A DNA stretch of 64,000 nucleotides from contig CADAOY010000001.1 of assembly GCA_902789665.1 (NCBI GenBank), positions 124,001 through 188,000 on the forward strand, given 5' to 3'. Shown piece by piece: positions 1 to 64,000 of the stretch. Every line of letters begins with the position of its first letter. Within the stretch, counting starts at the first letter, position 1. A program made the position numbers and the translations under genes. The notes below the pieces were generated by a model that was not told the origin of the DNA, made no database searches, and saw nothing but the letters and a program-made list of their open reading frames with translations. The DNA comes from an uncultured Lachnospiraceae bacterium (GTDB lineage: Bacteria > Bacillota > Clostridia > Lachnospirales > Lachnospiraceae).

Positions 1-771
1 CTTAATGAAGGTGACGAAGTTGAAGAAGCATTCCGTGACTGGGATATTAATCTTATAAGAATAAATGCTGAGAAGAGATTCCTGGATAAACTTGCAGGAG
101 TATCTGATCCTGAGAAGAAGCGTCACATCATCGGCGAGGAGTTCATCAGGGTATTCGAGGAAATCGGAAAGCAGATAGGCTCTGTTGATTATCTTGCGCA
201 GGGTACAATTTATCCTGATGTTATCGAATCAGGTAAGGGTAATGCGGATGTAATTAAGAGTCACCACAACGTTGGCGGTCTTCCTGATTTCGTTGATTTC
301 AAGGAGATTATTGAGCCGCTTAGACTTCTCTTTAAGGATGAGGTCAGAGCGCTTGGCAGGGAACTTGGATTATCATCTGTTTTGGTTGAGAGACAGCCAT
401 TCCCGGGACCAGGTCTTGCCATCAGAGTAATTGGTGAGATAACAAAGGAGAAACTTGATATAGTTCGTAAGGCTGATTTTATCTTCAGGGAAGAGGTTGA
501 AAAGGCTGGAATCAGAGATACAATGAATCAGTATTTTGCAGCTCTTACAAACCTTAGAAGTGTAGGCGTTATGGGTGATGGAAGAACCTATGATTATGCT
601 ATTGCCTTAAGAAGCGTTGTAACATCAGACTTTATGACTGCAGAATATACACATATTCCTTATGAGGTTCTCGATAAGGTTTCACTTAGAATTGTTAATG
701 AAGTGGATGGTGTTAACAGAGTGTTCTATGATATAACAGGTAAACCGCCTGCAACGGTTGAGTACGAATAA
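1..771 (+). CDS. guaA: GMP synthase (glutamine-hydrolysing), C-terminal part
   Basis: The gene enters the window already open; frame 1 is continuous from base 1 to the TAA at 769-771, giving 256 residues of the C-terminal half. GMP synthase converts XMP to GMP with ATP and ammonia from glutamine. What is visible is the end of the ATP-pyrophosphatase domain, with a [13 protein letters not shown] stretch followed by [10 protein letters not shown], and then the GMP-synthase dimerisation domain with the family motif [12 protein letters not shown] and the C-terminal end KPPATVEYE. The glutamine amidotransferase half lies upstream of the window. A strong terminator follows at 781-815, so guaA ends its transcription unit here. 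Confidence 0.97.
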
Positions 772-780
772 TTGTAATTT

Positions 781-815
781 CCCACAACTTTTTAAAAGGT
801 TGTGGGATTTTTTTT
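781..815 (+). terminator. Rho-independent terminator of guaA
   Basis: An inverted repeat CCCACAAC (781-788) / GTTGTGGG (799-806), extended by T:A pairs toward the loop, is followed after one A by eight T residues (808-815). It starts ten bases after the guaA stop codon. Confidence 0.9.
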
Positions 816-827
816 GGGCTGAAACAG

Positions 828-856
828 TGAACAATTGGCGCTTTTTGTGGTAAAAT
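828..856 (+). promoter_or_regulatory. Candidate promoter of the AGCS symporter gene
   Basis: TGAACA (828-833) and TAAAAT (851-856) are 17 bases apart, and TGG directly before the -10 makes an extended -10. A second extended -10, TGG-TATGAT, lies at 861-869, so the exact start is uncertain. The gene follows a terminator and so needs its own promoter. Confidence 0.4.
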
Positions 857-889
857 ATTATGGTATGATTTTTTAATTAAGGGGAATTT

Positions 890-2284
890 ATGGAACAGTT
901 TCTGACTAATATAGATGATATCTTATATACATGGTGTCTGATTTATCTTCTGGCGGGTGCGGGAATCTATTTCACAATCAGAACAAGATTTGTCCAGATC
1001 CGTCTTCTTAAAGACTCAGTAAAGTGGATGTTTGAAAAAAAGGGAGGCTCCGGAATATCTTCATTCCAGGCACTGATGGTTGCTACGGCATCCCGTGTTG
1101 GAACAGGCAATATGGCAGGTGTTGCTGTGGCGATTCTTACCGGTGGACCGGGAGCAGCATTCTGGATGTGGCTTCTCGCCATTATCGGTTCTTCATCAGC
1201 TTTCATTGAGAGTACCCTGGCTCAGATTTATAAAAGAAAAGATGGTAATTCATATAAGGGCGGCCCTGCATACTATATAGAGAGGGCTCTTAATTCAAGA
1301 TGGCTTGGTATACTATTTGCCATTTCCCTAATTGCAACTTTTGCCTTTGGTTTTAACGGCCTGCAGGCATATAACATAGTGTCTTCTTTGGAATACTATT
1401 TCCCTAATATAGGCGAAACAATGGTTCCGGTAATAGTTGGATTAATATTATTTATTATTGTTCTTATTCTGTTTTTTGCAGGAACGGAAAAGATAGGATG
1501 GCTTTCATCTGTGCTGGTTCCGATTATGTCGGGGTTGTATATTCTGATGGCTGTTTTGATAATAATCATAAACTTCAGACAGGTACCTGCAACCATTGCT
1601 CTGATATTTAAATCGGCTTTTGATTTTAAAGCAATATTCGGCGGTTTGGCAGGATCATGTATGGTTCAGGGAATTAAGAGAGGATTATTCTCCAATGAAG
1701 CCGGTATGGGTTCTGCGCCTAATGCATCTGCTTCTGCTGAGGTTTCTCATCCTGCAAAGCAGGGTCTGGCTCAGATTGTTTCAGTATATCTCGACACTTT
1801 GATGATATGTACTGCTACCGTATTCATAGTACTTCTGACAGGTCAGTATAAGGGCGACATTACTGACGGAATACCACTTATACAACAGTCAGTCAGTTCA
1901 CAGTTCGGAAGTCTGGCAATTCATATAATAACGATTTCAGTATGCCTTTTTGCATTCACATCCATTTTGGGCAATTATTTTTACGCAGAGTCGAATATTT
2001 TATTCATTACAAAGAATAAGGTTGTTATGATTATATTTAGAATACTCGCTGCAATAATGGTTTTTATTGGAGCAAATAATAATATTACCGTGGCCTGGTC
2101 CCTGGCAGATATTACCATGGGAGTTGAAGCGATAATAAATATTATTGCAATTGTATTACTTTCGAATATTGCGATTAATGCGCTGAAAGATTATGAGAAG
2201 AAGAAAAAATCAGGCGGTGAGATTACATTCAAAGAGTCGGACATAGGCCTCTCGAATACGGATGTATGGAAGAATATTGATTAA
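890..2284 (+). CDS. Sodium:alanine/glycine symporter (AGCS family)
   Basis: A 464-residue polytopic membrane protein of the alanine/glycine:cation symporter family, expected to import a small neutral amino acid with Na+ across the cytoplasmic membrane. Family signatures seen are TRFVQIRL near residue 32, SSFQALMVATASRVGTGN at about 56-73, GGPGAAFWMW at about 85-94, GGPAYYIERAL at about 124-134 and the central GLFSNEAGMGSAPNASASA at about 265-283. There are roughly 10-11 hydrophobic segments and the usual family length. The ATG follows AAGGGGAA with good spacing. It is probably monocistronic, since the next gene has its own leader and an unrelated role. Substrate cannot be fixed from sequence; alanine or glycine is most likely. 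Confidence 0.93.
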   Translation: MEQFLTNIDDILYTWCLIYLLAGAGIYFTIRTRFVQIRLLKDSVKWMFEKKGGSGISSFQALMVATASRVGTGNMAGVAVAILTGGPGAAFWMWLLAIIGSSSAFIESTLAQIYKRKDGNSYKGGPAYYIERALNSRWLGILFAISLIATFAFGFNGLQAYNIVSSLEYYFPNIGETMVPVIVGLILFIIVLILFFAGTEKIGWLSSVLVPIMSGLYILMAVLIIIINFRQVPATIALIFKSAFDFKAIFGGLAGSCMVQGIKRGLFSNEAGMGSAPNASASAEVSHPAKQGLAQIVSVYLDTLMICTATVFIVLLTGQYKGDITDGIPLIQQSVSSQFGSLAIHIITISVCLFAFTSILGNYFYAESNILFITKNKVVMIIFRILAAIMVFIGANNNITVAWSLADITMGVEAIINIIAIVLLSNIAINALKDYEKKKKSGGEITFKESDIGLSNTDVWKNID

Positions 2285-2305
2285 AAGTGTGTATGTTGCA
2301 CTTTT
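2283..2305 (+). terminator. Weak hairpin at the end of the symporter gene
   Basis: AAAAGTG (2283-2289) pairs with CACTTTT (2299-2305) across a nine-base loop and overlaps the stop codon region. The stem is mostly A:T and the only T run is inside the stem, so termination would be weak. An extended -10 for the next gene, TGT-TATAGT, may sit at 2305-2313, but no matching -35 was found. Confidence 0.3.
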
Positions 2306-2366
2306 GTTATAGTAAAAAAGTTAATCTGTTATATGTAGTAAAAATAGATTTCGGAGGAAAAGCACA

Positions 2367-5300
2367 ATGAAGGATTACGAAATTAATAATAACAGTATAA
2401 GTCAAATTTATGATCTTGAAATCATCCATGACAGATATATGGGTGTTGGATTCAATCCTGCAAATATGATGATGGATGAACTATATAAAACATCCAATGT
2501 TTTTGACAATATTTTCGGCAGAGAAAATGGCAAAGAAATCATTGGAAGTTCGAAGAATAATGATAAAGATTTAAGAGAATACATGAAAGGTTTACTTAAA
2601 GTAAAAGGTGTGCCTTTCTATACTGAATCTGATGTTGACAGATACTGTAAGGCTTATATTCTCTATGCCATGACAGAAAAAAACATACAGCTTACATATT
2701 TGAGTGATGGGAAAACAAAGAAATTCTATGATTATCCGGGACTTGATCACAAAAAAGACAAACTAAATATCAGAGACTTTGTTAATAAAAAATCCGTAAG
2801 CTGTAGCTTATTTTATGACATGAAACTTGCGCTTGTTCCTTCCGGCGCTTATGAAAAGAGAATTCTTGCGGATGCAGGTATTGATCCTTCAAATGAGAAT
2901 GAAATTGAGTCTATGTTTACAACCTGGTATGTGCATAAATACGGGTTTAATTTCGCAGATTTGGGTTATCTTCAATATTTATCATTACCACAGCTTAAAG
3001 GACTTGCATCAGAGTTTTTTGAAGAAATTCGCAAACATCCGGTAACCAAGGATGATATAGATTCGGATACTGTTAAGGAAAATGTAAAGTGGTATGCAAA
3101 TATTATAAGGAATGTTTTTGATATATATGAAGAACAGTTTCATATGCCGGGAAGAACAAGCCTTGAATATAATAATATTATGAACCAAGGTGGAATGGAG
3201 GAGGACTCCTTTGCTTATGCGGCAAATTATGCTTCAGGTATGAAAACTTTCCTTGATGATATGTTTGTAAGGAGTGGAGCCGGAAGTGAAAAGAATGTTT
3301 ACTCAATTGATTATTTGAATGAGTTTTTGCTTGGATACGGAAAGTCAGTTGATAGTTTTGCCAATCAGAAAAATATAATCGATATCATGTCTGTCATCGA
3401 TAAAAACCAGAAAAAATTTTGCGACAAGAAGGCAGTGGAAAATCTTAATAAGGAAATGAGTACTCTTTACAAAGTTAAACTGTCCGATATTGAAAAGAAT
3501 AAAGATTTGAATAAACTGGCAAAATCCTTTGAAAATATTGAGAATCCTGATTATGAATTTCAGAACGAATCCGTTAACAATGAAAAAGGAAGTAAAATAT
3601 CTGATGAAATTGATAAAATAGATAAGAGATTATTTCCGGAATTTGATGAAATAAAGGACATAATCCCAGAAGACATATCTAAAATTGATTCTGAGATTTT
3701 GAGCAAGGCTGCCGATGTTTTTGACGAGATTTTTGCAGGTCTCACCCTGCATGAAAAAAAGTGTCTTAATGCCAATAATATGAATGGCATAGAGGAACTT
3801 TTTGAACATAATGGTGTCAGAATTGCAGATGAAGTTCAGAAATTAATTGATGATAATAAAATCCCTGCTGATAAAAAGAGTGAATATACCAAGGCAAGGG
3901 TTCTGTATTTTTATGCATCAAAAAGGCTGCTTAAAAATGAATCTGGCCAGGAATTCGAGTCTACATTAGACTACAATACTCTTGAGTATGACAGTGAAGG
4001 TAACCTTCACACGGATTCTGAGTATCATGGCTTCAACATAATAGAAGACAGTCTTAAGAGCCGTTCATATATCAGCACTACAGCTGAGAATAAAGATAAG
4101 GCTCAGGAAATTAAGGCAACAGAAGACAAGCAGTGGAAAGCAGAAGAAAAAAAGGATGCGGTAAATCCAAGCAGGATTAGAAATACAACCTTTATACACT
4201 TTTACGTTGCTAAAAATTTCTTTACTGATAAAGAAAAAGAAACATTTGCCAATGATTTTGCCGTTAGTAAAAAAAGTGCCGGCACATCATTATTAAGATT
4301 ATATGCACTTTATCTTTTGGCTGAAAAAGATATTACGTTAGAACAACTTCGTGAAATCTATAATAACAGTGATAATCCTGACAATAAGAAATTACTGGAT
4401 AGTCTTAAGGCTGATTTCTTTTCGGAAATAAAGAAAAGACCAGTAAAGGATCCTGATAACATGACTAAGGAGGATTATATTGCCAATCTTCGCTGGTATG
4501 GAAAGTTATACAGAACAGCTGAAGAAAAAGCAGTAAATATGGGATATGACCTGGGTAATCCGGATTTAATTGAAGATTATGACAGGGCAAGAGCTTCATT
4601 AAATTCATCTCAGGAACAGGTTAGATATTATTTGCATATTTCTACTGAACGTTCTTATTTAGGAAAAGAAAATAAACCAAATAAGCATGGTGTTCCTTTG
4701 GATTATTTTGCGGAAGGATTCGGTGGAAAACAGACACTAAGTGATTTCGATGATCTGTCTTATATAGTTAAAATGAAGAAAGTTTTTTCAGATATGGGAC
4801 GTTTCGGATATCCTGCGAATAAAGATCAGGCGGTGTTTAAAGTAGTTTACAGAACATTAGGTGAGTTTATTACTGATCCTCTATTTGAAGGTATTAACAA
4901 TATAAAAGATTTATCAAGAAAAGATATAAGAGAATTATCAGCGAAAATAAAAGAAGCTAATACTGCTGATGGTTATATGACAATTGATATTCTCAATGAA
5001 CAGGAGAAGAATAAAATAATAGATCTAAAGGGTGGTTCTTTAAAGAAAAACTATCCGGAAATTTATAAAAAAGTGATGACGATATGGGCTCCGGAGGCGC
5101 CTTATTTAACTAATCTGGGGAATAAAGCAAAAACAGAGTTTGGCATTGAAATACCACAGTATAATGATCTTCCTGATGAACTTAAAAAGAAGGTTGATAA
5201 AATACAGGAAGTTAGTAATAAATCAGATGAGTGTGATAAGAAATTAGAGGAAGAAGCTAAGGCTTACGAACAGTATTCAGGCTATGGAATAGGCTGGCTT

Positions 5301-8300
5301 AATTCTCGTGGCAAACAAATTGTAGAGGAAAAAGTAGAAGAGAAGAAAGAGGCTCCAGTGCCGGAAAAAGAAGAGAAGAAAGAAGAGAAAAAAGAGGCTC
5401 CGGCGCCGGAAAAAGAAGAGAAGAAAGCTGAGAAGAAAAAGGCCGCTGTAAAACCTGGTTTTGAGAATGTATATTCAGATCAAATTAAGGCAAAGAGTTT
5501 TATACCTGATACAAAAATAGCAGGTCAGATTCTGACCGAAGCAGGTATTCCTTTGAGTACTACTAAAAATGGTGAAATAAGCAATGCTTTTATGACTAAA
5601 CTCATTGTAATATATGGCATGGGCCAATTGAAATATTCTCTTGATGATATTCTTAGTATGTCCAAGGAAGATAAATATGAAATAACACAGAAATTCCTTG
5701 ATGATATGAAAGCCCATCCGGTTAAGGCTGATAGTCCTGATGCCGAGAAGAATATTCAGAGACTTGGAGGAATATTCAGTGATGCATTTGGAGTGATTAA
5801 GTCTTCAGAGAATTGTAAATTTACTGATGTTGAATTTTTTGCAAATGATCAGAATTCCATAGATTTTAATTCATCCAAGCTGGAAGGATTAGCCATTATG
5901 TCCAACTTCTGCGATGATTTTTACAAAAAACTTACGAAAATTCAAAAAGAAGATGAAGAAAAGGCTAAGAAAGAAGGTTCACAGCCTGGCATAAAAATAG
6001 CAAGCGCATTTGAGGAGGGTTACGGAAAAGAAGACTTACAGAAAGATCTGCCTATGATGAAGGCAATGTATACACACAGATATGCTGCCCGTGCATTCCT
6101 TGATCCGAAGAGTCTTAATGAGAAAGTGGCTTTTAAGATAGTTGGTACAATTCTTTATTCAAGACTTAAAGGTAAAAGTCTTACAGAAGTGCCGGCTGAA
6201 TACGTGAAGCAGTATGGAAACCTGTATTTAAACAGAGAAACTTTACAGAAACTTCTTGCTAAAGAGCTTAAAGGTTTTGATGAAGAATACTTAAAGAAGA
6301 TTGTTGAATGCAATAATCTTGAAGAAATTAAGAAAGAATCAACTCTTTATAATTACAGAAATCTTTTGAATAAGATATCCAAATACAGCATGTTTGAAAA
6401 ATCAAAGGATGTTAAAGCTGAACTTAAACTGGCGAAGGATGCTTACAGGAAAGAACAGGAAGAAAAGGAACGTCTTGAAGCAGAAAGAAAAGAAGCAGAG
6501 AGAAAGGCTGAAGAAGAAAAGAAGAAATTAGAAGAAGAGGCGAAAAAACAGGCAGAACTTGAAGAAAAGAAAAAGGCAGAAGAAGCCCGTAAAAAGAGAA
6601 TTCAGGACTATGTCAATGACCCTGAGAATATTAAGTATGTAATCAAAATTAATGGTTATGAGAAGAGTACTATTGATGCTGTAAGAGAGAATCTTGAAAA
6701 CAAAAAGAGAAGTTTCGCTGATTTTAAAGAAAGTTATGATGTAGAGAAAACTGAAGGAGATATACTCATTATCGAGAAGTATCTTAATGAAAGAATTGCC
6801 CGTTATGAGAATAACCAGAAGCAGTATGTAAAAGAATATGCAGAAGCAGCCAATTCAAAAGAACTGGATTGCAGACTGTTCCTTAAGGATCTGTTAGGTG
6901 AAGAAAAAGTATATGGCCTCGTTGATTATATCAAAAAGGAATATAAGCAGATTGCCAATGAAAATAATCTTAAATCTGAGTTTGAAGCTTTAAAAACAAA
7001 TCAGGAAAAAATGGATTATTTACTTGCGCTTGCACATAAGTATCCAAAGGCATGGGAGTATAACAAAGAAACCAGAACCACAATTCCAAGTTCCATTAGA
7101 AACTGTGGTAATCTTGAAAAACTTGCAGAGTATTATAACAAGAATCAGGCAGACTTAAATATATGTGAGAAAGTACGTCTTCTTCACAGAATTCGTACTT
7201 TGGAGAAGGCTAATAATCTTTATAACGGAGACTATAATAAAGAGCCAAATGGTCTGATTAATGAAGCACAGATTGAACACAAAGATGGTGCAGTCAGAAT
7301 TCTTGTTGATATTGAAAGAAAACAGACAAGTAATAATGGATGCTGGTCATGTGGCCTGGAAGCTCAGCTTAAGGCAAAAGGTATAAACGTAAATCAGGAA
7401 GAAATCAGAAACTTCAGACCTGATTACAGTGAAAGTAAACTTAATTCAAAGTCATTTAATAATGCGGCAGATGAGATTTATTTATATGACTCCGGAAAAG
7501 ATATTCTGGAAATGTCCGGTGCTGCTCTTGCATTTAAGCCTAATATGATGGTTAGAACTTTCGATATTTATCCTCCTGCACGTGCTCAGGAAGTACTTGG
7601 CGGTGGTGAAATTATCGATGAAGTTGAATACATCCATAATGCAGCAGAAATAGCTCTTAAGAAAATAAAGGAAATAATCGAAGTAGAAAAATCTCCGGTT
7701 TCATTTACTGACGGAAATCATTACTATACCATCACCGGTGTAAACGGAGACAAGGTTGAATATATCGACTCCAACAGACATGGAAGTGTCAGGGAGAAAG
7801 ACTCTCAACAGTTTGTATTATTTTTAAGAGATGTATTTAGAAACGCCAATGGAAATACATATAATATGCAGCTTCAGTGGCTTTCAGAGATGGAACTTTC
7901 TCCGGACGGAAAGACATTCTATAACGTACCAAGTAACTATCTTGAATTAAAAGAAGATGGTTCTTTGAAACTGCCTCCGAATGAAATACTTGAAGATAAT
8001 CCTAATCATTACAAGGCGGACAATGGTAATATCAGACTTCTCCTTGTGGGTGGTAAGGAAGATACTTCATATGACAGATTAAACAGAATCCCACTTGATA
8101 AGGATAATGTTTATATTGAAGAGCAGGCTATTATTCCTAAGAAAATTAATCCTGAATTATTGCGCAGTAAAATGCGCTCAAGAAATGAGAAGAGAAGCGC
8201 AGAATTAGAAGATTACAGACATAATCTTCTTGGCAAAGTAAAGGATAAGTTTGGTACAGAGAATGCCGGCAAAACTTATCAAAAAGATGATGCAGGTATT

Positions 8301-11300
8301 GAGGTCAAATCCGATCTTAAACTTGAAGATGTTGATGCAAATGCAGGATTTGCCAAAGAAGCCAATGACAGTTCACGTCAGGCAATCAAGGATAATAAGG
8401 CAATTAGTGCCGGCAAGCATAAAGTAATAGATATTAAGCGTAAGCAGGACAGAAAAGCAGAAGAAGTTACGCGTTTCAAAAACATTAATGATTTATTTGT
8501 TAATAATAAAGCAGTGGGTGAGAATGGTAAGGATCTTCTTATTTACAAGCCTGGAGCAATTCTGGCATTCAGACTCAGTCTTCTTTATGATAATGCCATG
8601 AGAGTATTTGACTATCTTGACACCGTTGAAAAGAAGGAAAAATACAGAAAATTCATTAATGATATAACAAAGGATTATAAGAAACTGATGGGCAAACTTG
8701 ATCAGCCTGAGAATGCCATTACAGATGAAGTGCGCCCGGATATCTATAAGTTTAATGGATATTTTAAAAATAATAATGATATGTATGATGCCATTATGCT
8801 TATGGAAAAAATAGGTGATAAGTTTACTCTTGGCGAATTTAAGACTCAGAAGAGAAAGTATGCCATTAAGAATAATACAATGAATCAGTATGATCCGACT
8901 CTCCTTGCAAGATGTGTTGAAAACATTAAGTGTTTTTCAGACAAGGAAATGAAGGTAAATATGCTCAAAGCATGTACTGAAAGTCCGGATTATTTTATGG
9001 CAGTTAAAGATTCACTTATGCTTCCTTCATATAATAAGGATGTGCTTGGTAATAAGAACAGAGGTGGTTTTGTAAGCATACCTTATTACTACGATATGTG
9101 CGAAAGCCTGGTTGATTCTTATGACTATGGAACAGAACACGCCATAGATGAAGTAGAAGTAAGACATAAGAATTTTGAGAGATCGATTTCTGAAACTGAC
9201 GCAATGAGAAACCTTCCTTATATCAGAAGTAATTACTATCCAAGTGTGTCAATTCAAAATGCAGAGAATCAGAGAATAAGAGGCATTGAGCATCCGGAAC
9301 TTGTGGAGGAAGAAAAGAGACAGGCAGAACTAAAGAGAGCCGCTGAAATTAAGGCATTTTCCGAAGAAAGCAATTTCCATGTAAATACACTTGGTGATTA
9401 TATTGATGATTTTAATGCAGCCAGGGATATCTTTGTACAGGCAGGATGTCAGGGTAATGTTGGTGAGAAGGAAATTCTTAGTAATGTTATCATCTATGCA
9501 ATGGCTGAGATGGATATGACACCGGCTGAGATTGTGGCAGCATCACCTGAGAAAAAGAAGGAAATCGGAAGAAAACTTTTAGAAGATATCAAGAAGCATC
9601 CGTTCTATAGTGAAGCAACCCTGAAAATGACTGAAAAGGAATTTAAGGAAAGCATTACCTGGTATGGAAAGTTGTACAAGAAGGCACATGATAAGGTCTT
9701 AAATCTTGATGGGCTTATACCAACGGCTGCCGATTGGGGCGATGTTAAGCGAATTACCGAGTTTAGAAAATCACCTAATTATTTGCCGTCATATGTTGTA
9801 CAGATGTTAATAGCGCCTATTGACAGAAATATTTCAAACAAGGTAAAGGGAGAATATAATCCTACCGAATATTCAACATTTGATCTTTTCAAGGAAGGAT
9901 ATGAAGGTACAGTTGATGATTATACCAGAGCTTCTCAGAACTTTAGAATTAACAGATTAGTAAGCTCCGCAGCCGATATTATTTCCAATCCTGAACTTAG
10001 TTCCAGAGTGAGAGTTTTCTATAAGCTCTTTATTGAGGAAGAATTGCTTAAGGAGCATGGAGGCAAAAAGACCGGTGAGGTGATTCCGGAGCGTCTCAAG
10101 TATGAATGGAGTAAAAGAATACAGAATCATTTGAATGAAGTATTCGAGGACGCTGGTTCAATTAATGCTGCATATGAAGGCTTCGCTGAAGATGAAATTA
10201 AGATGTTTATGGAGAACAGCCTTGAAGAACTGGCTATTAAGAATCCTCATCTTGTGTGCAGACTGATTGATAAATCAGCTAATATTCCAGGTTACTCAAC
10301 ATTCGCATCTCTTCGTGATAAGATTACAAAGCAGAAGATGAACACGGATTATTCCCAGGAACTTAAGGCTTATTATGAAGATATTATTGCCAAGAGAAAT
10401 CCTAAGGAAGAGGAAGTGAAAGAAGAGGTTAAGGACGAGGAAATCAAGCCTGAGGAAATCAAGGAAGAAGCCAAGGGCAAGGAAGCAAAAGAAGAACCTA
10501 AACCAGAAGAAATTAAGACTGAAGAAGTTAAGAATATAATTAACGAAGAAGTCAAAGAAGAGATTAAAGAGGAGCCAAAGGAAGAGGCTAAAGAAGAAAT
10601 TAAAGAAGAGCCGAAAGAAGAAGCGAAGGCTACGGTTCCTCCAGTAGTTAATAAGGTTGATGAAGAGGAAAAACAGGAGCAGCCACCGGTGCAGCCGGAA
10701 AAACTTGATGCTGATCCACTTTTGAAGGCAGATTACGTGGCAGCAGCTTACAATTATGAAATCTACAAAATGTGGCGTGATAATATAATTGATGACCTGA
10801 CTGCAATTCGTGACAGACTTACAGAATCTATTAACAACACACAGCATACTTCCGGTATCCTTTTGAATGGAGTAAATAAGTCCATTGAGACCATATCTAA
10901 TCCGGATAAGACGACTAAGGATGTTAATGATGCTCTTATTAACATGTATAAGGCTGCAGAAGACTCCAAAAAGAGGTTAGCTCCTTTTGCAAACCTTGCT
11001 GAAGATGATGAAGATGCATATAAGAAGATATGGTATGATGAGTCGGTTAAATTATTTGACAAATCACAGAAAATATTCTTAGGTTACAGCAATATCAGAA
11101 GATGGGTTAATGAAAGCAGGTTAACCGGTCCTTTAGGTAAAGCATTCAAAGACTGTACGCCTAGGGAAATTGATGATACGCTTACTGATTTAAATGGCAG
11201 ATATAATATGGGAGAAGAGGCAGAGCCGGATGTAGAGACTGTACTTAACCAGTTCTCGAGAGTTTCAAGCACTGCAGTTTCAAGAATGAATCTCCTCGAA

Positions 11301-12152
11301 AGATTAGGAACAAGATTTAATTTCAAGGTCAACCTTAATGCGAACAATATGTCACCTGATGAGGTTGTTAAGCAGGTTAAAACAGGTAAACTTTCATCAT
11401 ATGATCATGCTCTGAGATGTGTAGTTGCCGATTATGTTGCTCAGTTAGTGGATGCAAAGACGGTAAACAGTGATGCCGAAATTCAAAGACTTAATACTGA
11501 AATACATAATGAGAATGCACTTAAGAAAAAAGCCAAAGACTTATCCAAGAATCTTCTGTTTAAAGAAGTTGTCAGAATTAATCCTGATGGATTTGTAAAA
11601 CAGTGGAAAGAAATTGTGGATACGGCTAAGGAACTTAAGGATTATCTTAAGGCAGGCATTAAAAACATGCAGCCTTCAATTCCTGATTTTGTGTTGTATG
11701 GCACAACCAAACTGGCTGAGAATGAGAATTACATTCCAGAGGAAATGGAAGAATTAAAGAATAAAAATGATGACGCGCAAAAGTATTCAAGACTTGCCAA
11801 TGCAGTTGTTTCCAATATTCTGACAGATCCAAAGAATGAGTTACTTCTTCAGTCTGTTGCAGCCGGTAAGATTGACAGAATGGATATGCTCGAAAAGGTT
11901 AATAATTACCTTGAAGACAGACAGGTACTTAAGGATGATTCGCCGATGGGTATGTTGTCGCTTATTAATGTATCAATGAAGGATTGGGAAATTCAGGTTA
12001 TGAAAAATGTAATACCAACAATCAGACCTGCAGAGCTGGAAGGACCGGCACCGGTTCAGAATAACCAGGCAGCTAATCATCAAAACAATAATCATGCAGC
12101 AAATGCCGGTAATAATGCACAGCATAATGCTGCTCATCATCCACATATGTAA
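2367..12152 (+). CDS. Giant modular protein, 3261 residues, unknown function, possible internal cysteine peptidase
   Basis: I do not recognise this protein. It has no signal peptide and no clear membrane helix, so it is probably cytoplasmic or exported by a non-Sec route. A mostly helical module recurs at least four times, at about residues 160-340, 618-835, 1053-1272 and 2352-2557. Each copy has a hydrophobic Y-x-M/L-x-E stretch, then [D/E]-[I/M]-K-x-[H/R]-P (H224-P225, R691-P692, H1117-P1118, H2411-P2412), then W-Y-G-K-L-Y or a relative, and later F-x-E-G-[Y/F]-G. Charged Lys/Glu spacers lie at about 986-1031, 1362-1412 (coiled-coil-like) and 2681-2755. Between them, GCWSCG (C1659) and GNHYYTITG (H1785) followed by D1801 and N1803 give the Cys-His-Asp/Asn order of papain/C39-like peptidases; this assignment is inference. 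The last 30 residues are Asn/Ala/His-rich. The ATG follows CGGAGGAAAA. A strong terminator follows the stop, so it is likely a single-gene unit. Confidence 0.9.
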   Translation: MKDYEINNNSISQIYDLEIIHDRYMGVGFNPANMMMDELYKTSNVFDNIFGRENGKEIIGSSKNNDKDLREYMKGLLKVKGVPFYTESDVDRYCKAYILYAMTEKNIQLTYLSDGKTKKFYDYPGLDHKKDKLNIRDFVNKKSVSCSLFYDMKLALVPSGAYEKRILADAGIDPSNENEIESMFTTWYVHKYGFNFADLGYLQYLSLPQLKGLASEFFEEIRKHPVTKDDIDSDTVKENVKWYANIIRNVFDIYEEQFHMPGRTSLEYNNIMNQGGMEEDSFAYAANYASGMKTFLDDMFVRSGAGSEKNVYSIDYLNEFLLGYGKSVDSFANQKNIIDIMSVIDKNQKKFCDKKAVENLNKEMSTLYKVKLSDIEKNKDLNKLAKSFENIENPDYEFQNESVNNEKGSKISDEIDKIDKRLFPEFDEIKDIIPEDISKIDSEILSKAADVFDEIFAGLTLHEKKCLNANNMNGIEELFEHNGVRIADEVQKLIDDNKIPADKKSEYTKARVLYFYASKRLLKNESGQEFESTLDYNTLEYDSEGNLHTDSEYHGFNIIEDSLKSRSYISTTAENKDKAQEIKATEDKQWKAEEKKDAVNPSRIRNTTFIHFYVAKNFFTDKEKETFANDFAVSKKSAGTSLLRLYALYLLAEKDITLEQLREIYNNSDNPDNKKLLDSLKADFFSEIKKRPVKDPDNMTKEDYIANLRWYGKLYRTAEEKAVNMGYDLGNPDLIEDYDRARASLNSSQEQVRYYLHISTERSYLGKENKPNKHGVPLDYFAEGFGGKQTLSDFDDLSYIVKMKKVFSDMGRFGYPANKDQAVFKVVYRTLGEFITDPLFEGINNIKDLSRKDIRELSAKIKEANTADGYMTIDILNEQEKNKIIDLKGGSLKKNYPEIYKKVMTIWAPEAPYLTNLGNKAKTEFGIEIPQYNDLPDELKKKVDKIQEVSNKSDECDKKLEEEAKAYEQYSGYGIGWLNSRGKQIVEEKVEEKKEAPVPEKEEKKEEKKEAPAPEKEEKKAEKKKAAVKPGFENVYSDQIKAKSFIPDTKIAGQILTEAGIPLSTTKNGEISNAFMTKLIVIYGMGQLKYSLDDILSMSKEDKYEITQKFLDDMKAHPVKADSPDAEKNIQRLGGIFSDAFGVIKSSENCKFTDVEFFANDQNSIDFNSSKLEGLAIMSNFCDDFYKKLTKIQKEDEEKAKKEGSQPGIKIASAFEEGYGKEDLQKDLPMMKAMYTHRYAARAFLDPKSLNEKVAFKIVGTILYSRLKGKSLTEVPAEYVKQYGNLYLNRETLQKLLAKELKGFDEEYLKKIVECNNLEEIKKESTLYNYRNLLNKISKYSMFEKSKDVKAELKLAKDAYRKEQEEKERLEAERKEAERKAEEEKKKLEEEAKKQAELEEKKKAEEARKKRIQDYVNDPENIKYVIKINGYEKSTIDAVRENLENKKRSFADFKESYDVEKTEGDILIIEKYLNERIARYENNQKQYVKEYAEAANSKELDCRLFLKDLLGEEKVYGLVDYIKKEYKQIANENNLKSEFEALKTNQEKMDYLLALAHKYPKAWEYNKETRTTIPSSIRNCGNLEKLAEYYNKNQADLNICEKVRLLHRIRTLEKANNLYNGDYNKEPNGLINEAQIEHKDGAVRILVDIERKQTSNNGCWSCGLEAQLKAKGINVNQEEIRNFRPDYSESKLNSKSFNNAADEIYLYDSGKDILEMSGAALAFKPNMMVRTFDIYPPARAQEVLGGGEIIDEVEYIHNAAEIALKKIKEIIEVEKSPVSFTDGNHYYTITGVNGDKVEYIDSNRHGSVREKDSQQFVLFLRDVFRNANGNTYNMQLQWLSEMELSPDGKTFYNVPSNYLELKEDGSLKLPPNEILEDNPNHYKADNGNIRLLLVGGKEDTSYDRLNRIPLDKDNVYIEEQAIIPKKINPELLRSKMRSRNEKRSAELEDYRHNLLGKVKDKFGTENAGKTYQKDDAGIEVKSDLKLEDVDANAGFAKEANDSSRQAIKDNKAISAGKHKVIDIKRKQDRKAEEVTRFKNINDLFVNNKAVGENGKDLLIYKPGAILAFRLSLLYDNAMRVFDYLDTVEKKEKYRKFINDITKDYKKLMGKLDQPENAITDEVRPDIYKFNGYFKNNNDMYDAIMLMEKIGDKFTLGEFKTQKRKYAIKNNTMNQYDPTLLARCVENIKCFSDKEMKVNMLKACTESPDYFMAVKDSLMLPSYNKDVLGNKNRGGFVSIPYYYDMCESLVDSYDYGTEHAIDEVEVRHKNFERSISETDAMRNLPYIRSNYYPSVSIQNAENQRIRGIEHPELVEEEKRQAELKRAAEIKAFSEESNFHVNTLGDYIDDFNAARDIFVQAGCQGNVGEKEILSNVIIYAMAEMDMTPAEIVAASPEKKKEIGRKLLEDIKKHPFYSEATLKMTEKEFKESITWYGKLYKKAHDKVLNLDGLIPTAADWGDVKRITEFRKSPNYLPSYVVQMLIAPIDRNISNKVKGEYNPTEYSTFDLFKEGYEGTVDDYTRASQNFRINRLVSSAADIISNPELSSRVRVFYKLFIEEELLKEHGGKKTGEVIPERLKYEWSKRIQNHLNEVFEDAGSINAAYEGFAEDEIKMFMENSLEELAIKNPHLVCRLIDKSANIPGYSTFASLRDKITKQKMNTDYSQELKAYYEDIIAKRNPKEEEVKEEVKDEEIKPEEIKEEAKGKEAKEEPKPEEIKTEEVKNIINEEVKEEIKEEPKEEAKEEIKEEPKEEAKATVPPVVNKVDEEEKQEQPPVQPEKLDADPLLKADYVAAAYNYEIYKMWRDNIIDDLTAIRDRLTESINNTQHTSGILLNGVNKSIETISNPDKTTKDVNDALINMYKAAEDSKKRLAPFANLAEDDEDAYKKIWYDESVKLFDKSQKIFLGYSNIRRWVNESRLTGPLGKAFKDCTPREIDDTLTDLNGRYNMGEEAEPDVETVLNQFSRVSSTAVSRMNLLERLGTRFNFKVNLNANNMSPDEVVKQVKTGKLSSYDHALRCVVADYVAQLVDAKTVNSDAEIQRLNTEIHNENALKKKAKDLSKNLLFKEVVRINPDGFVKQWKEIVDTAKELKDYLKAGIKNMQPSIPDFVLYGTTKLAENENYIPEEMEELKNKNDDAQKYSRLANAVVSNILTDPKNELLLQSVAAGKIDRMDMLEKVNNYLEDRQVLKDDSPMGMLSLINVSMKDWEIQVMKNVIPTIRPAELEGPAPVQNNQAANHQNNNHAANAGNNAQHNAAHHPHM
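5322..5458 (+). repeat. Lys/Glu/Pro-rich low-complexity repeat inside the giant gene
   Basis: Codes for repeated KKEAPxPEKEEKK units, with two nearly identical copies around 5344-5375 and 5392-5423. Repeats of this kind can change length by slippage. It separates the second and third helical modules. Confidence 0.7.
10409..10630 (+). repeat. Glu/Lys-rich low-complexity repeat inside the giant gene
   Basis: Codes for about 74 residues built from EEVK, EEIK and EEPKEEAK units, with a short exact duplication of the EEIKEEPKEEAK type near its end. It separates the fourth module from the C-terminal helical region. Confidence 0.7.
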
Positions 12153-12172
12153 TGCACTAAAAGATTAATCAA

Positions 12173-12203
12173 AGAGAACGGATTTAAGCCGTTCTCTTTT
12201 TTT
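12173..12203 (+). terminator. Rho-independent terminator of the giant gene
   Basis: A perfect nine-base stem, AGAGAACGG (12173-12181) / CCGTTCTCT (12189-12197), is followed by a run of Ts to 12203. It begins 21 bases after the stop codon. Confidence 0.92.
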
Positions 12204-12227
12204 GTATATTTTTTTATTTTTTTGAGT

Positions 12228-12233
12228 TATAAT
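12228..12233 (+). promoter_or_regulatory. Candidate -10 box for glmS
   Basis: A consensus TATAAT lies about 70 bases upstream of glmS and just after the preceding terminator. No good -35 is at the right distance, so the promoter call rests on the -10 and on need. A hairpin, TGACTGCC (12266-12273) with GGTAAGTCA (12279-12287, one bulged A), lies in the predicted 5' leader before the AAGGGA ribosome binding site. The leader is far too short for a glmS ribozyme. Confidence 0.4.
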
Positions 12234-12304
12234 TATTAGCGGTTGGTTTGAAACATGAATCTTTTTGACTGCCTTAGCGGTAAGTCAGTGAAGGGAGAAA
12301 TAAT

Positions 12305-14143
12305 ATGTGTGGAATAATAGGATATGCAGGTGAAAGCAGCGCTGTACCGGTACTTCTTGATGGTCTTGAGGCACTTGAGTACAGAGGCTATGACTCAGCA
12401 GGTGTGGCAGTAGTATCACCGGATGGTAAACTTAGTTTTTCCAAAACCAAGGGCCGTCTTAAAGTACTGCGTGAGCATCTTGATAATCAGGAACCATTAG
12501 TTGGTAATATCGGTATTGGACATACCAGATGGGCTACTCACGGAGAACCTAATGATATTAATTCACATCCTCATATAGGTAACAGAAATAAGATTGCTGT
12601 TGTACATAATGGTATTATTGAAAACTATATGGAAATCAGGACATATCTTGAAAAGAAGGGTGTTGAGTTCGTATCCGAGACAGATACTGAGGTTATCGCA
12701 CAGCTCATCGAATATTATTATTTCAAGGATTATGATCTTCTTGGTTCAGTTTATAAGACACTTCACAGATTAAGAGGTGCCTATGCAATCGGAGTACTCT
12801 GTGCAGATTATCCGGGCAGAATGATTGCCGCAAGAAAGGATGCACCGCTTCTTATCGGTTATGGTGATAAATGTAATTTTATTGCATCTGATGTAACTGC
12901 ACTTTTAAAACATACCAAAACTGTGTCTTACATGAATGATGATGAAGTTGCAGTAATAACCCCTTACAAAATCACCTTCTTCGACGGTGACAGAGGTGTT
13001 ATAGAAAAAGAAAAAACAGAGGTTGAATGGGATGTTTCTTCAGCAGAGAAGGGTGGCTATGCACATTTCATGCTCAAAGAGATTATGGAACAGCCTGAAG
13101 CAGTACGTAAGACCATCAGCCCAAGAATTAAGGATAACAGAATTTTCTTTGAGGAACTTGCAGGAAAAGAAGAACTCCTTAAGGGAATTAACAAGATATA
13201 TATGATTGCCTGCGGTAGTGCTTATCATGTAGGTATGGTTGGCAAGTACATAATTGAGAAACTTGCAAGAATTCCGGTTGAGGCAGCTTTGGCATCAGAG
13301 TTCAGATATGCTTCACCTTTAGTTGATGAACATACACTTATTATTGTAATAAGTCAGTCAGGTGAAACCCTTGATTCAATGGCAGCATTAAGAGAGGCCA
13401 AGAGACTTGGTGCAAGAGTATTATCAATTGTTAATGTAATTGGCAGTTCAATTGCAAGAGAATCTGACGAAGTTATATATACAATGGCAGGACCTGAAAT
13501 TGCCGTTGCTACTACAAAGGCATATAATACACAGCTTATTATTCTGACCATGTTTGGTTATTATCTTGCTGATTTAATTGGAAAAATCTCAGCTGATGAA
13601 TATAATGAATTCTTAACCGAACTTAACAAACTTCCTGAACAGATGCAGAAGTTACTTGATTCAGCTGATGTCTGCCAGCAGGCTGCATCCAAGTATTTTA
13701 ACCGTAACAGCGTATTCTTCATTGGAAGAAACCTTGATTATGCACTCTGCTTAGAAGGTTCTCTTAAACTGAAAGAGATTTCTTATATACACAGTGAATC
13801 TTATGCGGCAGGTGAACTTAAGCACGGTACCATATCTCTTATTGAACCGGGTACACTGGTTGTTGCCATGACCACATATGCTCCGCTTCTTGAAAAGACT
13901 GTTTCAAATATTGTTGAGGTTCAGTCAAGAGGAGCAGAGGTTATATCTGTGGTAAGTGAGAGCGATAAGGATAAGATGAATACATCTTATGAGAATACTT
14001 TTGTGGTACCGGATTCACATCCGTTCCTTAAGCCGAACCTAAGTGTAATTCCGCTTCAGTTGTTCGCATATTATGTAGCACTTAACAGAGGCTGTGATAT
14101 AGATAAACCTCGTAATCTGGCCAAGTCGGTTACCGTAGAGTAA
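12305..14143 (+). CDS. glmS: Glutamine--fructose-6-phosphate aminotransferase (isomerising)
   Basis: Makes glucosamine-6-phosphate from fructose-6-phosphate and glutamine, the entry step to UDP-GlcNAc for peptidoglycan and surface glycans. The protein starts MCGIIGYAG, so the catalytic Cys of the class II glutaminase follows the initiator Met. GHTRWATHGEP at about residues 74-84 is the glutamine-binding region, and two SIS domains occupy about 285-605, with YMIACGSAYHVG, SQSGETLDS and the C-terminal end KPRNLAKSVTVE. At 612 residues it is full length. It has its own promoter region and is followed 85 bases later by an S-component gene with a good ribosome binding site. It may supply precursors for the polysaccharide genes further on. 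Confidence 0.97.
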   Translation: MCGIIGYAGESSAVPVLLDGLEALEYRGYDSAGVAVVSPDGKLSFSKTKGRLKVLREHLDNQEPLVGNIGIGHTRWATHGEPNDINSHPHIGNRNKIAVVHNGIIENYMEIRTYLEKKGVEFVSETDTEVIAQLIEYYYFKDYDLLGSVYKTLHRLRGAYAIGVLCADYPGRMIAARKDAPLLIGYGDKCNFIASDVTALLKHTKTVSYMNDDEVAVITPYKITFFDGDRGVIEKEKTEVEWDVSSAEKGGYAHFMLKEIMEQPEAVRKTISPRIKDNRIFFEELAGKEELLKGINKIYMIACGSAYHVGMVGKYIIEKLARIPVEAALASEFRYASPLVDEHTLIIVISQSGETLDSMAALREAKRLGARVLSIVNVIGSSIARESDEVIYTMAGPEIAVATTKAYNTQLIILTMFGYYLADLIGKISADEYNEFLTELNKLPEQMQKLLDSADVCQQAASKYFNRNSVFFIGRNLDYALCLEGSLKLKEISYIHSESYAAGELKHGTISLIEPGTLVVAMTTYAPLLEKTVSNIVEVQSRGAEVISVVSESDKDKMNTSYENTFVVPDSHPFLKPNLSVIPLQLFAYYVALNRGCDIDKPRNLAKSVTVE

Positions 14144-14228
14144 TAACTGGCTATAAGTTATATGTATTTGATTTGATGTATTATAGATTTTATAATAAAC
14201 CTAATCTTGAAAAAGAAAGGGTGATAAT

Positions 14229-14738
14229 ATGAAAAAAAGAATTCAGAAAATTACATTTTCAGGTTTAGCCATTGCTCTTATATTTTTATCCATCAGATTT
14301 ACGGAAGTACCAATTCCATTTGGATATGTACATATAGGTAACGGTTTAATCTTTTTATTCGGAAGTCTCTTAGATCCGTTTACAGCCTTTGTGGTTGCGG
14401 CAGCAGGCGGAGCACTGGCGGATATTACATCCGGTTTCCCGGCTTGGGTTGTTCCAACAATTATTACCAAAGGACTGATGGGATGGGTAGTTGCATATCT
14501 TCCGACCAGAAAAGAAGGAAGTTCCAAATGGGTGCTTTTTGGTGCATCCATGATAGGTGCGGTAATTAATGCGGCAGGGTATTTTCTTGCAGGCATACTT
14601 CTTTATGGAGGAGTAGTGGCATCTGCAGTACAGATTCCTTTCCTGCTTGCTGAAGGCTTTGTGGGAGTACTGGTTTTCTATGTACTTTATCTTGCAGTTA
14701 AGCCATTTAAGAAGAGATTACCTGTGCTAAATAAATAA
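14229..14738 (+). CDS. ECF transporter S component (substrate-binding membrane protein)
   Basis: A 169-residue integral membrane protein with about five or six hydrophobic segments. The stretch PFGYVHIGNGLIFLFGSLLD at about residues 31-50 and GGALADITSGFPAWVVPT at about 60-77 match the ECF-type S-component superfamily (ECF-ribofla_trS-like). S components bind a vitamin or other micronutrient and work with a shared EcfA1/A2/T energising module, none of which is encoded nearby. The start follows GAAAGGGTGATAAT. The substrate is not evident, and no riboswitch was recognised in the 85 bases upstream. Confidence 0.85.
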   Translation: MKKRIQKITFSGLAIALIFLSIRFTEVPIPFGYVHIGNGLIFLFGSLLDPFTAFVVAAAGGALADITSGFPAWVVPTIITKGLMGWVVAYLPTRKEGSSKWVLFGASMIGAVINAAGYFLAGILLYGGVVASAVQIPFLLAEGFVGVLVFYVLYLAVKPFKKRLPVLNK

Positions 14739-14762
14739 AAATAACAAATTTAATATATTTCG

Positions 14763-14791
14763 TTGACATTATTTCAAAATAAGTTTATAAT
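14763..14791 (+). promoter_or_regulatory. Consensus sigma-A promoter of the aromatic amino-acid operon
   Basis: Exact TTGACA (14763-14768) and exact TATAAT (14786-14791) are separated by 17 bases. Transcription should start near 14798, giving a leader of about 290 bases before tyrA that holds a leader peptide and an attenuator. Confidence 0.93.
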
Positions 14792-14848
14792 TCAAAGCGT
14801 TAAAGTATTAAAGTGAATCCATAAAGATTTAACTAAAAGGAACACAAA

Positions 14849-14950
14849 ATGAAGAAGTTAATTACAAAAGCAAATGAATACTTTTATTTTTACTTCGACT
14901 TTAGCCGCTTTTATTTTGGGGGCTATTATTTTGGTGCTAATGAAAGTTAA
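14849..14950 (+). CDS. Phe/Tyr-rich leader peptide of the aromatic operon
   Basis: A 33-codon ORF starts at an ATG preceded by AAAAGGA at good spacing and ends with TAA at 14948-14950. After MKKLITKANE come 18 residues of which seven are Phe and six are Tyr (YFYFYFDFS, then RFYFGGYYF). Such a run just downstream of a strong promoter and upstream of tyrA-pheA and the shikimate genes is the hallmark of attenuation leaders such as the enterobacterial pheA leader, in which ribosome stalling reports shortage of the charged tRNA. A second reading frame over the same bases (14874-14999) could encode a 41-residue membrane peptide but has no ribosome binding site, so the leader-peptide reading is preferred. 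Confidence 0.75.
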   Translation: MKKLITKANEYFYFYFDFSRFYFGGYYFGANES

Positions 14951-14952
14951 GT

Positions 14953-15047
14953 CTGAGAGTTATGTTGTGGCTCTTGGATACAGAGCCGAAAAGAAATAAT
15001 GAATTCGTGATTTTTAGTAAGCTCTGTTGTTATGACAGAGCTTTTTT
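14953..15047 (+). promoter_or_regulatory. Transcription attenuator controlled by the leader peptide
   Basis: Five segments can pair in alternative ways. Segment 0 CTGAGAG (14953-14959) pairs with CTCTTGG (14971-14977) using two wobbles. Segment 1 GGCTCT (14969-14974) pairs with AGAGCC (14982-14987). Segment 2 ACAGAGC (14980-14986) pairs perfectly with segment 3 GCTCTGT (15021-15027). Segment 3, as AAGCTCTGT (15019-15027), pairs with segment 4 ACAGAGCTT (15035-15043), which runs into six Ts. The proposed logic is inference. A ribosome reaching the stop codon covers segment 0, so 1:2 and the 3:4 terminator form. A ribosome stalled on Phe or Tyr codons leaves 0:1 to form, freeing 2 to pair with 3 and prevent termination. 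Confidence 0.7.
15019..15047 (+). terminator. Intrinsic terminator of the attenuator
   Basis: A nine-base perfect stem AAGCTCTGT (15019-15027) / ACAGAGCTT (15035-15043) with a seven-base loop; the T run spans 15042-15047. It stands 39 bases before the tyrA start, where a terminator makes sense only as a regulated one. Confidence 0.88.
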
Positions 15048-15085
15048 ATGTGTATTATTTAAGATCCTTTTAAGGAGGTTTTATA

Positions 15086-15946
15086 ATGAACTGGATTAAT
15101 GAAGCCAATGTGCTTATTGTAGGTTTGGGACTTATGGGAGGAAGTTATGCCATGGGTCTTCGTAAACTGGGCTTTAGGGTAACAGCAATTGATACCAATG
15201 AATCATCAATTATCTACGCCAAGGAAAATGGAATCATTGATGAAGGAAGTACCAAAGCAAGTCCTGATATTATTAATGCTGCGGACGCGGTGATTTTTGC
15301 CCTGTATCCTACTACATTTAAGAAATGGATTGTGGAGAATCAGAAACACTTCAGACCGGGAATATTTATTACTGATGTTACAGGTGTTAAGAAGGATGTG
15401 GTATATGAGATTCAGTCAGTATTAAGAGATGATGTGGAATTCATTGCATCACATCCGATGGCTGGTAGGGAGACATCAGGTGTTGAGCACAGTGATAATA
15501 AAATGTTTATCGGAGCAAACTACATTATTACACCGACTGATAAAAATACTGCAGAAGGAATTAAGTGGTGTGGTGAACTTGGAAGGCTTCTGGGTGTTGG
15601 AAACATATCAGTGCTTTCACCGGAAGAACATGATGAGATGATAGGTTTTGTATCGCAGCTTACTCACGTGATTGCGGTATCATTAATGACATGTTCAGAT
15701 AATGTACATCTTAAGGATTATACAGGAGACTCATTCAGGGATTTAACCAGAATTGCAAATATTAATGATAAGATGTGGAGTGAACTGTTCCTTATGAATA
15801 AGGATATTCTGATGAAGGAAATCGATGTTTTTGTGAATGAAATGAATGGCATTAAACAGATGCTTGAAGATAATGACAGAGAAGGACTTCAGGAAAAGAT
15901 GAGACTTAGTACTCAAAGAAGAAGTCTGTTCAACAAGAAAGCTTAA
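15086..15946 (+). CDS. tyrA: Prephenate dehydrogenase
   Basis: Oxidatively decarboxylates prephenate to 4-hydroxyphenylpyruvate, the branch step to tyrosine. The N-terminal Rossmann fold shows VGLGLMGGSYAMGLR at about residues 12-26, and the substrate domain shows ASHPMAGRE at about 121-129, with the His expected at the active site. The helical C-terminal dimerisation domain includes FVSQLTHVIAVSL and RDLTRIANINDKMW. At 286 residues it lacks an ACT domain and a fused chorismate mutase, which is instead on PheA. The start follows AAGGAGG. It is the first structural gene after the attenuator and lies ten bases before pheA. Confidence 0.95.
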   Translation: MNWINEANVLIVGLGLMGGSYAMGLRKLGFRVTAIDTNESSIIYAKENGIIDEGSTKASPDIINAADAVIFALYPTTFKKWIVENQKHFRPGIFITDVTGVKKDVVYEIQSVLRDDVEFIASHPMAGRETSGVEHSDNKMFIGANYIITPTDKNTAEGIKWCGELGRLLGVGNISVLSPEEHDEMIGFVSQLTHVIAVSLMTCSDNVHLKDYTGDSFRDLTRIANINDKMWSELFLMNKDILMKEIDVFVNEMNGIKQMLEDNDREGLQEKMRLSTQRRSLFNKKA

Positions 15947-15956
15947 GGAGGCACAA

Positions 15957-17090
15957 ATGGACAGTAATGATTTGAATTCAATGAATGAAGAGACTGAAGA
16001 CAATGAACTTCTTTTGGCCAGATCTGAGATCAATGAAGTTGATGAGAAGATGGCTGAACTCTTTGTAAAGAGAATGGATGCTGTATACAGAATTGCTGAA
16101 TACAAGAAGCATCGCGGACTTCCTGTTGTAGATGAAAGAAGAGACAAGGAAGTTATTGCAAGAAATCTTAATTTTATAAAAGAGCCGAAGCTTCAGCCTT
16201 TCTATGCTGAATTTATGTATAACAATATAAATGTTTCCAAGAAATACCAAAAGGGTATAGTGGAAGGCATGAAGGTTGCATACTGCGGAATAAAAGGTGC
16301 CTTTGCATATATTGCAGCAAAGAGAATATTCCCAACAGCAGACCTGGTTTCTTATCCTGATTTTCAGTCAGCATATGATTCGGTTGAAAGAGGAGAAACG
16401 GAATGTGCAGTTCTTCCACTTGAGAACAGTTACGCCGGTGAGGTCGGAAGCGTAACAGACATGATGTTTGCCGGTTCTTTATATGTAAATGCTCTTTATA
16501 CATATGAGATTAATCAGTGCTTAATGGGAACACAGGATGCCACAAAGGAAGATATTAAGAGTGTATATTCTCATCCACAGGCTCTTGATCAGTGCCAGGT
16601 TTATATTACGAAGCACGGATACAGTATTAAGCAGGCAGTAAATACTGCTGTGGCTGCCAAGGCTGTTGCAGATGACAATGACAAAACAGTAGCTGCCATT
16701 GCAAGTGAAGAAGCGGCTGAATTATATGGTCTTAAAATCTTAGAGAAGAATATTAATGAGAGCAATAAGAACAGTACAAGATTCGCGGTACTCTCAAGAA
16801 GCCCGATGCCTCAGGATGAAAGTAATAAATATAATCATATAATGCTGATGTTTACAGTTAAGAATGAGGCCGGAGCTCTGGCGAAGGCGATGAATGTTTT
16901 AGGTGCTTATGGATATAACATGAGCGCTGTAAGATCAAGGCCACTTAAGTCATTACCATGGCAGTATTACTTCTATATTGAAGCAAGTGGCGATGGAACT
17001 TTGGGAAATGAAAAGAAAATGCTTAATGCTTTGTCAGCAACCTGCGACAGACTTAAACTGCTTGGCAGGGTTGAATGGAATGAACAGTAA
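15957..17090 (+). CDS. pheA: Chorismate mutase / prephenate dehydratase (P-protein)
   Basis: Bifunctional branch enzyme to phenylalanine. Residues about 18-95 are an AroQ-type chorismate mutase (LARSEINEVDEKMAELFVKR, KKHRGLPVVDERRD). About 105-275 is the prephenate dehydratase domain, with GIKGAFAYIAA, VLPLENSYAGEVG and the substrate-binding NSTRFAVLSR. A C-terminal ACT domain at about 290-370 carries EAGALAKAMNVLGAYGYN and RSRPLKSLPWQYYFYIE, so phenylalanine feedback is expected. The first dehydratase motif reads GIKGAFAYIAA rather than the usual GxxGTFS, a modest divergence. It starts ten bases after tyrA with an AAGGAGG site. Confidence 0.95.
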   Translation: MDSNDLNSMNEETEDNELLLARSEINEVDEKMAELFVKRMDAVYRIAEYKKHRGLPVVDERRDKEVIARNLNFIKEPKLQPFYAEFMYNNINVSKKYQKGIVEGMKVAYCGIKGAFAYIAAKRIFPTADLVSYPDFQSAYDSVERGETECAVLPLENSYAGEVGSVTDMMFAGSLYVNALYTYEINQCLMGTQDATKEDIKSVYSHPQALDQCQVYITKHGYSIKQAVNTAVAAKAVADDNDKTVAAIASEEAAELYGLKILEKNINESNKNSTRFAVLSRSPMPQDESNKYNHIMLMFTVKNEAGALAKAMNVLGAYGYNMSAVRSRPLKSLPWQYYFYIEASGDGTLGNEKKMLNALSATCDRLKLLGRVEWNEQ

Positions 17091-17117
17091 GCTTTGTAAA
17101 TAAGGAGGAAAATAAAA

Positions 17118-18146
17118 ATGGATATGGATTTCGAAAGAAAACTGGCAATACCTATGGAGGTTAAGGAGATGTATCCTCTTAATGGTGAGATTGCCGAGAT
17201 AGTTGAGAAGAAGATTGCTGAAGTTAAAAGCATAATTGCAGGGGAATCAGATAAACTTCTTATGGTTATTGGACCTTGTTCAGCAGATAATGAGGACAGC
17301 GTTATTGATTATATTTCAAGACTTATTCCTGTACAGGAGAAGATTAAGGACAAGATTATGATTGTTCCAAGGATCTATACAAATAAGCCAAGAACAACAG
17401 GTGCTGGATACAAGGGACTTGTTCATCAGCCGGATCCAAGCAAGAAGCCTGACTTATTTAAGGGTATTATTGCTACAAGAGAATTACATATGAGAGCAGT
17501 TCAGGAGACAGGTTTTGCATGCGCAGATGAAATGTTATATCCTGAAAACCACAAGTACCTTGATGACCTTCTTGCATATGTGGCAGTTGGCGCAAGATCA
17601 GTTGAGAATCAGCAGCACCGACTTACAGCTTCAGGTCTTGGTATTGCCTGCGGTATGAAGAATCCAACAAGTGGTGATAATTCAGTTATGCTTAATGCAA
17701 TTATGGCAGCACAGAATCCTCATACATTCATCTACAGAGGATGGGAAGTACACAGTCATGGTAATCCATATGCTCATGCAATACTTCGTGGTTATACCAA
17801 CAAACATGGTGAGAATCAGCCGAACTACCACTATGAAGAATTAATCACACTCTGTAATCAGTATGATGAGAGAGGCCTTGAGATGCCTGCAATTGTTGTG
17901 GATACAAATCACTCCAATTCAAATAAGAATCCATTTGAACAGCCAAGAATCATCAAGGAAGTTCTTCATTCATGCAGACATAATGAAACAGTTAAGAAGC
18001 ACATTAAAGGGTTCATGGTTGAAAGTTATATCGAAGACGGATGCCAGAAGATTGGCGAAGGCGTATACGGTAAGTCAATTACTGACCCATGTCTTGGATG
18101 GGAAAAAACCGAGAAGATGTTGTACGAAATTGCAGATTTGTTATAA
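17118..18146 (+). CDS. 3-deoxy-7-phosphoheptulonate (DAHP) synthase, type I
   Basis: Condenses phosphoenolpyruvate and erythrose-4-phosphate in the first step of the shikimate pathway. The 342-residue protein is of the AroF/G/H type: MVIGPCSADN at about residues 48-57, PRIYTNKPRTTGAGYKGL at about 85-102, ARSVENQQHRLTASGLG, ACGMKNPTSGD and a metal-site region VDTNHSNSNK at about 260-269. No fused chorismate mutase or ACT domain is present, so the feedback mode cannot be told. The start follows TAAGGAGG. A perfect 10-base inverted repeat separates it from aroB. Confidence 0.95.
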   Translation: MDMDFERKLAIPMEVKEMYPLNGEIAEIVEKKIAEVKSIIAGESDKLLMVIGPCSADNEDSVIDYISRLIPVQEKIKDKIMIVPRIYTNKPRTTGAGYKGLVHQPDPSKKPDLFKGIIATRELHMRAVQETGFACADEMLYPENHKYLDDLLAYVAVGARSVENQQHRLTASGLGIACGMKNPTSGDNSVMLNAIMAAQNPHTFIYRGWEVHSHGNPYAHAILRGYTNKHGENQPNYHYEELITLCNQYDERGLEMPAIVVDTNHSNSNKNPFEQPRIIKEVLHSCRHNETVKKHIKGFMVESYIEDGCQKIGEGVYGKSITDPCLGWEKTEKMLYEIADLL

Positions 18147-18152
18147 TTAATA

Positions 18153-18180
18153 TAAGGCGTAGATATAATGCTACGCCTTA
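18153..18180 (+). terminator. Intra-operon hairpin between DAHP synthase and aroB
   Basis: A perfect ten-base inverted repeat TAAGGCGTAG (18153-18162) / CTACGCCTTA (18171-18180) with an eight-base loop. It is followed by GGTTTTG, not a full T run, so partial termination or an mRNA-stabilising or processing site is more likely than full termination. Confidence 0.45.
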
Positions 18181-18202
18181 GGTTTTGTTAAAGAGGTGAA
18201 TA

Positions 18203-19264
18203 ATGAGAGAAACAGTTATATCACGTACGTCCGCAGGAGATGTGGAGATAATTATAGACAAAGGGATAGACACAGGCGCTGAGATACTTAAGAAACATAA
18301 ACCATGTCACGTGCTTATTGTAAGTGATGATTCAGTTTATGCCCTTTATGGTGAGAAGACAAAGGAAAGTATAGAGGCAGCCGGATTTAATGTTGATACC
18401 TTTGTATTTCCACATGGTGAGGAAAGTAAGAATATTGATACTTTAAATTCCATTTTGGAATATGCTGCATCCAAAGAGATGTCCAGAACAGATTTGTTTG
18501 TAGCTCTTGGTGGCGGCGTTGTAGGTGATATAACAGGTTTTGCTTCTGCAGTATTTTTAAGAGGTGTTGATTATGTGCAGGTGCCAACCACAGTACTGGC
18601 AGCAGTTGATTCTTCAGTTGGCGGCAAGACAGCAGTTGATCTTAATGCCGGTAAGAACTTAATCGGGGCTTTTCACCAGCCGCTTGAGGTGCTTCTTGAT
18701 GTGGATGTATTTGATACTCTGCCGGAGGAGATTTTTACAGAAGGACTGGCAGAAGCAATTAAGTATGGAATGATAAAAGATAAGAAATTATATGATCTTT
18801 TTAAAGATAATGACATAGACTCACTTGATATGATACCTGTATGCAAAAGGTGCATAGAGATAAAGGCCGATGTGGTTGAAAAAGATGAGTTTGACAATGG
18901 TGAGAGAAGACTGCTTAACTTTGGTCATACTCCGGGGCATGCAGTTGAGATTTTAAGTAAGTTTGGAATATCACATGGACATGCGGTAGCAATAGGCATG
19001 GTTATAATGACAAGACTTTCTGAAAGAACCGGTGAAATCCCTCAGGGCTCAACGGATGAGTTTATTGAAGTGCTTAAGAAATATAATCTTCCTACAGAAT
19101 GTGGTTATAACAACAAAGAACTTACAACTCACAGCAAAGTTGATAAGAAGAGAAAAGGTTCAAAGATAGGACTTGTAATGCTTCACAGTATAGGCAAAGC
19201 CTATGTGAAGGAAACAGATGTGGATGATATAGAACGTCTCTATGCAATTGGACTTAATATGTAA
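18203..19264 (+). CDS. aroB: 3-dehydroquinate synthase
   Basis: Converts DAHP to 3-dehydroquinate, the second shikimate step, using NAD and a divalent metal. Motifs include FPHGEESKN at about residues 68-76, GGGVVGDITGFASAVFLRGV at about 103-122, PTTVLAAVDSSVGGKTAVD at about 128-146, GKNLIGAFHQP and the metal-ligand region NFGHTPGHAVE at about 237-247. It has 353 residues, the usual length. The ATG follows AAAGAGGTG and the next gene begins nine bases after its stop. Confidence 0.97.
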   Translation: MRETVISRTSAGDVEIIIDKGIDTGAEILKKHKPCHVLIVSDDSVYALYGEKTKESIEAAGFNVDTFVFPHGEESKNIDTLNSILEYAASKEMSRTDLFVALGGGVVGDITGFASAVFLRGVDYVQVPTTVLAAVDSSVGGKTAVDLNAGKNLIGAFHQPLEVLLDVDVFDTLPEEIFTEGLAEAIKYGMIKDKKLYDLFKDNDIDSLDMIPVCKRCIEIKADVVEKDEFDNGERRLLNFGHTPGHAVEILSKFGISHGHAVAIGMVIMTRLSERTGEIPQGSTDEFIEVLKKYNLPTECGYNNKELTTHSKVDKKRKGSKIGLVMLHSIGKAYVKETDVDDIERLYAIGLNM

Positions 19265-19272
19265 AGGTTAGT

Positions 19273-20550
19273 ATGAGAGTAAAGGTAACAGGAACAATTA
19301 CAAATCCATATGCTGTAGCAATCAGTTCCAAAAGTTATGTGCACAGAATGCTTATTGGCGCGGCGCTGTCTGGAAAGAGTTGTATTCTTAAAAGCAATAT
19401 TATTTCCAAGGATATGAAGGCGACAATGGAGTGCCTTAATAATCTTGGAGCAGATATTGAAATAACGGACGAAGGCTTTAGGGTTAATAGCGGCGTTCAA
19501 AAGTGCGGTAAGGTTGCAATAGACTGTAATGAAAGTGGTTCAACTCTAAGATTTATGATTCCACTCGTTTCATACCTTTGCAGTGAAACGACAATTACAG
19601 GAAAGGGTAAACTTCCTGAAAGACCAAATGGAGCGCTAACTGAAACATTAAGAAGTAACGGGGCAGTTATTGATTCAGATTTTCTGCCAATGAATATAAG
19701 TGGCAATCTTATGGCTGGAACATATGAGATAGCAGGTAATATTTCATCTCAGTACATAACCGGATTATTGCTGACACTGCCGCTGTTAGATGGCGATTCA
19801 AAGATTGTACTTACATCCGACTTACAGAGTAAGCCTTATGTTGATATAACAATTGAAGTATTAAAACTTTTTGGAATAAAGGTTAATGAGAAAGATTACG
19901 GATACGAGATTCCTGGTAATCAGTCATATGAGGCGCCATCTGTAATGGAGGCAGAAGGTGACTGGTCCAATGGTGCTTATCTTTTATCAATGGGCGCTGT
20001 ATGTGGTAGTTTAAGAGTATCCAATCTTAATGGCGCAAGTATTCAGGGCGACAGAGAGATAGTTAATATTATTAAAGGCTTCGGTTTAAGTGTACACTCT
20101 CTCTCAAGTGAAACAGAGGTAAAACAGGAAGAATGGAAATCAGTAGACCAGGATGTAATGCAGATTCCTGACCTTCTGCCAGCGATTGCTGTTTTAGCTT
20201 TAAAAGGAAATAAGGATTCAATATTCAGAAATGTATCAAGACTCAGAATTAAAGAGTCTGACAGAATAGAGTCTGTAAGTAAGATAATAAGTGCTTTTGG
20301 CGGCGTCGCAAAGAGTATTAAAAATGGTGATGAGGAAGATTTTATTGTAAGCCCTGTAAAGAGTGATGAGAATTCAGAAGTGGAAATAGATTCATATAAC
20401 GATCACCGCATAGTAATGGCGGCAGTGATTGCACATCTTGCAACAGGCAGGGATGTAATAATAAATGGTTTTGAAGCAGTTGATAAGTCATATCCTTCAT
20501 TTATGCAGGTATGCAGAGATATGGGAATGACATTGGAAGTGCTTGTTTAA
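19273..20550 (+). CDS. aroA: 3-phosphoshikimate 1-carboxyvinyltransferase (EPSP synthase)
   Basis: Transfers the enolpyruvyl group of phosphoenolpyruvate to shikimate-3-phosphate. The 425-residue protein shows AISSKSYVHRMLIGAALSG near residue 16, NESGSTLRFMIPLVS at about 86-100, LPERPNGALTETLRSNGA, then QYITGLLLTLPLL, GDWSNGAYLLS, RLRIKESDRI and a C-terminal DHRIVMAAVIA. The second motif departs from the typical LPxRP-hxxL sequence only slightly. It sits tightly between aroB and aroC, with AAAGG before its start. Confidence 0.96.
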   Translation: MRVKVTGTITNPYAVAISSKSYVHRMLIGAALSGKSCILKSNIISKDMKATMECLNNLGADIEITDEGFRVNSGVQKCGKVAIDCNESGSTLRFMIPLVSYLCSETTITGKGKLPERPNGALTETLRSNGAVIDSDFLPMNISGNLMAGTYEIAGNISSQYITGLLLTLPLLDGDSKIVLTSDLQSKPYVDITIEVLKLFGIKVNEKDYGYEIPGNQSYEAPSVMEAEGDWSNGAYLLSMGAVCGSLRVSNLNGASIQGDREIVNIIKGFGLSVHSLSSETEVKQEEWKSVDQDVMQIPDLLPAIAVLALKGNKDSIFRNVSRLRIKESDRIESVSKIISAFGGVAKSIKNGDEEDFIVSPVKSDENSEVEIDSYNDHRIVMAAVIAHLATGRDVIINGFEAVDKSYPSFMQVCRDMGMTLEVLV

Positions 20551-20564
20551 GGAAAGGTAGAAAT

Positions 20565-21647
20565 ATGTCTTTTATTCTTGGTAACAATGTGAAGATGGAA
20601 GTTACGGGCGCATCTCACGCTCCTAAGATTACTGTTAAATTATGCGGTATTCCAAAGGGTGTGAATATTGATATGTTTGAGATTGAAGAACTTCTTTTAA
20701 GACGCGCCGGCGGTAATGCAACATATACAACAAAGAGAAAAGAAGCAGACAAGCCTGTTATTGTGGCAGGAATTGTGGATGGTGTTACAGACGGAAATCC
20801 TATTGAGGCTGAGTTCATCAATGCCAATCAAAGAAGTCAGGATTATAATAATCTTAAGTTTGTACCACGTCCTTCACATGCAGACTATGCAGCATATACC
20901 AAGTATAAGGGTGAGATTGACCTTGCAGGCGGCGGATTCTTCTCAGGCAGAATGACTCTTCCAATGTGTTTTGCAGGCGCGATATGCAGACAGATGCTTG
21001 AAGAAAAAGGCATCTTAATCGGAGCACATATTGCATCAGCAGGTAATATTGAAGACGACAGATACGACCCGGTAGATGCTGACCTTGAAATAAATGCAGA
21101 CTGCAATCTTCCAGTGCTTAATAAAGAGCAGGGAGAAAAAATGGAAGAGCTCATGATTAAAACCGCCGAGGAAGGAGATTCCATCGGAGGAGTAATTGAG
21201 TGCAAAATCACCGGCCTTCCAACAGGTCTTGGCGATCCGATATATGACAGCGTTGAAAGTAAGCTTTCCTATGGCATGTTTGGAATACCTGCGGTTAAGG
21301 GAATAGAATTCGGCGCAGGTTTTGACATAACAAAACATTACGGAAGTGAAATGAATGACTCTTTTAAACTGGATGGAGAAAATGTGGTTACAACCACGAA
21401 TAATTCCGGCGGCATTCAGGGCGGATTAACTAATGGTATGCCGGTTGTATTCAGAGTAGCAATCAAACCTACACCATCCATATATAAAGAACAGCGCTCT
21501 GTTGATCTGGTAAGTAAGGAAGAAGTTCCACTTCAGATTAAAGGAAGACATGACAGCTGCATAGTTCCAAGAGCAGTACCTTGTGTTGAGGCTATGGCTG
21601 CATTAATTATGTATGATATACTGCTTGATGAGCAGAATAATTTATAA
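20565..21647 (+). CDS. aroC: Chorismate synthase
   Basis: Forms chorismate from EPSP with reduced flavin. The ATG at 20565 is chosen because GGAAAGG stands just before it and the family N-terminus begins there; the open frame extends further upstream into the end of aroA but without support. The 360-residue protein has GASHAPKITVKLCGIPKG, LRRAGGNATYTTKRKE, RPSHADYAAYTKYKG, GGGFFSGRMTLP and NNSGGIQGGLTNGMPVVFRV. Several signatures differ from the classical ones (RPSHAD for RPGHAD, GGGFFSGRMT for GGRSSARET), so it belongs to a diverged branch of the family, but the whole fold and context support the call. Confidence 0.93.
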   Translation: MSFILGNNVKMEVTGASHAPKITVKLCGIPKGVNIDMFEIEELLLRRAGGNATYTTKRKEADKPVIVAGIVDGVTDGNPIEAEFINANQRSQDYNNLKFVPRPSHADYAAYTKYKGEIDLAGGGFFSGRMTLPMCFAGAICRQMLEEKGILIGAHIASAGNIEDDRYDPVDADLEINADCNLPVLNKEQGEKMEELMIKTAEEGDSIGGVIECKITGLPTGLGDPIYDSVESKLSYGMFGIPAVKGIEFGAGFDITKHYGSEMNDSFKLDGENVVTTTNNSGGIQGGLTNGMPVVFRVAIKPTPSIYKEQRSVDLVSKEEVPLQIKGRHDSCIVPRAVPCVEAMAALIMYDILLDEQNNL

Positions 21648-21659
21648 ATCAGGTGTGAG

Positions 21660-22931
21660 ATGAGTAAATATTTTTTAATAGGGGAAAAACTCGGACATTC
21701 TTTTTCGGTTGTATTACATCAGTCTTTTGGAAATCAGGGATATTATCTTAAGGAGATTCCAAAAAATGAAATTGATGATTTCTTTAAGGAGGCTGATTAC
21801 GACGGTATTAATGTAACAATTCCATATAAAGAAGTTGCAATGAAATACTGTATTCCAAATGAAACATCAAAGACAATTGGATGTGTAAATACCCTGGTAA
21901 AAAAAGATGGTCAGGTATATGGATATAATACAGACTATCTTGGATTTATGTATATGACAGTTGATGCAGGTATAGAGATGCTTGGAAAAAGAGTGCTGGT
22001 ACTTGGAAGCGGAGGAACTTCCAAGACGGCAACCTACTCCTGTGATGCCATGGGTGCCAAAGAGGTTATAATAATGTCCAGGTCTGGCAAGAGTTTTGAT
22101 ATGGATATTTCCATACCGATTATCAGCGCCACATATGAAGAAACTGATAAGTACCTGGATGTGGATATTATTGTTAATACAACTCCGGTTGGAATGTATC
22201 CTAATAATCAGGCAATGCCTATTGATATAAATAAATTCACAAACCTTAGCGGTGTAATAGATGTTATTTATAATCCGCTTAATACCAGGATTATTCTTGA
22301 AGCAAAGAAGAAGGGTATTCCTTCAGTGTCAGGACTTGCCATGCTGGTGGCACAGGCTTACTATGCAGAGGAACTTTTCTTTGGCAGGGAAATAATTCTT
22401 GGCAATAAGGAAATAAATGATAAAATAAAGAAAGTATATGAAGTAGTCAAAAAAGATAAAGAAAACTTTGTTTTAATCGGTATGCCTGGAAGCGGCAAAA
22501 GCACCATCTCGGAAGCCATGAGTACATACCTTGGAAGAGAGGTTTTAGATACTGATGATTTGTTTACCAAAAACTTTGGAATGACACCGGGTGAGTGCAT
22601 AACAAAGGAAGGTGAACCGGCATTTCGTGATAAGGAAGCAGAGATAATTAAGAGAGTATCTGCCAATACAGGTGTAATTATATCAACAGGCGGCGGCGCT
22701 GTCACAAGAAGAGAGAATATTGATAATCTTTGCGGTAATGGTATTTTTATCTACCTTAAGAGACCGCTTGAAAAACTCTCGACTGAAGGCAGACCTTTAT
22801 CTCAGAAGATGGGTGTTGAAACCATATATAACAACAGAAAAATCATATATGAATCAATTGCAGATATAACAGTGGATGTGGATGATGATCCGGATGTAAC
22901 AATGCAAAGGCTTATGGAACAGGTTAAGTAG
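21660..22931 (+). CDS. aroEK: Fused shikimate dehydrogenase - shikimate kinase
   Basis: A 423-residue two-domain enzyme. Residues about 1-255 are shikimate dehydrogenase: GEKLGHSFSVVLHQ, INVTIPYKEVAMKYC with the catalytic Lys, VLGSGGTSKTATY for NADP binding, VNTTPVGMYPN and the C-terminal SGLAMLVAQAYYA. After a linker, residues about 268-423 are shikimate kinase, with Walker A GMPGSGKST, VLDTDDLF, FRDKEAEI, STGGGAVTRR and the lid residues EGRPLS. The fusion joins steps four and five of the pathway, reducing dehydroshikimate and then phosphorylating the product. The gene is preceded by a short AGGTGTGAG site 12 bases after aroC. Confidence 0.95.
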   Translation: MSKYFLIGEKLGHSFSVVLHQSFGNQGYYLKEIPKNEIDDFFKEADYDGINVTIPYKEVAMKYCIPNETSKTIGCVNTLVKKDGQVYGYNTDYLGFMYMTVDAGIEMLGKRVLVLGSGGTSKTATYSCDAMGAKEVIIMSRSGKSFDMDISIPIISATYEETDKYLDVDIIVNTTPVGMYPNNQAMPIDINKFTNLSGVIDVIYNPLNTRIILEAKKKGIPSVSGLAMLVAQAYYAEELFFGREIILGNKEINDKIKKVYEVVKKDKENFVLIGMPGSGKSTISEAMSTYLGREVLDTDDLFTKNFGMTPGECITKEGEPAFRDKEAEIIKRVSANTGVIISTGGGAVTRRENIDNLCGNGIFIYLKRPLEKLSTEGRPLSQKMGVETIYNNRKIIYESIADITVDVDDDPDVTMQRLMEQVK

Positions 22932-22954
22932 ACGGGTATTAAATTGGAGGGATT

Positions 22955-23944
22955 ATGGCTGGTCAGAGTTCGAAACTTAAGATTCTGTATCTCATGAAGA
23001 TTTTTATGGAAAAAACCGACGAAGAGCATTATATCACCATGAGTGATATTATGTATGAACTTGAGGGTTATGATATAGAATGCGAAAGAAAAAGTATTTA
23101 CAGGGACATTGATGCTTTGATAGAGTATGGCCTTGATATCGAGAAGGTTCAGAAAGACAAGACCTGTTATTATTATCTTTCAACAAGAGAGTTTGAACTT
23201 GCTGAGGTAAAACTTTTAGTGGACGCAGTTCAGTCTGAAAGATTCATTACCCAGAGAAAGTCGAATGCTCTTATTAAAAAGATAATGGGTCTTACATCTT
23301 CAGAGAATGCATCAGCCCTGCAGCGTCAGGTCTATGTTAATAACAGAATTAAGACTGATAATGAAAGTGTATTATATTTAACTGATACCATATATAATGC
23401 GATTTCTTCGAATAAGCAGATCAGTTTTAAATATTTCAGATATGATGTTGAAAAGAAAAAAGAAATTCGTAACAATGGCGAACCATATGTGGTAAGTCCG
23501 TGGGCTGTGTCCTTTGTGGAAGATAATTATTATCTTGTGGCATATTCAAATGAACTTGGCATCAGGCATTTCAGAGTAGACAAAATGCTTAACTGCAATA
23601 TCCTTGATGCTTCGCGTGAAGGAAAGGAAATATTTGCCAAGTTTGATGTGGCGGATTATACCAAGAAGAGATTTAAGATGTTTGATGGCAAAGTCTGCTC
23701 CGTATCTCTTAAGTGTAAAAACAGTTTCGCCAATGTAATAGTAGATACTTTCGGAAAAGATACGATGATGGTGCCTGATGGGGACGGGTATTTTACGGCT
23801 CATGTTGATGTGGCCATAAGTCATCAGTTTATTGGCTGGGTATTCTCAATGGACGATAATATTGTGATTACAGGGCCTGAAGAGGTGGTGAATGAGGCAG
23901 CAGACATGGTTAAGGCTTTAGGAAAACTTTATAAAAAGAAATAA
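22955..23944 (+). CDS. WYL-domain transcriptional regulator
   Basis: A 329-residue protein with an N-terminal winged helix-turn-helix of the HTH_11/DeoR-like kind (KLKILYLMKIFMEKT near the start, CERKSIYRDIDALIEYGLDI at about residues 45-64) and a WYL ligand-sensing domain at about 145-215 (ISFKYFRYDVEKKKE, PYVVSPWAVSFVEDNYYLVA, RHFRVDKM), followed by the WCX-type C-terminal part. WYL regulators bind nucleic acid-derived or other small ligands. It starts 23 bases after aroEK with a GGAGG site, so it may be cotranscribed with the aromatic genes; whether it regulates them is not known. Confidence 0.9.
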   Translation: MAGQSSKLKILYLMKIFMEKTDEEHYITMSDIMYELEGYDIECERKSIYRDIDALIEYGLDIEKVQKDKTCYYYLSTREFELAEVKLLVDAVQSERFITQRKSNALIKKIMGLTSSENASALQRQVYVNNRIKTDNESVLYLTDTIYNAISSNKQISFKYFRYDVEKKKEIRNNGEPYVVSPWAVSFVEDNYYLVAYSNELGIRHFRVDKMLNCNILDASREGKEIFAKFDVADYTKKRFKMFDGKVCSVSLKCKNSFANVIVDTFGKDTMMVPDGDGYFTAHVDVAISHQFIGWVFSMDDNIVITGPEEVVNEAADMVKALGKLYKKK

Positions 23945-23947
23945 GTA

Positions 23948-23956
23948 TGTTATGAT
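23948..23956 (+). promoter_or_regulatory. Candidate extended -10 for the thioredoxin gene
   Basis: TGT-TATGAT lies about 40 bases before the thioredoxin start. No convincing -35 is at 17 bases, so this is a weak call. Confidence 0.3.
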
Positions 23957-23994
23957 GTTTATAGCAAATATGCTGTGAGAAAGGAGAAAAGAAT

Positions 23995-24315
23995 ATGGCA
24001 ATTGTTAATGCAACAGAGAATGATTTTGACAAAGAAGTGCTTCAGTATGACAAGCCGGTATTAGTTGATTTCTGGGCTCCATGGTGCGGACCTTGCAGAA
24101 ACTTTGGCAAGATTTGTGAGGATATTGAGGCGGATGCATCAGTTGATCTTAAGATTGTTAAGGTTAATGTGGACGATGAGATGGACCTTGCAACAAAGTT
24201 TGATGTTTCAGGTATTCCGGCGATTTTCTTATTTAATAAGGGAGAAATCGCAGAGAGATGGATGGGAGTTACTCCTAAGAATGTTATTGTAGAAGCACTT
24301 GGTAAATTAAATTAG
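23995..24315 (+). CDS. trxA: Thioredoxin
   Basis: A 106-residue thioredoxin with the redox centre WAPWCGPC at about residues 27-34 and the cis-Pro motif SGIPAIFLF at about 75-83. It reduces disulfides in the cytoplasm using electrons from a thioredoxin reductase encoded elsewhere. The ATG follows GAAAGGAGAAAAG. The length is typical. It comes 50 bases after the WYL regulator and may have its own promoter. Confidence 0.93.
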   Translation: MAIVNATENDFDKEVLQYDKPVLVDFWAPWCGPCRNFGKICEDIEADASVDLKIVKVNVDDEMDLATKFDVSGIPAIFLFNKGEIAERWMGVTPKNVIVEALGKLN

Positions 24316-24378
24316 TCAGAATCAATGTATATATATCGGGGAACAGAGGGAATTACAATTATTAAAAGGTGATATAAA

Positions 24379-24409
24379 AAGAGATGGTTTCTTAAGGGAA
24401 TCATCTCTT
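24379..24409 (+). promoter_or_regulatory. Hairpin with a Shine-Dalgarno-like loop before the DMT transporter gene
   Basis: AAGAGATG (24379-24386) pairs perfectly with CATCTCTT (24402-24409). The 15-base loop holds AAGGGA (24394-24399). No T run follows, so it is probably not a terminator; the loop sequence is 15 bases from the GTG start, which is rather far for a ribosome binding site. Confidence 0.3.
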
Positions 24410-24414
24410 CTTAT

Positions 24415-25365
24415 GTGAAGACAATGGAAAAATCAAGTAAAACAGAAATTAAATCAGCGCTGATTCTATTTATTACCGCGATAGTCTGGGGCTGCGCCTT
24501 CGTGGCTCAGAGTGTTGGCGGAGAATTAGTGGGACCATATACCTATAATTTCATCAGATATTTAATTGGTGGTATGGTATTGATTCCGGTGATTATTTTC
24601 AGGGATAAAAAATCTATTTCCCACAAGCCGGTAACCAAAAAGGAGAAGAAGGATCTGCTTACCGCCGGTCTGATATGCGGAATTATTCTGTGTGTTGCAA
24701 CCAATCTTCAGCAGGTGTCTTTTACCCTGGGTTCAACTGCGGGTAATGCGGGATTTCTTACGGCATGCTATATTATTATTGTTCCGATTATTGGGATTTT
24801 CTTTCATAAAAAAGTTGGAATAAATATTGTGATAAGCGTATTGATAGCAGTTGTTGGTCTGTATCTATTATGTATTGACGGACCGCTTAAGTTTAATGCT
24901 GCTGATACCTGCCTGCTTTTATGCGCTCTTGCATTTTCATTTCATATAATTACAATTGATAATTTTGGAAACAGGGTGGATGGTGTCAGGTTGTCATCCA
25001 TGCAGTTTTTTATTGCAGGGCTTCTTAGTTTTATACCAATGATTATATGGGATATGCATATGGATATAACTTTAGTGTTTGGAATAGGAAGATTTTTTAT
25101 GGATTACCACAGCCTGATTCCGATTCTCTATGGTGGTATTATGAGCTGCGGCGTGGCATATACCTGCCAGATAATAGGACAAAAAGGCTTGAATCCTTCC
25201 GTGGCTTCCCTTATTATGAGTTTAGAGTCGGTTTTCAGTGTGCTGGCAGGACTGGTAATTCTGGGTGAATTACTTACACTTAAAGAGACTGTAGGCTGTC
25301 TGCTTTTGTTTGCAGCAGTTGTGCTGGCTCAGATTAATATATTTAAGAAGAAGGAGACAAAATGA
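24415..25365 (+). CDS. DMT superfamily transporter (EamA family)
   Basis: About 316 residues with ten predicted membrane helices in two five-helix halves, each an EamA domain. Recognisable parts are TAIVWGCAFVAQSVGGEL near the N-terminus, LTACYIIIVPIIGIFF at about residue 120 and SLIMSLESVFSVLAGLVILGE at about 270. Members export metabolites or amino acids, but the substrate is not predictable. The start is uncertain: GTG at 24415 or ATG at 24424, neither with a good ribosome binding site. Its stop overlaps the rfbD start by four bases (ATGA), so the two are translationally coupled. Confidence 0.87.
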   Translation: MKTMEKSSKTEIKSALILFITAIVWGCAFVAQSVGGELVGPYTYNFIRYLIGGMVLIPVIIFRDKKSISHKPVTKKEKKDLLTAGLICGIILCVATNLQQVSFTLGSTAGNAGFLTACYIIIVPIIGIFFHKKVGINIVISVLIAVVGLYLLCIDGPLKFNAADTCLLLCALAFSFHIITIDNFGNRVDGVRLSSMQFFIAGLLSFIPMIIWDMHMDITLVFGIGRFFMDYHSLIPILYGGIMSCGVAYTCQIIGQKGLNPSVASLIMSLESVFSVLAGLVILGELLTLKETVGCLLLFAAVVLAQINIFKKKETK

Positions 25366-26315
25366 AATTTCTTGTTACAGGTGTTCTTGGACAACTGGGA
25401 TTTGATGTTATGAATGAATTAGCCCCAAGAGGTTATGAAGCATATGGCTCAGATATTGCGCCTGAGTTTAGAAAACAGGAAGGTGATTATGCCATTAATT
25501 CCATGCCTTATGTGCAGATGGATATAACTGATAAGGATTCAGTGAATAGAATAATTAATGACATTAAGCCGGACCATATTATTCACTGCGCTGCATGGAC
25601 TGCGGTTGATGCAGCAGAGGATGAGGAAAATAAGCCTAAGGTTATGGCTGTCAATGTAAATGGATGTGAGAATATAGCGAAGGCAGCCAAGGACATTGAT
25701 GCTGTAATGACATATATCAGTACTGACTATGTATTCTCAGGACAGGGTGAAAAGCCATGGGATCCTGACTGCAAGGACTATGCTCCGCTTAATGTATATG
25801 GAGAGTCCAAGTATCTTGGTGAGAAGGCTGTCAGTGAAAATACAGACAAGTATTTTATTGTGCGTATAGCCTGGGTATTCGGACTTAATGGTAATAATTT
25901 CATTAAGACAATGATTAAAGTAGGCAAGAGTCATCCGGAAGTAAGAGTTGTATGTGATCAGATTGGTACTCCTACTTATACATTTGATCTTGCCCGTCTC
26001 TTGGTTGATATGAATGAAACTAATAAATATGGTTATTATCATGCAACCAATTCAGAGGTTGAAGGCGATGGTGAATATACAGCCGAAGGATGCAAGACCG
26101 GTTTTATTTCCTGGTATGATTTTACCAAAGAGATTTACAGACAGGCCGGTATGGATACTAAAGTTACTCCGGTGACTACTGAGGAGTATGGTCTGTCCAA
26201 GGCAGCGAGACCTAGAAACAGCAGACTTGATAAAAGTAAGCTGACAAAAGCCGGATTTACGCCGCTTCCGACCTGGCAGGATGCCTTAAAAAGATATCTG
26301 GAAATTATGGGTTAA
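25362..26315 (+). CDS. rfbD: dTDP-4-dehydrorhamnose reductase
   Basis: Reduces dTDP-4-dehydro-L-rhamnose to dTDP-L-rhamnose, a sugar donor for surface polysaccharide. The 317-residue protein is a short-chain (extended) reductase with TGVLGQLGFDVM at about residues 6-17, HCAAWTAVDAAE at about 72-83, STDYVFSG at about 119-126, YGESKYLGE (Tyr and Lys of the active site) at about 146-154, and a C-terminal RPRNSRLDKSKL motif. It is slightly longer than the usual 280-300 residues. The rfbA, rfbB and rfbC partners are not in the window. It overlaps the upstream transporter by four bases. Confidence 0.93.
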   Translation: MKFLVTGVLGQLGFDVMNELAPRGYEAYGSDIAPEFRKQEGDYAINSMPYVQMDITDKDSVNRIINDIKPDHIIHCAAWTAVDAAEDEENKPKVMAVNVNGCENIAKAAKDIDAVMTYISTDYVFSGQGEKPWDPDCKDYAPLNVYGESKYLGEKAVSENTDKYFIVRIAWVFGLNGNNFIKTMIKVGKSHPEVRVVCDQIGTPTYTFDLARLLVDMNETNKYGYYHATNSEVEGDGEYTAEGCKTGFISWYDFTKEIYRQAGMDTKVTPVTTEEYGLSKAARPRNSRLDKSKLTKAGFTPLPTWQDALKRYLEIMG

Positions 26316-26319
26316 TGTG

Positions 26320-26328
26320 TGATATAAT
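26320..26328 (+). promoter_or_regulatory. Extended -10 promoter before the two-helix membrane protein
   Basis: TGA-TATAAT, an extended and consensus -10, lies five bases after the rfbD stop and 38 bases before the next start. No clear -35 is present, which is usual for extended -10 promoters. It probably starts transcription of the polysaccharide genes that follow. Confidence 0.55.
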
Positions 26329-26366
26329 GGTCGTAACTTTTTTTGTTTTGTAATAAGGAGGATAAA

Positions 26367-26990
26367 ATGAACGTTATTAAAAGGTTATTTCGTGTTTGGG
26401 CTGCTCTTGGAGTAGCAGGTATTTGCTTATTGATTTTTTCAGGTCCTAAGGCTGTTGGTATGATTATGCCGGCTAAGGATGTATATGCTCAGATTGATGA
26501 ACTTAAGGGCAACAATCACGTTAAGGGCGAGCTCTATTCCATTATGGATTATTATGTTACATATTCAGAAGATAACAGGGAAGTATCAAGAGTATATGCT
26601 GTAGCTGTTCTCGGACAGAAGGGTGATGATCTTTATATTGATAAGATTATCTCTCTTGAGAAGAAGGCCGGGGATTTTAACGGTGCTGAAGCTTGTGCAG
26701 ATAACTTCATCGCTTGGTGGAATTATGAAGTTGATGATTCTCAGTTAATGGCTAAGACAGTTCCAGTTGAAGGAACACTTGTTAAGCTTAATAAGGAAAG
26801 AATGGATTATCTTACACAGTATCTTAAATCATGTGATTACACAGATGCAGAAATCCAGGAAATGGTTGTACCATATGCAATCAGAGAGACTTCTTTCGGA
26901 GCACAGTTTGGTTTAACAATTCTTGGTCTTATCATGGCCGTAGTTGGCGTACCGGGAACAATTGTAAGCTTGGTATTTAAGTCAAAATAA
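26367..26990 (+). CDS. Membrane protein with two terminal helices, unknown function
   Basis: A 207-residue protein with hydrophobic helices near the N-terminus (RVWAALGVAGICLLIFSG, about residues 7-24) and the C-terminus (LTILGLIMAVVGVPGTIVSL, about 183-202), leaving a polar domain of about 155 residues most likely on the outer face. I do not recognise the family with confidence. The ATG at 26367 is chosen because AAGGAGG ends six bases before it; an upstream TTG in frame lies on the other side of that site. It is followed 28 bases later by a Wzz-like gene, so a role in the envelope or polysaccharide assembly is plausible but unproven. Confidence 0.8.
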   Translation: MNVIKRLFRVWAALGVAGICLLIFSGPKAVGMIMPAKDVYAQIDELKGNNHVKGELYSIMDYYVTYSEDNREVSRVYAVAVLGQKGDDLYIDKIISLEKKAGDFNGAEACADNFIAWWNYEVDDSQLMAKTVPVEGTLVKLNKERMDYLTQYLKSCDYTDAEIQEMVVPYAIRETSFGAQFGLTILGLIMAVVGVPGTIVSLVFKSK

Positions 26991-27018
26991 TTGAAGCAGT
27001 TGTAAGGAAGGAATAGTA

Positions 27019-28494
27019 ATGGACAACAACCAGGAAAGAGAAATAAATCTCATAAGTTTATGCTTTAGAATACTGCTTAAGTGGCGCTGGATTATTCTAA
27101 GTGCTATTGTATGCGCCGCTTTGGCAGGGGGCTATAAGTATTATAAGGATTATATGACTTATACCAATATGACTGAAGAGGCCGCTTCACTTGCAGCAAC
27201 AAAGGTGGAAGCAACTAATTCTCAGATTCAATATATTCAGGATGCCATTTATTATAAGTTATATCGTATTGATACTCTTCAAAAGGATTTGGACAAACTG
27301 AATAAATATCTTGATGAGCGTCATGCCGTAATTGATAACATGCCTCTTATGGATGTAGAATATATGGATGTTCCATATTATTATATTACATTTAAGCTTG
27401 ATATGCCGGTTGAAGAGACAGTTAGTGATTATGATGAATATGTTTATCTTTCTGCCAATACCAGAGCATTATATACTAACTATATTATGTCTCAGGATGG
27501 CTGGGATGCCATTGCAAAGAAGAGTGGCGTAGATGATACATCATATTTCAGATATATGATTAGTGCCGGTGCTCCTGCAAATAATGATATTATTTATATT
27601 TGTGTATATGATTTGAATCAGGCTGATGCAGCCAAGGTTGCAGAGGCTACTGTTGATGTAATTAAAGACAGAGCAAAAGATTTGAAATCAAAGGGCGCAT
27701 CTGATATTGATGTTACATATGTTGATACAATTACTGGTGTAGGCAGATGTGACAGCGTTAAGGATGTTCAGGACAGACTTAAGAGAGAACTTACTGATGC
27801 ACATAATCAGGCAGATGGTATTGTTAATACAATTAATACTTTCTATACAAATATCGCTGATCTTAATAAGCAGCTTGATACACTGGGCGATCCTGTTGAA
27901 GTTGCTGAAGGAGTTCAGAAACCATCAGTTTCCAAGAAATATGTTGCTATTGGTTTAATCCTTGGTATCTTCCTGGTAGCAGGTATTGAAGCTCTTAAGG
28001 TGGTACTTAGTAACAGAATTCAGGAAAAGGAAGATGTGGAGACACTTTACAATCAGTATTACTACGGTAATATCTGCAGTGCTGAAGGTTCCAAGAAATT
28101 CCTTGGATTTGTTGATAATGCAATTTTGAAACTTAAAAATGGTGGAAAGAATATGTCTTCTTATCCGGTTCAGGTTTCAGTAGTTGCTAATGGAATCAAG
28201 TTAAGCTGCAAGAAGAATGAACTTAAGAACCTGGTTATTACAGGTACATCTGATGCAGTACTTGATGGTGACAGTGTTAAGACCATTAAGGAGCAACTTG
28301 AGGCTGACGGAATTAATGTAAACGTTGTTAAGAATATCTGTATTAATACAGATGCCATGAATGCCTGTGAAGAGGCAGGTAATGTGGTTTTAATTGAGGG
28401 CGTTGGTAAGTCTTACTATAAAGATGTTGAAGAAGAAATTAGTAAGGCGCAGGCCTACAATATTAAGATACTCGGTATCGTGAGTGTAGAGTAA
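27019..28494 (+). CDS. Wzz-like polysaccharide co-polymerase with a degenerate kinase-like tail
   Basis: A 491-residue membrane protein of the chain-length determinant type. Residues about 20-42 form the first helix (LKWRWIILSAIVCAALAGG), an extracellular coiled-coil-rich region of about 270 residues follows, and the second helix is at about 310-330 (YVAIGLILGIFLVAGIEAL). The C-terminal 110 residues look like the nucleotide-binding fold of a bacterial tyrosine kinase (LKNLVITGTSDAVLDGDS, later VVLIEGVGKSYYKDVEEE and ILGIVSVE), but the Walker A Gly-Lys-Ser/Thr is absent, so it should not bind ATP in the usual way. It likely sets glycan length with the EpsG-like polymerase. The start follows AAGGAAGG. 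Confidence 0.85.
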   Translation: MDNNQEREINLISLCFRILLKWRWIILSAIVCAALAGGYKYYKDYMTYTNMTEEAASLAATKVEATNSQIQYIQDAIYYKLYRIDTLQKDLDKLNKYLDERHAVIDNMPLMDVEYMDVPYYYITFKLDMPVEETVSDYDEYVYLSANTRALYTNYIMSQDGWDAIAKKSGVDDTSYFRYMISAGAPANNDIIYICVYDLNQADAAKVAEATVDVIKDRAKDLKSKGASDIDVTYVDTITGVGRCDSVKDVQDRLKRELTDAHNQADGIVNTINTFYTNIADLNKQLDTLGDPVEVAEGVQKPSVSKKYVAIGLILGIFLVAGIEALKVVLSNRIQEKEDVETLYNQYYYGNICSAEGSKKFLGFVDNAILKLKNGGKNMSSYPVQVSVVANGIKLSCKKNELKNLVITGTSDAVLDGDSVKTIKEQLEADGINVNVVKNICINTDAMNACEEAGNVVLIEGVGKSYYKDVEEEISKAQAYNIKILGIVSVE

Positions 28495-28515
28495 TTTATT
28501 TGAAATAAAGTTAAG

Positions 28516-28550
28516 ATGGCCTCCTCGCCTTCGGCGAGGGGGCCATTTTG
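28516..28550 (+). terminator. Strong terminator after the first Wzz-like gene
   Basis: A continuous 14-base-pair GC-rich stem (28516-28529 with 28533-28546, one G:T pair) closed by a TTC turn, followed by TTTT overlapping the stem end. It is 21 bases after the stop codon and is the first of three related hairpins in tandem. Confidence 0.8.
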
Positions 28551-28638
28551 TATTGGAAGCGGTTGGCTCCCACGCCTTCGGCACGGGGGCCCTTTGTATT
28601 GGAAGCGGTTGGCTCCCACGCCTTCGGCACGGGGCCTT
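28547..28638 (+). repeat. Two 46-base direct repeats with hairpin cores
   Basis: The unit beginning TTTGTATTGGAAGCGG occurs at 28547 and again at 28593; the first 42 bases of each are identical. Each unit holds a hairpin built on CGCCTTCGGC with GGCTCCC / GGGGGCC arms, with two mismatches in mid-stem. The core resembles the preceding terminator hairpin, so the array looks like a terminator that was copied. Its GC content is far above that of the surrounding DNA. Confidence 0.85.
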
Positions 28639-28663
28639 TGGTGTTTGTGGGGCAGTTGGGCGT

Positions 28664-28687
28664 AAAAAACCACACCGTGAGGTGTGG
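28664..28687 (-). terminator. Terminator of the divergent-PAP2 gene
   Basis: Read on the minus strand, CCACACC (28687-28681) and GGTGTGG (28676-28670) form a seven-base stem with a TCAC loop, followed by six Ts (28669-28664). On the plus strand the same hairpin is followed by a T-rich stretch, so it may work both ways. Confidence 0.8.
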
Positions 28688-28703
28688 CTTTATTTTTATT
28701 ATA

Positions 28704-29171
28704 TTATTTAACTAATACTAAGCAGTAGAACAGTGAGAATCCGATTCCCAGAAGTGCTCCGGCAATTACCTGAGTAGGGGTATGACCAACAAACTCTTTT
28801 AACTTCTTCTCCATAATAACTGCATCATATTCGTGGGTAAGGAGTTCTACTATGTCATTTAAGACCTGAGCCTGTATCCCGGTTTCTCTTCTTACTCCCA
28901 TGGCGTCGTACATAACTATCAGGGAGAAGACTCCTGCTATGGCGAAGAGGGGTGAACTTATTCCCTCATTGATTATAACCGCCGTGGTGAGGGCGCATAC
29001 CGTTGCAGAGTGGCTGCTGGGCATTCCGCCGCTTCCCACAAGTCTTTCGAACTTAAATTCCTTGTTCAAAAAGAAATGCAGGATAGTTTTGATTATCTGT
29101 GCAATCAGCCAGCTTAAAAAAGAGGCGGCAACTATTTCGTTTCTTGCAAGTGTAAGAATTATATCAGACAT
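28704..29171 (-). CDS. Divergent PAP2 family protein (DUF212, YuiD-like)
   Basis: A 155-residue membrane protein on the minus strand with about four hydrophobic segments. It carries the family motif GSGGMPSSHSATV at about residues 46-58, related to the PAP2 phosphatase signature, and the later VMYDAMGVRRETGIQAQ at about 86-102. PAP2 relatives dephosphorylate lipid-linked phosphates such as undecaprenyl pyrophosphate; for the DUF212 branch the substrate is not settled. It has its own promoter and terminator and interrupts the polysaccharide locus on the opposite strand. Confidence 0.92.
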   Translation of the reverse strand: MSDIILTLARNEIVAASFLSWLIAQIIKTILHFFLNKEFKFERLVGSGGMPSSHSATVCALTTAVIINEGISSPLFAIAGVFSLIVMYDAMGVRRETGIQAQVLNDIVELLTHEYDAVIMEKKLKEFVGHTPTQVIAGALLGIGFSLFYCLVLVK

Positions 29172-29203
29172 ATTATCCTCTCATCTATTATTCTCAACAA
29201 TCT

Positions 29204-29232
29204 ATTATAACAATCCTTTATATTTTTTGCAA
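29204..29232 (-). promoter_or_regulatory. Promoter of the divergent-PAP2 gene
   Basis: On the minus strand TTGCAA (29232-29227) and TATAAT (29209-29204) are 17 bases apart, about 33 bases upstream of the start codon. Confidence 0.75.
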
Positions 29233-29287
29233 CCGGGTAAGGCAGGGATTAAACCGATTAAAAGCCTGTATTTTGGGGCATATATTT

Positions 29288-29316
29288 TTGACGGAACATA
29301 TAAATAGTGGTATAAT
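29288..29316 (+). promoter_or_regulatory. Strong promoter of the main polysaccharide operon
   Basis: TTGACG (29288-29293) and TATAAT (29311-29316) are 17 bases apart, with TGG directly before the -10. The predicted leader is about 33 bases. Almost all genes from here to 51323 are closely spaced or overlapping on the plus strand, so this may drive a transcript of about 22 kb. Confidence 0.88.
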
Positions 29317-29355
29317 TATTAATAACTATGCATAAATGCAGAAGAGGATGTGTTA

Positions 29356-30123
29356 ATGGATTTCGATGTAAGTATTATTATGCCCGTGCATAATGCCAAA
29401 AGATTTATAGATGATACCTTAAAAAGCCTGGACAGACAGACTTATCAGAATTATGAACTTATTATGATTGAGAACAATTCTGATGATGGAAGTTATGAGC
29501 ATATATGCGAGATTGCAAAGAACAGAGAGAATACTACTGTTTTGCGTATCAATGAGACAGGCGCGGCTCCTGCCAGAAATGCAGGTATCAATGCTGCAAA
29601 GGGACGTTTCATAGCATTTATGGATGCTGATGACAGATGGGATAATACGAAACTTGAGAGACAGCGTAACTTTATGCTGGAAAAAGATATCGCTTTTTCA
29701 TATGGCGGTTATCGTCTGGGGGATGAGAACTGTAATCCTACAGGCAAGGATGTTGAGGTCCCTGATGTTATTGATTATAAGCATGCCCTTAGAAATACGA
29801 CGATTTTTACATCCACGGTTATGGTGGATACAACCAAGATCGAGAAGCCTAATATCGTATTTCCTAAGATTGAAAGTGAAGATACGGCGCTTTGGTGGAA
29901 TCTTCTTAAGCTTACCAATGCTTATTCCTTCGGCGGTGTATATGTAACATACAGAATTAGCGGTAAATCCTTATCTTCAAGCAAAATCAAAGCCGTGAAG
30001 AGAATATGGAATTTATATAGAAACAATGAACGCTTTGGCGTAATAAAAAGCAGTTTTCTTTTTGTAATCTGGGCTATTAATGCAGTTATAAGAAGAAGCG
30101 GCAGCCAGAGAAAGGCAGAATAA
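29356..30123 (+). CDS. Glycosyltransferase family 2
   Basis: A 255-residue GT2 enzyme of GT-A fold: VSIIMPVHNAKRFIDDTLKSL at the N-terminus, ENNSDDGS at about residues 39-46, GAAPARNAGINAAKG at about 70-84 and the metal-binding FMDADDRW at about 89-96. It transfers a sugar from a nucleotide donor to a growing lipid-linked oligosaccharide on the cytoplasmic face. The ATG at 29356 fits the GAAGAGGA site (spacing seven), whereas the GTG six bases upstream is too close to it. It is the first gene of the operon, ahead of the priming transferase. Confidence 0.9.
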   Translation: MDFDVSIIMPVHNAKRFIDDTLKSLDRQTYQNYELIMIENNSDDGSYEHICEIAKNRENTTVLRINETGAAPARNAGINAAKGRFIAFMDADDRWDNTKLERQRNFMLEKDIAFSYGGYRLGDENCNPTGKDVEVPDVIDYKHALRNTTIFTSTVMVDTTKIEKPNIVFPKIESEDTALWWNLLKLTNAYSFGGVYVTYRISGKSLSSSKIKAVKRIWNLYRNNERFGVIKSSFLFVIWAINAVIRRSGSQRKAE

Positions 30124-30130
30124 AGGATAA

Positions 30131-31504
30131 ATGAAACATTTTGAGTCAATTAAGAGAATAACAGTATTACAGCTTGCCGGTGTAGGTATTCTGGCTAATA
30201 TCATTGCTTATGCCTATGTATGGTACAAGTATTATATATTTGATGTTCAGGTTGTATTCTGGAGAAGAGGTAACTGGGTAGTTGTAGGTATTTACGCTAT
30301 TTTAATTATGTTCTTTATGATGACATATGGCGGTAACAAGATAGGCTATCTCAAACCTTTTGAAGTCTTTCTATCCCAGGTACTTGCCATACTGGCTTCC
30401 AATTTAATTACATATCTGCAGTTATCTGTAATGGTTGTATGGTTTGCCAATATTAAGCCAATTGGACTTATGACGCTGGCGCAGATACTCTTTGCGCTTT
30501 TCTGGGTATATTTATCCAATTTTATATATCGTAATGTATTCCCTCCAAGAATGCTGCTTCTGATTCATGGAGATCATGATACTGAGGATATAAAGAGAAA
30601 GTTTGATTCCAGAAAAGACAGATATGTTATTTCTGAGCAGATTAATATTAATGCAGGAATTAAAGTAATTGAAGATAAAATTCTTGAAAGATTTGATGGT
30701 GTTATCCTTTGGGATCTGGATATGACTGACCGTAACGAACTTATTAAATACTGCTACGGCAAGTCTATTAGAGTTTATCTTATGCCAAAGATTCCTGATG
30801 TAATCATTATGGGCGCTGATCGAATGAATCTTTTTGATTCACAGATTCTGCTTACCCGTGAATATGCAATGACAATTGAACAGAGATTTATTAAGAGATT
30901 AATAGATATTGTCTGCTCATTCCTCTTAATAATCATCACATCACCTATTATGCTCATAACTGCCATCATTGTTAAATTATATGATGGTGGTCCAGTATTT
31001 TATAAGCAGGTGAGACTTACAAAGAATAATAAGGAATTTAAGATTATTAAGTTCCGTTCCATGAGGGTGGATGCCGAGAAAATTGGTGGTGCTCAGCTTG
31101 CCAAGAAGGATGATAAGAGAATCACTCCAATTGGTAAATTTATCAGAGCGGTTCGAATTGATGAACTTCCACAGTTGTTTAATATTCTTAAAGGTGATAT
31201 GACCTTTATTGGACCAAGACCGGAGAGACCGGAGATAGCTGCCAAGTATATTGAAGAGATGCCGGAGTTTGCTTACAGAACAAAAGTTAAGGCCGGACTG
31301 GCAGGTTATGCTCAGGTTTATGGAAAATATAATACAACTCCGTACGATAAGTTAAAACTGGATTTAACTTATATTGAGAATTATACAACCTGGCTGGATA
31401 TTAAGCTTATGCTTCTTACATTAAAAGTGCTTTTCCTGCCAGACAGTACAGAAGGAATAGAGGAAGGACAGACTACCGCAAGCAAGTCTTCCAAGGGAAA
31501 CTAA
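30131..31504 (+). CDS. Polyprenyl-phosphate sugar-1-phosphate transferase (priming enzyme)
   Basis: A 457-residue protein that should load the first sugar-1-phosphate onto undecaprenyl phosphate. About four helices occupy the first 130 residues; a PglC/WbaP-type catalytic domain starts with the membrane re-entrant helix at about 255-280 (LIDIVCSFLLIIITSPIML). Catalytic motifs are GGPVFYKQVRLTKNNKEFKI, KFRSMRVDAE, RVRIDELPQL-like IRAVRIDELPQLFNIL, MTFIGPRPERPE and KAGLAGYAQVYGKYNTTPYDK. The arrangement matches the WcaJ / exopolysaccharide polyprenyl glycosylphosphotransferase family. The sugar is not determined. It begins seven bases after the GT2 gene. Confidence 0.95.
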   Translation: MKHFESIKRITVLQLAGVGILANIIAYAYVWYKYYIFDVQVVFWRRGNWVVVGIYAILIMFFMMTYGGNKIGYLKPFEVFLSQVLAILASNLITYLQLSVMVVWFANIKPIGLMTLAQILFALFWVYLSNFIYRNVFPPRMLLLIHGDHDTEDIKRKFDSRKDRYVISEQININAGIKVIEDKILERFDGVILWDLDMTDRNELIKYCYGKSIRVYLMPKIPDVIIMGADRMNLFDSQILLTREYAMTIEQRFIKRLIDIVCSFLLIIITSPIMLITAIIVKLYDGGPVFYKQVRLTKNNKEFKIIKFRSMRVDAEKIGGAQLAKKDDKRITPIGKFIRAVRIDELPQLFNILKGDMTFIGPRPERPEIAAKYIEEMPEFAYRTKVKAGLAGYAQVYGKYNTTPYDKLKLDLTYIENYTTWLDIKLMLLTLKVLFLPDSTEGIEEGQTTASKSSKGN

Positions 31505-31528
31505 AGGTTAATCCGAAGGGGTATAGTG

Positions 31529-32707
31529 ATGAACAAAGAAGAGATTAATTCAAGGTTGATGCTCCTGACAATATTAAAGGGGTGGAGATTTCTTTTATAT
31601 GGATTGCTTTTCGGGGCGATGATTTTTTTCGCTGTCTATTATCTTTCCATTCATAATTTTAATGGTGGGGAAGATTATGAATCCAGGGGAATGATATTAA
31701 TTGATTATGCCGATGATGTGGAAAAAGCCGGCATTTATATTAATGAGTTAACATGGAGTAATCTTGCCAGCAGTGATCTTGTTTATGAAAATGTAATTTT
31801 GGATACTGACAGTCATCTTCTTAAGGATGAGTTAAGGTCAAAGGTTACAGTGCTTTTGGAATCAGATATCCGTGTGCTTGTTATCAAGGTCAGGGATAAA
31901 GATCCAAAACTTGCTCAGAATCTGTGCCAGGCCTATCTTGATGCATTTATCAAACTTCAGGATGAGTTTGAGGATGTGGACAGCTTAAGGATTATTGATA
32001 ATGCGGAAATAGGTTTATCAAAGGCTCCTGATGACAAGGTGCTTAATGTGGCAATTCTTGGCGCAATTGTTGGTTTCATTGTGGCTCTGGGATGCATTAT
32101 TCTTTATTTCATTTTTGATGATACAGTCAAAGTTCCACATACAATCAGTGCAGAATTTGATGTTAAATGCCTTGGAACGCTGATAAAAGACTTAAGAAAA
32201 GTGAACTTCAAAGCAGATAATATCTATATCGATATGCCATTTAATGTTAAGAGAATGGTTACTTTTGAAATGGCTATTCTTAAGGATAACATGAGAAGCG
32301 TATTTGATACGGGCAAGAAGATAAGACTTGTGGATTTGGACAGACCTAAGGCTAATTCGTATGGTGTGGATGTTCTTAATCTTATCAGGAAGGAATTATT
32401 TATAGATTACAGACATAAGTCAGACAGAGGCGAAGCTGAAAATATGGATGCGGTTTACGAAAAGGATGAGGTTATTATCTATTCCAAAAGTGTAATCGAC
32501 AATCCGGTTTGCTTTAATGAGATTACTGAAGATGAGATAGTAATTCTTATGGTTAAGGCTTCATCAACTTCCAAGGCTTATATCCATACAATGCTTGATC
32601 ATCTCAAAGGACTTAATGTGGATGTAGCGGGAATTATTCTTTATGATGCAGATAACTGGCTTTTGAGCAGTCTTTTCTTCCCAAAGAAGAAAGCGGGAGA
32701 ATACTAG
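31529..32707 (+). CDS. Second Wzz-like chain-length protein with degenerate kinase-like tail
   Basis: A 392-residue protein with a short N-terminal tail, a helix at about residues 19-40, an external domain of about 130 residues, a second helix at about 171-193 (NVAILGAIVGFIVALGCIILYF) and a cytoplasmic domain of about 200 residues. That domain keeps the order of a bacterial tyrosine kinase: FEMAILKDNMRSVF (the EAFRxLRTN helix), KIRLVDLDRPKANS in place of the P-loop strand, then EVIIYSKSVIDNP, IVILMVKASSTSKAY and VAGIILYDADNW. There is no Walker A, so catalysis is unlikely. ATG 31529 has GAAGGGG at spacing seven; the GTG just before it is also possible. Confidence 0.82.
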   Translation: MNKEEINSRLMLLTILKGWRFLLYGLLFGAMIFFAVYYLSIHNFNGGEDYESRGMILIDYADDVEKAGIYINELTWSNLASSDLVYENVILDTDSHLLKDELRSKVTVLLESDIRVLVIKVRDKDPKLAQNLCQAYLDAFIKLQDEFEDVDSLRIIDNAEIGLSKAPDDKVLNVAILGAIVGFIVALGCIILYFIFDDTVKVPHTISAEFDVKCLGTLIKDLRKVNFKADNIYIDMPFNVKRMVTFEMAILKDNMRSVFDTGKKIRLVDLDRPKANSYGVDVLNLIRKELFIDYRHKSDRGEAENMDAVYEKDEVIIYSKSVIDNPVCFNEITEDEIVILMVKASSTSKAYIHTMLDHLKGLNVDVAGIILYDADNWLLSSLFFPKKKAGEY

Positions 32708-32718
32708 AAGGGGCGGAT

Positions 32719-33516
32719 ATGCAGGTTCAGCTTTTGGTTGCTGCTTTGGAAGCGGACACGAAGTTACTTACAAATAAACTGAATATTGGCTCTGACTGCG
32801 TCATTGTTAATCAGTGTAATGAAGAAAAAAAGGAAGTAACAGAGCATAAGGGATACAGACTTACTCTGATAAGCGACACTGACAGAGGCGTAGGCCGTAA
32901 TCGTAATCTTGCTATTGATAACAGATATACTGACAGCGACATAGTTTTATTTGGCGATGAAGATATTACCTATGAAGATGGTTATGCAGACAGAATTATC
33001 AAAGCCTTTGAGACTAATCCAAAGGCGGACATTATTTTATTTAATGTCAGGGTATGTGATGAAAGACGTACTTACTGGAATGATGGAGTAAAGAAATTAA
33101 GCTTTTATAATGTAGGCAGGTATCCGGCATACAGTATAGCCATTAAGAATTCAAGCCTTACCAACAGCAAAATAAGATACAGTATTTTATTTGGCGGAGG
33201 CGCCAAATACAGTAATGGAGAAGATTCTGTATTTTTGATGGATGCTTTAAGGTGTGGCCTTAAGATATATACATCTCCTGAAATTATAGGAGAGGAAGAA
33301 AAGAGAGAATCAACCTGGTTTAAGGGATATAATGAAAAGTTCTTTTTTGACAGGGGAGTGCTTTTCGCATTCCTGTATGGTCCGTGGGCTACTTTATGGG
33401 CCTTAAGATTTGTGCTTACCAAAAAAGAAATGTTCAAAGGCACAATAGGCAGGAAAGACGCATATAAACTTATCAGAGACGGAATAAAGCAGGGTAAATT
33501 AGAGAGGAATAAGTAG
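32719..33516 (+). CDS. Glycosyltransferase family 2-like protein
   Basis: A 265-residue cytoplasmic protein with a diverged GT-A fold. The usual first strand reads MQVQLLVAALEADTK; SDTDRGVGRNRNLAI at about residues 54-68 matches the acceptor-side region of GT2, and FGDEDITYEDGY at about 78-89 replaces the DxD metal site. GGGAKYSNGEDSVFLMDALR at about 158-177 matches the GEDxxF element of the family. The linkage formed is unknown. It ends one base into the following polymerase gene, implying coupling. Confidence 0.8.
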   Translation: MQVQLLVAALEADTKLLTNKLNIGSDCVIVNQCNEEKKEVTEHKGYRLTLISDTDRGVGRNRNLAIDNRYTDSDIVLFGDEDITYEDGYADRIIKAFETNPKADIILFNVRVCDERRTYWNDGVKKLSFYNVGRYPAYSIAIKNSSLTNSKIRYSILFGGGAKYSNGEDSVFLMDALRCGLKIYTSPEIIGEEEKRESTWFKGYNEKFFFDRGVLFAFLYGPWATLWALRFVLTKKEMFKGTIGRKDAYKLIRDGIKQGKLERNK

Positions 33517-34583
33517 TGCTCGTTTATTTAAGCTTAACAATTATTACCATAGCACTGGCAGTCTTTGTTAACAAAGAAGATGTTAAGCTGGGACAGTCCA
33601 AAGCAAAGGCAAGAGATCTTGTTTTTCTTGCATGGATATTTACAGCACTTGTTGTCATATCTGCCGGCAGAATTGCAATTGGCATAGATTACTGGGATTA
33701 TACTGAAGTTTTCAGCCTCATTATGCAGGGAAGAGAAGTATCCACAGAACCTGTATTTAATGCCTTTGTCAAAATCTGCTATTTCCTTTTTGGCTTTGGG
33801 AATTATAAATCCATATTTATCATATTCTCCTTTGTGACAATATTTTTCTTTTTAAAGGGAATATATGATCAAAGCGGCGATTTTGCCTGGTCGTTTATGT
33901 TATTTATGGCCTTTGGATATTATTTTTCCTCATTTAATACCATAAGATATTATTTCGCACTTGCCATATGTTTTTATGCAATTAAATTCCTGATTAAGAA
34001 GGATTATGCAATATTTGTAATAAGCGTGCTGCTGGCGGCAACCATGCATAAGGCGTTGTTGTGCGTGCTGCTTTTATATCCTCTTGGAATTATTAAATAC
34101 AAGAAGTGGTCCATTCCGATTATAGGCGTGGCAGTGGCAAGTCTGTTTGCTTTGCAGGGCGTATACAGAAGGATTGCATTTGTCTTTTATCCTTTTTATG
34201 AGGGTTCGTCCTATGATGTGGTGGATATTTCATATACCAATATTGCAAGGTGCGCAGCTGTGCTTATACTAGGGCTACTGGTATATAAAAGCGCCATTAA
34301 GGACAATGAAGCCAACAAGGTTTATTTTAAACTGAATATTGTGGCATTAATTATTTATACATGCTGCAACTATATTCCGAATGTATCAAGAATAGGTACA
34401 ATGGCTTCGGTATTTCAGATTATACTGATTCCGCACCTGATTAAGGCGGTTAAAATCAAGCCTTTAAGGATATGTTTATATATCGGTACAGCGTTAATGG
34501 CAGCAGTTTATTATTATCTTTTTATGAAGAGCGCAGCTGATCCGAATGTTGCGATTCTACCATATGAAAGCTGGATATTTTAA
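33516..34583 (+). CDS. EpsG-family polysaccharide polymerase-like membrane protein
   Basis: A 355-residue protein with about ten hydrophobic helices. The stretch RIAIGIDYWDYTEVFS at about residues 52-67, TEPVFNAFVKICYFLFG at about 77-93, and SFNTIRYYFALAICFYA at about 140-156 are typical of EpsG, which is thought to act as a Wzy-like polymerase of lipid-linked repeat units on the outer face. It starts at a GTG that overlaps the previous stop by one base. Its own stop overlaps the next ATG by one base. With the two Wzz-like proteins it forms the expected polymerisation set. Confidence 0.88.
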   Translation: MLVYLSLTIITIALAVFVNKEDVKLGQSKAKARDLVFLAWIFTALVVISAGRIAIGIDYWDYTEVFSLIMQGREVSTEPVFNAFVKICYFLFGFGNYKSIFIIFSFVTIFFFLKGIYDQSGDFAWSFMLFMAFGYYFSSFNTIRYYFALAICFYAIKFLIKKDYAIFVISVLLAATMHKALLCVLLLYPLGIIKYKKWSIPIIGVAVASLFALQGVYRRIAFVFYPFYEGSSYDVVDISYTNIARCAAVLILGLLVYKSAIKDNEANKVYFKLNIVALIIYTCCNYIPNVSRIGTMASVFQIILIPHLIKAVKIKPLRICLYIGTALMAAVYYYLFMKSAADPNVAILPYESWIF

Positions 34584-35359
34584 TGAAGTTTAGCGTTATT
34601 ACAGTTACATTTAATGCGGGTGATCTTCTTGGAGAGACCATAAATAATATTCTTAGTCAGACTTATGAGGATTTTGAAGTTGTGATTAAGGATGGACGTT
34701 CTACGGATCATTCCCTTAAGAATGTGCCGATAAGCGAGAAGGTTGTCTTAAGAATAGATGATGATAAGGGCATTTATGATGCCATGAATCAGGCGGTCTC
34801 CATGGCTAAGGGTGACTATGTTATCTTCATGAATGCCGGAGACAGATTCTATGATAATGATGTGCTTCAAAAAGTGAGTGATGCTATAGATGCGAATCCC
34901 GGAAGAGGAATATATTACGGCGATACCTATTTCAGACCATCAAAGTCGGTAGTAAGTATGCCATCCAAAATCACTCCCGGAATATGCTACAGACATATTC
35001 CCTGCCATCAGTCATGTGTATTTGCAAGGAGTTTGTATGAGGGCGGGGGTTTTGACCTAGAGTACAAAATCAGGGCCGATTATGAATTCTTTTTGCGAAA
35101 CTATTTCGTGAAAAAGATTAATCCGTGTTACTTAAATACGGTAATAGCGGACTATGAAGGCGGCGGATATTCAGCAACACATCTTGAGCAGGATGCAAAG
35201 GAACACAAGATAATTACGGAGAAGTATTTTACCAAAGGCCAGCTCTTTGGACAGAAGCTTTTTGCGATATTTACTCTTCAGTCCCTTCGTAAGAAACTGG
35301 CTTATAATGATAAATATAAAGAATCATATGACAAAATGAAAAAGATGATACAAAAGTAA
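34583..35359 (+). CDS. Glycosyltransferase family 2 (WcaE/PssE-like group)
   Basis: A 258-residue GT2 protein: FSVITVTFNAGDLLGETINN at the N-terminus, YEDFEVVIKDGRSTDHS at about residues 31-47, DKGIYDAMNQAVSMAKGDYV at about 61-80, the metal-site FMNAGDRFYDND at about 82-93 and a later CHQSCVFARSLYEGGGFD. The DxGIYDAMNxG element is typical of the colanic-acid WcaE-like subgroup. The donor and acceptor are not known. Translation is coupled to the polymerase gene by a one-base overlap. Confidence 0.92.
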   Translation: MKFSVITVTFNAGDLLGETINNILSQTYEDFEVVIKDGRSTDHSLKNVPISEKVVLRIDDDKGIYDAMNQAVSMAKGDYVIFMNAGDRFYDNDVLQKVSDAIDANPGRGIYYGDTYFRPSKSVVSMPSKITPGICYRHIPCHQSCVFARSLYEGGGFDLEYKIRADYEFFLRNYFVKKINPCYLNTVIADYEGGGYSATHLEQDAKEHKIITEKYFTKGQLFGQKLFAIFTLQSLRKKLAYNDKYKESYDKMKKMIQK

Positions 35360-35371
35360 TCAGGATAAGAT

Positions 35372-36637
35372 ATGAGAGTTTTGTGGGTATGTAACCGTCC
35401 GGTTGCATCGGTGTCAAAAGATAATAATAAATCCATAACCAATAAAGAAGGATGGCTGGATACTCTTTTTGAAATGCTGGAGAGTAATTCAGAAATTGAA
35501 ATGGGTTTGTGCCATGCAGATGCAGGACCTGAGAAGAATTATGAGTCAGGATCTGTAAAGGTTTATACGCTTAATGAAAATTATAATACTCTTCATGTTT
35601 ATGAGGACAGATTAGAGAGCAGATTTAAGGAAATATATGAGGATTTTAAGCCTGATATTGTGCATATATTCGGGACGGAATATCCTCATACATTAGGCGC
35701 AGTTAAGGCTATCAAAAATAAGGATAAAGTTCTGATTTCGCTTCAGGGAATCTGTGATAAATGCGCAGATCATTATCTGGATTTTCTGCCAAAGAGTGCG
35801 ATTAATCATCTTACATTAAGAGATGTGCTTAAAGGCGATACTTTAAAGAAGCAGAAGAAACATTTCATGGACAGGGCCGAAAATGAAAAGAAGGCGTTGA
35901 AAGAGGCCATGAATGTTACCGGAAGAACTGAGTTTGACAGGGAATACTCTAAAGAAATAAATAAGGATGCCAGATATTTTTATCTGGGAGAAACTCTTAG
36001 AAATGTATTCTACCAAGGTGATGTATGGAATGAAGAAAATATTGATAAGCATGTGATTTATTTTAGCCAGGGTAATTATCCGATTAAGGGACTTCATGTA
36101 ATGCTTGAAGCACTTAACGAAGTAGTGAAGGTTTATCCGGATACCGTGCTTAAGGTTGGCGGCGATATAATTACCGGAGGAACTTTAAAGAAGAATCTGT
36201 TAATTGGTGCCTATGGCAGCTATATAAAGAAATATATAAAGAAGAATAATCTTGGCGGTAATGTGGAATTTACAGGGAATATTCCGGCTGACAGGGTTAA
36301 GGAGAATCTCCTTTCTTCTTCAGTTTTTGTTTCTGCGTCCGTTATAGAGAACTCGCCTAACAGCGTGGCTGAAGCCATGATACTTGGGGTTCCTGTTATT
36401 TCGTCTTACGTTGGCGGAGTTCCAAGCATAATGATGAAAGATGTGGACGGCAGATTTTTCGACAGCGGTGATAAAGATATGCTGGCGGGCGAGATAACTG
36501 ATTTATTTAAAAAGAAAGACTTAGGTCACATTCAGGATATGATTATTAATGCCAGAAACAGGGCAGCAGGCGATCACAACAGCCAGACCAATTATGAAAC
36601 TTTGCTTGATATATATAAGGAGATTGACTCTTTATGA
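35372..36637 (+). CDS. Glycosyltransferase family 4
   Basis: A 421-residue GT-B fold enzyme. The N-terminal half has PDIVHIFGTEYPHTLGAVKAI at about residues 92-112. The C-terminal Rossmann half shows QGNYPIKGLHVMLEALNEV at about 233-251, VEFTGNIPADRVKENL at about 297-312, FVSASVIENSPNSVAEAMIL with the E-x7-E type donor-binding region at about 318-337, and GVPVISSYVGGVPSIM. It overlaps the next GT4 gene by four bases. The sugar transferred is not predictable. Confidence 0.92.
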   Translation: MRVLWVCNRPVASVSKDNNKSITNKEGWLDTLFEMLESNSEIEMGLCHADAGPEKNYESGSVKVYTLNENYNTLHVYEDRLESRFKEIYEDFKPDIVHIFGTEYPHTLGAVKAIKNKDKVLISLQGICDKCADHYLDFLPKSAINHLTLRDVLKGDTLKKQKKHFMDRAENEKKALKEAMNVTGRTEFDREYSKEINKDARYFYLGETLRNVFYQGDVWNEENIDKHVIYFSQGNYPIKGLHVMLEALNEVVKVYPDTVLKVGGDIITGGTLKKNLLIGAYGSYIKKYIKKNNLGGNVEFTGNIPADRVKENLLSSSVFVSASVIENSPNSVAEAMILGVPVISSYVGGVPSIMMKDVDGRFFDSGDKDMLAGEITDLFKKKDLGHIQDMIINARNRAAGDHNSQTNYETLLDIYKEIDSL

Positions 36638-37794
36638 CATTAACCTTTGTGTCCAATTATATTAATCATCATCAGCTTCCGGTAGCTGGATATATGTATG
36701 ATAAATTAGGCGATGGTTATCATTTCATCCAGACTGAGGAAGTGGAAGAAGAGAGAGTTTCGCTGGGATGGCAGGCTGATTTCGATCTCCCATATCTGGT
36801 TAAGTCCTATGAAGATGAGGACAAGGCAAGGGAACTGATTGCAAACAGCGACATAGTTTTAATGGATGACTGTGTGTCGGAAGATTATATAAATGACAGA
36901 ATTGAAGCAGGTAAAATTGTAATCAGACTTGCTGAAAGATGTTATAAAGAAGGTCAGTGGAAAGCCATAAGTCCAAGAGGCCTTATATATAAAAATAAGG
37001 TTCATACCAAAAGAGCGGACAAGCCTGTTTACCTTCTGTGTGAAGGCGGCTATGTAGCAGATGATTATGAAATATTCAAAGCCTACAGAGGCAAGAGATA
37101 TAAGTGGGGATATTTTCCTGAGTTCAGGGAATGTACCTATGACAAAGATGACAGTAAGCTTAATATTCTCTGGGCCGGAAGACTGATAGACTGGAAGCAT
37201 CCGGAGATAGCTATAAAGGGTGCTAAGTATCTTAAGGAAAGGTGCGTTGATTTCAGTCTTGATATTGTTGGAACAGGTAACCTGAGTGATTCTTTTGAAA
37301 AAATGGTTAGAGAACTGGAGCTTGAAGATAATGTGACATTTTCAGGAAGCCTCCCTTATAAAGAAGTAAGGGAAAGAATGCTTAACAGCCAGGTTTTACT
37401 ATGTACCAGCGACTATGAAGAAGGCTGGGGAGCTGTTGTAAATGAAGGACTTAATTCAAGATGCGCAGTGCTGGCAAGCCATGCAATGGGCGCGACCCCG
37501 TATCTTATTAAGCATGAGAAAAACGGCCTTGTATTTAAGAGCGAAGATCAGAATGATTTTAATGATAAATTATATGCCATGGCAACGAATGCTGACTTAA
37601 GAAGAGCATTAAGCGATGAGGGATATAATACCATTGCAAGTCTCTGGAATGCGAATGTTGCAGCTGAGAGGTTGCTTACATTTGCCCAAGGGCTTATGAA
37701 TGGAGAAATAAAAGAATATGAAGATGGGCCAATGAGTGTGGCCGAAGCCATACATCAAAATAAGATGTATGACCATCTTGTAAATAAAGGATAA
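36634..37794 (+). CDS. Glycosyltransferase family 4
   Basis: A 386-residue GT-B enzyme. The N-terminal half begins MTLTFVSNYINHHQLPVAGYM, typical of this subgroup. The C-terminal donor-binding half has ILWAGRLIDWKHPEIAIKGA at about residues 175-194, VTFSGSLPYKEVRERML, VLLCTSDYEEGWGAVVNEGL at about 257-276 and SRCAVLASHAMGATPYLI. Its ATG overlaps the previous stop (ATGA). It is followed by the ABC flippase gene after four bases. Confidence 0.92.
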   Translation: MTLTFVSNYINHHQLPVAGYMYDKLGDGYHFIQTEEVEEERVSLGWQADFDLPYLVKSYEDEDKARELIANSDIVLMDDCVSEDYINDRIEAGKIVIRLAERCYKEGQWKAISPRGLIYKNKVHTKRADKPVYLLCEGGYVADDYEIFKAYRGKRYKWGYFPEFRECTYDKDDSKLNILWAGRLIDWKHPEIAIKGAKYLKERCVDFSLDIVGTGNLSDSFEKMVRELELEDNVTFSGSLPYKEVRERMLNSQVLLCTSDYEEGWGAVVNEGLNSRCAVLASHAMGATPYLIKHEKNGLVFKSEDQNDFNDKLYAMATNADLRRALSDEGYNTIASLWNANVAAERLLTFAQGLMNGEIKEYEDGPMSVAEAIHQNKMYDHLVNKG

Positions 37795-37798
37795 AAAG

Positions 37799-39544
37799 TT
37801 GAAAAAGATTTTAAATAAAATTTTTATATTGCTTGATAAGAAGCAGAAACGATTCATGATTGTCCTCGTGATAATGATGTTAATCGGAGCGATTCTTGAG
37901 GCCTGCTCAGTGGCTGTAATTATTCCGGTTATTAATATCATTATTGATAAGGATGCAATCGAGAGCAGCCGCATAATGTCCAGGGTTTTTGAACTATCGC
38001 ATATTTCGGATGTGAAGGTATTTGCTGTTCTTGTAATGGTGCTGCTTATTCTTATGTTCGTTATAAAGAATATCTATCTCTATATTCAGCAGAAGGTTCT
38101 TTATAATTACATTTATACCAATCAGTTCTCTACATCCGAGAGAATGATGCGTAATTATATCAGAAGAAATTATGAATATTTCCTGACTGCTGATACTGCT
38201 GTTATTCAAAGAACAATCACATCAGATGTTAATAATATGTACGCACTGATACTCTCACTTCTTACACTGGTTTCAGAGGTGATAGTTTTTATTGCGCTTG
38301 CTGTATTCCTTCTTTTTACAGACTGGAGAATGACAGCTTTTGTTGCGACTCTTCTTGCAGTAACACTTCTTGTTATCAAGATTGTTATTAAGCCTATGAT
38401 GTATAAGGCAGGCAAGGATAATCAGGATTATTACAGCTCATTATTTAAGTGGATAAATGAAAGTGTTACCGGTATCAAGGATATCAAAATCGGCGGCCGC
38501 GAGCGCTTTTTCGTAAATGAATATATAAGATATGGTACAGGTTATGTTGATGCTGTGCAGAAATATACGCTTTACAGTAATGTGCCAAGACTGATAATCG
38601 AAGTTGTATGTATTTCAGGTATGGTTTTATATTTTATTTTCCTGTATCTTACAGGTCAGAATTCAGAAGCCATATTAAGCGTGCTCGGCGCTGTTGGTGT
38701 AGCTCTCGCAAGACTTATGCCATGTGCCAACAGAATTAATAATCAGCTTAATAATATTGCTTATTTTGAGCCATTTTTAATGGGTGTATCTGACAATCTT
38801 CAGGATGAAATCAGTGGCGCGAATACAGACCTTTCTGTGATTGATATTCCTAAGGAAAAACTGGAAATCAAAAATGGAATAGAACTTAAGAATATCTGCT
38901 ATAAGTATCCTGAAACCAGCAAATACATATTACAGGATGCTTCCATAGAAGTTAAGGTTGGAGAAGCTATTGGTATTGTTGGAACAACCGGAGCCGGTAA
39001 GTCCACAATTGTGGATGTTATGCTGGGACTTCTTCATCCTGAAAAAGGACAGGTTCTTGCTGATGGAAAAGATGTTTTGATTGAAGAAAACTATCGTAAA
39101 TATCTTAAGAATATCGGTTATATTCCTCAGAACATTTTTATGCTTGATGATACGATAAAACATAATATTGCATTTGGTGTTCCTGATGATGAAATAGATG
39201 AAAACAGATTGTGGGAAGTAATTAAAGAAGCCCAGCTCGAGGATTTTATCAAAGGAAGAGAAGATGGACTCGATGCCAATATAGGCGAAAGAGGTATTCA
39301 GATTTCCGGCGGACAGAGACAGAGAATCGGTATTGCAAGGGCATTATATGATGATCCGGAAGTACTGGTACTTGACGAGGCTACATCGGCCCTTGATGGT
39401 GAAACAGAGAAGGCTGTCATGGAATCCATTAATATTCTGCATGGTAAGAAGACGCTGGTTATCATAGCTCACAGATTACAAACCATAGAAAAATGCGACC
39501 ACGTTTACAGAATTGAAAACGGGGTAGCAACCAAGGAGAGATAA
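37799..39544 (+). CDS. ABC transporter, fused permease-ATPase (PglK/MsbA-like flippase)
   Basis: A 581-residue half transporter with six helices in about residues 15-310 and a nucleotide-binding domain at about 350-578. The latter has Walker A GTTGAGKST, Q-loop YIPQNIF, signature ISGGQRQRIGIAR, Walker B VLVLDEATSALD and the H-loop IIAHR. The N-terminal part (GAILEACSVAVIIPVI) resembles PglK of the Campylobacter N-glycosylation system, which flips lipid-linked oligosaccharide across the membrane. No Wzx-type flippase is encoded nearby, so this is the best candidate for that step. The start is a TTG with AAAGGA seven bases before it. Confidence 0.9.
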   Translation: MKKILNKIFILLDKKQKRFMIVLVIMMLIGAILEACSVAVIIPVINIIIDKDAIESSRIMSRVFELSHISDVKVFAVLVMVLLILMFVIKNIYLYIQQKVLYNYIYTNQFSTSERMMRNYIRRNYEYFLTADTAVIQRTITSDVNNMYALILSLLTLVSEVIVFIALAVFLLFTDWRMTAFVATLLAVTLLVIKIVIKPMMYKAGKDNQDYYSSLFKWINESVTGIKDIKIGGRERFFVNEYIRYGTGYVDAVQKYTLYSNVPRLIIEVVCISGMVLYFIFLYLTGQNSEAILSVLGAVGVALARLMPCANRINNQLNNIAYFEPFLMGVSDNLQDEISGANTDLSVIDIPKEKLEIKNGIELKNICYKYPETSKYILQDASIEVKVGEAIGIVGTTGAGKSTIVDVMLGLLHPEKGQVLADGKDVLIEENYRKYLKNIGYIPQNIFMLDDTIKHNIAFGVPDDEIDENRLWEVIKEAQLEDFIKGREDGLDANIGERGIQISGGQRQRIGIARALYDDPEVLVLDEATSALDGETEKAVMESINILHGKKTLVIIAHRLQTIEKCDHVYRIENGVATKER

Positions 39545-39550
39545 ACAGTA

Positions 39551-40555
39551 ATGTTTCTTAGTGTTATAGTTCCGTTATATAAAGAAAAAGAGGAAGGCTC
39601 CAGATTCTGCCTTGATTCACTTATTAATCAGACTTTTGATGATATGGAAATCATTATAGTTGATGATAAGGCGGATGAGAATAATCTTAAACTGATTGAA
39701 GAATATAAGGGTAAATGCAATAAAATAAAGGTTATAAATAATGAAGCCCATCTGGGACCAGGCTCTTCATGGAACAGAGCGCTATTTAAAGTTATGGGCG
39801 AGTATGTGGCATTTATCAATCCGAAAGATTATCTGGATACAAAGTATTATGAACTGATGACAAATGTGGTTAAAACCACGAAATCAGATGTGGCAGGTTC
39901 TGATAATATTCTGGTTTATGAATATGGCTCAAATAAAGGTGAAGAAGAAAAACTTCATTATAATGACCAGAGCGGCGAACTTGATGATGAGAAGAAAGCA
40001 GATCTTATAATTAAGCCGGGATACTTAGGATGCAAGATTATTAAGAAGTCGCTTCTTGATGAAAATGGTTTATGGGCGCCTGATTTTATCAGTTCACCGG
40101 ATGTATGCTTAAATCCTCTGGTACTTATGTGCGCCAGGTCCTTTGCATATGTTCCTGAAGCAAAGGCATATACATACAAAGAGTCAGGTGAAAGCCCGGA
40201 TGAAGTATATACAAAGTGTGACGACAGGATGACTGCCATGACATATTTCATTGAGGAATGTGTAAAAAGAGAATTTTTTGGTGATTTCCTTGATGAGATA
40301 GAATACAGATATACGGAAGATATGTTTATTAAGAATCTTTTCACATATATGAGTAAGGTTCCCAAGGAAATGAGAAAGCCGGAATTCAGCGAAGATTTAC
40401 ATGACGGTATAACATATACATTCCCTGAATTTATGGATAATCCATATTATGAGATATATGACGATGAGAGTATAAGGGAACTGGCGGGGATTTTTATAGA
40501 AAGTCCCAAGAAGTTTAATAAAGTTTTTTCCAAAATATTACAGGGACAGCAGTAG
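39551..40555 (+). CDS. Glycosyltransferase family 2
   Basis: A 334-residue protein with a GT-A domain in the first 220 residues: LSVIVPLYKEKEEGSRFCLD, FDDMEIIIVDDKADENN, GPGSSWNRALFKVMGEYV and FINPKDYLDTKY, where the usual DADD metal site is replaced by NPKD. Since the motif lacks the expected Asp pair, activity may be altered or the metal bound differently. The C-terminal 110 residues are helical and unassigned. It lies six bases after the flippase gene and eleven before a GtrB-like gene. Confidence 0.85.
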   Translation: MFLSVIVPLYKEKEEGSRFCLDSLINQTFDDMEIIIVDDKADENNLKLIEEYKGKCNKIKVINNEAHLGPGSSWNRALFKVMGEYVAFINPKDYLDTKYYELMTNVVKTTKSDVAGSDNILVYEYGSNKGEEEKLHYNDQSGELDDEKKADLIIKPGYLGCKIIKKSLLDENGLWAPDFISSPDVCLNPLVLMCARSFAYVPEAKAYTYKESGESPDEVYTKCDDRMTAMTYFIEECVKREFFGDFLDEIEYRYTEDMFIKNLFTYMSKVPKEMRKPEFSEDLHDGITYTFPEFMDNPYYEIYDDESIRELAGIFIESPKKFNKVFSKILQGQQ

Positions 40556-40566
40556 TTGGAGGGATT

Positions 40567-41496
40567 ATGGAAAAGTGTTCAGTAATTGTGCCTTGCTATA
40601 ATGAAGAGGACGCGCTTCCTTTCTTTTATGAGGAAATGAATAAGGTCGCAGCTTCGATGCAGGATAAATTGGAATTTGAATATATATTTGTGGATGACGG
40701 AAGTGTGGATGGAACCATTAATATAATCAGGTCTTTTGCCAAAGAGGATGAGAGAGTTCATTATATTTCTTTCAGCCGTAACTTTGGTAAGGAAGCAGCT
40801 ATCTATGCAGGTCTTAAGAAGTCTGTTGGCGATTATGCAGTTATGATGGATGCAGATCTTCAGGACCCACCGACGCTCCTTCCTGAGATGTATGAGGCGG
40901 TAAAAAATGAAGGTTATGACTGCGCTGCAACAAGAAGAGTTACTCGTAAGGGTGAGCCATGGCTTCGTTCGATATTTGCAAGATTATTCTATAAAATCAT
41001 GAACAAAATGGCCGACCTCAATATGGTAGATGGAGCCAGGGATTTCCGCTTCATGAAGCGTAATATGGTTGATGCCATCTGCGATATGGGAGAATATAAC
41101 AGATTCTCCAAAGGTATATTTGGCTGGGTTGGATTTAAGACCAAATGGTTAAAGTATGAGAATGTTAAGAGAGTTGCAGGAAAGACAAAATGGTCATTCT
41201 GGAAACTGTTCAGATACTCAATTGAAGGTATTGTAGCATTCTCCACAGCGCCACTTGTGTGGACGTCATTGATTGGATTGTTATTCTTCTTTATTGCGGT
41301 TGCGCTTTTGATTTTTGTGTTTATAAGAGCGCTCCTTTATGGCGATCCGGTAGATGGCTGGCCGTCAACAATATGTATTATTACATTCTTCGCCAGCGTA
41401 CAGCTTTTCTGTAATGGAATAATTGGAATTTATATTTCCAAGGCTTATCTGGAACTTAAAAACAGACCTATTTTTATCGTAAGAGATGAGGCGTAA
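40567..41496 (+). CDS. Polyprenyl-phosphate glycosyltransferase (GtrB/ArnC-like GT2)
   Basis: A 309-residue GT2 protein with two C-terminal helices. Motifs are CSVIVPCYNEEDALPFFYEE, FVDDGSVDGT, SFSRNFGKEAAIYAGLKKS, MMDADLQDPPTLLPEM and a later GKTKWSFWKLFRYSIEGI, all typical of enzymes that load a sugar onto undecaprenyl or bactoprenyl phosphate on the inner face. Helices lie at about residues 230-260 and 270-295. Its stop overlaps the start of the GtrII-like gene by one base, an arrangement that mirrors the gtrB-gtrII pairs of phage serotype-conversion loci. Confidence 0.93.
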   Translation: MEKCSVIVPCYNEEDALPFFYEEMNKVAASMQDKLEFEYIFVDDGSVDGTINIIRSFAKEDERVHYISFSRNFGKEAAIYAGLKKSVGDYAVMMDADLQDPPTLLPEMYEAVKNEGYDCAATRRVTRKGEPWLRSIFARLFYKIMNKMADLNMVDGARDFRFMKRNMVDAICDMGEYNRFSKGIFGWVGFKTKWLKYENVKRVAGKTKWSFWKLFRYSIEGIVAFSTAPLVWTSLIGLLFFFIAVALLIFVFIRALLYGDPVDGWPSTICIITFFASVQLFCNGIIGIYISKAYLELKNRPIFIVRDEA

Positions 41497-43058
41497 TGGA
41501 TTATATTCTTGAGAAGTTAAAGAAAAAAAGCATATATGTACCATTTTTTACGGTGCTGATTCTGGGGCTTGTAACACATATGTATATGTTTGTTAATAAG
41601 TTTCCCAATTCAGATGCTCTGACATCATTTTATTTTGATCAGAATATGGTAACATCCGGAAGGTTCTTCTTGGGTACGGTTTGTTCAATATCGTCTTTTT
41701 ATGATTTGAACTGGATTAATGGTATATTATCCCTTCTTTACTTAAGCCTTTGCGCTATGATGTTAATTAAACTTCTTGATGTAAAAGGGACCTTTAATTA
41801 TATACTTATTTCAGCTTTGCTGGTTACGTTCCCGGCGCTTACGGCGACCTTTGCATATCTTTATACGGCAGATGGTTATATGATAGGACTGCTGCTGTCA
41901 ATCATATGCGTATATGTCAGCAGGAAATATAAGTTTGGTTTTATAATTGGCGGAATACTTTTAAGCCTTTCAATGGGTATATATCAGGCTTACTTAAGCT
42001 TTGCAGTTGTATTATGCATAATTATAATTATTAATTCACTTATGCTGGGTGAGGAAATCAAAAAAGTATTCTTTATGGGGCTTAAGTTCTTAGGGATGGG
42101 CACTATCGGAGGAGTACTCTATAAGATTATTCTTACGATATGTCTTAAACTTCAGCATAAGGAACTGGATACATATCAGGGCATTAATACCATGGGTTCA
42201 TTAAGCCTTAAGACGCTGCCTAAGACAATTATTAATATGTACGCGGATTTTGCTGCATTTACCCTTAAGGGAAATGTACTTTTCAGGGAGGGTTTCAGCG
42301 CTTCGGTATGGCTGCTTGTTTTAATAGCATTTATTGCGCTGGCATTAATTATTATTCTTAATGCCAAAACTTATAAGAAGCCACTTAATATACTGGCAAT
42401 AATTGTGATGCTTGCAATTATTCCATTTGGAAATAATATTATTTTCCTGTTTTCTGACAGCATTGAATATCACCTGCTTATGAGAATGCAGTGGGTATTA
42501 TATTTTATCTGGGCAGTAGTACTGGCAGATATAGTAATAGATAAAACAGACCTTAAAAATATTGAACTTAAAAAAGAGAAAAACAGCAAAAATGCCATAG
42601 TATTTTTCTTTACAGTGCTTACTGCTGTATCGCTGGGATTTTACATATATGGCAATATTGTGGTGGCAAATATCTGCTACTATAATATGAATGAATCATA
42701 TGAAAAAACATATGGATATCTTGTAAGACTTATAGACAGAATGGAGCAGACTGAAGGCTATTATCCGGGAATGAAAGTAGCCATGGTTGGTGTGGTAAGT
42801 AAGGAAAGTTATCCTGAAACCAATATTACTCTGGATATTACAGGTAATATCAGGGGAACCAATCAGACCATTATTCCTTACAAGGCTGAGATGTATGCTA
42901 ACTTTATGTCTCATTATATGAATTATGAGCTTGAATTTTTAGAGGGTGAGGAACTTGAAGAGGTTTATTATTCCGATGAATATCAGGAACTTGAGAGTTT
43001 CCCATCAGTTAATTCAATGCGTGTAGTAAATGATACTTTATATATTAAACTTGAGTAG
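41496..43058 (+). CDS. GtrII-like membrane glucosyltransferase
   Basis: A 520-residue protein with about ten helices followed by an external C-terminal domain of about 110 residues. The N-terminal part KFPNSDALTSFYFDQNMVTS at about residues 35-54 and SGRFFLGTVCSISSFYDLNW at about 54-73 match the Glucos_trans_II (GtrII) family. Such proteins take a sugar from its polyprenyl-phosphate carrier and attach it to a glycan on the outer face. It overlaps the preceding polyprenyl glucosyl donor gene by one base, supporting a donor-acceptor pair. Confidence 0.88.
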   Translation: MDYILEKLKKKSIYVPFFTVLILGLVTHMYMFVNKFPNSDALTSFYFDQNMVTSGRFFLGTVCSISSFYDLNWINGILSLLYLSLCAMMLIKLLDVKGTFNYILISALLVTFPALTATFAYLYTADGYMIGLLLSIICVYVSRKYKFGFIIGGILLSLSMGIYQAYLSFAVVLCIIIIINSLMLGEEIKKVFFMGLKFLGMGTIGGVLYKIILTICLKLQHKELDTYQGINTMGSLSLKTLPKTIINMYADFAAFTLKGNVLFREGFSASVWLLVLIAFIALALIIILNAKTYKKPLNILAIIVMLAIIPFGNNIIFLFSDSIEYHLLMRMQWVLYFIWAVVLADIVIDKTDLKNIELKKEKNSKNAIVFFFTVLTAVSLGFYIYGNIVVANICYYNMNESYEKTYGYLVRLIDRMEQTEGYYPGMKVAMVGVVSKESYPETNITLDITGNIRGTNQTIIPYKAEMYANFMSHYMNYELEFLEGEELEEVYYSDEYQELESFPSVNSMRVVNDTLYIKLE

Positions 43059-43066
43059 GAGTTATT

Positions 43067-43990
43067 ATGAGTTTATTATCAGTAGTTATTCCTTCTTATA
43101 ACGAGGAAGGAAATATTAAACGTACAAGTGAAGTTATTTCTGGCATACTGGAGAATGCATCAATTAATTATGAACTTATCTTTGTAAGTGATGGTTCAAA
43201 GGACGGAACCTATGCCGCAATATGCGAACAGGCCAAGGCAAATCCTAAGGTGAAGGGAATAGAGTTTAGCCGTAATTTTGGTAAAGAGGCGGCGATTTTT
43301 GCAGGGCTTGGTCAGGCTAAGGGAGATGTTGTTGCAGTACTTGACTGCGATCTTCAGCATCCTGCAGAAAAACTGGTGGACATGTATAAACTCTGGGAAG
43401 AGGGCTACGAGGTTATTGAAGGTGTTAAGTCCAAGAGAGGAAAAGAGGGACTTATTCATAAAATGTTCGTCGGCATCTTCTATGGCATTATGTCTTCACT
43501 TATGAAGATTGATATGAATTCCACATCGGATTATAAGATGCTCGATCGTAAAGTTGTGGATGTGCTTCTCGGGCTTAAGGAGAAGAATACATTCTTCAGG
43601 GCGCTTACTTTCTGGGCAGGATTCAAGAGTATCAGACTTGAATATGAAGTTCAGGACAGAACAATTGGAAAGAGTAAATGGAGTTTCGCGGGACTTTGCA
43701 GATATGCAATCAGTAATACCACATCCTTTACCACAGTTCCTCTTAAACTTGTAAGTACACTTGGATGGGCATCAATTCTCTGCTCAATTATCGTGGGAGT
43801 TGATACCTTATATAATTTCTTTGCCGGCAAGGCAGCAGATGGTTTTACAACAGTAATTCTTCTTCTGCTTCTGATTGGTGGATGCATTATGATAAGCCTT
43901 GGAATTATTGGTCATTATATTGGCAGAATATATGAAGAGGTTAAGGGCAGACCAACATATATAATCAGTAACAGAACAGATAACATGTAA
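43067..43990 (+). CDS. Polyprenyl-phosphate glycosyltransferase (GtrB-like GT2)
   Basis: A 307-residue relative of the gene at 40567: LSVVIPSYNEEGNIKRTSEV, FVSDGSKDGTY, EFSRNFGKEAAIFAGLGQA, VLDCDLQHPAEKLVDMY, STSDYKMLDRKVVD and GKSKWSFAGLCRYAIS, with two helices at about residues 227-250 and 260-285. It should load a sugar onto the lipid carrier. It lies nine bases after the GtrII-like gene and ten before an acyltransferase. Confidence 0.93.
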   Translation: MSLLSVVIPSYNEEGNIKRTSEVISGILENASINYELIFVSDGSKDGTYAAICEQAKANPKVKGIEFSRNFGKEAAIFAGLGQAKGDVVAVLDCDLQHPAEKLVDMYKLWEEGYEVIEGVKSKRGKEGLIHKMFVGIFYGIMSSLMKIDMNSTSDYKMLDRKVVDVLLGLKEKNTFFRALTFWAGFKSIRLEYEVQDRTIGKSKWSFAGLCRYAISNTTSFTTVPLKLVSTLGWASILCSIIVGVDTLYNFFAGKAADGFTTVILLLLLIGGCIMISLGIIGHYIGRIYEEVKGRPTYIISNRTDNM

Positions 43991-44000
43991 GGATTTTGAA

Positions 44001-45119
44001 ATGGCAGCAGTTAAGAAAAGACAATCGAATATTGAACTTCTTCGAATTGTAACCATGATGATGATAATTATGCTTCATCTTCTTGATAAGGGTGAGGTGC
44101 TTCCATGGTTTGGGGATATGCATAGCTTTAATGATTATTTTAGCTGGTATGTTGAAGCATTATGTATCATTTCTGTTAATGTATATGTTTTTATCAGCGG
44201 ATATTTCTTACTTGACAGTAAATTTACTTTTAAGAAACTGTTTTTTATTGTGGCACAGGTGTGGTTTTATTCTGTTGGAATTTTCCTTCTGTGTTATTTT
44301 ACGGGAGGCATTCCGGCCGAGGACATAAATATTTATTCGCTTATTATGATGTTCCTGCCGGTACTTGGTAATCATTACTGGTTTGCCACAACTTATGTGC
44401 TTCTTATGCTGGTATTTCCATTTCTTAATACTTTTATTAAGGCTATTGATGAAAAGAGACACAGAAGACTTATTATTATGCTGGTCATTATTTTCAGCCT
44501 TTGGGTAACTGTTCTTCCAATAACTACTCCGGTGGTAGATAAATGGGGTATGGATTTACCTTGGTTTATAGTACTTTATTTCATTGCTTCATATATGAAA
44601 AAATATCCGGACAGACTTAAAGGCAAAGCGTGGGGATATTTGCTTACATACGCGCTTGTATCTACAACTCCGCTTATCTTTGCAAGAGTTTTAATTGGAA
44701 TTAATAATCGCTTTGGAAAACTTGGCGGATACAGCAAATTGTGGTATCAGTACAATGTTATTCCGGTAGTAATAATGAGTATTGCCTTCTTTGTATTCTT
44801 CCTTAAGATTGATATAAAGAATAAGGTGATTAGCAATATTATTAATTTTGTTGCCAGAGCAACATTTGGCGTATATTTAATTCATGAACATTTATATGTA
44901 AGATTCAGATGGACATCTTTATTTGATCCTAAGAAGTATTTTGACAAACCATACTGGATACTAAGAGCAATAGGCATAGTTATTATAATGTTTGTGGTTT
45001 GTGCATCAATTGATATAGTTAGAATTTATTTATTTAAGTTATTATTTGATAATCCATTATGCAATAAGTTATGGAGTAAGTTTGCTAAAATAGAAGATAA
45101 AATAAATGGACAGGATTAA
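44001..45119 (+). CDS. Membrane acyltransferase (acyltransferase 3 family)
   Basis: A 372-residue protein with about ten helices. The N-terminal RQSNIELLRIVTMMMIIMLH at about residues 7-26 contains the conserved Arg and His of the family, followed by VNVYVFISGYFLL at about 59-71 and, near the C-terminus, ATFGVYLIHEHLYVR. Such proteins add O-acetyl or similar groups to sugars on the outer face. It overlaps the next gene by 14 bases. The substrate is presumably a residue of the glycan made by the neighbours. Confidence 0.92.
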   Translation: MAAVKKRQSNIELLRIVTMMMIIMLHLLDKGEVLPWFGDMHSFNDYFSWYVEALCIISVNVYVFISGYFLLDSKFTFKKLFFIVAQVWFYSVGIFLLCYFTGGIPAEDINIYSLIMMFLPVLGNHYWFATTYVLLMLVFPFLNTFIKAIDEKRHRRLIIMLVIIFSLWVTVLPITTPVVDKWGMDLPWFIVLYFIASYMKKYPDRLKGKAWGYLLTYALVSTTPLIFARVLIGINNRFGKLGGYSKLWYQYNVIPVVIMSIAFFVFFLKIDIKNKVISNIINFVARATFGVYLIHEHLYVRFRWTSLFDPKKYFDKPYWILRAIGIVIIMFVVCASIDIVRIYLFKLLFDNPLCNKLWSKFAKIEDKINGQD

Positions 45120-46857
45120 GGAATTTGTAGAAAAAAAAGGTGTGAGAAATACCTTATATATTGCAGGACTTGTTATTCTGATGATTCTGATTTTTCTTCA
45201 CGTAAATGTAGGAGTGGAGGTTTCAGATACAGGATATTCTCTTGCTAATTTTGTTAAGTTTTTCTCTGACAGCGGAACCTGGGTGCTGGCAACTTTTCTT
45301 GCTAATTTTACAGGTGCTGTATTAACCAGACTTCCTTTTGGTTCTACCATGCTGGGAATGCAGATTTATTCCCATCTTATGCTGGCTGTTTTCGTTGCAG
45401 CATTATACTTTTATCTTCCTAAGATTATAAGCAGGACTTCAACGTTCCTGGGACTTGTTATGGCAGTCTGCCTGACATGGTGTCCTAAGGTAATTCTTTA
45501 TAATTATCTTACTTATTATCTTTTTACAATTGCAGCAATACTTATATTTGAAGCATATAAGCAGAAAAAAGACATATTGTTATTTATTGCAGGAATCGTT
45601 CTTTCGCTTAGTGTTTTTGTAAGATTTCCTAACATCTGTGAATGCCTGCTTATTGTGCCTGTTATATATAATTCAGTTTTAGGAAAAGATAAGTTCAAAG
45701 ATATAATGCGCAAAATCACCCTCAGTCTTGGCGGATTTTTCCTGGGGGCTGTTATAATAAGCGCTATTATAATGATTATTTACGGACCATCATCCTATGT
45801 AGATATGATAGGCTCACTCTTTGGAATGCAAAGTACAGATTCAAGCTATTCCATGAGAGGAATGATTGAAAGTATTGTAAGATTCTATGTGGAAACACTG
45901 CTTGAACTTGGTGGCCTTTTAGTGGCAACTGTTGTGATGGCTTTTGTATATAATCTTGTTGGAAAAAATAAGTACGTAAGATATTTGTGCTCATCACTTT
46001 GGGTATGCGTAATATGCGGATATTTATTATATGCCTATAAGTCCGGATTCTTCTGGAGAAATTACAATGACTTAACAGCGGTCAGAACCCTGGCTACATT
46101 TCTTGTAATCTGTTCAGTAATTGCATATGTAATTATATTCTTTTCAAAGAAAGCAGATGATAAGATAAAGAGCCTTGCCATGATAATGCTGACTATTATT
46201 ATTGTTACACCTCTTGGAAGTAATAATGCATTATATCCTGTGTATAATAATCTGTTTTTGATTGCTCCATTTGACTGCTATTTACTGATAAAATCACTGG
46301 GCAAAAAAGACGCGACTCATTACATAGTCAATATTATGTGCGTTATTGTATTTGGGCTTTTGATGCTTCAGTCAGTGCTTTTTGGCATTGATTTTACATT
46401 TAAGTGTGATGGTTATGTAAAAGAACTTGAAGCAGGATTTGATAAGGGCATTCTTAAGGGAATGTGTACAAACAGAAGTAATAAAGAAAGCCTTGAAGGC
46501 ATTATGGATTATATAGATGAGGGAGAGTATGAAGGAAGGCAGGCAATCTGCTATGGTAATATTCCGGCTCTTAATTATTACATATGTGTGGAGTGCCCGC
46601 TTAGCAGCAGCTGGCCTGATCTTAATACGGTACTGACCTATGAAATGATGAAAGATGAAATAGAAAACCTGGATGAAAAGCCTATGCTTATTTATACCGT
46701 GGCAGAGGAAGAACTTATATTAAATGGCCAGGAAATTACAGATAAAGAAACATATCTTAAAGAATATATGAATGATAATGAATATATTAAAGTTTATAAT
46801 AATGATGAATATGTAATTTATGATATAATAGATAATACAGAATGGAGACTAAAATGA
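45106..46857 (+). CDS. Large membrane protein, possible GT-C glycosyltransferase
   Basis: A 583-residue protein with about twelve hydrophobic helices and a polar C-terminal domain of about 140 residues. I cannot name the family with confidence. The first outer loop carries VEVSDTGYSLANFVKFF at about residues 32-48, where an Asp near the start of the loop recalls the catalytic Asp of GT-C enzymes that use polyprenyl-phosphate sugars. It lies between a GtrB-like donor gene and sugar-modification genes, and its start overlaps the acyltransferase gene by 14 bases, all of which fits a GT-C role. Alternative: an unassigned glycan export or assembly protein. Confidence 0.75.
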   Translation: MDRIKEFVEKKGVRNTLYIAGLVILMILIFLHVNVGVEVSDTGYSLANFVKFFSDSGTWVLATFLANFTGAVLTRLPFGSTMLGMQIYSHLMLAVFVAALYFYLPKIISRTSTFLGLVMAVCLTWCPKVILYNYLTYYLFTIAAILIFEAYKQKKDILLFIAGIVLSLSVFVRFPNICECLLIVPVIYNSVLGKDKFKDIMRKITLSLGGFFLGAVIISAIIMIIYGPSSYVDMIGSLFGMQSTDSSYSMRGMIESIVRFYVETLLELGGLLVATVVMAFVYNLVGKNKYVRYLCSSLWVCVICGYLLYAYKSGFFWRNYNDLTAVRTLATFLVICSVIAYVIIFFSKKADDKIKSLAMIMLTIIIVTPLGSNNALYPVYNNLFLIAPFDCYLLIKSLGKKDATHYIVNIMCVIVFGLLMLQSVLFGIDFTFKCDGYVKELEAGFDKGILKGMCTNRSNKESLEGIMDYIDEGEYEGRQAICYGNIPALNYYICVECPLSSSWPDLNTVLTYEMMKDEIENLDEKPMLIYTVAEEELILNGQEITDKETYLKEYMNDNEYIKVYNNDEYVIYDIIDNTEWRLK

Positions 46858-47987
46858 TTAATTTTAATGTACCACCTTATACAGGTAAAGAACTTAAGTA
46901 TATTGAGGATGCTGTAGTAAGGCAGAAAATCTGCGGCGACGGACAGTACACACATAAGTGTAATGAGTGGATTGAGAAAAAGACCGGAACAACCAAGGCT
47001 TTACTTACCACATCATGTACTCATGCAACAGAACTTGCTGCAATCCTTGCGGATATTAAAGAAGGTGATGAGGTAATAATGCCTTCATATACTTTCGTAT
47101 CTACAGCGAATGCTTTTGTACTCAGAGGTGCAAAAGTAGTATTCGTGGATATCAGACCTGATACCATGAATATTGATGAGAATCTTATTGAAGATGCAAT
47201 AACGGATAAGACTAAGGCAATTGTTCCAGTGCATTATGCAGGTGTTGCATGTGAGATGGATACCATTAATGAAATTGCAAAGAAGCATAATCTTATTGTT
47301 ATAGAAGATGCAGCTCAGGGCATCATGTCAACTTATAAGGGTAAGGCTTTGGGCGCTCTTTCAGATTACGGCTGCTATTCATTCCATGAGACCAAGAACT
47401 TTTCCATGGGTGAAGGCGGAGCAATTCTCATTAAGGATGAAGCCAAGGCTGAAGAAGCTGAAATCATCAGAGAGAAGGGTACCAACAGAGCCAAGTTCTT
47501 CCGTGGCCAGGTAGATAAATATACCTGGGTTGAGATGGGTTCATCATATCTTCCAAGTGACATGAATGCAGCGTATCTTTATGCACAGCTTGAGATGGCA
47601 GATGAGATTACAAATGACAGATTATCAAGCTGGAATCATTATTATAAGGAATTTGAAGAACTTGAAAACAAAGGAAGAATTCAAAGACCATTCATTCCTG
47701 AAAACTGTACTCATAATGCGCATATGTTTTATCTTAAAACAAAAGATCTTGAGGAGAGAACAAAACTCATTGCTTTCCTTAAGGCTAATGAAATATTATC
47801 AGTATTCCATTATATTCCTCTTCACTCCGCACCTGCGGGAGCAGTATATTCAAGATTTAACGGTGAAGACAAATATACTACCAAAGAGAGTGAAAGACTT
47901 GTCAGACTTCCGATGTATTATGGCTTAAAGGAAGATCAGGTAAGTTATATTATCGATAAGGTTAAGGAATTCTATCAGAATAATTAA
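46854..47987 (+). CDS. wecE: dTDP-4-amino-4,6-dideoxygalactose transaminase (WecE/RffA-like)
   Basis: A 377-residue PLP-dependent sugar aminotransferase of the DegT/DnrJ/EryC1 family, predicted to convert dTDP-4-keto-6-deoxyglucose to the 4-amino sugar. TTSCTHATELAAILADIKEG, GDEVIMPSYTFVSTANAFVL, VDIRPDTMNIDENLIEDAI, VPVHYAGVACEMD, EDAAQG and the Lys-containing SFHETKNFSMGEGG all follow WecE closely. ATG 46854 is chosen because TGGAGA precedes it at good spacing and it forms an ATGA overlap with the previous stop; an ATG 12 bases upstream lacks a site. Together with the GNAT gene at 49763 it suggests an N-acetylated amino sugar such as Fuc4NAc. Confidence 0.92.
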   Translation: MINFNVPPYTGKELKYIEDAVVRQKICGDGQYTHKCNEWIEKKTGTTKALLTTSCTHATELAAILADIKEGDEVIMPSYTFVSTANAFVLRGAKVVFVDIRPDTMNIDENLIEDAITDKTKAIVPVHYAGVACEMDTINEIAKKHNLIVIEDAAQGIMSTYKGKALGALSDYGCYSFHETKNFSMGEGGAILIKDEAKAEEAEIIREKGTNRAKFFRGQVDKYTWVEMGSSYLPSDMNAAYLYAQLEMADEITNDRLSSWNHYYKEFEELENKGRIQRPFIPENCTHNAHMFYLKTKDLEERTKLIAFLKANEILSVFHYIPLHSAPAGAVYSRFNGEDKYTTKESERLVRLPMYYGLKEDQVSYIIDKVKEFYQNN

Positions 47988-48006
47988 TACTTAAGGTTGG
48001 ACTATA

Positions 48007-49752
48007 GTGAGTAAGTCATTAAAGAATAATTTAATAGGACTTGGCATTGGCTTGTGTCTGGCATTGGCTTATATATTCGTATTAAGCCACTGCTTTGACT
48101 TTGTATACACATCTAATGATGATGTTTTACTCAAAGCCATAGCCAATGGTAGCATAACCGGCTTTCCGGATGGACACCTGATATATATTATGTATCCACT
48201 GGGAGGCTTTCTTGCTTTTTTATATAACTTAAATCCAAACATTGCATGGTTTGATATTATGCTTAATGTATTCAGGGTTTTAAGTTATATTCTGATTATT
48301 ACCAAGGCAGCTAATCTTAGAAATAAAATCACCGACAAGTTAATTGTGGGAATTAGTTTTATTCTTCTTTTCGCTGCTGTGGATATGTCGAATGCAGTTA
48401 TGGTGCAGTATTCCGTAGTGAGTGCTCTTTTAGCAGGAACGGCTCTTTTCTATCTTGCATCCTTTAATGATGATTATGCTTCTGAGAAGATTTTATATAT
48501 TTCAGATGTGTCAGTTATAATAATTACCCTGATTTTATCCATGCTCCTTCGTAAGGAAGTGATGGCTCTTGCAATGCCTCTTGGAATTATGATTGTGGCA
48601 GTGAGACTAACCCACATGCACAGGGATAAAGATAATGATCACAAGAAAAATATCAGGGCCGGCTGGGTTTCATTTCTTGCAGGCATTCTGCTTTTTGCCA
48701 TCTGTGTTCTCATACATATAGGCGCATACAGTTCATCAGAGTGGAGAGAGTTTAACAAGTATAATTCTTTAAGGACGGATATTTTTGACTATTATGAGTT
48801 TGAAAATATTAATCTGGCAGCTTATGAAAATGAATTAAATGAAACAGGCATAGAAAGTGGCGATTATCATGCGCTTGGACGATACAATATCGCCCTTATG
48901 GATAATCTTGATCTTAATAATATTTCGGAATTAAGGGATATTGCCAAGAGAGATTATGATCAAAGAAGGCAGAATTACAGCGTAATTAAGGAAACAATTT
49001 ACGGAGTGGCAAAGGAATTCATCCAGCCAAAGGCTTATCCGGTAACGCTTATTCTTGCAATTGTTATGGTATTTAGTATCATACTTTTGTCTTATCACAG
49101 GAAAGAAGCCGCGTTCAAAATCGCCGTCCTCTCCATCATATACATGCTTTTTGTTATGGCGTATTTTATCTATGTTGGAAGGTGGCCGCAAAGAGTTTCT
49201 TTTGGATTATATTTTATGATAATGATGACACTTCTTGGGGTGGTATTAAGGTTTGTTCCGTCATCCTCAGGTAAGATGAGCAGATATGATATTGCTGTAT
49301 ATGCAATGGAACTTGTTGGCTTAATGTTTATAATAGGTTTTTCATACAGGGATACAGTAATAAATCAAAAGGAAATAACCGCAGATATTGCTAAATGGCA
49401 GTGTGTTAACGATTATTGCAATTTAAATGATAACAATATATATTATGTAGAGACCACGTCCATCAGGACTTTCAAGGAATATAGCGGCAATGCGGATGTT
49501 ATGGAAGCAAATAATGTTATCAGACTTGGAGTGTGGACATATGGAGGCCCTCTGTTCAGGGATTATTTGGGTTCAAGAGGTCTTGATGATGTGCATGAAG
49601 ATATTTACAGGGATAATGTATATGTTATTACAGATGGAAGCCTTAATGAAGATTTCCTTAATGGAGTATATCCAGAGGCAAAGGTGGAAATATGTGATAC
49701 AATAATGATGCCTGATGGCAGCAGCTGGAATGTATTTGATGTAAGAAAATAA
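48007..49752 (+). CDS. Large membrane protein, possible GT-C glycosyltransferase
   Basis: A 581-residue polytopic protein with about ten helices and a C-terminal outer domain of about 110 residues. The first outer loop reads FVYTSNDDVLLKAIANGSI, then GFPDGHLIYIMYPLG (about residues 29-62); the paired Asp resembles the catalytic pair of GT-C enzymes. It is similar in layout to the proteins at 41496 and 45106. It begins with GTG 20 bases after wecE and is followed by the GNAT gene. A role in transferring the amino sugar to the glycan is plausible but not shown. Confidence 0.75.
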   Translation: MSKSLKNNLIGLGIGLCLALAYIFVLSHCFDFVYTSNDDVLLKAIANGSITGFPDGHLIYIMYPLGGFLAFLYNLNPNIAWFDIMLNVFRVLSYILIITKAANLRNKITDKLIVGISFILLFAAVDMSNAVMVQYSVVSALLAGTALFYLASFNDDYASEKILYISDVSVIIITLILSMLLRKEVMALAMPLGIMIVAVRLTHMHRDKDNDHKKNIRAGWVSFLAGILLFAICVLIHIGAYSSSEWREFNKYNSLRTDIFDYYEFENINLAAYENELNETGIESGDYHALGRYNIALMDNLDLNNISELRDIAKRDYDQRRQNYSVIKETIYGVAKEFIQPKAYPVTLILAIVMVFSIILLSYHRKEAAFKIAVLSIIYMLFVMAYFIYVGRWPQRVSFGLYFMIMMTLLGVVLRFVPSSSGKMSRYDIAVYAMELVGLMFIIGFSYRDTVINQKEITADIAKWQCVNDYCNLNDNNIYYVETTSIRTFKEYSGNADVMEANNVIRLGVWTYGGPLFRDYLGSRGLDDVHEDIYRDNVYVITDGSLNEDFLNGVYPEAKVEICDTIMMPDGSSWNVFDVRK

Positions 49753-49762
49753 AAGAGGTTAT

Positions 49763-50377
49763 ATGAATAAACTTATTGAAGATGATATTATTTATCTTAG
49801 AAATATAGAGGATGCGGATACATCCATGGTTGTTTCGTGGAGAAACAGCGAAGGCGTGCGCTCTCATTTTATCTATCAGAAAGAACTTACTGAAGATGAC
49901 CACAGGAACTGGCTTGAGACCAATGTATATACACATAAATGCGAGCAGTGCATTATATGCATCAAGTCATCTGCAATAGACAGTGGACTTGTTGAAGCAA
50001 ATCCGGAAGTGCTTGAATATCTGTCCAATGAAACGGATGGAGATGAAGGCTATCCTGTTGGTTCTGTATATATAAGAGACATTGACAGGAATCACCGAAA
50101 AGGTGAATATGGAATCTTCATTGGTGAAGGAGATTTCAGGGGAGCAGGTATAGGCAGCAGGGCATGTAAGCTTATGTGTGAGTATGCTTTTAAGAGTCTT
50201 GATCTTCATAAACTGATGCTGAGAGTTCATGCTGATAATGAAAGGGCAATTAAGAGTTATGCCAGGGCAGGTTTTGAAAAAGAAGCATATTTAAAAGATG
50301 ATGTTTTTGTAAATGGCAAATATACAGATATAGTATTGATGGGACTTATAAATCCTACGGAGGTAAATAATGGCTGA
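49763..50377 (+). CDS. GNAT family N-acetyltransferase (sugar-modifying, RimL/PseH-like)
   Basis: A 204-residue cytoplasmic acetyltransferase. MVVSWRNSEGVRSHFIY at about residues 22-38 matches RimJ/RimL- and PseH-like enzymes, and the acetyl-CoA site is EYGIFIGEGDFRGAGIGSRA at about 114-133, followed by LHKLMLRVHADNERAIKSYARAGF. An insert of about 38 residues (SSAIDSGLVEANPE and onward) separates the first strands. Acting after WecE it could make a 4-acetamido sugar as WecD does. Its stop lies inside the next gene by eight bases, so translation is coupled. Confidence 0.88.
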   Translation: MNKLIEDDIIYLRNIEDADTSMVVSWRNSEGVRSHFIYQKELTEDDHRNWLETNVYTHKCEQCIICIKSSAIDSGLVEANPEVLEYLSNETDGDEGYPVGSVYIRDIDRNHRKGEYGIFIGEGDFRGAGIGSRACKLMCEYAFKSLDLHKLMLRVHADNERAIKSYARAGFEKEAYLKDDVFVNGKYTDIVLMGLINPTEVNNG

Positions 50378-51323
50378 GACTAAAGATATATCTTTTGTTA
50401 TTCCATGTTACAGGTCTGAACAGACAATAGGTAATGTGGTAGCAGAGATTAATACAGTTATGACAGAAGTGGTTAAGAAGACATATGAGATTATTCTTGT
50501 TAATGATTCTTCGCCTGACAATACTTTTGAAACCATTCGTTCACTGGCTGATAGCAGTGACAATATTATTGGAATAAATCTAGCAAAAAATTTCGGTCAG
50601 CATGCCGCACTTATGGCAGGAATGAGAGCTTCAAGAGGTGATATTGTTGTCTGCCTTGATGACGACGGACAGACACCTGCTAATGAAGTATATAAGCTTC
50701 TGGATAAACTGGCAGAAGGATATGATGTATGTTATGCATCTTACGGTCATAAACAGCATAATGGATTCAGGAATTTTGGCAGCAAGGTTAATGAACTTAT
50801 GACCAGAATTATGCTGGGTAAACCGAAGGAATTATATATATCAAGTTATTTTGCCGCAAAGAGATTTATTGTGGATGACATGTTAAGATACGAGCAGCCT
50901 TATGCATATGTAATTGGTCTTGTATTAAGGGCAACCAGAAATATAGCCAATGTGCCGGTTGATCACAGAGCGAGAGAAATAGGTAATTCCGGATATACTT
51001 TAAAGAAACTTTTGGGCCTTTGGTTTAATGGTTTTACAGCATTCTCCATTAAGCCTCTTAGAATTGCCACATTTATAGGTGGATTAACAGCCTGCACAGG
51101 ATTCTTATATGGATTATATACAATCATTAAAAAACTAATTTTAATGGATTCAGTTCAGGCAGGATATTCGGCAACAATGTCAGTTCTTGTTTTTGTAGGC
51201 GGAATGATAATGCTTATGCTTGGTATGATTGGTGAATATGTGGGAAGAATGTATATCTGTATGAATAATTCTCCTCAGTATGTAATAAAAGAAGTTGTTG
51301 GTGCGAAGAATAAGTTAGCCTGA
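50370..51323 (+). CDS. Polyprenyl-phosphate glycosyltransferase (ArnC-like GT2)
   Basis: A 317-residue GT2 protein with two C-terminal helices at about residues 232-258 and 268-295. Motifs: ISFVIPCYRSEQTIGNVV, EIILVNDSSPDNTFETI, NLAKNFGQHAALMAGMRASR, VVCLDDDGQTPANEVYKLLD and GNSGYTLKKLLGLW. The QHxALMAG and DDDGQTP elements are typical of ArnC/PglH-like enzymes that load aminosugars onto undecaprenyl phosphate. It is likely the donor enzyme for the amino sugar made by WecE and the GNAT protein. No terminator was seen after it; the next gene has its own promoter. Confidence 0.93.
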   Translation: MAETKDISFVIPCYRSEQTIGNVVAEINTVMTEVVKKTYEIILVNDSSPDNTFETIRSLADSSDNIIGINLAKNFGQHAALMAGMRASRGDIVVCLDDDGQTPANEVYKLLDKLAEGYDVCYASYGHKQHNGFRNFGSKVNELMTRIMLGKPKELYISSYFAAKRFIVDDMLRYEQPYAYVIGLVLRATRNIANVPVDHRAREIGNSGYTLKKLLGLWFNGFTAFSIKPLRIATFIGGLTACTGFLYGLYTIIKKLILMDSVQAGYSATMSVLVFVGGMIMLMLGMIGEYVGRMYICMNNSPQYVIKEVVGAKNKLA

Positions 51324-51340
51324 CAATTAGGTAAGGTTGG

Positions 51341-51368
51341 TTTACAAATAATGTATTTGTGATATAAT
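51341..51368 (+). promoter_or_regulatory. Promoter of the c-di-GMP gene
   Basis: TTTACA (51341-51346) and TATAAT (51363-51368) are 16 bases apart, with TGA directly before the -10. The expected transcript begins at about 51375, where a seven-base stem TATCTGT (51374-51380) / ACAGATA (51385-51391) closes an AAAA loop, followed by TTTT. That 5' stem-loop may stabilise the mRNA; it is too small to be a c-di-GMP riboswitch. Confidence 0.75.
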
Positions 51369-51428
51369 TTAAGTATCTGTAAAAACAGATATTTTGGGGT
51401 TATTATTTTTAGTTTACAGGGGTTATGA

Positions 51429-54400
51429 ATGAGAAAAGTCATTGGCTATTTTGTGAGCGAGCTGACTAATCTGTGCGCTACAGAAAAGCTTAATTCTATA
51501 ATTGAACATGCTAAAAAATATGACATGCAGGTCGTAAGTATTTACCTTGGCTTTGATTGGGGCATAGCTTCCGAAAAGTGGAAGTTTATGTTCTTTGAGA
51601 AACTTAAAGGTAGTACTTTTGATGCATTTATTATTGATGCAGAACAGTTATCTTATTTTGATAATATCCAGAAAATAATTGAAGATTATTGCGAAAAGCC
51701 TTGCATATGCATTGACGGATACTATCCGGGATGCAGCTCAGTTTATTATGATGATGAGAAGGCTCTTATTGCTGCGCTTGAAAGAATGTACGAGAAAAAG
51801 GGCGCGAGAAAATTTGGTCTTGTTGCAACCATAGACGATCCAAAACTTTCAAGATTGAGCGATATCTATGGGGATTTCTTAGAGAGTCATAATATTGAAA
51901 GAAATCCGGAATATGATATCTTTGGCAAGTTCTCCAAGGGCCAGGAAATGTTTAAACTGGATCCTCTTTTTAAGGGAGAACTTGATGTGGTTATCACCAT
52001 AGATGAAAGATGCGGATACTGGATTAGGGACCTTCTGGATGAACATTGCCCTAAGGATGGTAAAAGGGCTGTTGTATGTGGTCTTAACGGCAGTGCCGAT
52101 TACTATTATTATGAAAATGATGATGTCTATTATACATTTTTCAGAGATTCCAACAGGCTGGCCGAAGAGTGTATAAATATGCTTTTGAAACTTTTTGAGG
52201 ATCCTACTCAGAAATTGTTTACCAAACTGGATTATATTCCTTGTGATGAAACTAAGGCTTCTGCCAAACAGCCACTTGAAGAAGTGTCTCATGAACTTTA
52301 TGTAAGTAATGAAACATATGTTGCATATGACAAGAGACAGTTTAAAATGATTGAGAATCTGTTTAAGACAGAAGAAGGCGAGATGGGGGATGTTATTACC
52401 GAATATATTCCTAAACACTCAATGCTTGTTCTCAAGGAGGCTTTTGTTAATAACATATTTGAGGCTGATCTTGATATCCCTGGAGATAATAGTTATTACG
52501 TAGTAGCTGACAGAACGGCTCTTAATGTTCGGAAAAAGATGGTTAATACTGATGATTTAAGAAAGTATCTGGTCGAAAAAGCAACTGTGGATATGGCAGT
52601 TAATATCCTTCCGCTTTACTATTTGAATTCCTATTATGGATTCTTTTTATATGCAGATTATGTAAATGGAAGACAATTGCAGCTTCTTGAAAGATTTGCA
52701 ATGAGTATTGCTTCATATATTGGATTCTATATTTATAACAAGAAACTGCAGTTTGCCAATATGCAACTTTCAACAGCCAATAAGGGTATGCGTCAGCTTC
52801 AGGTACGTGATGCCATGACAGGTATGTATAATAACCGTGGCTTTGTTAATGAACTTAATAATCTTAAGGAACACTGCCTGATTACAGGTGAGAATATAAC
52901 ACTTATCTGCCTTGATTTAGACAGACTTAAGAATATTAATGAGATATATGGTCACTCGGAAGGGGACGTTGCCATTCAGAATCTTGCAAGAATCATTACT
53001 GATTCAATCTCTTCCGAAGACAAGTGCGCAAGACTTGGCAGTGATGAATTTGTTATAGCAATTCACAGTATGACTGATGGTGAAAGAGCAGCAGATAATG
53101 TTATTTCAGCAATCAGATCAAGAGTTGATAATTATAATGTAATATCCGGCAAGGATTATTCTTTGGTTGTGAATTTTAATTCATATATGGTTATCCCTTA
53201 TGAAGATACCGTAATGAGTGATGCTCTTGATTCGGCATTAAGTTCCAAGAGAATCAACAAACTTAACAAGAGAAGAGCTTTACCGAGTGAAACTGAAGAA
53301 AATGGTGAAATTGTTGATCCGCTTGAAGCAATCAAGGTTAAGGATATTATTGACGGTAATAAGTTCAGATATGCTTTCCAGCCTATTGTTGATGCCAAGA
53401 ACGGTAAGATTTATGCATATGAAGCATTAATGAGATCTGATACCAAAGATCCAATTATGCCGGCAGTTATTCTCAAATACGCTACTAAAGAGAATCGTCT
53501 TTATGACATTGAAAGAGCAACATTCTTTAATGTGCTTGAGAATGTTAAAACAAAGGCTGATCAGTTTAAGGATCGCAAGGTATTCCTTAATTCAATTCCT
53601 GGCTTCCAGATTGACCAGGTTGACTATGATAAACTTAGGATGACTTATTGTGATGAGTTTAAGAATGTTGTTGTGGAAATTACTGAACAGAATGAACTTA
53701 TGGATGATGACCTTGATCTTATGCTCCAAAGAAGTACCGAGGATGGTTTCGGACTGGCAGTAGATGATTATGGCTGCGGTTATTCCAATACGGCAAGTCT
53801 GCTTCGTTATCTTCCTAACTGTGTAAAGATTGACCGTATGCTTATTTCGGAGATTCAGGAAGATCCAAGAAAACAGCATTTTGTAAAGAGCATCATTGAT
53901 TTTGCCCATGATAATAATTTCCTGGCTCTGGCTGAAGGTGTGGAGACAGCCGAAGAATTAAGAGCAGTTATATATATGAATGTAGACCTTATCCAGGGTT
54001 ATTATACAGCCAGACCTTCGTTTGATATCATTGATGAGATTCCGGAGAAGATTAAGGATGAAATCATAAGATTTAACAGTGGTCAGAGTGGCAAGGCATT
54101 CAAGAAGACTTATATAGCATCCAAAGAGAGTGAACTTTCATTAACTCACCTTGCGGTTGCCAATTATACGGGTATTATTATTGCCAACAGTGAACTTACA
54201 ATTGCCGGCAATCCTGATTTCCCAGCAGCATTAAGACTTATGATGAAGGATCACTCCAAGTGTGTACTGACTCTTAATAATGTAAAAATCGAATCTGATG
54301 GTGAGAAACCATGTCTGGATTTAGGTGAGAATACCAGTCTTGTTCTGAAACTTGAAGGAAATAATGTCTTCACAGGCGGTGGAATAAGAGTTCCAGCATC

Positions 54401-55148
54401 TTCATCAATTCACATCATAGGAGAAGGCAACCTGCAGATTAACAACAGCAGCCAGAACCACTATGGTATCGGTTCAGGTTTAAAAGAAACCTTTGGCAAA
54501 ATCACCTCCGATATGTCCGGTGAACTTACTGTAAATGTTGAGGGAGAATCAGGTATATGTGTAGGTGGCGGCATCGCAGAAAGTGGCAGTCTGATTGCGC
54601 TTAAGGGTGGAAGACTTCGCTTCAACTGTAATACAATTAACGGACTTGGTGTTGGTTCTGTAAATGGAAATGTAAATATTGATATAAGTTACTGCGATAT
54701 AGGTGTAGATGTTAATTCCACAAATGGTATTGGAATTGGAAGCGTTAATTCGAACGCAGATGTTAAGATGTCTTATCTTAAGGCAGTTGTGGACCTTACC
54801 GGTAGCAATCTTAACGGATTAGGTTCCAAGACAGGCGAAGATTTTAAATTAAGTATTATTTCGGCCAATGTCAGAGTCCATATAGACGGACAAAAAGTTG
54901 TTTTTATGGGTAGTATATCAGGTGGTGCAAAAGTTTATGGAGAAAGTTCGAGAATTGAACTTAATGGATCAGGTTCTGAAGTTGTGGGCATTGGCTCTCT
55001 TGAGTCCAAGGGTGAGATTAAATTCATGAAGGTAGGATTCTACTATTCACTCGTTTCAGACAATGCAGTACTGCTTGGCGCCGAAGACAAGAATGTTTCA
55101 ATTGATGGCGGTGGCATAGAAATGCTTGAAAAAATAGCGAATCTCTGA
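51429..55148 (+). CDS. c-di-GMP signalling protein: PBP1-like sensor, GGDEF, EAL and beta-helix-like tail
   Basis: A 1239-residue protein with no signal peptide or membrane helix. Residues about 1-280 resemble a LacI-type periplasmic-binding fold without a DNA-binding head, and about 300-450 is a GAF-like sensor region. A GGDEF domain at about 463-610 has GSDEF (537-541) at the active site, one Gly short of GG[DE]EF, and no RxxD inhibitory site. An EAL domain at about 640-880 keeps E665-A666-L667, D779-D780, E836 and QGYY (from Q856), so phosphodiesterase activity is likely. The final 340 residues hold repeated GxGxGS(V)N-type beta strands (GLGVGSVNGN, GIGIGSVNSN), suggesting a right-handed beta-helix. 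The ATG is preceded by a GGGG-type site of modest quality. It follows the polysaccharide operon, so a link to surface glycan is plausible. Confidence 0.9.
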   Translation: MRKVIGYFVSELTNLCATEKLNSIIEHAKKYDMQVVSIYLGFDWGIASEKWKFMFFEKLKGSTFDAFIIDAEQLSYFDNIQKIIEDYCEKPCICIDGYYPGCSSVYYDDEKALIAALERMYEKKGARKFGLVATIDDPKLSRLSDIYGDFLESHNIERNPEYDIFGKFSKGQEMFKLDPLFKGELDVVITIDERCGYWIRDLLDEHCPKDGKRAVVCGLNGSADYYYYENDDVYYTFFRDSNRLAEECINMLLKLFEDPTQKLFTKLDYIPCDETKASAKQPLEEVSHELYVSNETYVAYDKRQFKMIENLFKTEEGEMGDVITEYIPKHSMLVLKEAFVNNIFEADLDIPGDNSYYVVADRTALNVRKKMVNTDDLRKYLVEKATVDMAVNILPLYYLNSYYGFFLYADYVNGRQLQLLERFAMSIASYIGFYIYNKKLQFANMQLSTANKGMRQLQVRDAMTGMYNNRGFVNELNNLKEHCLITGENITLICLDLDRLKNINEIYGHSEGDVAIQNLARIITDSISSEDKCARLGSDEFVIAIHSMTDGERAADNVISAIRSRVDNYNVISGKDYSLVVNFNSYMVIPYEDTVMSDALDSALSSKRINKLNKRRALPSETEENGEIVDPLEAIKVKDIIDGNKFRYAFQPIVDAKNGKIYAYEALMRSDTKDPIMPAVILKYATKENRLYDIERATFFNVLENVKTKADQFKDRKVFLNSIPGFQIDQVDYDKLRMTYCDEFKNVVVEITEQNELMDDDLDLMLQRSTEDGFGLAVDDYGCGYSNTASLLRYLPNCVKIDRMLISEIQEDPRKQHFVKSIIDFAHDNNFLALAEGVETAEELRAVIYMNVDLIQGYYTARPSFDIIDEIPEKIKDEIIRFNSGQSGKAFKKTYIASKESELSLTHLAVANYTGIIIANSELTIAGNPDFPAALRLMMKDHSKCVLTLNNVKIESDGEKPCLDLGENTSLVLKLEGNNVFTGGGIRVPASSSIHIIGEGNLQINNSSQNHYGIGSGLKETFGKITSDMSGELTVNVEGESGICVGGGIAESGSLIALKGGRLRFNCNTINGLGVGSVNGNVNIDISYCDIGVDVNSTNGIGIGSVNSNADVKMSYLKAVVDLTGSNLNGLGSKTGEDFKLSIISANVRVHIDGQKVVFMGSISGGAKVYGESSRIELNGSGSEVVGIGSLESKGEIKFMKVGFYYSLVSDNAVLLGAEDKNVSIDGGGIEMLEKIANL

Positions 55149-55150
55149 AG

Positions 55151-55894
55151 CTAACTGTAATCCGCCTTAATCATTGTAAGACCCATGGCCGGAGCTGTTG
55201 CTCCGGCTTTTTTACGGTCTTTATCCTGTAATAATTCAAGCATATTTTCGGGGCTTCTTTTATGGTAGCCAACTTCCAGTAAAGTTCCTGTAAGTATTCT
55301 GACCATGTGCTGCAAAAAGCCGCTTCCGTGATATGTAAAATATATATAATTTCCTTTTTCTTCAATATCAATCATATCCACGTTTCTGACTGTGGATTTT
55401 TTCATTTTTGGATTGGAACAAAATGCCTTAAAATCATGCTCACCAACAAGATAGGATGCAGCCTTTTTCATGGCATCAACATCCGGTCTTTCATCAAGTA
55501 AATATAAATATTTTCTGTCAAAAACCGGCTTTGGAGGATATACATAACAGGTATAAAGATAGGTTTTGCCTGTTGCATTATAACGGCTGTGGAATCTGTC
55601 TCCTGCAATCTGTACCTGATTAATTGAAATATCGATTGGAAGATAGTGATTCATATAATCCATGATTTCTTCAGGTGTCATTGTGGTATTTAAAAATGCA
55701 TTGGCAGTCATTTCCTTAGCGTGAACCCCTGCATCAGTTCTGCCTGCGCCAATAACTTCCACTTCTTCGTTAGTCATTGCCGAAAGTACATTCTCTAATT
55801 TGCCCTGAATTGTCATATCAGTATTAGGCTGATGTTCCCAGCCATAGTATCTTGAGCCGTCATAACTTATTTTGAATCTGTAGTTAGTTTTCAT
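55151..55894 (-). CDS. truA: tRNA pseudouridine(38-40) synthase
   Basis: Modifies uridines in the anticodon stem-loop of many tRNAs. The 247-residue protein on the minus strand starts at the ATG (55894-55892) after AAGGAAG; the open frame continues 37 codons upstream but the family N-terminus begins here with YRFKISYDGSRYYGWEHQPN. The catalytic Asp is in GAGRTDAGVHA at about residues 57-67. Further motifs are YLPIDISINQV, RFHSRYNATGKTYLY, GEHDFKAFC, GSGFLQHMVRILTGTLLEVG and the C-terminal APAMGLTMIKADY. It ends two bases from the stop of the convergent c-di-GMP gene. Confidence 0.96.
   Translation of the reverse strand: MKTNYRFKISYDGSRYYGWEHQPNTDMTIQGKLENVLSAMTNEEVEVIGAGRTDAGVHAKEMTANAFLNTTMTPEEIMDYMNHYLPIDISINQVQIAGDRFHSRYNATGKTYLYTCYVYPPKPVFDRKYLYLLDERPDVDAMKKAASYLVGEHDFKAFCSNPKMKKSTVRNVDMIDIEEKGNYIYFTYHGSGFLQHMVRILTGTLLEVGYHKRSPENMLELLQDKDRKKAGATAPAMGLTMIKADYS
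55188..55213 (+). terminator. Terminator of the c-di-GMP gene lying inside truA
   Basis: A perfect eight-base stem GCCGGAGC (55188-55195) / GCTCCGGC (55200-55207) with a TGTT loop and six Ts (55208-55213). It is on the plus strand, 40 bases after the stop codon, yet falls within the 3' coding end of convergent truA, over the codons for the conserved TAPAMGL segment. Confidence 0.87.
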
Positions 55895-55949
55895 ATTCTT
55901 CCTTAGCCTAATATATAGATTATTTGCGAAAATTACTTTACCATCTGAA

Positions 55950-55955
55950 TATAAT
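55950..55955 (+). promoter_or_regulatory. Candidate -10 for the MBL-fold hydrolase gene
   Basis: A consensus TATAAT on the plus strand, 81 bases before the ATG. The best -35 matches upstream are at unusual distances (20-21 bases), so the call rests mainly on the -10 and on the need for a promoter in this divergent gap. Confidence 0.4.
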
Positions 55956-55966
55956 GGGTTAAAATA

Positions 55967-55996
55967 ATTATAAAGTTTGTGAAGGCATGAGGTCAA
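55967..55996 (-). promoter_or_regulatory. Promoter of truA
   Basis: On the minus strand TTGACC (55996-55991) and TATAAT (55972-55967) are 18 bases apart, about 75 bases before the truA start. It overlaps the leader region of the gene that runs the other way. Confidence 0.6.
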
Positions 55997-56017
55997 GGAA
56001 GACATGCCTTACTTTTT
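55982..56017 (+). promoter_or_regulatory. Hairpin with T-tract in the leader of the MBL-fold gene
   Basis: AAGGCATG (55982-55989) pairs with CATGCCTT (56003-56010), 13 bases apart, followed by ACTTTTT. It would fold as a small intrinsic terminator or attenuator in the 5' leader, and it also spans the -35 of the truA promoter. Confidence 0.45.
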
Positions 56018-56035
56018 GCGCAATGAAGGGTAGTT

Positions 56036-57079
56036 ATGAAAATAATCACGCTATGTGAGGACAGAGTTCCACACAGTAGTAATCTAAAAGTCGAAAGAGG
56101 CATGTCTCTTTATATTGAGGCGGATGGTTTCAGACTATTATTCGATACAGGTTCGAGTGGTCTTTTCATGGAAAATGCAAAGATGCTTGGCGTTCCGCTT
56201 GATAAGGTGGATGGTGTTATAATAAGTCATGGTCATTATGATCATGCCAATGGACTTGTGCCTTATAAGAAGGAATATCCGGAAGTGCCTTTTTATATTC
56301 ATAAAGATGCTTTGGAAACATATCTTCATTATTATCCGAAAGGATATAAGTTTAAGTATGCCGGAGCAGTAATTCCAAGAGATTCATATTCAAAGATAAG
56401 CATTGATCCTGCAATTAAAGATCTTCCGAAGAAAGTCATAGTGGAAGGAAATGTATGTCTTTTTAACGGCATAAGAGAAAAAGGAGACAAACTCTGGGCA
56501 GGTGACGGAACTTTAACCATCAGAAAACTTGATGCTGATAATTATATAAATATAATTACCGATTTAAGCGGCAGCTATAAGAGAAATAAAAAGAATGAAG
56601 GTCTGGTCAGACTAATAAGCGACAATGTAGATGTTAACAAGGATCTGACCATTAATGAGAATACGGGACTTGGTGTATTTCCTGAAGATGTTAAGGTAGA
56701 GACAAAGGAAGATGATTTCAGCCACGAGATGGCCCTTAGTGTGTGTGAAAATGGTGTCAGGGCTTTGATAGTTGGCTGCTCGCATAATGGCATAGTAAAT
56801 ACCCTTAAAAGATATAAAAGCATATATGCCTGCTATCCTAATATTGTTGTAGGTGGTTTTCATTTAAGCAATGATTTTACCACAAAGGAAGATATTGAGG
56901 AAATAAGGGAAATTGGAGAATTCCTAAAGAGCACCGGGGCGCTGTTTTACACAGGCCACTGCACCACAAGATCAGTAACAAAGGAACTTAAGAAGGTCTG
57001 TGGTGAAATGGTGAAGGAATTCAGCCTTGGCCAGATAATAATGGTTCCGGGCAAATCATTTTGGAGAATAAATCAGTAA
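56036..57079 (+). CDS. MBL-fold metallo-hydrolase (dihydropterin synthase-related type)
   Basis: A 347-residue metallo-beta-lactamase fold protein of the group often named 7,8-dihydropterin-6-methyl-4-(beta-D-ribofuranosyl)-aminobenzene-5'-phosphate synthase-related. The metal site is S-H65-G-H67-Y-D69-H70, with later ligands likely in VGCSHNGIVNTL at about residues 241-252, and GGFHL and YTGHCTT in the C-terminal half. LCEDRVPHSSNLKVERG and LFDTGSSGLFMENA in the first 50 residues are typical of this group. The physiological substrate is unknown in these bacteria. It starts divergently from truA and is followed after 42 bases by pseB. Confidence 0.9.
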   Translation: MKIITLCEDRVPHSSNLKVERGMSLYIEADGFRLLFDTGSSGLFMENAKMLGVPLDKVDGVIISHGHYDHANGLVPYKKEYPEVPFYIHKDALETYLHYYPKGYKFKYAGAVIPRDSYSKISIDPAIKDLPKKVIVEGNVCLFNGIREKGDKLWAGDGTLTIRKLDADNYINIITDLSGSYKRNKKNEGLVRLISDNVDVNKDLTINENTGLGVFPEDVKVETKEDDFSHEMALSVCENGVRALIVGCSHNGIVNTLKRYKSIYACYPNIVVGGFHLSNDFTTKEDIEEIREIGEFLKSTGALFYTGHCTTRSVTKELKKVCGEMVKEFSLGQIIMVPGKSFWRINQ

Positions 57080-57121
57080 ATATTCAATCAGTAAATATAA
57101 AGATAAACAGAGGACGAAACA

Positions 57122-58111
57122 ATGTTAAATGACAAAACAATTCTTGTAACAGGCGGCACAGGCAGTTTTGGTAAGGCTTTTACCAAATATGTATTAACTC
57201 ATTATAATCCTAAGAAGATTATTATTTATTCACGTGATGAGTTTAAACAGTTTAATATGGCCAATGATTTTAAGGAATATAAGGATAAACTCAGATTCTT
57301 TATTGGTGATGTCAGGGATTATTCAAGATTATTAAGAGCTTTTGACGGAGTTGACTATGTGGTACATGCTGCTGCAATGAAGCAGGTTCCTGCATGTGAA
57401 TATAACCCAAATGAGGCTATTAAGACCAATATTAATGGTGCTACAAATATTATTGAGGCAGCGCTTGACAGAGGTGTAAAAAAGGTTGTTGCCCTCTCAA
57501 CAGACAAGGCAGTTAATCCGGTTAACCTTTATGGTGGTACAAAGCTTGTTTCAGATAAGCTTTTTATTGCAGCCAATGCTTACGCAGGTGCCAAGGAAAC
57601 ATGCTTCTCCATAGTAAGATATGGTAATGTTGCAGGAAGCCGTGGTTCGGTTATTCCATTCTTTAAGAATTTAATTGATAAAGGTGAGACTTCACTGCCT
57701 ATAACAGATCCTCGAATGACAAGATTCTGGATCAGTCTTGATGAAGGCGTGGCTCTGGTTATTAAGGCTTTGGAAGAATCCAAGGGTGGCGAGACATTTA
57801 TTTCCAAAATCCCTTCATTCAAAATCACCGACCTTGCAGAAGCAATGCTTCCTGGATGTGATAAGCCTAATGTAGGTATTCGTGAAGGCGAGAAACTTCA
57901 TGAGATTATGATTACAGTGGAAGATTCCATGTTTACTTATGAGTATGACAAGCATTATATTGTTTATCCGCAGATGGTATGGGATGAAAAGAAGAGAGCT
58001 ATCCCTACAGGCAAGAAGGTGGAGGATGGATTCTCATATTCATCAGGTAATAATACAGAGTGGTTAAGCGTAGAAGATATCAGGGCATTACTTAAAGAGA
58101 TGGGGATGTAA
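57122..58111 (+). CDS. pseB: UDP-N-acetylglucosamine 4,6-dehydratase (inverting), PseB-like
   Basis: A 329-residue short-chain dehydratase predicted to make UDP-2-acetamido-2,6-dideoxy-beta-L-arabino-hexos-4-ulose from UDP-GlcNAc. Motifs are LVTGGTGSFGKAFTKYVL at about residues 8-25, YSRDEFKQFNM, VVHAAAMKQVPACEYNPNEA, LSTDKAVNPVNLYGGTKLVSD with the YxxxK-like segment, and VRYGNVAGSRGSVIPFF. Length and motifs are those of soluble PseB rather than the larger membrane-bound CapD/PglF proteins. PseC, PseH, PseG and PseI partners are not in the window, so the product may feed another sugar. It is followed after two bases by a GT2 gene. Confidence 0.92.
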   Translation: MLNDKTILVTGGTGSFGKAFTKYVLTHYNPKKIIIYSRDEFKQFNMANDFKEYKDKLRFFIGDVRDYSRLLRAFDGVDYVVHAAAMKQVPACEYNPNEAIKTNINGATNIIEAALDRGVKKVVALSTDKAVNPVNLYGGTKLVSDKLFIAANAYAGAKETCFSIVRYGNVAGSRGSVIPFFKNLIDKGETSLPITDPRMTRFWISLDEGVALVIKALEESKGGETFISKIPSFKITDLAEAMLPGCDKPNVGIREGEKLHEIMITVEDSMFTYEYDKHYIVYPQMVWDEKKRAIPTGKKVEDGFSYSSGNNTEWLSVEDIRALLKEMGM

Positions 58112-58113
58112 TA

Positions 58114-59052
58114 ATGGATGAGATTGCAGTTCTTATTCCTTGCTACAACGAAGAGAAGACCATAGGCAAGGTGGTGGAAGATGCAAAGAAGAATCTTCCT
58201 AATGCAACTATATATGTTTATGATAACAATTCATCTGACAAAACGGTGGAAATCGCCAGGGCAGCAGGTGCTGTTGTAAGATTTGAACATCGCCAGGGTA
58301 AAGGTAATGTCATAAGAACCATGTTCAGGGAAATAGATGCCAAGTGTTATCTTATGATAGACGGTGATGATACTTATCCGCTTGAAGAGGCTCCAAAACT
58401 GGTAGATGCCGTACTTAATGAGAATTATGACATGGTTGTCGGAGACAGGCTCTCATCAACCTATTACAAAGAGAATAAGAGACCTTTCCACAATTTTGGC
58501 AATTCTCTTATGCAGCATTCAATCAATGCGCTTTTTGACTGTGATATTAAGGATATAATGACAGGATACAGGGCTTTTGGCTATGGTTTTGCCAAAACAT
58601 TTCCTATTTTGTCAAAGGGTTTTGAAATTGAAACTGAAATGACCATATTTGCAGTAACCAACAATATGGCTGTTAAGAATGTGGTTATTGAATACAGGGA
58701 TAGACCCGACGGGTCAATTAGTAAATTAAACACTTATTCAGATGGTTTTAAGGTAATTAAGACCATGATCAAGTTATATAAGAATTATAAGCCTTTTGGA
58801 TTTTTCTTTATACTTGGATTTGTTCTTATGGCAATTGCCATAGGCTTCTTTGTACCTGTGCTTATTGATTATCTTGAGACAGGACTGGTAGCCAAGTTCC
58901 CGACACTTATTGTTTGTGGTTTTGTGGGACTTTCTGCAGTACATTCCTTCTTTGCTGGCATGATTATGTCAGATATCAATATTCAGGACAGAAGAACTTA
59001 CGAATTTAGAAGAAATCTTATTCAGCGAGATCTGAATCAGGATCAGAAATAG
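58114..59052 (+). CDS. Polyprenyl-phosphate glycosyltransferase (DPM1-like GT2)
   Basis: A 312-residue GT2 protein: IAVLIPCYNEEKTIGKVVED, VYDNNSSDKTVEIA, RQGKGNVIRTMFREI, MIDGDDTYPLEEAPKLVDA at about residues 83-101, GNSLMQHSINALFDCDIKD, and two helices at about 230-255 and 264-290. It resembles dolichol/undecaprenyl-phosphate sugar transferases. The start is two bases after pseB, suggesting that both belong to one pathway. Its last 35 bases overlap the 3' end of the convergent gene on the other strand. Confidence 0.92.
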   Translation: MDEIAVLIPCYNEEKTIGKVVEDAKKNLPNATIYVYDNNSSDKTVEIARAAGAVVRFEHRQGKGNVIRTMFREIDAKCYLMIDGDDTYPLEEAPKLVDAVLNENYDMVVGDRLSSTYYKENKRPFHNFGNSLMQHSINALFDCDIKDIMTGYRAFGYGFAKTFPILSKGFEIETEMTIFAVTNNMAVKNVVIEYRDRPDGSISKLNTYSDGFKVIKTMIKLYKNYKPFGFFFILGFVLMAIAIGFFVPVLIDYLETGLVAKFPTLIVCGFVGLSAVHSFFAGMIMSDINIQDRRTYEFRRNLIQRDLNQDQK

Positions 59053-60178
59053 AATCTGCCTCGTTATCTGAGGTAGATTCTGATTCTTCCATATTTCCAT
59101 CTGAAACAGGCTCTGAATCTGTTTCATTATCAGAGTTTAAATCATTTTCTGAATCTAAATTTTCACTGTTAATTGAAGAATTAAAGAATGTAATGATATT
59201 GTCAGCGATCTTATCGCGGATTTCTTTATTTGGTATAATTCCGTCTTTGAGCAGCATCTTGTTAGCATTTTCTGATGACAACTTAACTCCATAATAATTA
59301 TCAATATATGATGTGGAGCCTTCGTAGTATTCTGCGTCATTGGTAACTACGCAGCCGTCTCTTAAGGCAGTTAAACCATTAGGAAGTGTACGGTCTGCCA
59401 AAACTGTGGTTTCGGAATCATAGGCTTTGCCATTCTCGTCATAATAAATGCAGTATGTTGGCGAAACAACTACAACCTGAAGGTATGGATAGTGAACTAA
59501 AAGCATATTTGTTAAGCCCTGATAGAATGAGTACATCATACTTCTAAATTCGGTATCATTTTCGTCGTAGAATGTATTACCTTCAGTATAATCATGAGCA
59601 TCATAATAAATAATCAGATAATCAAGTTTATCCATATCTACGCTTTTAAGCGTATCAAGACCTGACTGATAAACCTCTTTATTTACACTTTCAGGGAGTT
59701 CGCCCATAGCTTTATCCATGTTGGCAAAATCCCCGAATGAAAGAGCATAGCAAATCCAGAACATATCAAAATTATCTGATGCATCCTTAAAAGTTTCAGG
59801 AGTATGGCTTGTAATCTGTGTACCCGGGAAGGCTGCGATTGATACTTCACCATCTAATTTCTTGGAAAGCTTATGAGCAATACTTTCGCCGTCCTTGCTG
59901 TATGCAAGAGTATCATTGCCTATTACAAGTATGGAATTTATGCCATCATCATCGGATTCGCGGCGAATAAGTGATGTTGGGTATAGGCCATAATAGTTCT
60001 CTACTTCTGTCATGTTTTCATCATTTGCATATTTTTCATCGATGAGTATCTCGGTATATGTGTTGTCCCATCTTATAAGAGCATGTACTACAAGAATTAC
60101 TGCTAAAATAAGTACAAATGCTATTATAAATGGAATTATTCTTGACCATCTTGGTTTTCTTACTAATTTCTTAGCCAT
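59018..60178 (-). CDS. Membrane-anchored SGNH-like protein with acidic Ser/Asp tail
   Basis: A 386-residue protein on the minus strand with one N-terminal helix (IIPFIIAFVLILAVILVVHAL, about residues 14-34) preceded by many Lys/Arg, so the rest should be outside. The outer domain has the layout of an SGNH hydrolase: SILVIGNDTLAYS at about 82-94 where GDS is expected, IAAFPGTQI for block II, IYYDAHDY for block III and DGIIPNKEIRDKI for the last block. The nucleophile Ser is not evident (NDT instead), so activity is doubtful. The last 55 residues are a Ser/Asp/Glu-rich tail. It could act on or bind surface glycan; this is inference. Transcription is from a good promoter in the divergent gap. 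Confidence 0.8.
   Translation of the reverse strand: MAKKLVRKPRWSRIIPFIIAFVLILAVILVVHALIRWDNTYTEILIDEKYANDENMTEVENYYGLYPTSLIRRESDDDGINSILVIGNDTLAYSKDGESIAHKLSKKLDGEVSIAAFPGTQITSHTPETFKDASDNFDMFWICYALSFGDFANMDKAMGELPESVNKEVYQSGLDTLKSVDMDKLDYLIIYYDAHDYTEGNTFYDENDTEFRSMMYSFYQGLTNMLLVHYPYLQVVVVSPTYCIYYDENGKAYDSETTVLADRTLPNGLTALRDGCVVTNDAEYYEGSTSYIDNYYGVKLSSENANKMLLKDGIIPNKEIRDKIADNIITFFNSSINSENLDSENDLNSDNETDSEPVSDGNMEESESTSDNEADSISDPDSDLAE
59051..59081. terminator. Possible bidirectional hairpin between convergent genes
   Basis: AGAATCTGCCTC (59051-59062) pairs with GAGGTAGATTCT (59070-59081) over 12 bases with one G:T wobble and a seven-base loop. It starts at the stop codon of the plus-strand gene and lies within the Ser/Asp-rich tail of the minus-strand gene. 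No strong T run follows on either strand, so its effect is uncertain. Confidence 0.4.
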
Positions 60179-60222
60179 TTTACGCCACCTTTTATGATTT
60201 TTAAGTGTATTTTAATATGGAT

Positions 60223-60251
60223 ATTTTATCATAGGGTAAAATTTGTGTCAA
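60223..60251 (-). promoter_or_regulatory. Promoter of the SGNH-like gene
   Basis: On the minus strand an exact TTGACA (60251-60246) and TAAAAT (60228-60223) are 17 bases apart, about 45 bases before the start codon. Confidence 0.82.
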
Positions 60252-60300
60252 AATGCCCAAAAAAAAGTGGTTTTAAGCCATATATATAGTAGATTGTCCC

Positions 60301-60329
60301 TTTACCGTATACAAAATAGGTGTTATAAT
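60301..60329 (+). promoter_or_regulatory. Promoter of the GH25 muramidase gene
   Basis: TTTACC (60301-60306) and TATAAT (60324-60329) are 17 bases apart, and TGT before the -10 makes it extended. It is back to back with the minus-strand promoter at 60223-60251. Confidence 0.62.
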
Positions 60330-60383
60330 ATTATAGACTTTGACTGCAATGAAGAAGAAAGAGCAGAGGAAAGGAAAGAAAGT

Positions 60384-63300
60384 ATGAATTATGATGTTAA
60401 TGAATTGGAAATGATCGATTTAGATAATACTGCAAATCTAAATCCTGATGACATTGCTGATTCAGTGAAGGAAAGTGAAAATGTTTCGGATAATGAAGCA
60501 TATTTAAGCGAAGCACCGGCAAGTACCAATCTTGACGAGACACAGGTTATACCTACTCCTATAGCACCTGTTGAACCGGATATGATGGATATTCTTGGTA
60601 TCGACAAGAGTGTTAATATAGATGCTCCTCATGATATGGATGCTACTGATGCAACGGTTATGGTTGATGCTGAAGAGGTAAACAGAATGGTGGCTGAGGC
60701 TCAGGCTGAAGTTTCAGGGCAGGAAGATGCTGCTGAGACTGAAGAAACTGAAGCAGAAGATGCAGAAAGTGATTCAGAAGAAACTGAAAGCGATTCAGAA
60801 GAAGCTGAAGCAGAAGAAAGTGATGAAGCATCAGAGGAAACTGATTCAGAAACAGATAGTGAGACAGAAGATATAGAAGATGGTGAAGAAATCTCCGAAG
60901 AAGAAATGAAAGAACTTGGAGATTTGGAATATCACGATGAGGAAAAGCCGGTTAATAAGAAACCTGGCAAGTCCGGAAATAAGAAGAAAGGTGGTTTCTT
61001 CGGTAAACTTTCATGGACTGATTATGTTATTGGCGCTGTTGCCCTTGTAGTACTTGTACTTGGCGTGGTAATAATTTCGATAACAGCAAGCAGGGCTGCA
61101 ACTATCAAGGAGCTCGGTGATTTTGCCGTTGTTGGCAGCAAACTTACATCCATCAGAAGTCTTGGTGATAATACAATCGATGCTTTGGTAGATAATGTTA
61201 AGGCGGAGACACTTGAGAAAAAGAGACTTGAAGAAGAGGCTGCAAAGGCTCTTGAGGAAGAAGAGAAAGAGGAAGAAGAGGAAGAAGAAGAGGAAGACGA
61301 AGAAGCAGTAAATGTTAAAGTCAGCTTCACCTCTGTCGAGAAGGACCTTAAGATTAAGTTTACAAATGAGAAGACGGGTAAGTTAATCACAGGTGTTGAG
61401 TTTGTAGTTAATGTTGTTGATCCAAAGGGTAAGGAACTTACCTGGAAGGATACTGATAAAGACGGTATTATTTACGAGAAAGACCTTGTAGAAGGTGAAT
61501 ATAAAGTAACAATTGAAGATGTAGAAGATTATACTTTCCCGGCTACATCAACAAAAGTTAAGGTTAAAGGCAAGATTGTATATCAGGCAATCAATGTCAT
61601 TGATGAAATTAAGTCTGCCAATGAAGTTAATGAGGCAGTTGAAGATACAGCTAATGGTGCAGTTGATACAGGTACTGTTTCAGCTGATACTGTAGCTAAG
61701 TATGACGATAATACAGACCTTGTTAAGACAAATCCTGATTCAGATGTAGCGTTTACAAAGGTTGATATTTCAGCCATTAAGGCTCCTGGAACTGCAGCTC
61801 CTGCAACCAGAGCGATTTCAAGAGCAACAAGCTTGTCACCAAAGACACTTGGTAAGTTTTATGCGATGAATATGTCGGAAGTAATAACAGCTTCAGTTTC
61901 ATGTGGAGGCGTTAATGTAGGCGAAAGCACTCAGGCTAGTGTAACAGTATCGCCAGAAAGTACAGTAGTAACGGCTATATCATGGGCAAGTTCAAATGAT
62001 GGTGTTGCAAGAGTTGATGGGGGCACTGTTAATGGTGTAAGTGCTGGTACAGCAACAATTACTGCAACAGTTACATTAGAGAATGGTAGTACAATATCAG
62101 GTAGCTGTGATGTCACAGTTAGTGAGTCACAACCGGCAGTTGTAGGTATTACTGGTGTTAATATCTCTGCTGGAACATTAGGTGTAGAACAGGGAAAAAC
62201 AGGAACACTTACTGCAAGCGTTAACCAAGATACAACGTTAGATAAAGGCATAACATGGTCTTCAAACAACGAAAGCGTTGCAACTGTTAGTGGTGGCACT
62301 GTAACAGGTGTGGCTGAGGGTACTGCCATTATTACTGCAACATCAGTTGGAGATACTACTAAATCAGCTTCTTGTACAGTTACAGTTACAAAAGCAGTAG
62401 TAAAGGTAACAGGAATCACTGTTAGTACATCTGCTGCATCTATTGCGGTAAATGGAACTGCTAAAGTATCAGCAAGCGTCGCTCCTGACAATGCTACAAA
62501 TAAAACATATACATGGTCTAGTTCAAATGCTAATGTTGCTACTGTAGATGCACAGGGTAATGTAACAGGTAAGGGCGCGGGACAAGCGGATATTATTGCT
62601 ACCGCAGCCGACGGAAGTGGTGTTACAGGAAAAACTACAATTACAGTTGCACAGAATGTAGTTGTTACTGTCAATGCAACAACATGCACTATAAATAAAG
62701 ATGCAACATATCAGATTGTCGCAACAGTAACAGGCACTACAAATACAGCAGTAACTTTTGCATCTGCAGATTCGAATAAAGTTAAAGTAGATGAAAAAGG
62801 TGTTGTGACAGGTCTGAATGTCACCAGTGCGCCGATCAGAATCACTGTTACATCTGTAGCCGATAATACAAAGGTTGCAACAGTTGATGTTACAGTAGTT
62901 AACGATCCTAAACTTGATAAAACAACTCCGCTTTTAGATTCTAAAGGCAATCAGGTATATGTCAAAGAAAATGGCAAATACAGAGAAGCTAAATCTGCTG
63001 ATTATTATACATTTAAAGAATTCTACATTAAACTGGCTCATAACTACAGAGGGTGGCAGACAATAGATGGTAAGAGATATTACTATGTAGAAGGCCAGGG
63101 CGGAATCGGTGTGCCGGTAACAGGTGAGCAGATTATTGGCGGTACAAAGTGGAACTTTGCCAGCGATGGTAGTCTTGCAATGAACAGTACACTTGGTATT
63201 GATGTAAGTAAGTGGAATGGCAGCATTGACTGGAATGCAGTTCGTAATTCCGGTGTTACCTTCGTAATTATCAGATGTGGTTACAGAGGATCATCAACCG

Positions 63301-63782
63301 GTGCTCTTATTAAAGACCAGAAGTTTGACAGCTATATTGCCGGTGCTGAAGCTGCCGGATTAAATGTAGGCTTATATGTATTCTCTCAGGCTATTACAGA
63401 AAGAGAAGCAGTTGAAGAGGCTTCAATGGCTGTTACACTTGCAAGTGGACACAGAATCTCAATGCCTATCTTTATTGATACAGAAAAGGCAAGCAATGGT
63501 AGAGCTAATGGACTTAGCGCAGGTGAGAGAACACAAATCATGAAAGCATTCTGTGAGACAGTTAAGAGTTCAGGTTATACACCTGGTATCTACGCTTCAA
63601 AGAGCTGGTTTGAGAATCAGCTTAATATGGGCGAACTTAATCAGTACAGAATCTGGCTTGCTCAGTATGCATCCCAGGCTACATACGGTGGTAAGTATGA
63701 TATGTGGCAGTATACCTCAAAGGGTTCTGTAAGTGGTATCAGTGGCAATGTTGATATGAATATTAATCTGTTAGGATATTAA
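60384..63782 (+). CDS. Membrane-anchored GH25 muramidase with Big_2 repeats
   Basis: A 1132-residue type II membrane protein. The ATG at 60384 is chosen for the AGGAAAGGAAAG site; the open frame runs 47 codons further upstream but would begin before the predicted promoter. Residues 1-210 are an acidic cytoplasmic part rich in Glu, Ser and Thr; the helix is at about 213-233. Outside follow a Glu-rich coil (about 276-309), a SpaA/prealbumin-like beta domain (about 310-410), four Big_2 Ig-like domains (about 500-586, 587-673, 674-758, 759-841) and a cell-wall-binding-like repeat (about 885-935, GWQTIDGKRYYYVEG). The GH25 lysozyme domain at 938-1132 has GIDVSKWNGSIDW, FIDTEKA with the catalytic Asp/Glu, and MWQYTSKGSVSGISGNVDMN. 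It should cleave peptidoglycan near the membrane. Confidence 0.93.
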   Translation: MNYDVNELEMIDLDNTANLNPDDIADSVKESENVSDNEAYLSEAPASTNLDETQVIPTPIAPVEPDMMDILGIDKSVNIDAPHDMDATDATVMVDAEEVNRMVAEAQAEVSGQEDAAETEETEAEDAESDSEETESDSEEAEAEESDEASEETDSETDSETEDIEDGEEISEEEMKELGDLEYHDEEKPVNKKPGKSGNKKKGGFFGKLSWTDYVIGAVALVVLVLGVVIISITASRAATIKELGDFAVVGSKLTSIRSLGDNTIDALVDNVKAETLEKKRLEEEAAKALEEEEKEEEEEEEEEDEEAVNVKVSFTSVEKDLKIKFTNEKTGKLITGVEFVVNVVDPKGKELTWKDTDKDGIIYEKDLVEGEYKVTIEDVEDYTFPATSTKVKVKGKIVYQAINVIDEIKSANEVNEAVEDTANGAVDTGTVSADTVAKYDDNTDLVKTNPDSDVAFTKVDISAIKAPGTAAPATRAISRATSLSPKTLGKFYAMNMSEVITASVSCGGVNVGESTQASVTVSPESTVVTAISWASSNDGVARVDGGTVNGVSAGTATITATVTLENGSTISGSCDVTVSESQPAVVGITGVNISAGTLGVEQGKTGTLTASVNQDTTLDKGITWSSNNESVATVSGGTVTGVAEGTAIITATSVGDTTKSASCTVTVTKAVVKVTGITVSTSAASIAVNGTAKVSASVAPDNATNKTYTWSSSNANVATVDAQGNVTGKGAGQADIIATAADGSGVTGKTTITVAQNVVVTVNATTCTINKDATYQIVATVTGTTNTAVTFASADSNKVKVDEKGVVTGLNVTSAPIRITVTSVADNTKVATVDVTVVNDPKLDKTTPLLDSKGNQVYVKENGKYREAKSADYYTFKEFYIKLAHNYRGWQTIDGKRYYYVEGQGGIGVPVTGEQIIGGTKWNFASDGSLAMNSTLGIDVSKWNGSIDWNAVRNSGVTFVIIRCGYRGSSTGALIKDQKFDSYIAGAEAAGLNVGLYVFSQAITEREAVEEASMAVTLASGHRISMPIFIDTEKASNGRANGLSAGERTQIMKAFCETVKSSGYTPGIYASKSWFENQLNMGELNQYRIWLAQYASQATYGGKYDMWQYTSKGSVSGISGNVDMNINLLGY

Positions 63783-63783
63783 T

Positions 63784-64000
63784 ATGTCAGTAATAATTAA
63801 GGTTTTATTATGCATTCTGTGGATGGTTATCATCCCGGGATGCATAGGATGCCTGCCAACTAAATTAATGCATAAGAAGTATCATACCTTGGGCATGGTA
63901 ATGCTGAACGGTTATGTGTGTATGTTTGGCTTTTTTCAGATGTTGTATTTCCCAATAGTTCTTTTAAAATGGAATGATAGTGCTATTTTTTATAAATGGG
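63784..64000 (+). CDS. Start of a membrane protein gene, cut by the window end
   Basis: An ORF opens at ATG 63784, one base after the muramidase stop, and stays open for 72 codons to the window end. It is highly hydrophobic: VIIKVLLCILWMVIIPGCIG at about residues 3-22, then a Lys/His-rich turn and a second helix VMLNGYVCMFGFFQMLYFP. A GGA lies about eight bases upstream, a weak ribosome binding site. The layout suggests a large polytopic protein like others in this locus, but the family cannot be given from this fragment. Confidence 0.7.
   Translation, partial: MSVIIKVLLCILWMVIIPGCIGCLPTKLMHKKYHTLGMVMLNGYVCMFGFFQMLYFPIVLLKWNDSAIFYKW

Follow-up and report, generated by a model that had tools for sequence, protein, structure and literature searches.

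Leader-peptide attenuation requires a ribosome close behind the polymerase, and in Firmicutes much of the control of amino acid genes is held to lie with T-boxes, which work without a leader peptide. In the pheL-pheA attenuator of Escherichia coli K-12, a leader peptide with Phe codons and no Tyr codons, a set of competing stems, and an intrinsic terminator precede an aromatic gene. Leader attenuators for His, Lys, and branched-chain amino acids have already been reported in Firmicutes (PMC2965389, PMC9413887, PMC4833913, PMC5794164), and in Bacillus subtilis the polymerase is reported to outrun the ribosome (PMC7858274). Our literature search returned no Phe/Tyr leader attenuators in Clostridia—a weak negative, given its poor coverage of subscription papers—and such attenuators seem undescribed in this lineage.

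The stretch of DNA analyzed here, 64,000 nucleotides from an uncultured Lachnospiraceae bacterium (hereafter, the window), contains a locus with the same components as pheL-pheA and with both Phe and Tyr codons in its leader. We consider it probable (roughly 0.85) that positions 14763-15047 act as a ribosome-mediated transcription attenuator with an extra relay segment following the stop codon (segment 0), and that it would control the genes tyrA-pheA-aroF-aroB-aroA-aroC-aroEK in response to how much charged tRNA for Phe and Tyr is available. A further-reaching reading, to which we give somewhat less than even odds, is that through segment 0 only arrival of the ribosome at the stop would count, rather than its position in the codon run (and no translation may read as starvation), and that the locus would belong to a hitherto undescribed group of Phe/Tyr attenuators that regulate aromatic operons, differing in gene order, across Lachnospiraceae and in part of the other Clostridia.

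The leader region and the aromatic operon

A preliminary description of this DNA had claimed an exact TTGACA-17-TATAAT promoter, a Shine-Dalgarno-led 33-codon ORF in which 7 Phe and 6 Tyr fall within 18 residues, and a U-tract terminator upstream of tyrA, and all three were borne out in the 323-base stretch 14763-15085 (Table 1). The aromatic run occupies residues 11-28 of the putative leader peptide (MKKLITKANEYFYFYFDFSRFYFGGYYFGANES, as translated from the ORF), the terminator stem spans 15019-15043 with its U-tract ending at 15047, and tyrA starts at 15086. When the 340 nt 5′ of tyrA were dinucleotide-shuffled 20000 times, no Shine-Dalgarno-led ORF arose with an F/Y score that reached this level. 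The locus brings together a short ORF whose frequent codons are those for the amino acids that the operon produces (its genes encode prephenate dehydrogenase, prephenate dehydratase, and shikimate enzymes) and an intrinsic terminator placed ahead of the first gene; in folding models only, it also has a mutually exclusive antiterminator that depends on ribosome position and is weak at equilibrium.

Table 1. Features of the leader and of the downstream genes, in window coordinates
Feature	Coordinates	Strand	Basis or remarks
Sigma-70-type promoter, TTGACA-17-TATAAT	14763..14791	+	12/12 consensus; 0/29 sites differ in sister species
Shine-Dalgarno and spacer of leader ORF	14837..14848	+	AAGGAACACAAA just 5′ of ATG; 14835-14848 identical in sister species
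Phe/Tyr leader peptide ORF (putative), 33 codons, stop codon 14948-14950	14849..14950	+	Shuffle test, profile; 1/102 sites changed in sister species, synonymous
Segment 0	14951..14963	+	Partner 14967-14979; predicted reachable by ribosome on stop codon; nascent-RNA fold
Segment 1	14967..14979	+	Partner segment 0, or 14968-14974 with 14982-14988; folding
Segment 2	14980..14988	+	Partner segment 1 (pre-emptor) or segment 3 (antiterminator); folding
Segment 3, 5′ arm of terminator	15019..15028	+	Terminator search, folding
Segment 4 and U-tract, 3′ arm of terminator	15034..15047	+	Terminator search, folding
tyrA, prephenate dehydrogenase	15086..15946	+	PF02153, PF20463
pheA, chorismate mutase-prephenate dehydratase	15957..17090	+	PF01817, PF00800
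aroF, DAHP synthase of aroFGH type	17118..18146	+	PF00793, TIGR00034
aroB, 3-dehydroquinate synthase	18203..19264	+	PF01761
aroA, EPSP synthase	19273..20550	+	PF00275
aroC, chorismate synthase	20568..21647	+	PF01264; frame open from 20511, 20568 picked as start
aroE-aroK fusion, shikimate dehydrogenase and kinase	21660..22931	+	PF08501, PF01202

The seven genes are collinear on one strand 3′ of the leader, an arrangement suggesting that the leader may control all of them. A palindrome at 18153-18180, between aroF and aroB, can form a perfect hairpin of 10 bp around an 8-nt loop, followed by a weak T-rich tail; it is present with one loop change in the sister species (G022) and may end or process the transcript midway and divide the operon. 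A WYL-domain regulator (PF13280; 22955-23944), 23 nt 3′ of aroEK, may be part of the operon. Elsewhere in the window, a 3261-aa ORF (2367-12152) precedes glmS and was judged by eye to be rich in Lys and Glu.

Conservation was assessed in the sister species, which encodes an identical leader peptide. Across the ORF, segments 0-2, and the terminator, only 1 of 171 sites differs, a synonymous change, versus 45 of 858 sites in tyrA (Fisher p = 0.0037); the spacer between segments 2 and 3 differs at 5 of 28 sites, and the 5′ untranslated region carries 2 differences in 42 sites and a gap. An orthologue lacking the aromatic run or the stems had been named in advance as evidence against the attenuator, and G022 instead keeps the run and segments 0-4; this stem geometry is found only in these two genomes. 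Between terminator and tyrA, the sister species also carries a repeated, partly palindromic element of about 150 bp (L002:1325-1478), with 15 matches in the source genome (G000) and 9 in G022, fragments and self-complementary matches included; its presence leaves the switch intact.

We also weighed a reading in which the terminator acts constitutively, transcription of tyrA comes mainly from a promoter 3′ of 15047, and the ORF is either a relic or encodes a small protein with a separate function. Equilibrium folding of the full RNA, which prefers the terminator, would agree with this, as would a promoter-like match (10/12) that overlaps the tyrA start at 15059-15087, but transcription from that match would initiate inside tyrA, 3′ of its Shine-Dalgarno sequence. 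Moreover, a small protein would have no need of segments 0-2, which are identical in the sister species, and F/Y leaders precede three operon types in the genus; we therefore regard this explanation as very improbable.

Alternative stems and ribosome position

Folding recovered the alternative stems of the five RNA segments originally proposed, while the 0:1 stem proved longer than first described, with 13 bp and a 3-nt loop (14951-14963 with 14967-14979). At -13.2 kcal/mol it is stronger than the 1:2 stem (14968-14974 with 14982-14988; -10.2 kcal/mol). The 2:3 stem (14980-14986 with 15021-15027) adjoins 0:1, and 15019-15028 pairs with 15034-15043 to form 3:4. The 99 nt 3′ of the stop codon have a folding z of -4.62, with none of 200 shuffles as low.

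We propose that these stems would act as follows. When Phe and Tyr are plentiful, the ribosome would complete the leader peptide, pause at the stop codon, and cover segment 0; segments 1 and 2 would then pair, leaving segment 3 free, and hairpin 3:4 would stop transcription 5′ of tyrA. When either amino acid is short, the ribosome would stall in the Phe/Tyr run, 18-69 nt 5′ of the stop, and 0:1 would pair; segment 2 would pair alongside it with segment 3, the terminator would be hindered, and the operon would be transcribed. A ribosome whose A site holds the stop codon should have a footprint reaching to about +11 and would therefore cover segment 0, whereas one in the Phe/Tyr run would not. 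The antiterminator strand begins 30 nt downstream of the stop, beyond what such a ribosome could cover directly, and segment 0 would bridge the distance.

Predicted folds of growing transcripts are consistent with this scheme: in those starting at 14936-14951, 0:1 forms first and 0:1 plus 2:3 is the best fold at 15027-15034, while RNA that is free only from 14963 forms 1:2 until 15022, passes through mixed folds at 15027-15034, and ends as 1:2 plus 3:4. We then used a simple home-made co-transcriptional population model of folding (hereafter, the kinetic model), in which the antiterminator reached 0.53-0.94 for 12 of the 13 ribosome edges placed between 14834 and 14955—the exception being 14900, at 0.08—and 0.00 at all three edges from 14958 on. 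Shifting the start of free RNA from +5 to +8 relative to the stop lowered the antiterminator from 0.94 to 0.00, in line with the claim of the preliminary description that the position of the stop codon decides which hairpin forms. Across nine rate settings, the antiterminator held at 0.44-0.99 with a stalled ribosome versus 0.00-0.02 with the ribosome at the stop; in the latter state the terminator ranged from 0.22 to 0.97, below 0.5 in five of the nine, with the remainder of the RNA in a third fold, figures that may undercount late terminators given that the model halts at the last base of the hairpin. Among 37 shuffles of the stop-to-terminator stretch, none lost at least 0.8 of antiterminator between the stalled and stop states, and two lost at least 0.5.

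At equilibrium, by contrast with the model of growing RNA, the finished transcript switches weakly, by 2.1 kcal/mol, with 9 of 60 shuffles as strong (3.1 kcal/mol and 6 of 60 for the sister leader), and the full RNA prefers the terminator for every start from 14910 to 14963. The switch, if real, therefore needs folding during transcription.

These results also bear on whether the locus is a plain attenuator of the E. coli type, in which a ribosome stalled on the Phe/Tyr codons would itself cover the first segment and segment 0 would have no role. The E. coli pheA control behaves as this type in the equilibrium scan, and in pheA leaders of the Oscillospiraceae type, coding GCGGGC can pair with GCTCG just 3′ of it (96% of 75 cells paired, with no covariation). 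Segment 1 of the window, however, starts 17 nt after the stop codon, beyond a ribosome in the codon run, and the model fold flips only when free RNA starts at least +8 from the stop. A plain mechanism thus appears unlikely here, and we favor a role for segment 0 as a relay.

Related leaders in the genus and beyond

Directly 5′ of tyrA, an F/Y leader was found only in the window and the sister species; elsewhere in the genus tyrA is internal in its operon, and the idea that missing leaders before other tyrA genes refute the attenuator was dropped once operon starts were examined. F/Y leaders precede operons of three different gene orders in the genus: tyrA-first, type I-beta DAHP-synthase-first (6/6 of the genomes having the enzyme, among 31; e.g., MSRFVNFFFTYFYFYFIKQFNKVSLSCN), and pheA-first (9/11 congener regions, made up of 6/7, 2/3, and L323; e.g., MNAIGNNSKLNNGFYYFIQAYFYVSLFAFYFSKNNNGRTE). 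The fourth order, tyrA-aroB-aroC, has none in five congeners. The Phe/Tyr richness expected of related leaders is present, together with terminators, in the DAHP-synthase-first and pheA-first orders. Searching the 31 genomes with the leader DNA itself gave a convincing E-value for the sister species only, with six others at E 0.001-0.008. Separately, four congeners with aroA-tyrA-aroF order have sub-cut-off T-box matches downstream of aroF, at distances of about 50-600 nt (G003:C5:17584, G016:C111:17457, G020:C152:16233, and G005:C20:48275), so that control by leader peptide and control by T-box may coincide there.

Among DAHP synthases of the family (146 places found, with 90 upstream stretches examined plus 6 of the genus), 29 of 96 stretches pass p ≤ 0.01 with 200 shuffles each, versus about 1 expected; six of the 29 are from the genus. 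None of loci L197-L248 passes, and leaders are therefore confined to the nearer DAHP synthases. We scanned 32 leaders for structure, leaving out L195 (4 F/Y in 12) and adding L166, L180, and L196 (p 0.055, 0.04, and 0.02) as well as L020. The ddG was positive in 31 of the 32, and 25 of 31 were equalled by at most 3 of 60 shuffles, L189 being set aside for its misplaced terminator. The exception, L162, also has a far antiterminator strand (+28) but fails the equilibrium test. Most of these leaders have the antiterminator 5′ strand inside the ORF, 3′ of the F/Y run, and although sequences differ among leaders it complements the loop and the 3′ arm of the terminator (GTTTCTCTGT/ACAGAGAAAC in L153, TTTGCTATG with CATAGCAGA in L190, and CACTGCA with TGCAGTG in L161); a ribosome finishing the peptide would cover this strand.

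For pheA, 46 of 80 named loci were used and 45 genomes searched (named Clostridia, Ruminococcus, Oscillospiraceae, and Lachnospiraceae MAG records), giving 47 places and 30 examined upstream stretches, of which 23 have a leader, one is broken (L333), and six have none; the leaders of L336 and the distant L346 were scored by eye. An RF-centered motif is common to 21 of the 23, and 14 contain ARFYAG. Against a profile of 20 of these leaders, which defines an ARFYAGFY type here, the window peptide scores 17.0 bits versus 11.5 for the best of 5000 composition shuffles, and it is plausibly of the same stock. We discarded the idea that all the leaders belong to one sequence family, with DAHP-synthase leaders and pheA leaders of the genus at or below 11.1 bits on this profile.

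Structural signal in the pheA leaders was mixed: ddG was positive in 28/28 and equalled by at most 3 of 60 shuffles in only 14/28, in a scan that picked the terminators of L332, L339, L343, L351, and L352 wrongly or in part. In an alignment of 15 leaders (excluding L329, L332, L334 (motif misaligned), L341, L351, L352 (near copies), and the window), the antiterminator is paired in 92.7% of cells (24.8-55.6% when slid), with both-sided change in 1 of 12 pairs only, and the terminator covaries at 3 of 10 pairs, as high in 1 of 500 shuffles. Many pheA leaders keep the motif GCYCGRA-GTAACAG, with the stop codon before or inside it, and arrival at the stop codon leading to termination may be the common logic of the relatives' leaders. 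The kinetic model gave varied outcomes for individual relatives: L155 fits (terminator 0.28 mid-run, 0.01 at the last codon, 1.00 at the stop), L157 fits in part (0.99, 0.01, and 1.00, respectively), as does L250 (0.00 at two stalls, 1.00 at the last Tyr, 0.55 at the stop), and L345 and L350 go against the scheme, with terminators of 0.15 and 0.05 at the stop and, in L350, 0.42-0.91 at stalls.

An RNA model of the pheA leaders, from codon run to terminator, placed its best match to the window correctly but weakly (15.2 bits, E 0.048, ending at 14955; next match 13.4), and a scan of the source genome with it returned no match. Of 391 genomes of the class, scanned with strict filters, 24 gave a match at E ≤ 0.01, strong only in G548; the RNA model of this leader type is not widespread in the class. 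Two tandem Phe-rich leader ORFs with terminators were also seen at L363:1441-1900 (RNA-model matches of 76.5 and 53.7 bits), 5′ of a phenylacetate-CoA ligase-like gene whose best NCBIfam matches are PaaK models, below cut-offs; some rumen bacteria make Phe from phenylacetate, and this gene may therefore be Phe-controlled. Codon patterns proved uninformative as a search tool: YFYFY matched in 272 of 397 family genomes, with the backward control commoner, and a looser pattern in two genomes was likewise outnumbered by its backward control.

Comparison with described regulators

T-box leaders (RF00230) resemble the window in exerting terminator control over amino acid genes. Matches occur in 31/31 genomes of the genus, the source included, 30 of them above cut-off; L199 is one DAHP-synthase upstream stretch with a T-box. 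There is no RF00230 match at the leader locus, the four in the source genome all lying outside the window. We give very little credence to control of the terminator by another metabolite- or protein-binding RNA, the F/Y ORF being incidental. Sub-threshold Rfam matches to PyrR (14966-15050; 22 bits, gathering 54, E 0.84) and, over the terminator, to a cyanobacterial sRNA (14999-15045; 25.2 bits, gathering 35.7, E 0.0071) would point that way, but every Rfam match in the window stays below the gathering score of its family. Conservation of the ORF and the repeated occurrence of F/Y-rich ORFs 5′ of aromatic genes also speak against this explanation. Pfam and NCBIfam have no entry matching the leader, and some of the relatives' similar switches are likewise uncatalogued.

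If Phe/Tyr leaders are conserved controls in Clostridia, transcription-translation coupling there would be close enough to serve control, and these leaders would offer ready reporters with which to measure it. The leaders would also give a testable regulator for the aromatic operons of gut and rumen bacteria.

The window resembles the His leader attenuators of Firmicutes in having a leader peptide, terminator, and antiterminator in a Gram-positive (PMC2965389, PMC9413887); those act on another amino acid and other genes, and the likeness is one of described components. For E. coli pheA, the equilibrium scan favored the terminator by 10.3 kcal/mol with no ribosome, 0.0 with a stalled one, and 17.3 at the stop, as known, an opposition of stalled and stop states that it has in common with the window, and the kinetic model gave terminators of 0.19 mid-run and 1.00 both at the last Phe and at the stop. 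The sister leader fits the scheme in the same model (terminator 0.75 with the ribosome at the stop, against 0.08, 0.18, and 0.64 in three stalled positions). Without a ribosome, the model has E. coli terminate (0.92) and the window not (0.11), with the sister in between (0.59), such that absence of translation would leave the switch on in the window but not clearly in the sister. This sister value, together with the strong RNA-model matches in G548 only, is why we hold the further-reaching reading, with stop-codon arrival as the decisive event and a wider set of such attenuators, at lower odds. E. coli pheA switches at a boundary +1 to +7 from the stop, and its stalls fall immediately next to that boundary, whereas the window would read both Phe and Tyr and has a relay segment after the stop. 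On our best reading, then, the mechanism would be the known one, ribosome-mediated attenuation, and what would be new is the extra relay segment, in a lineage from which no such leaders seem to have been described.
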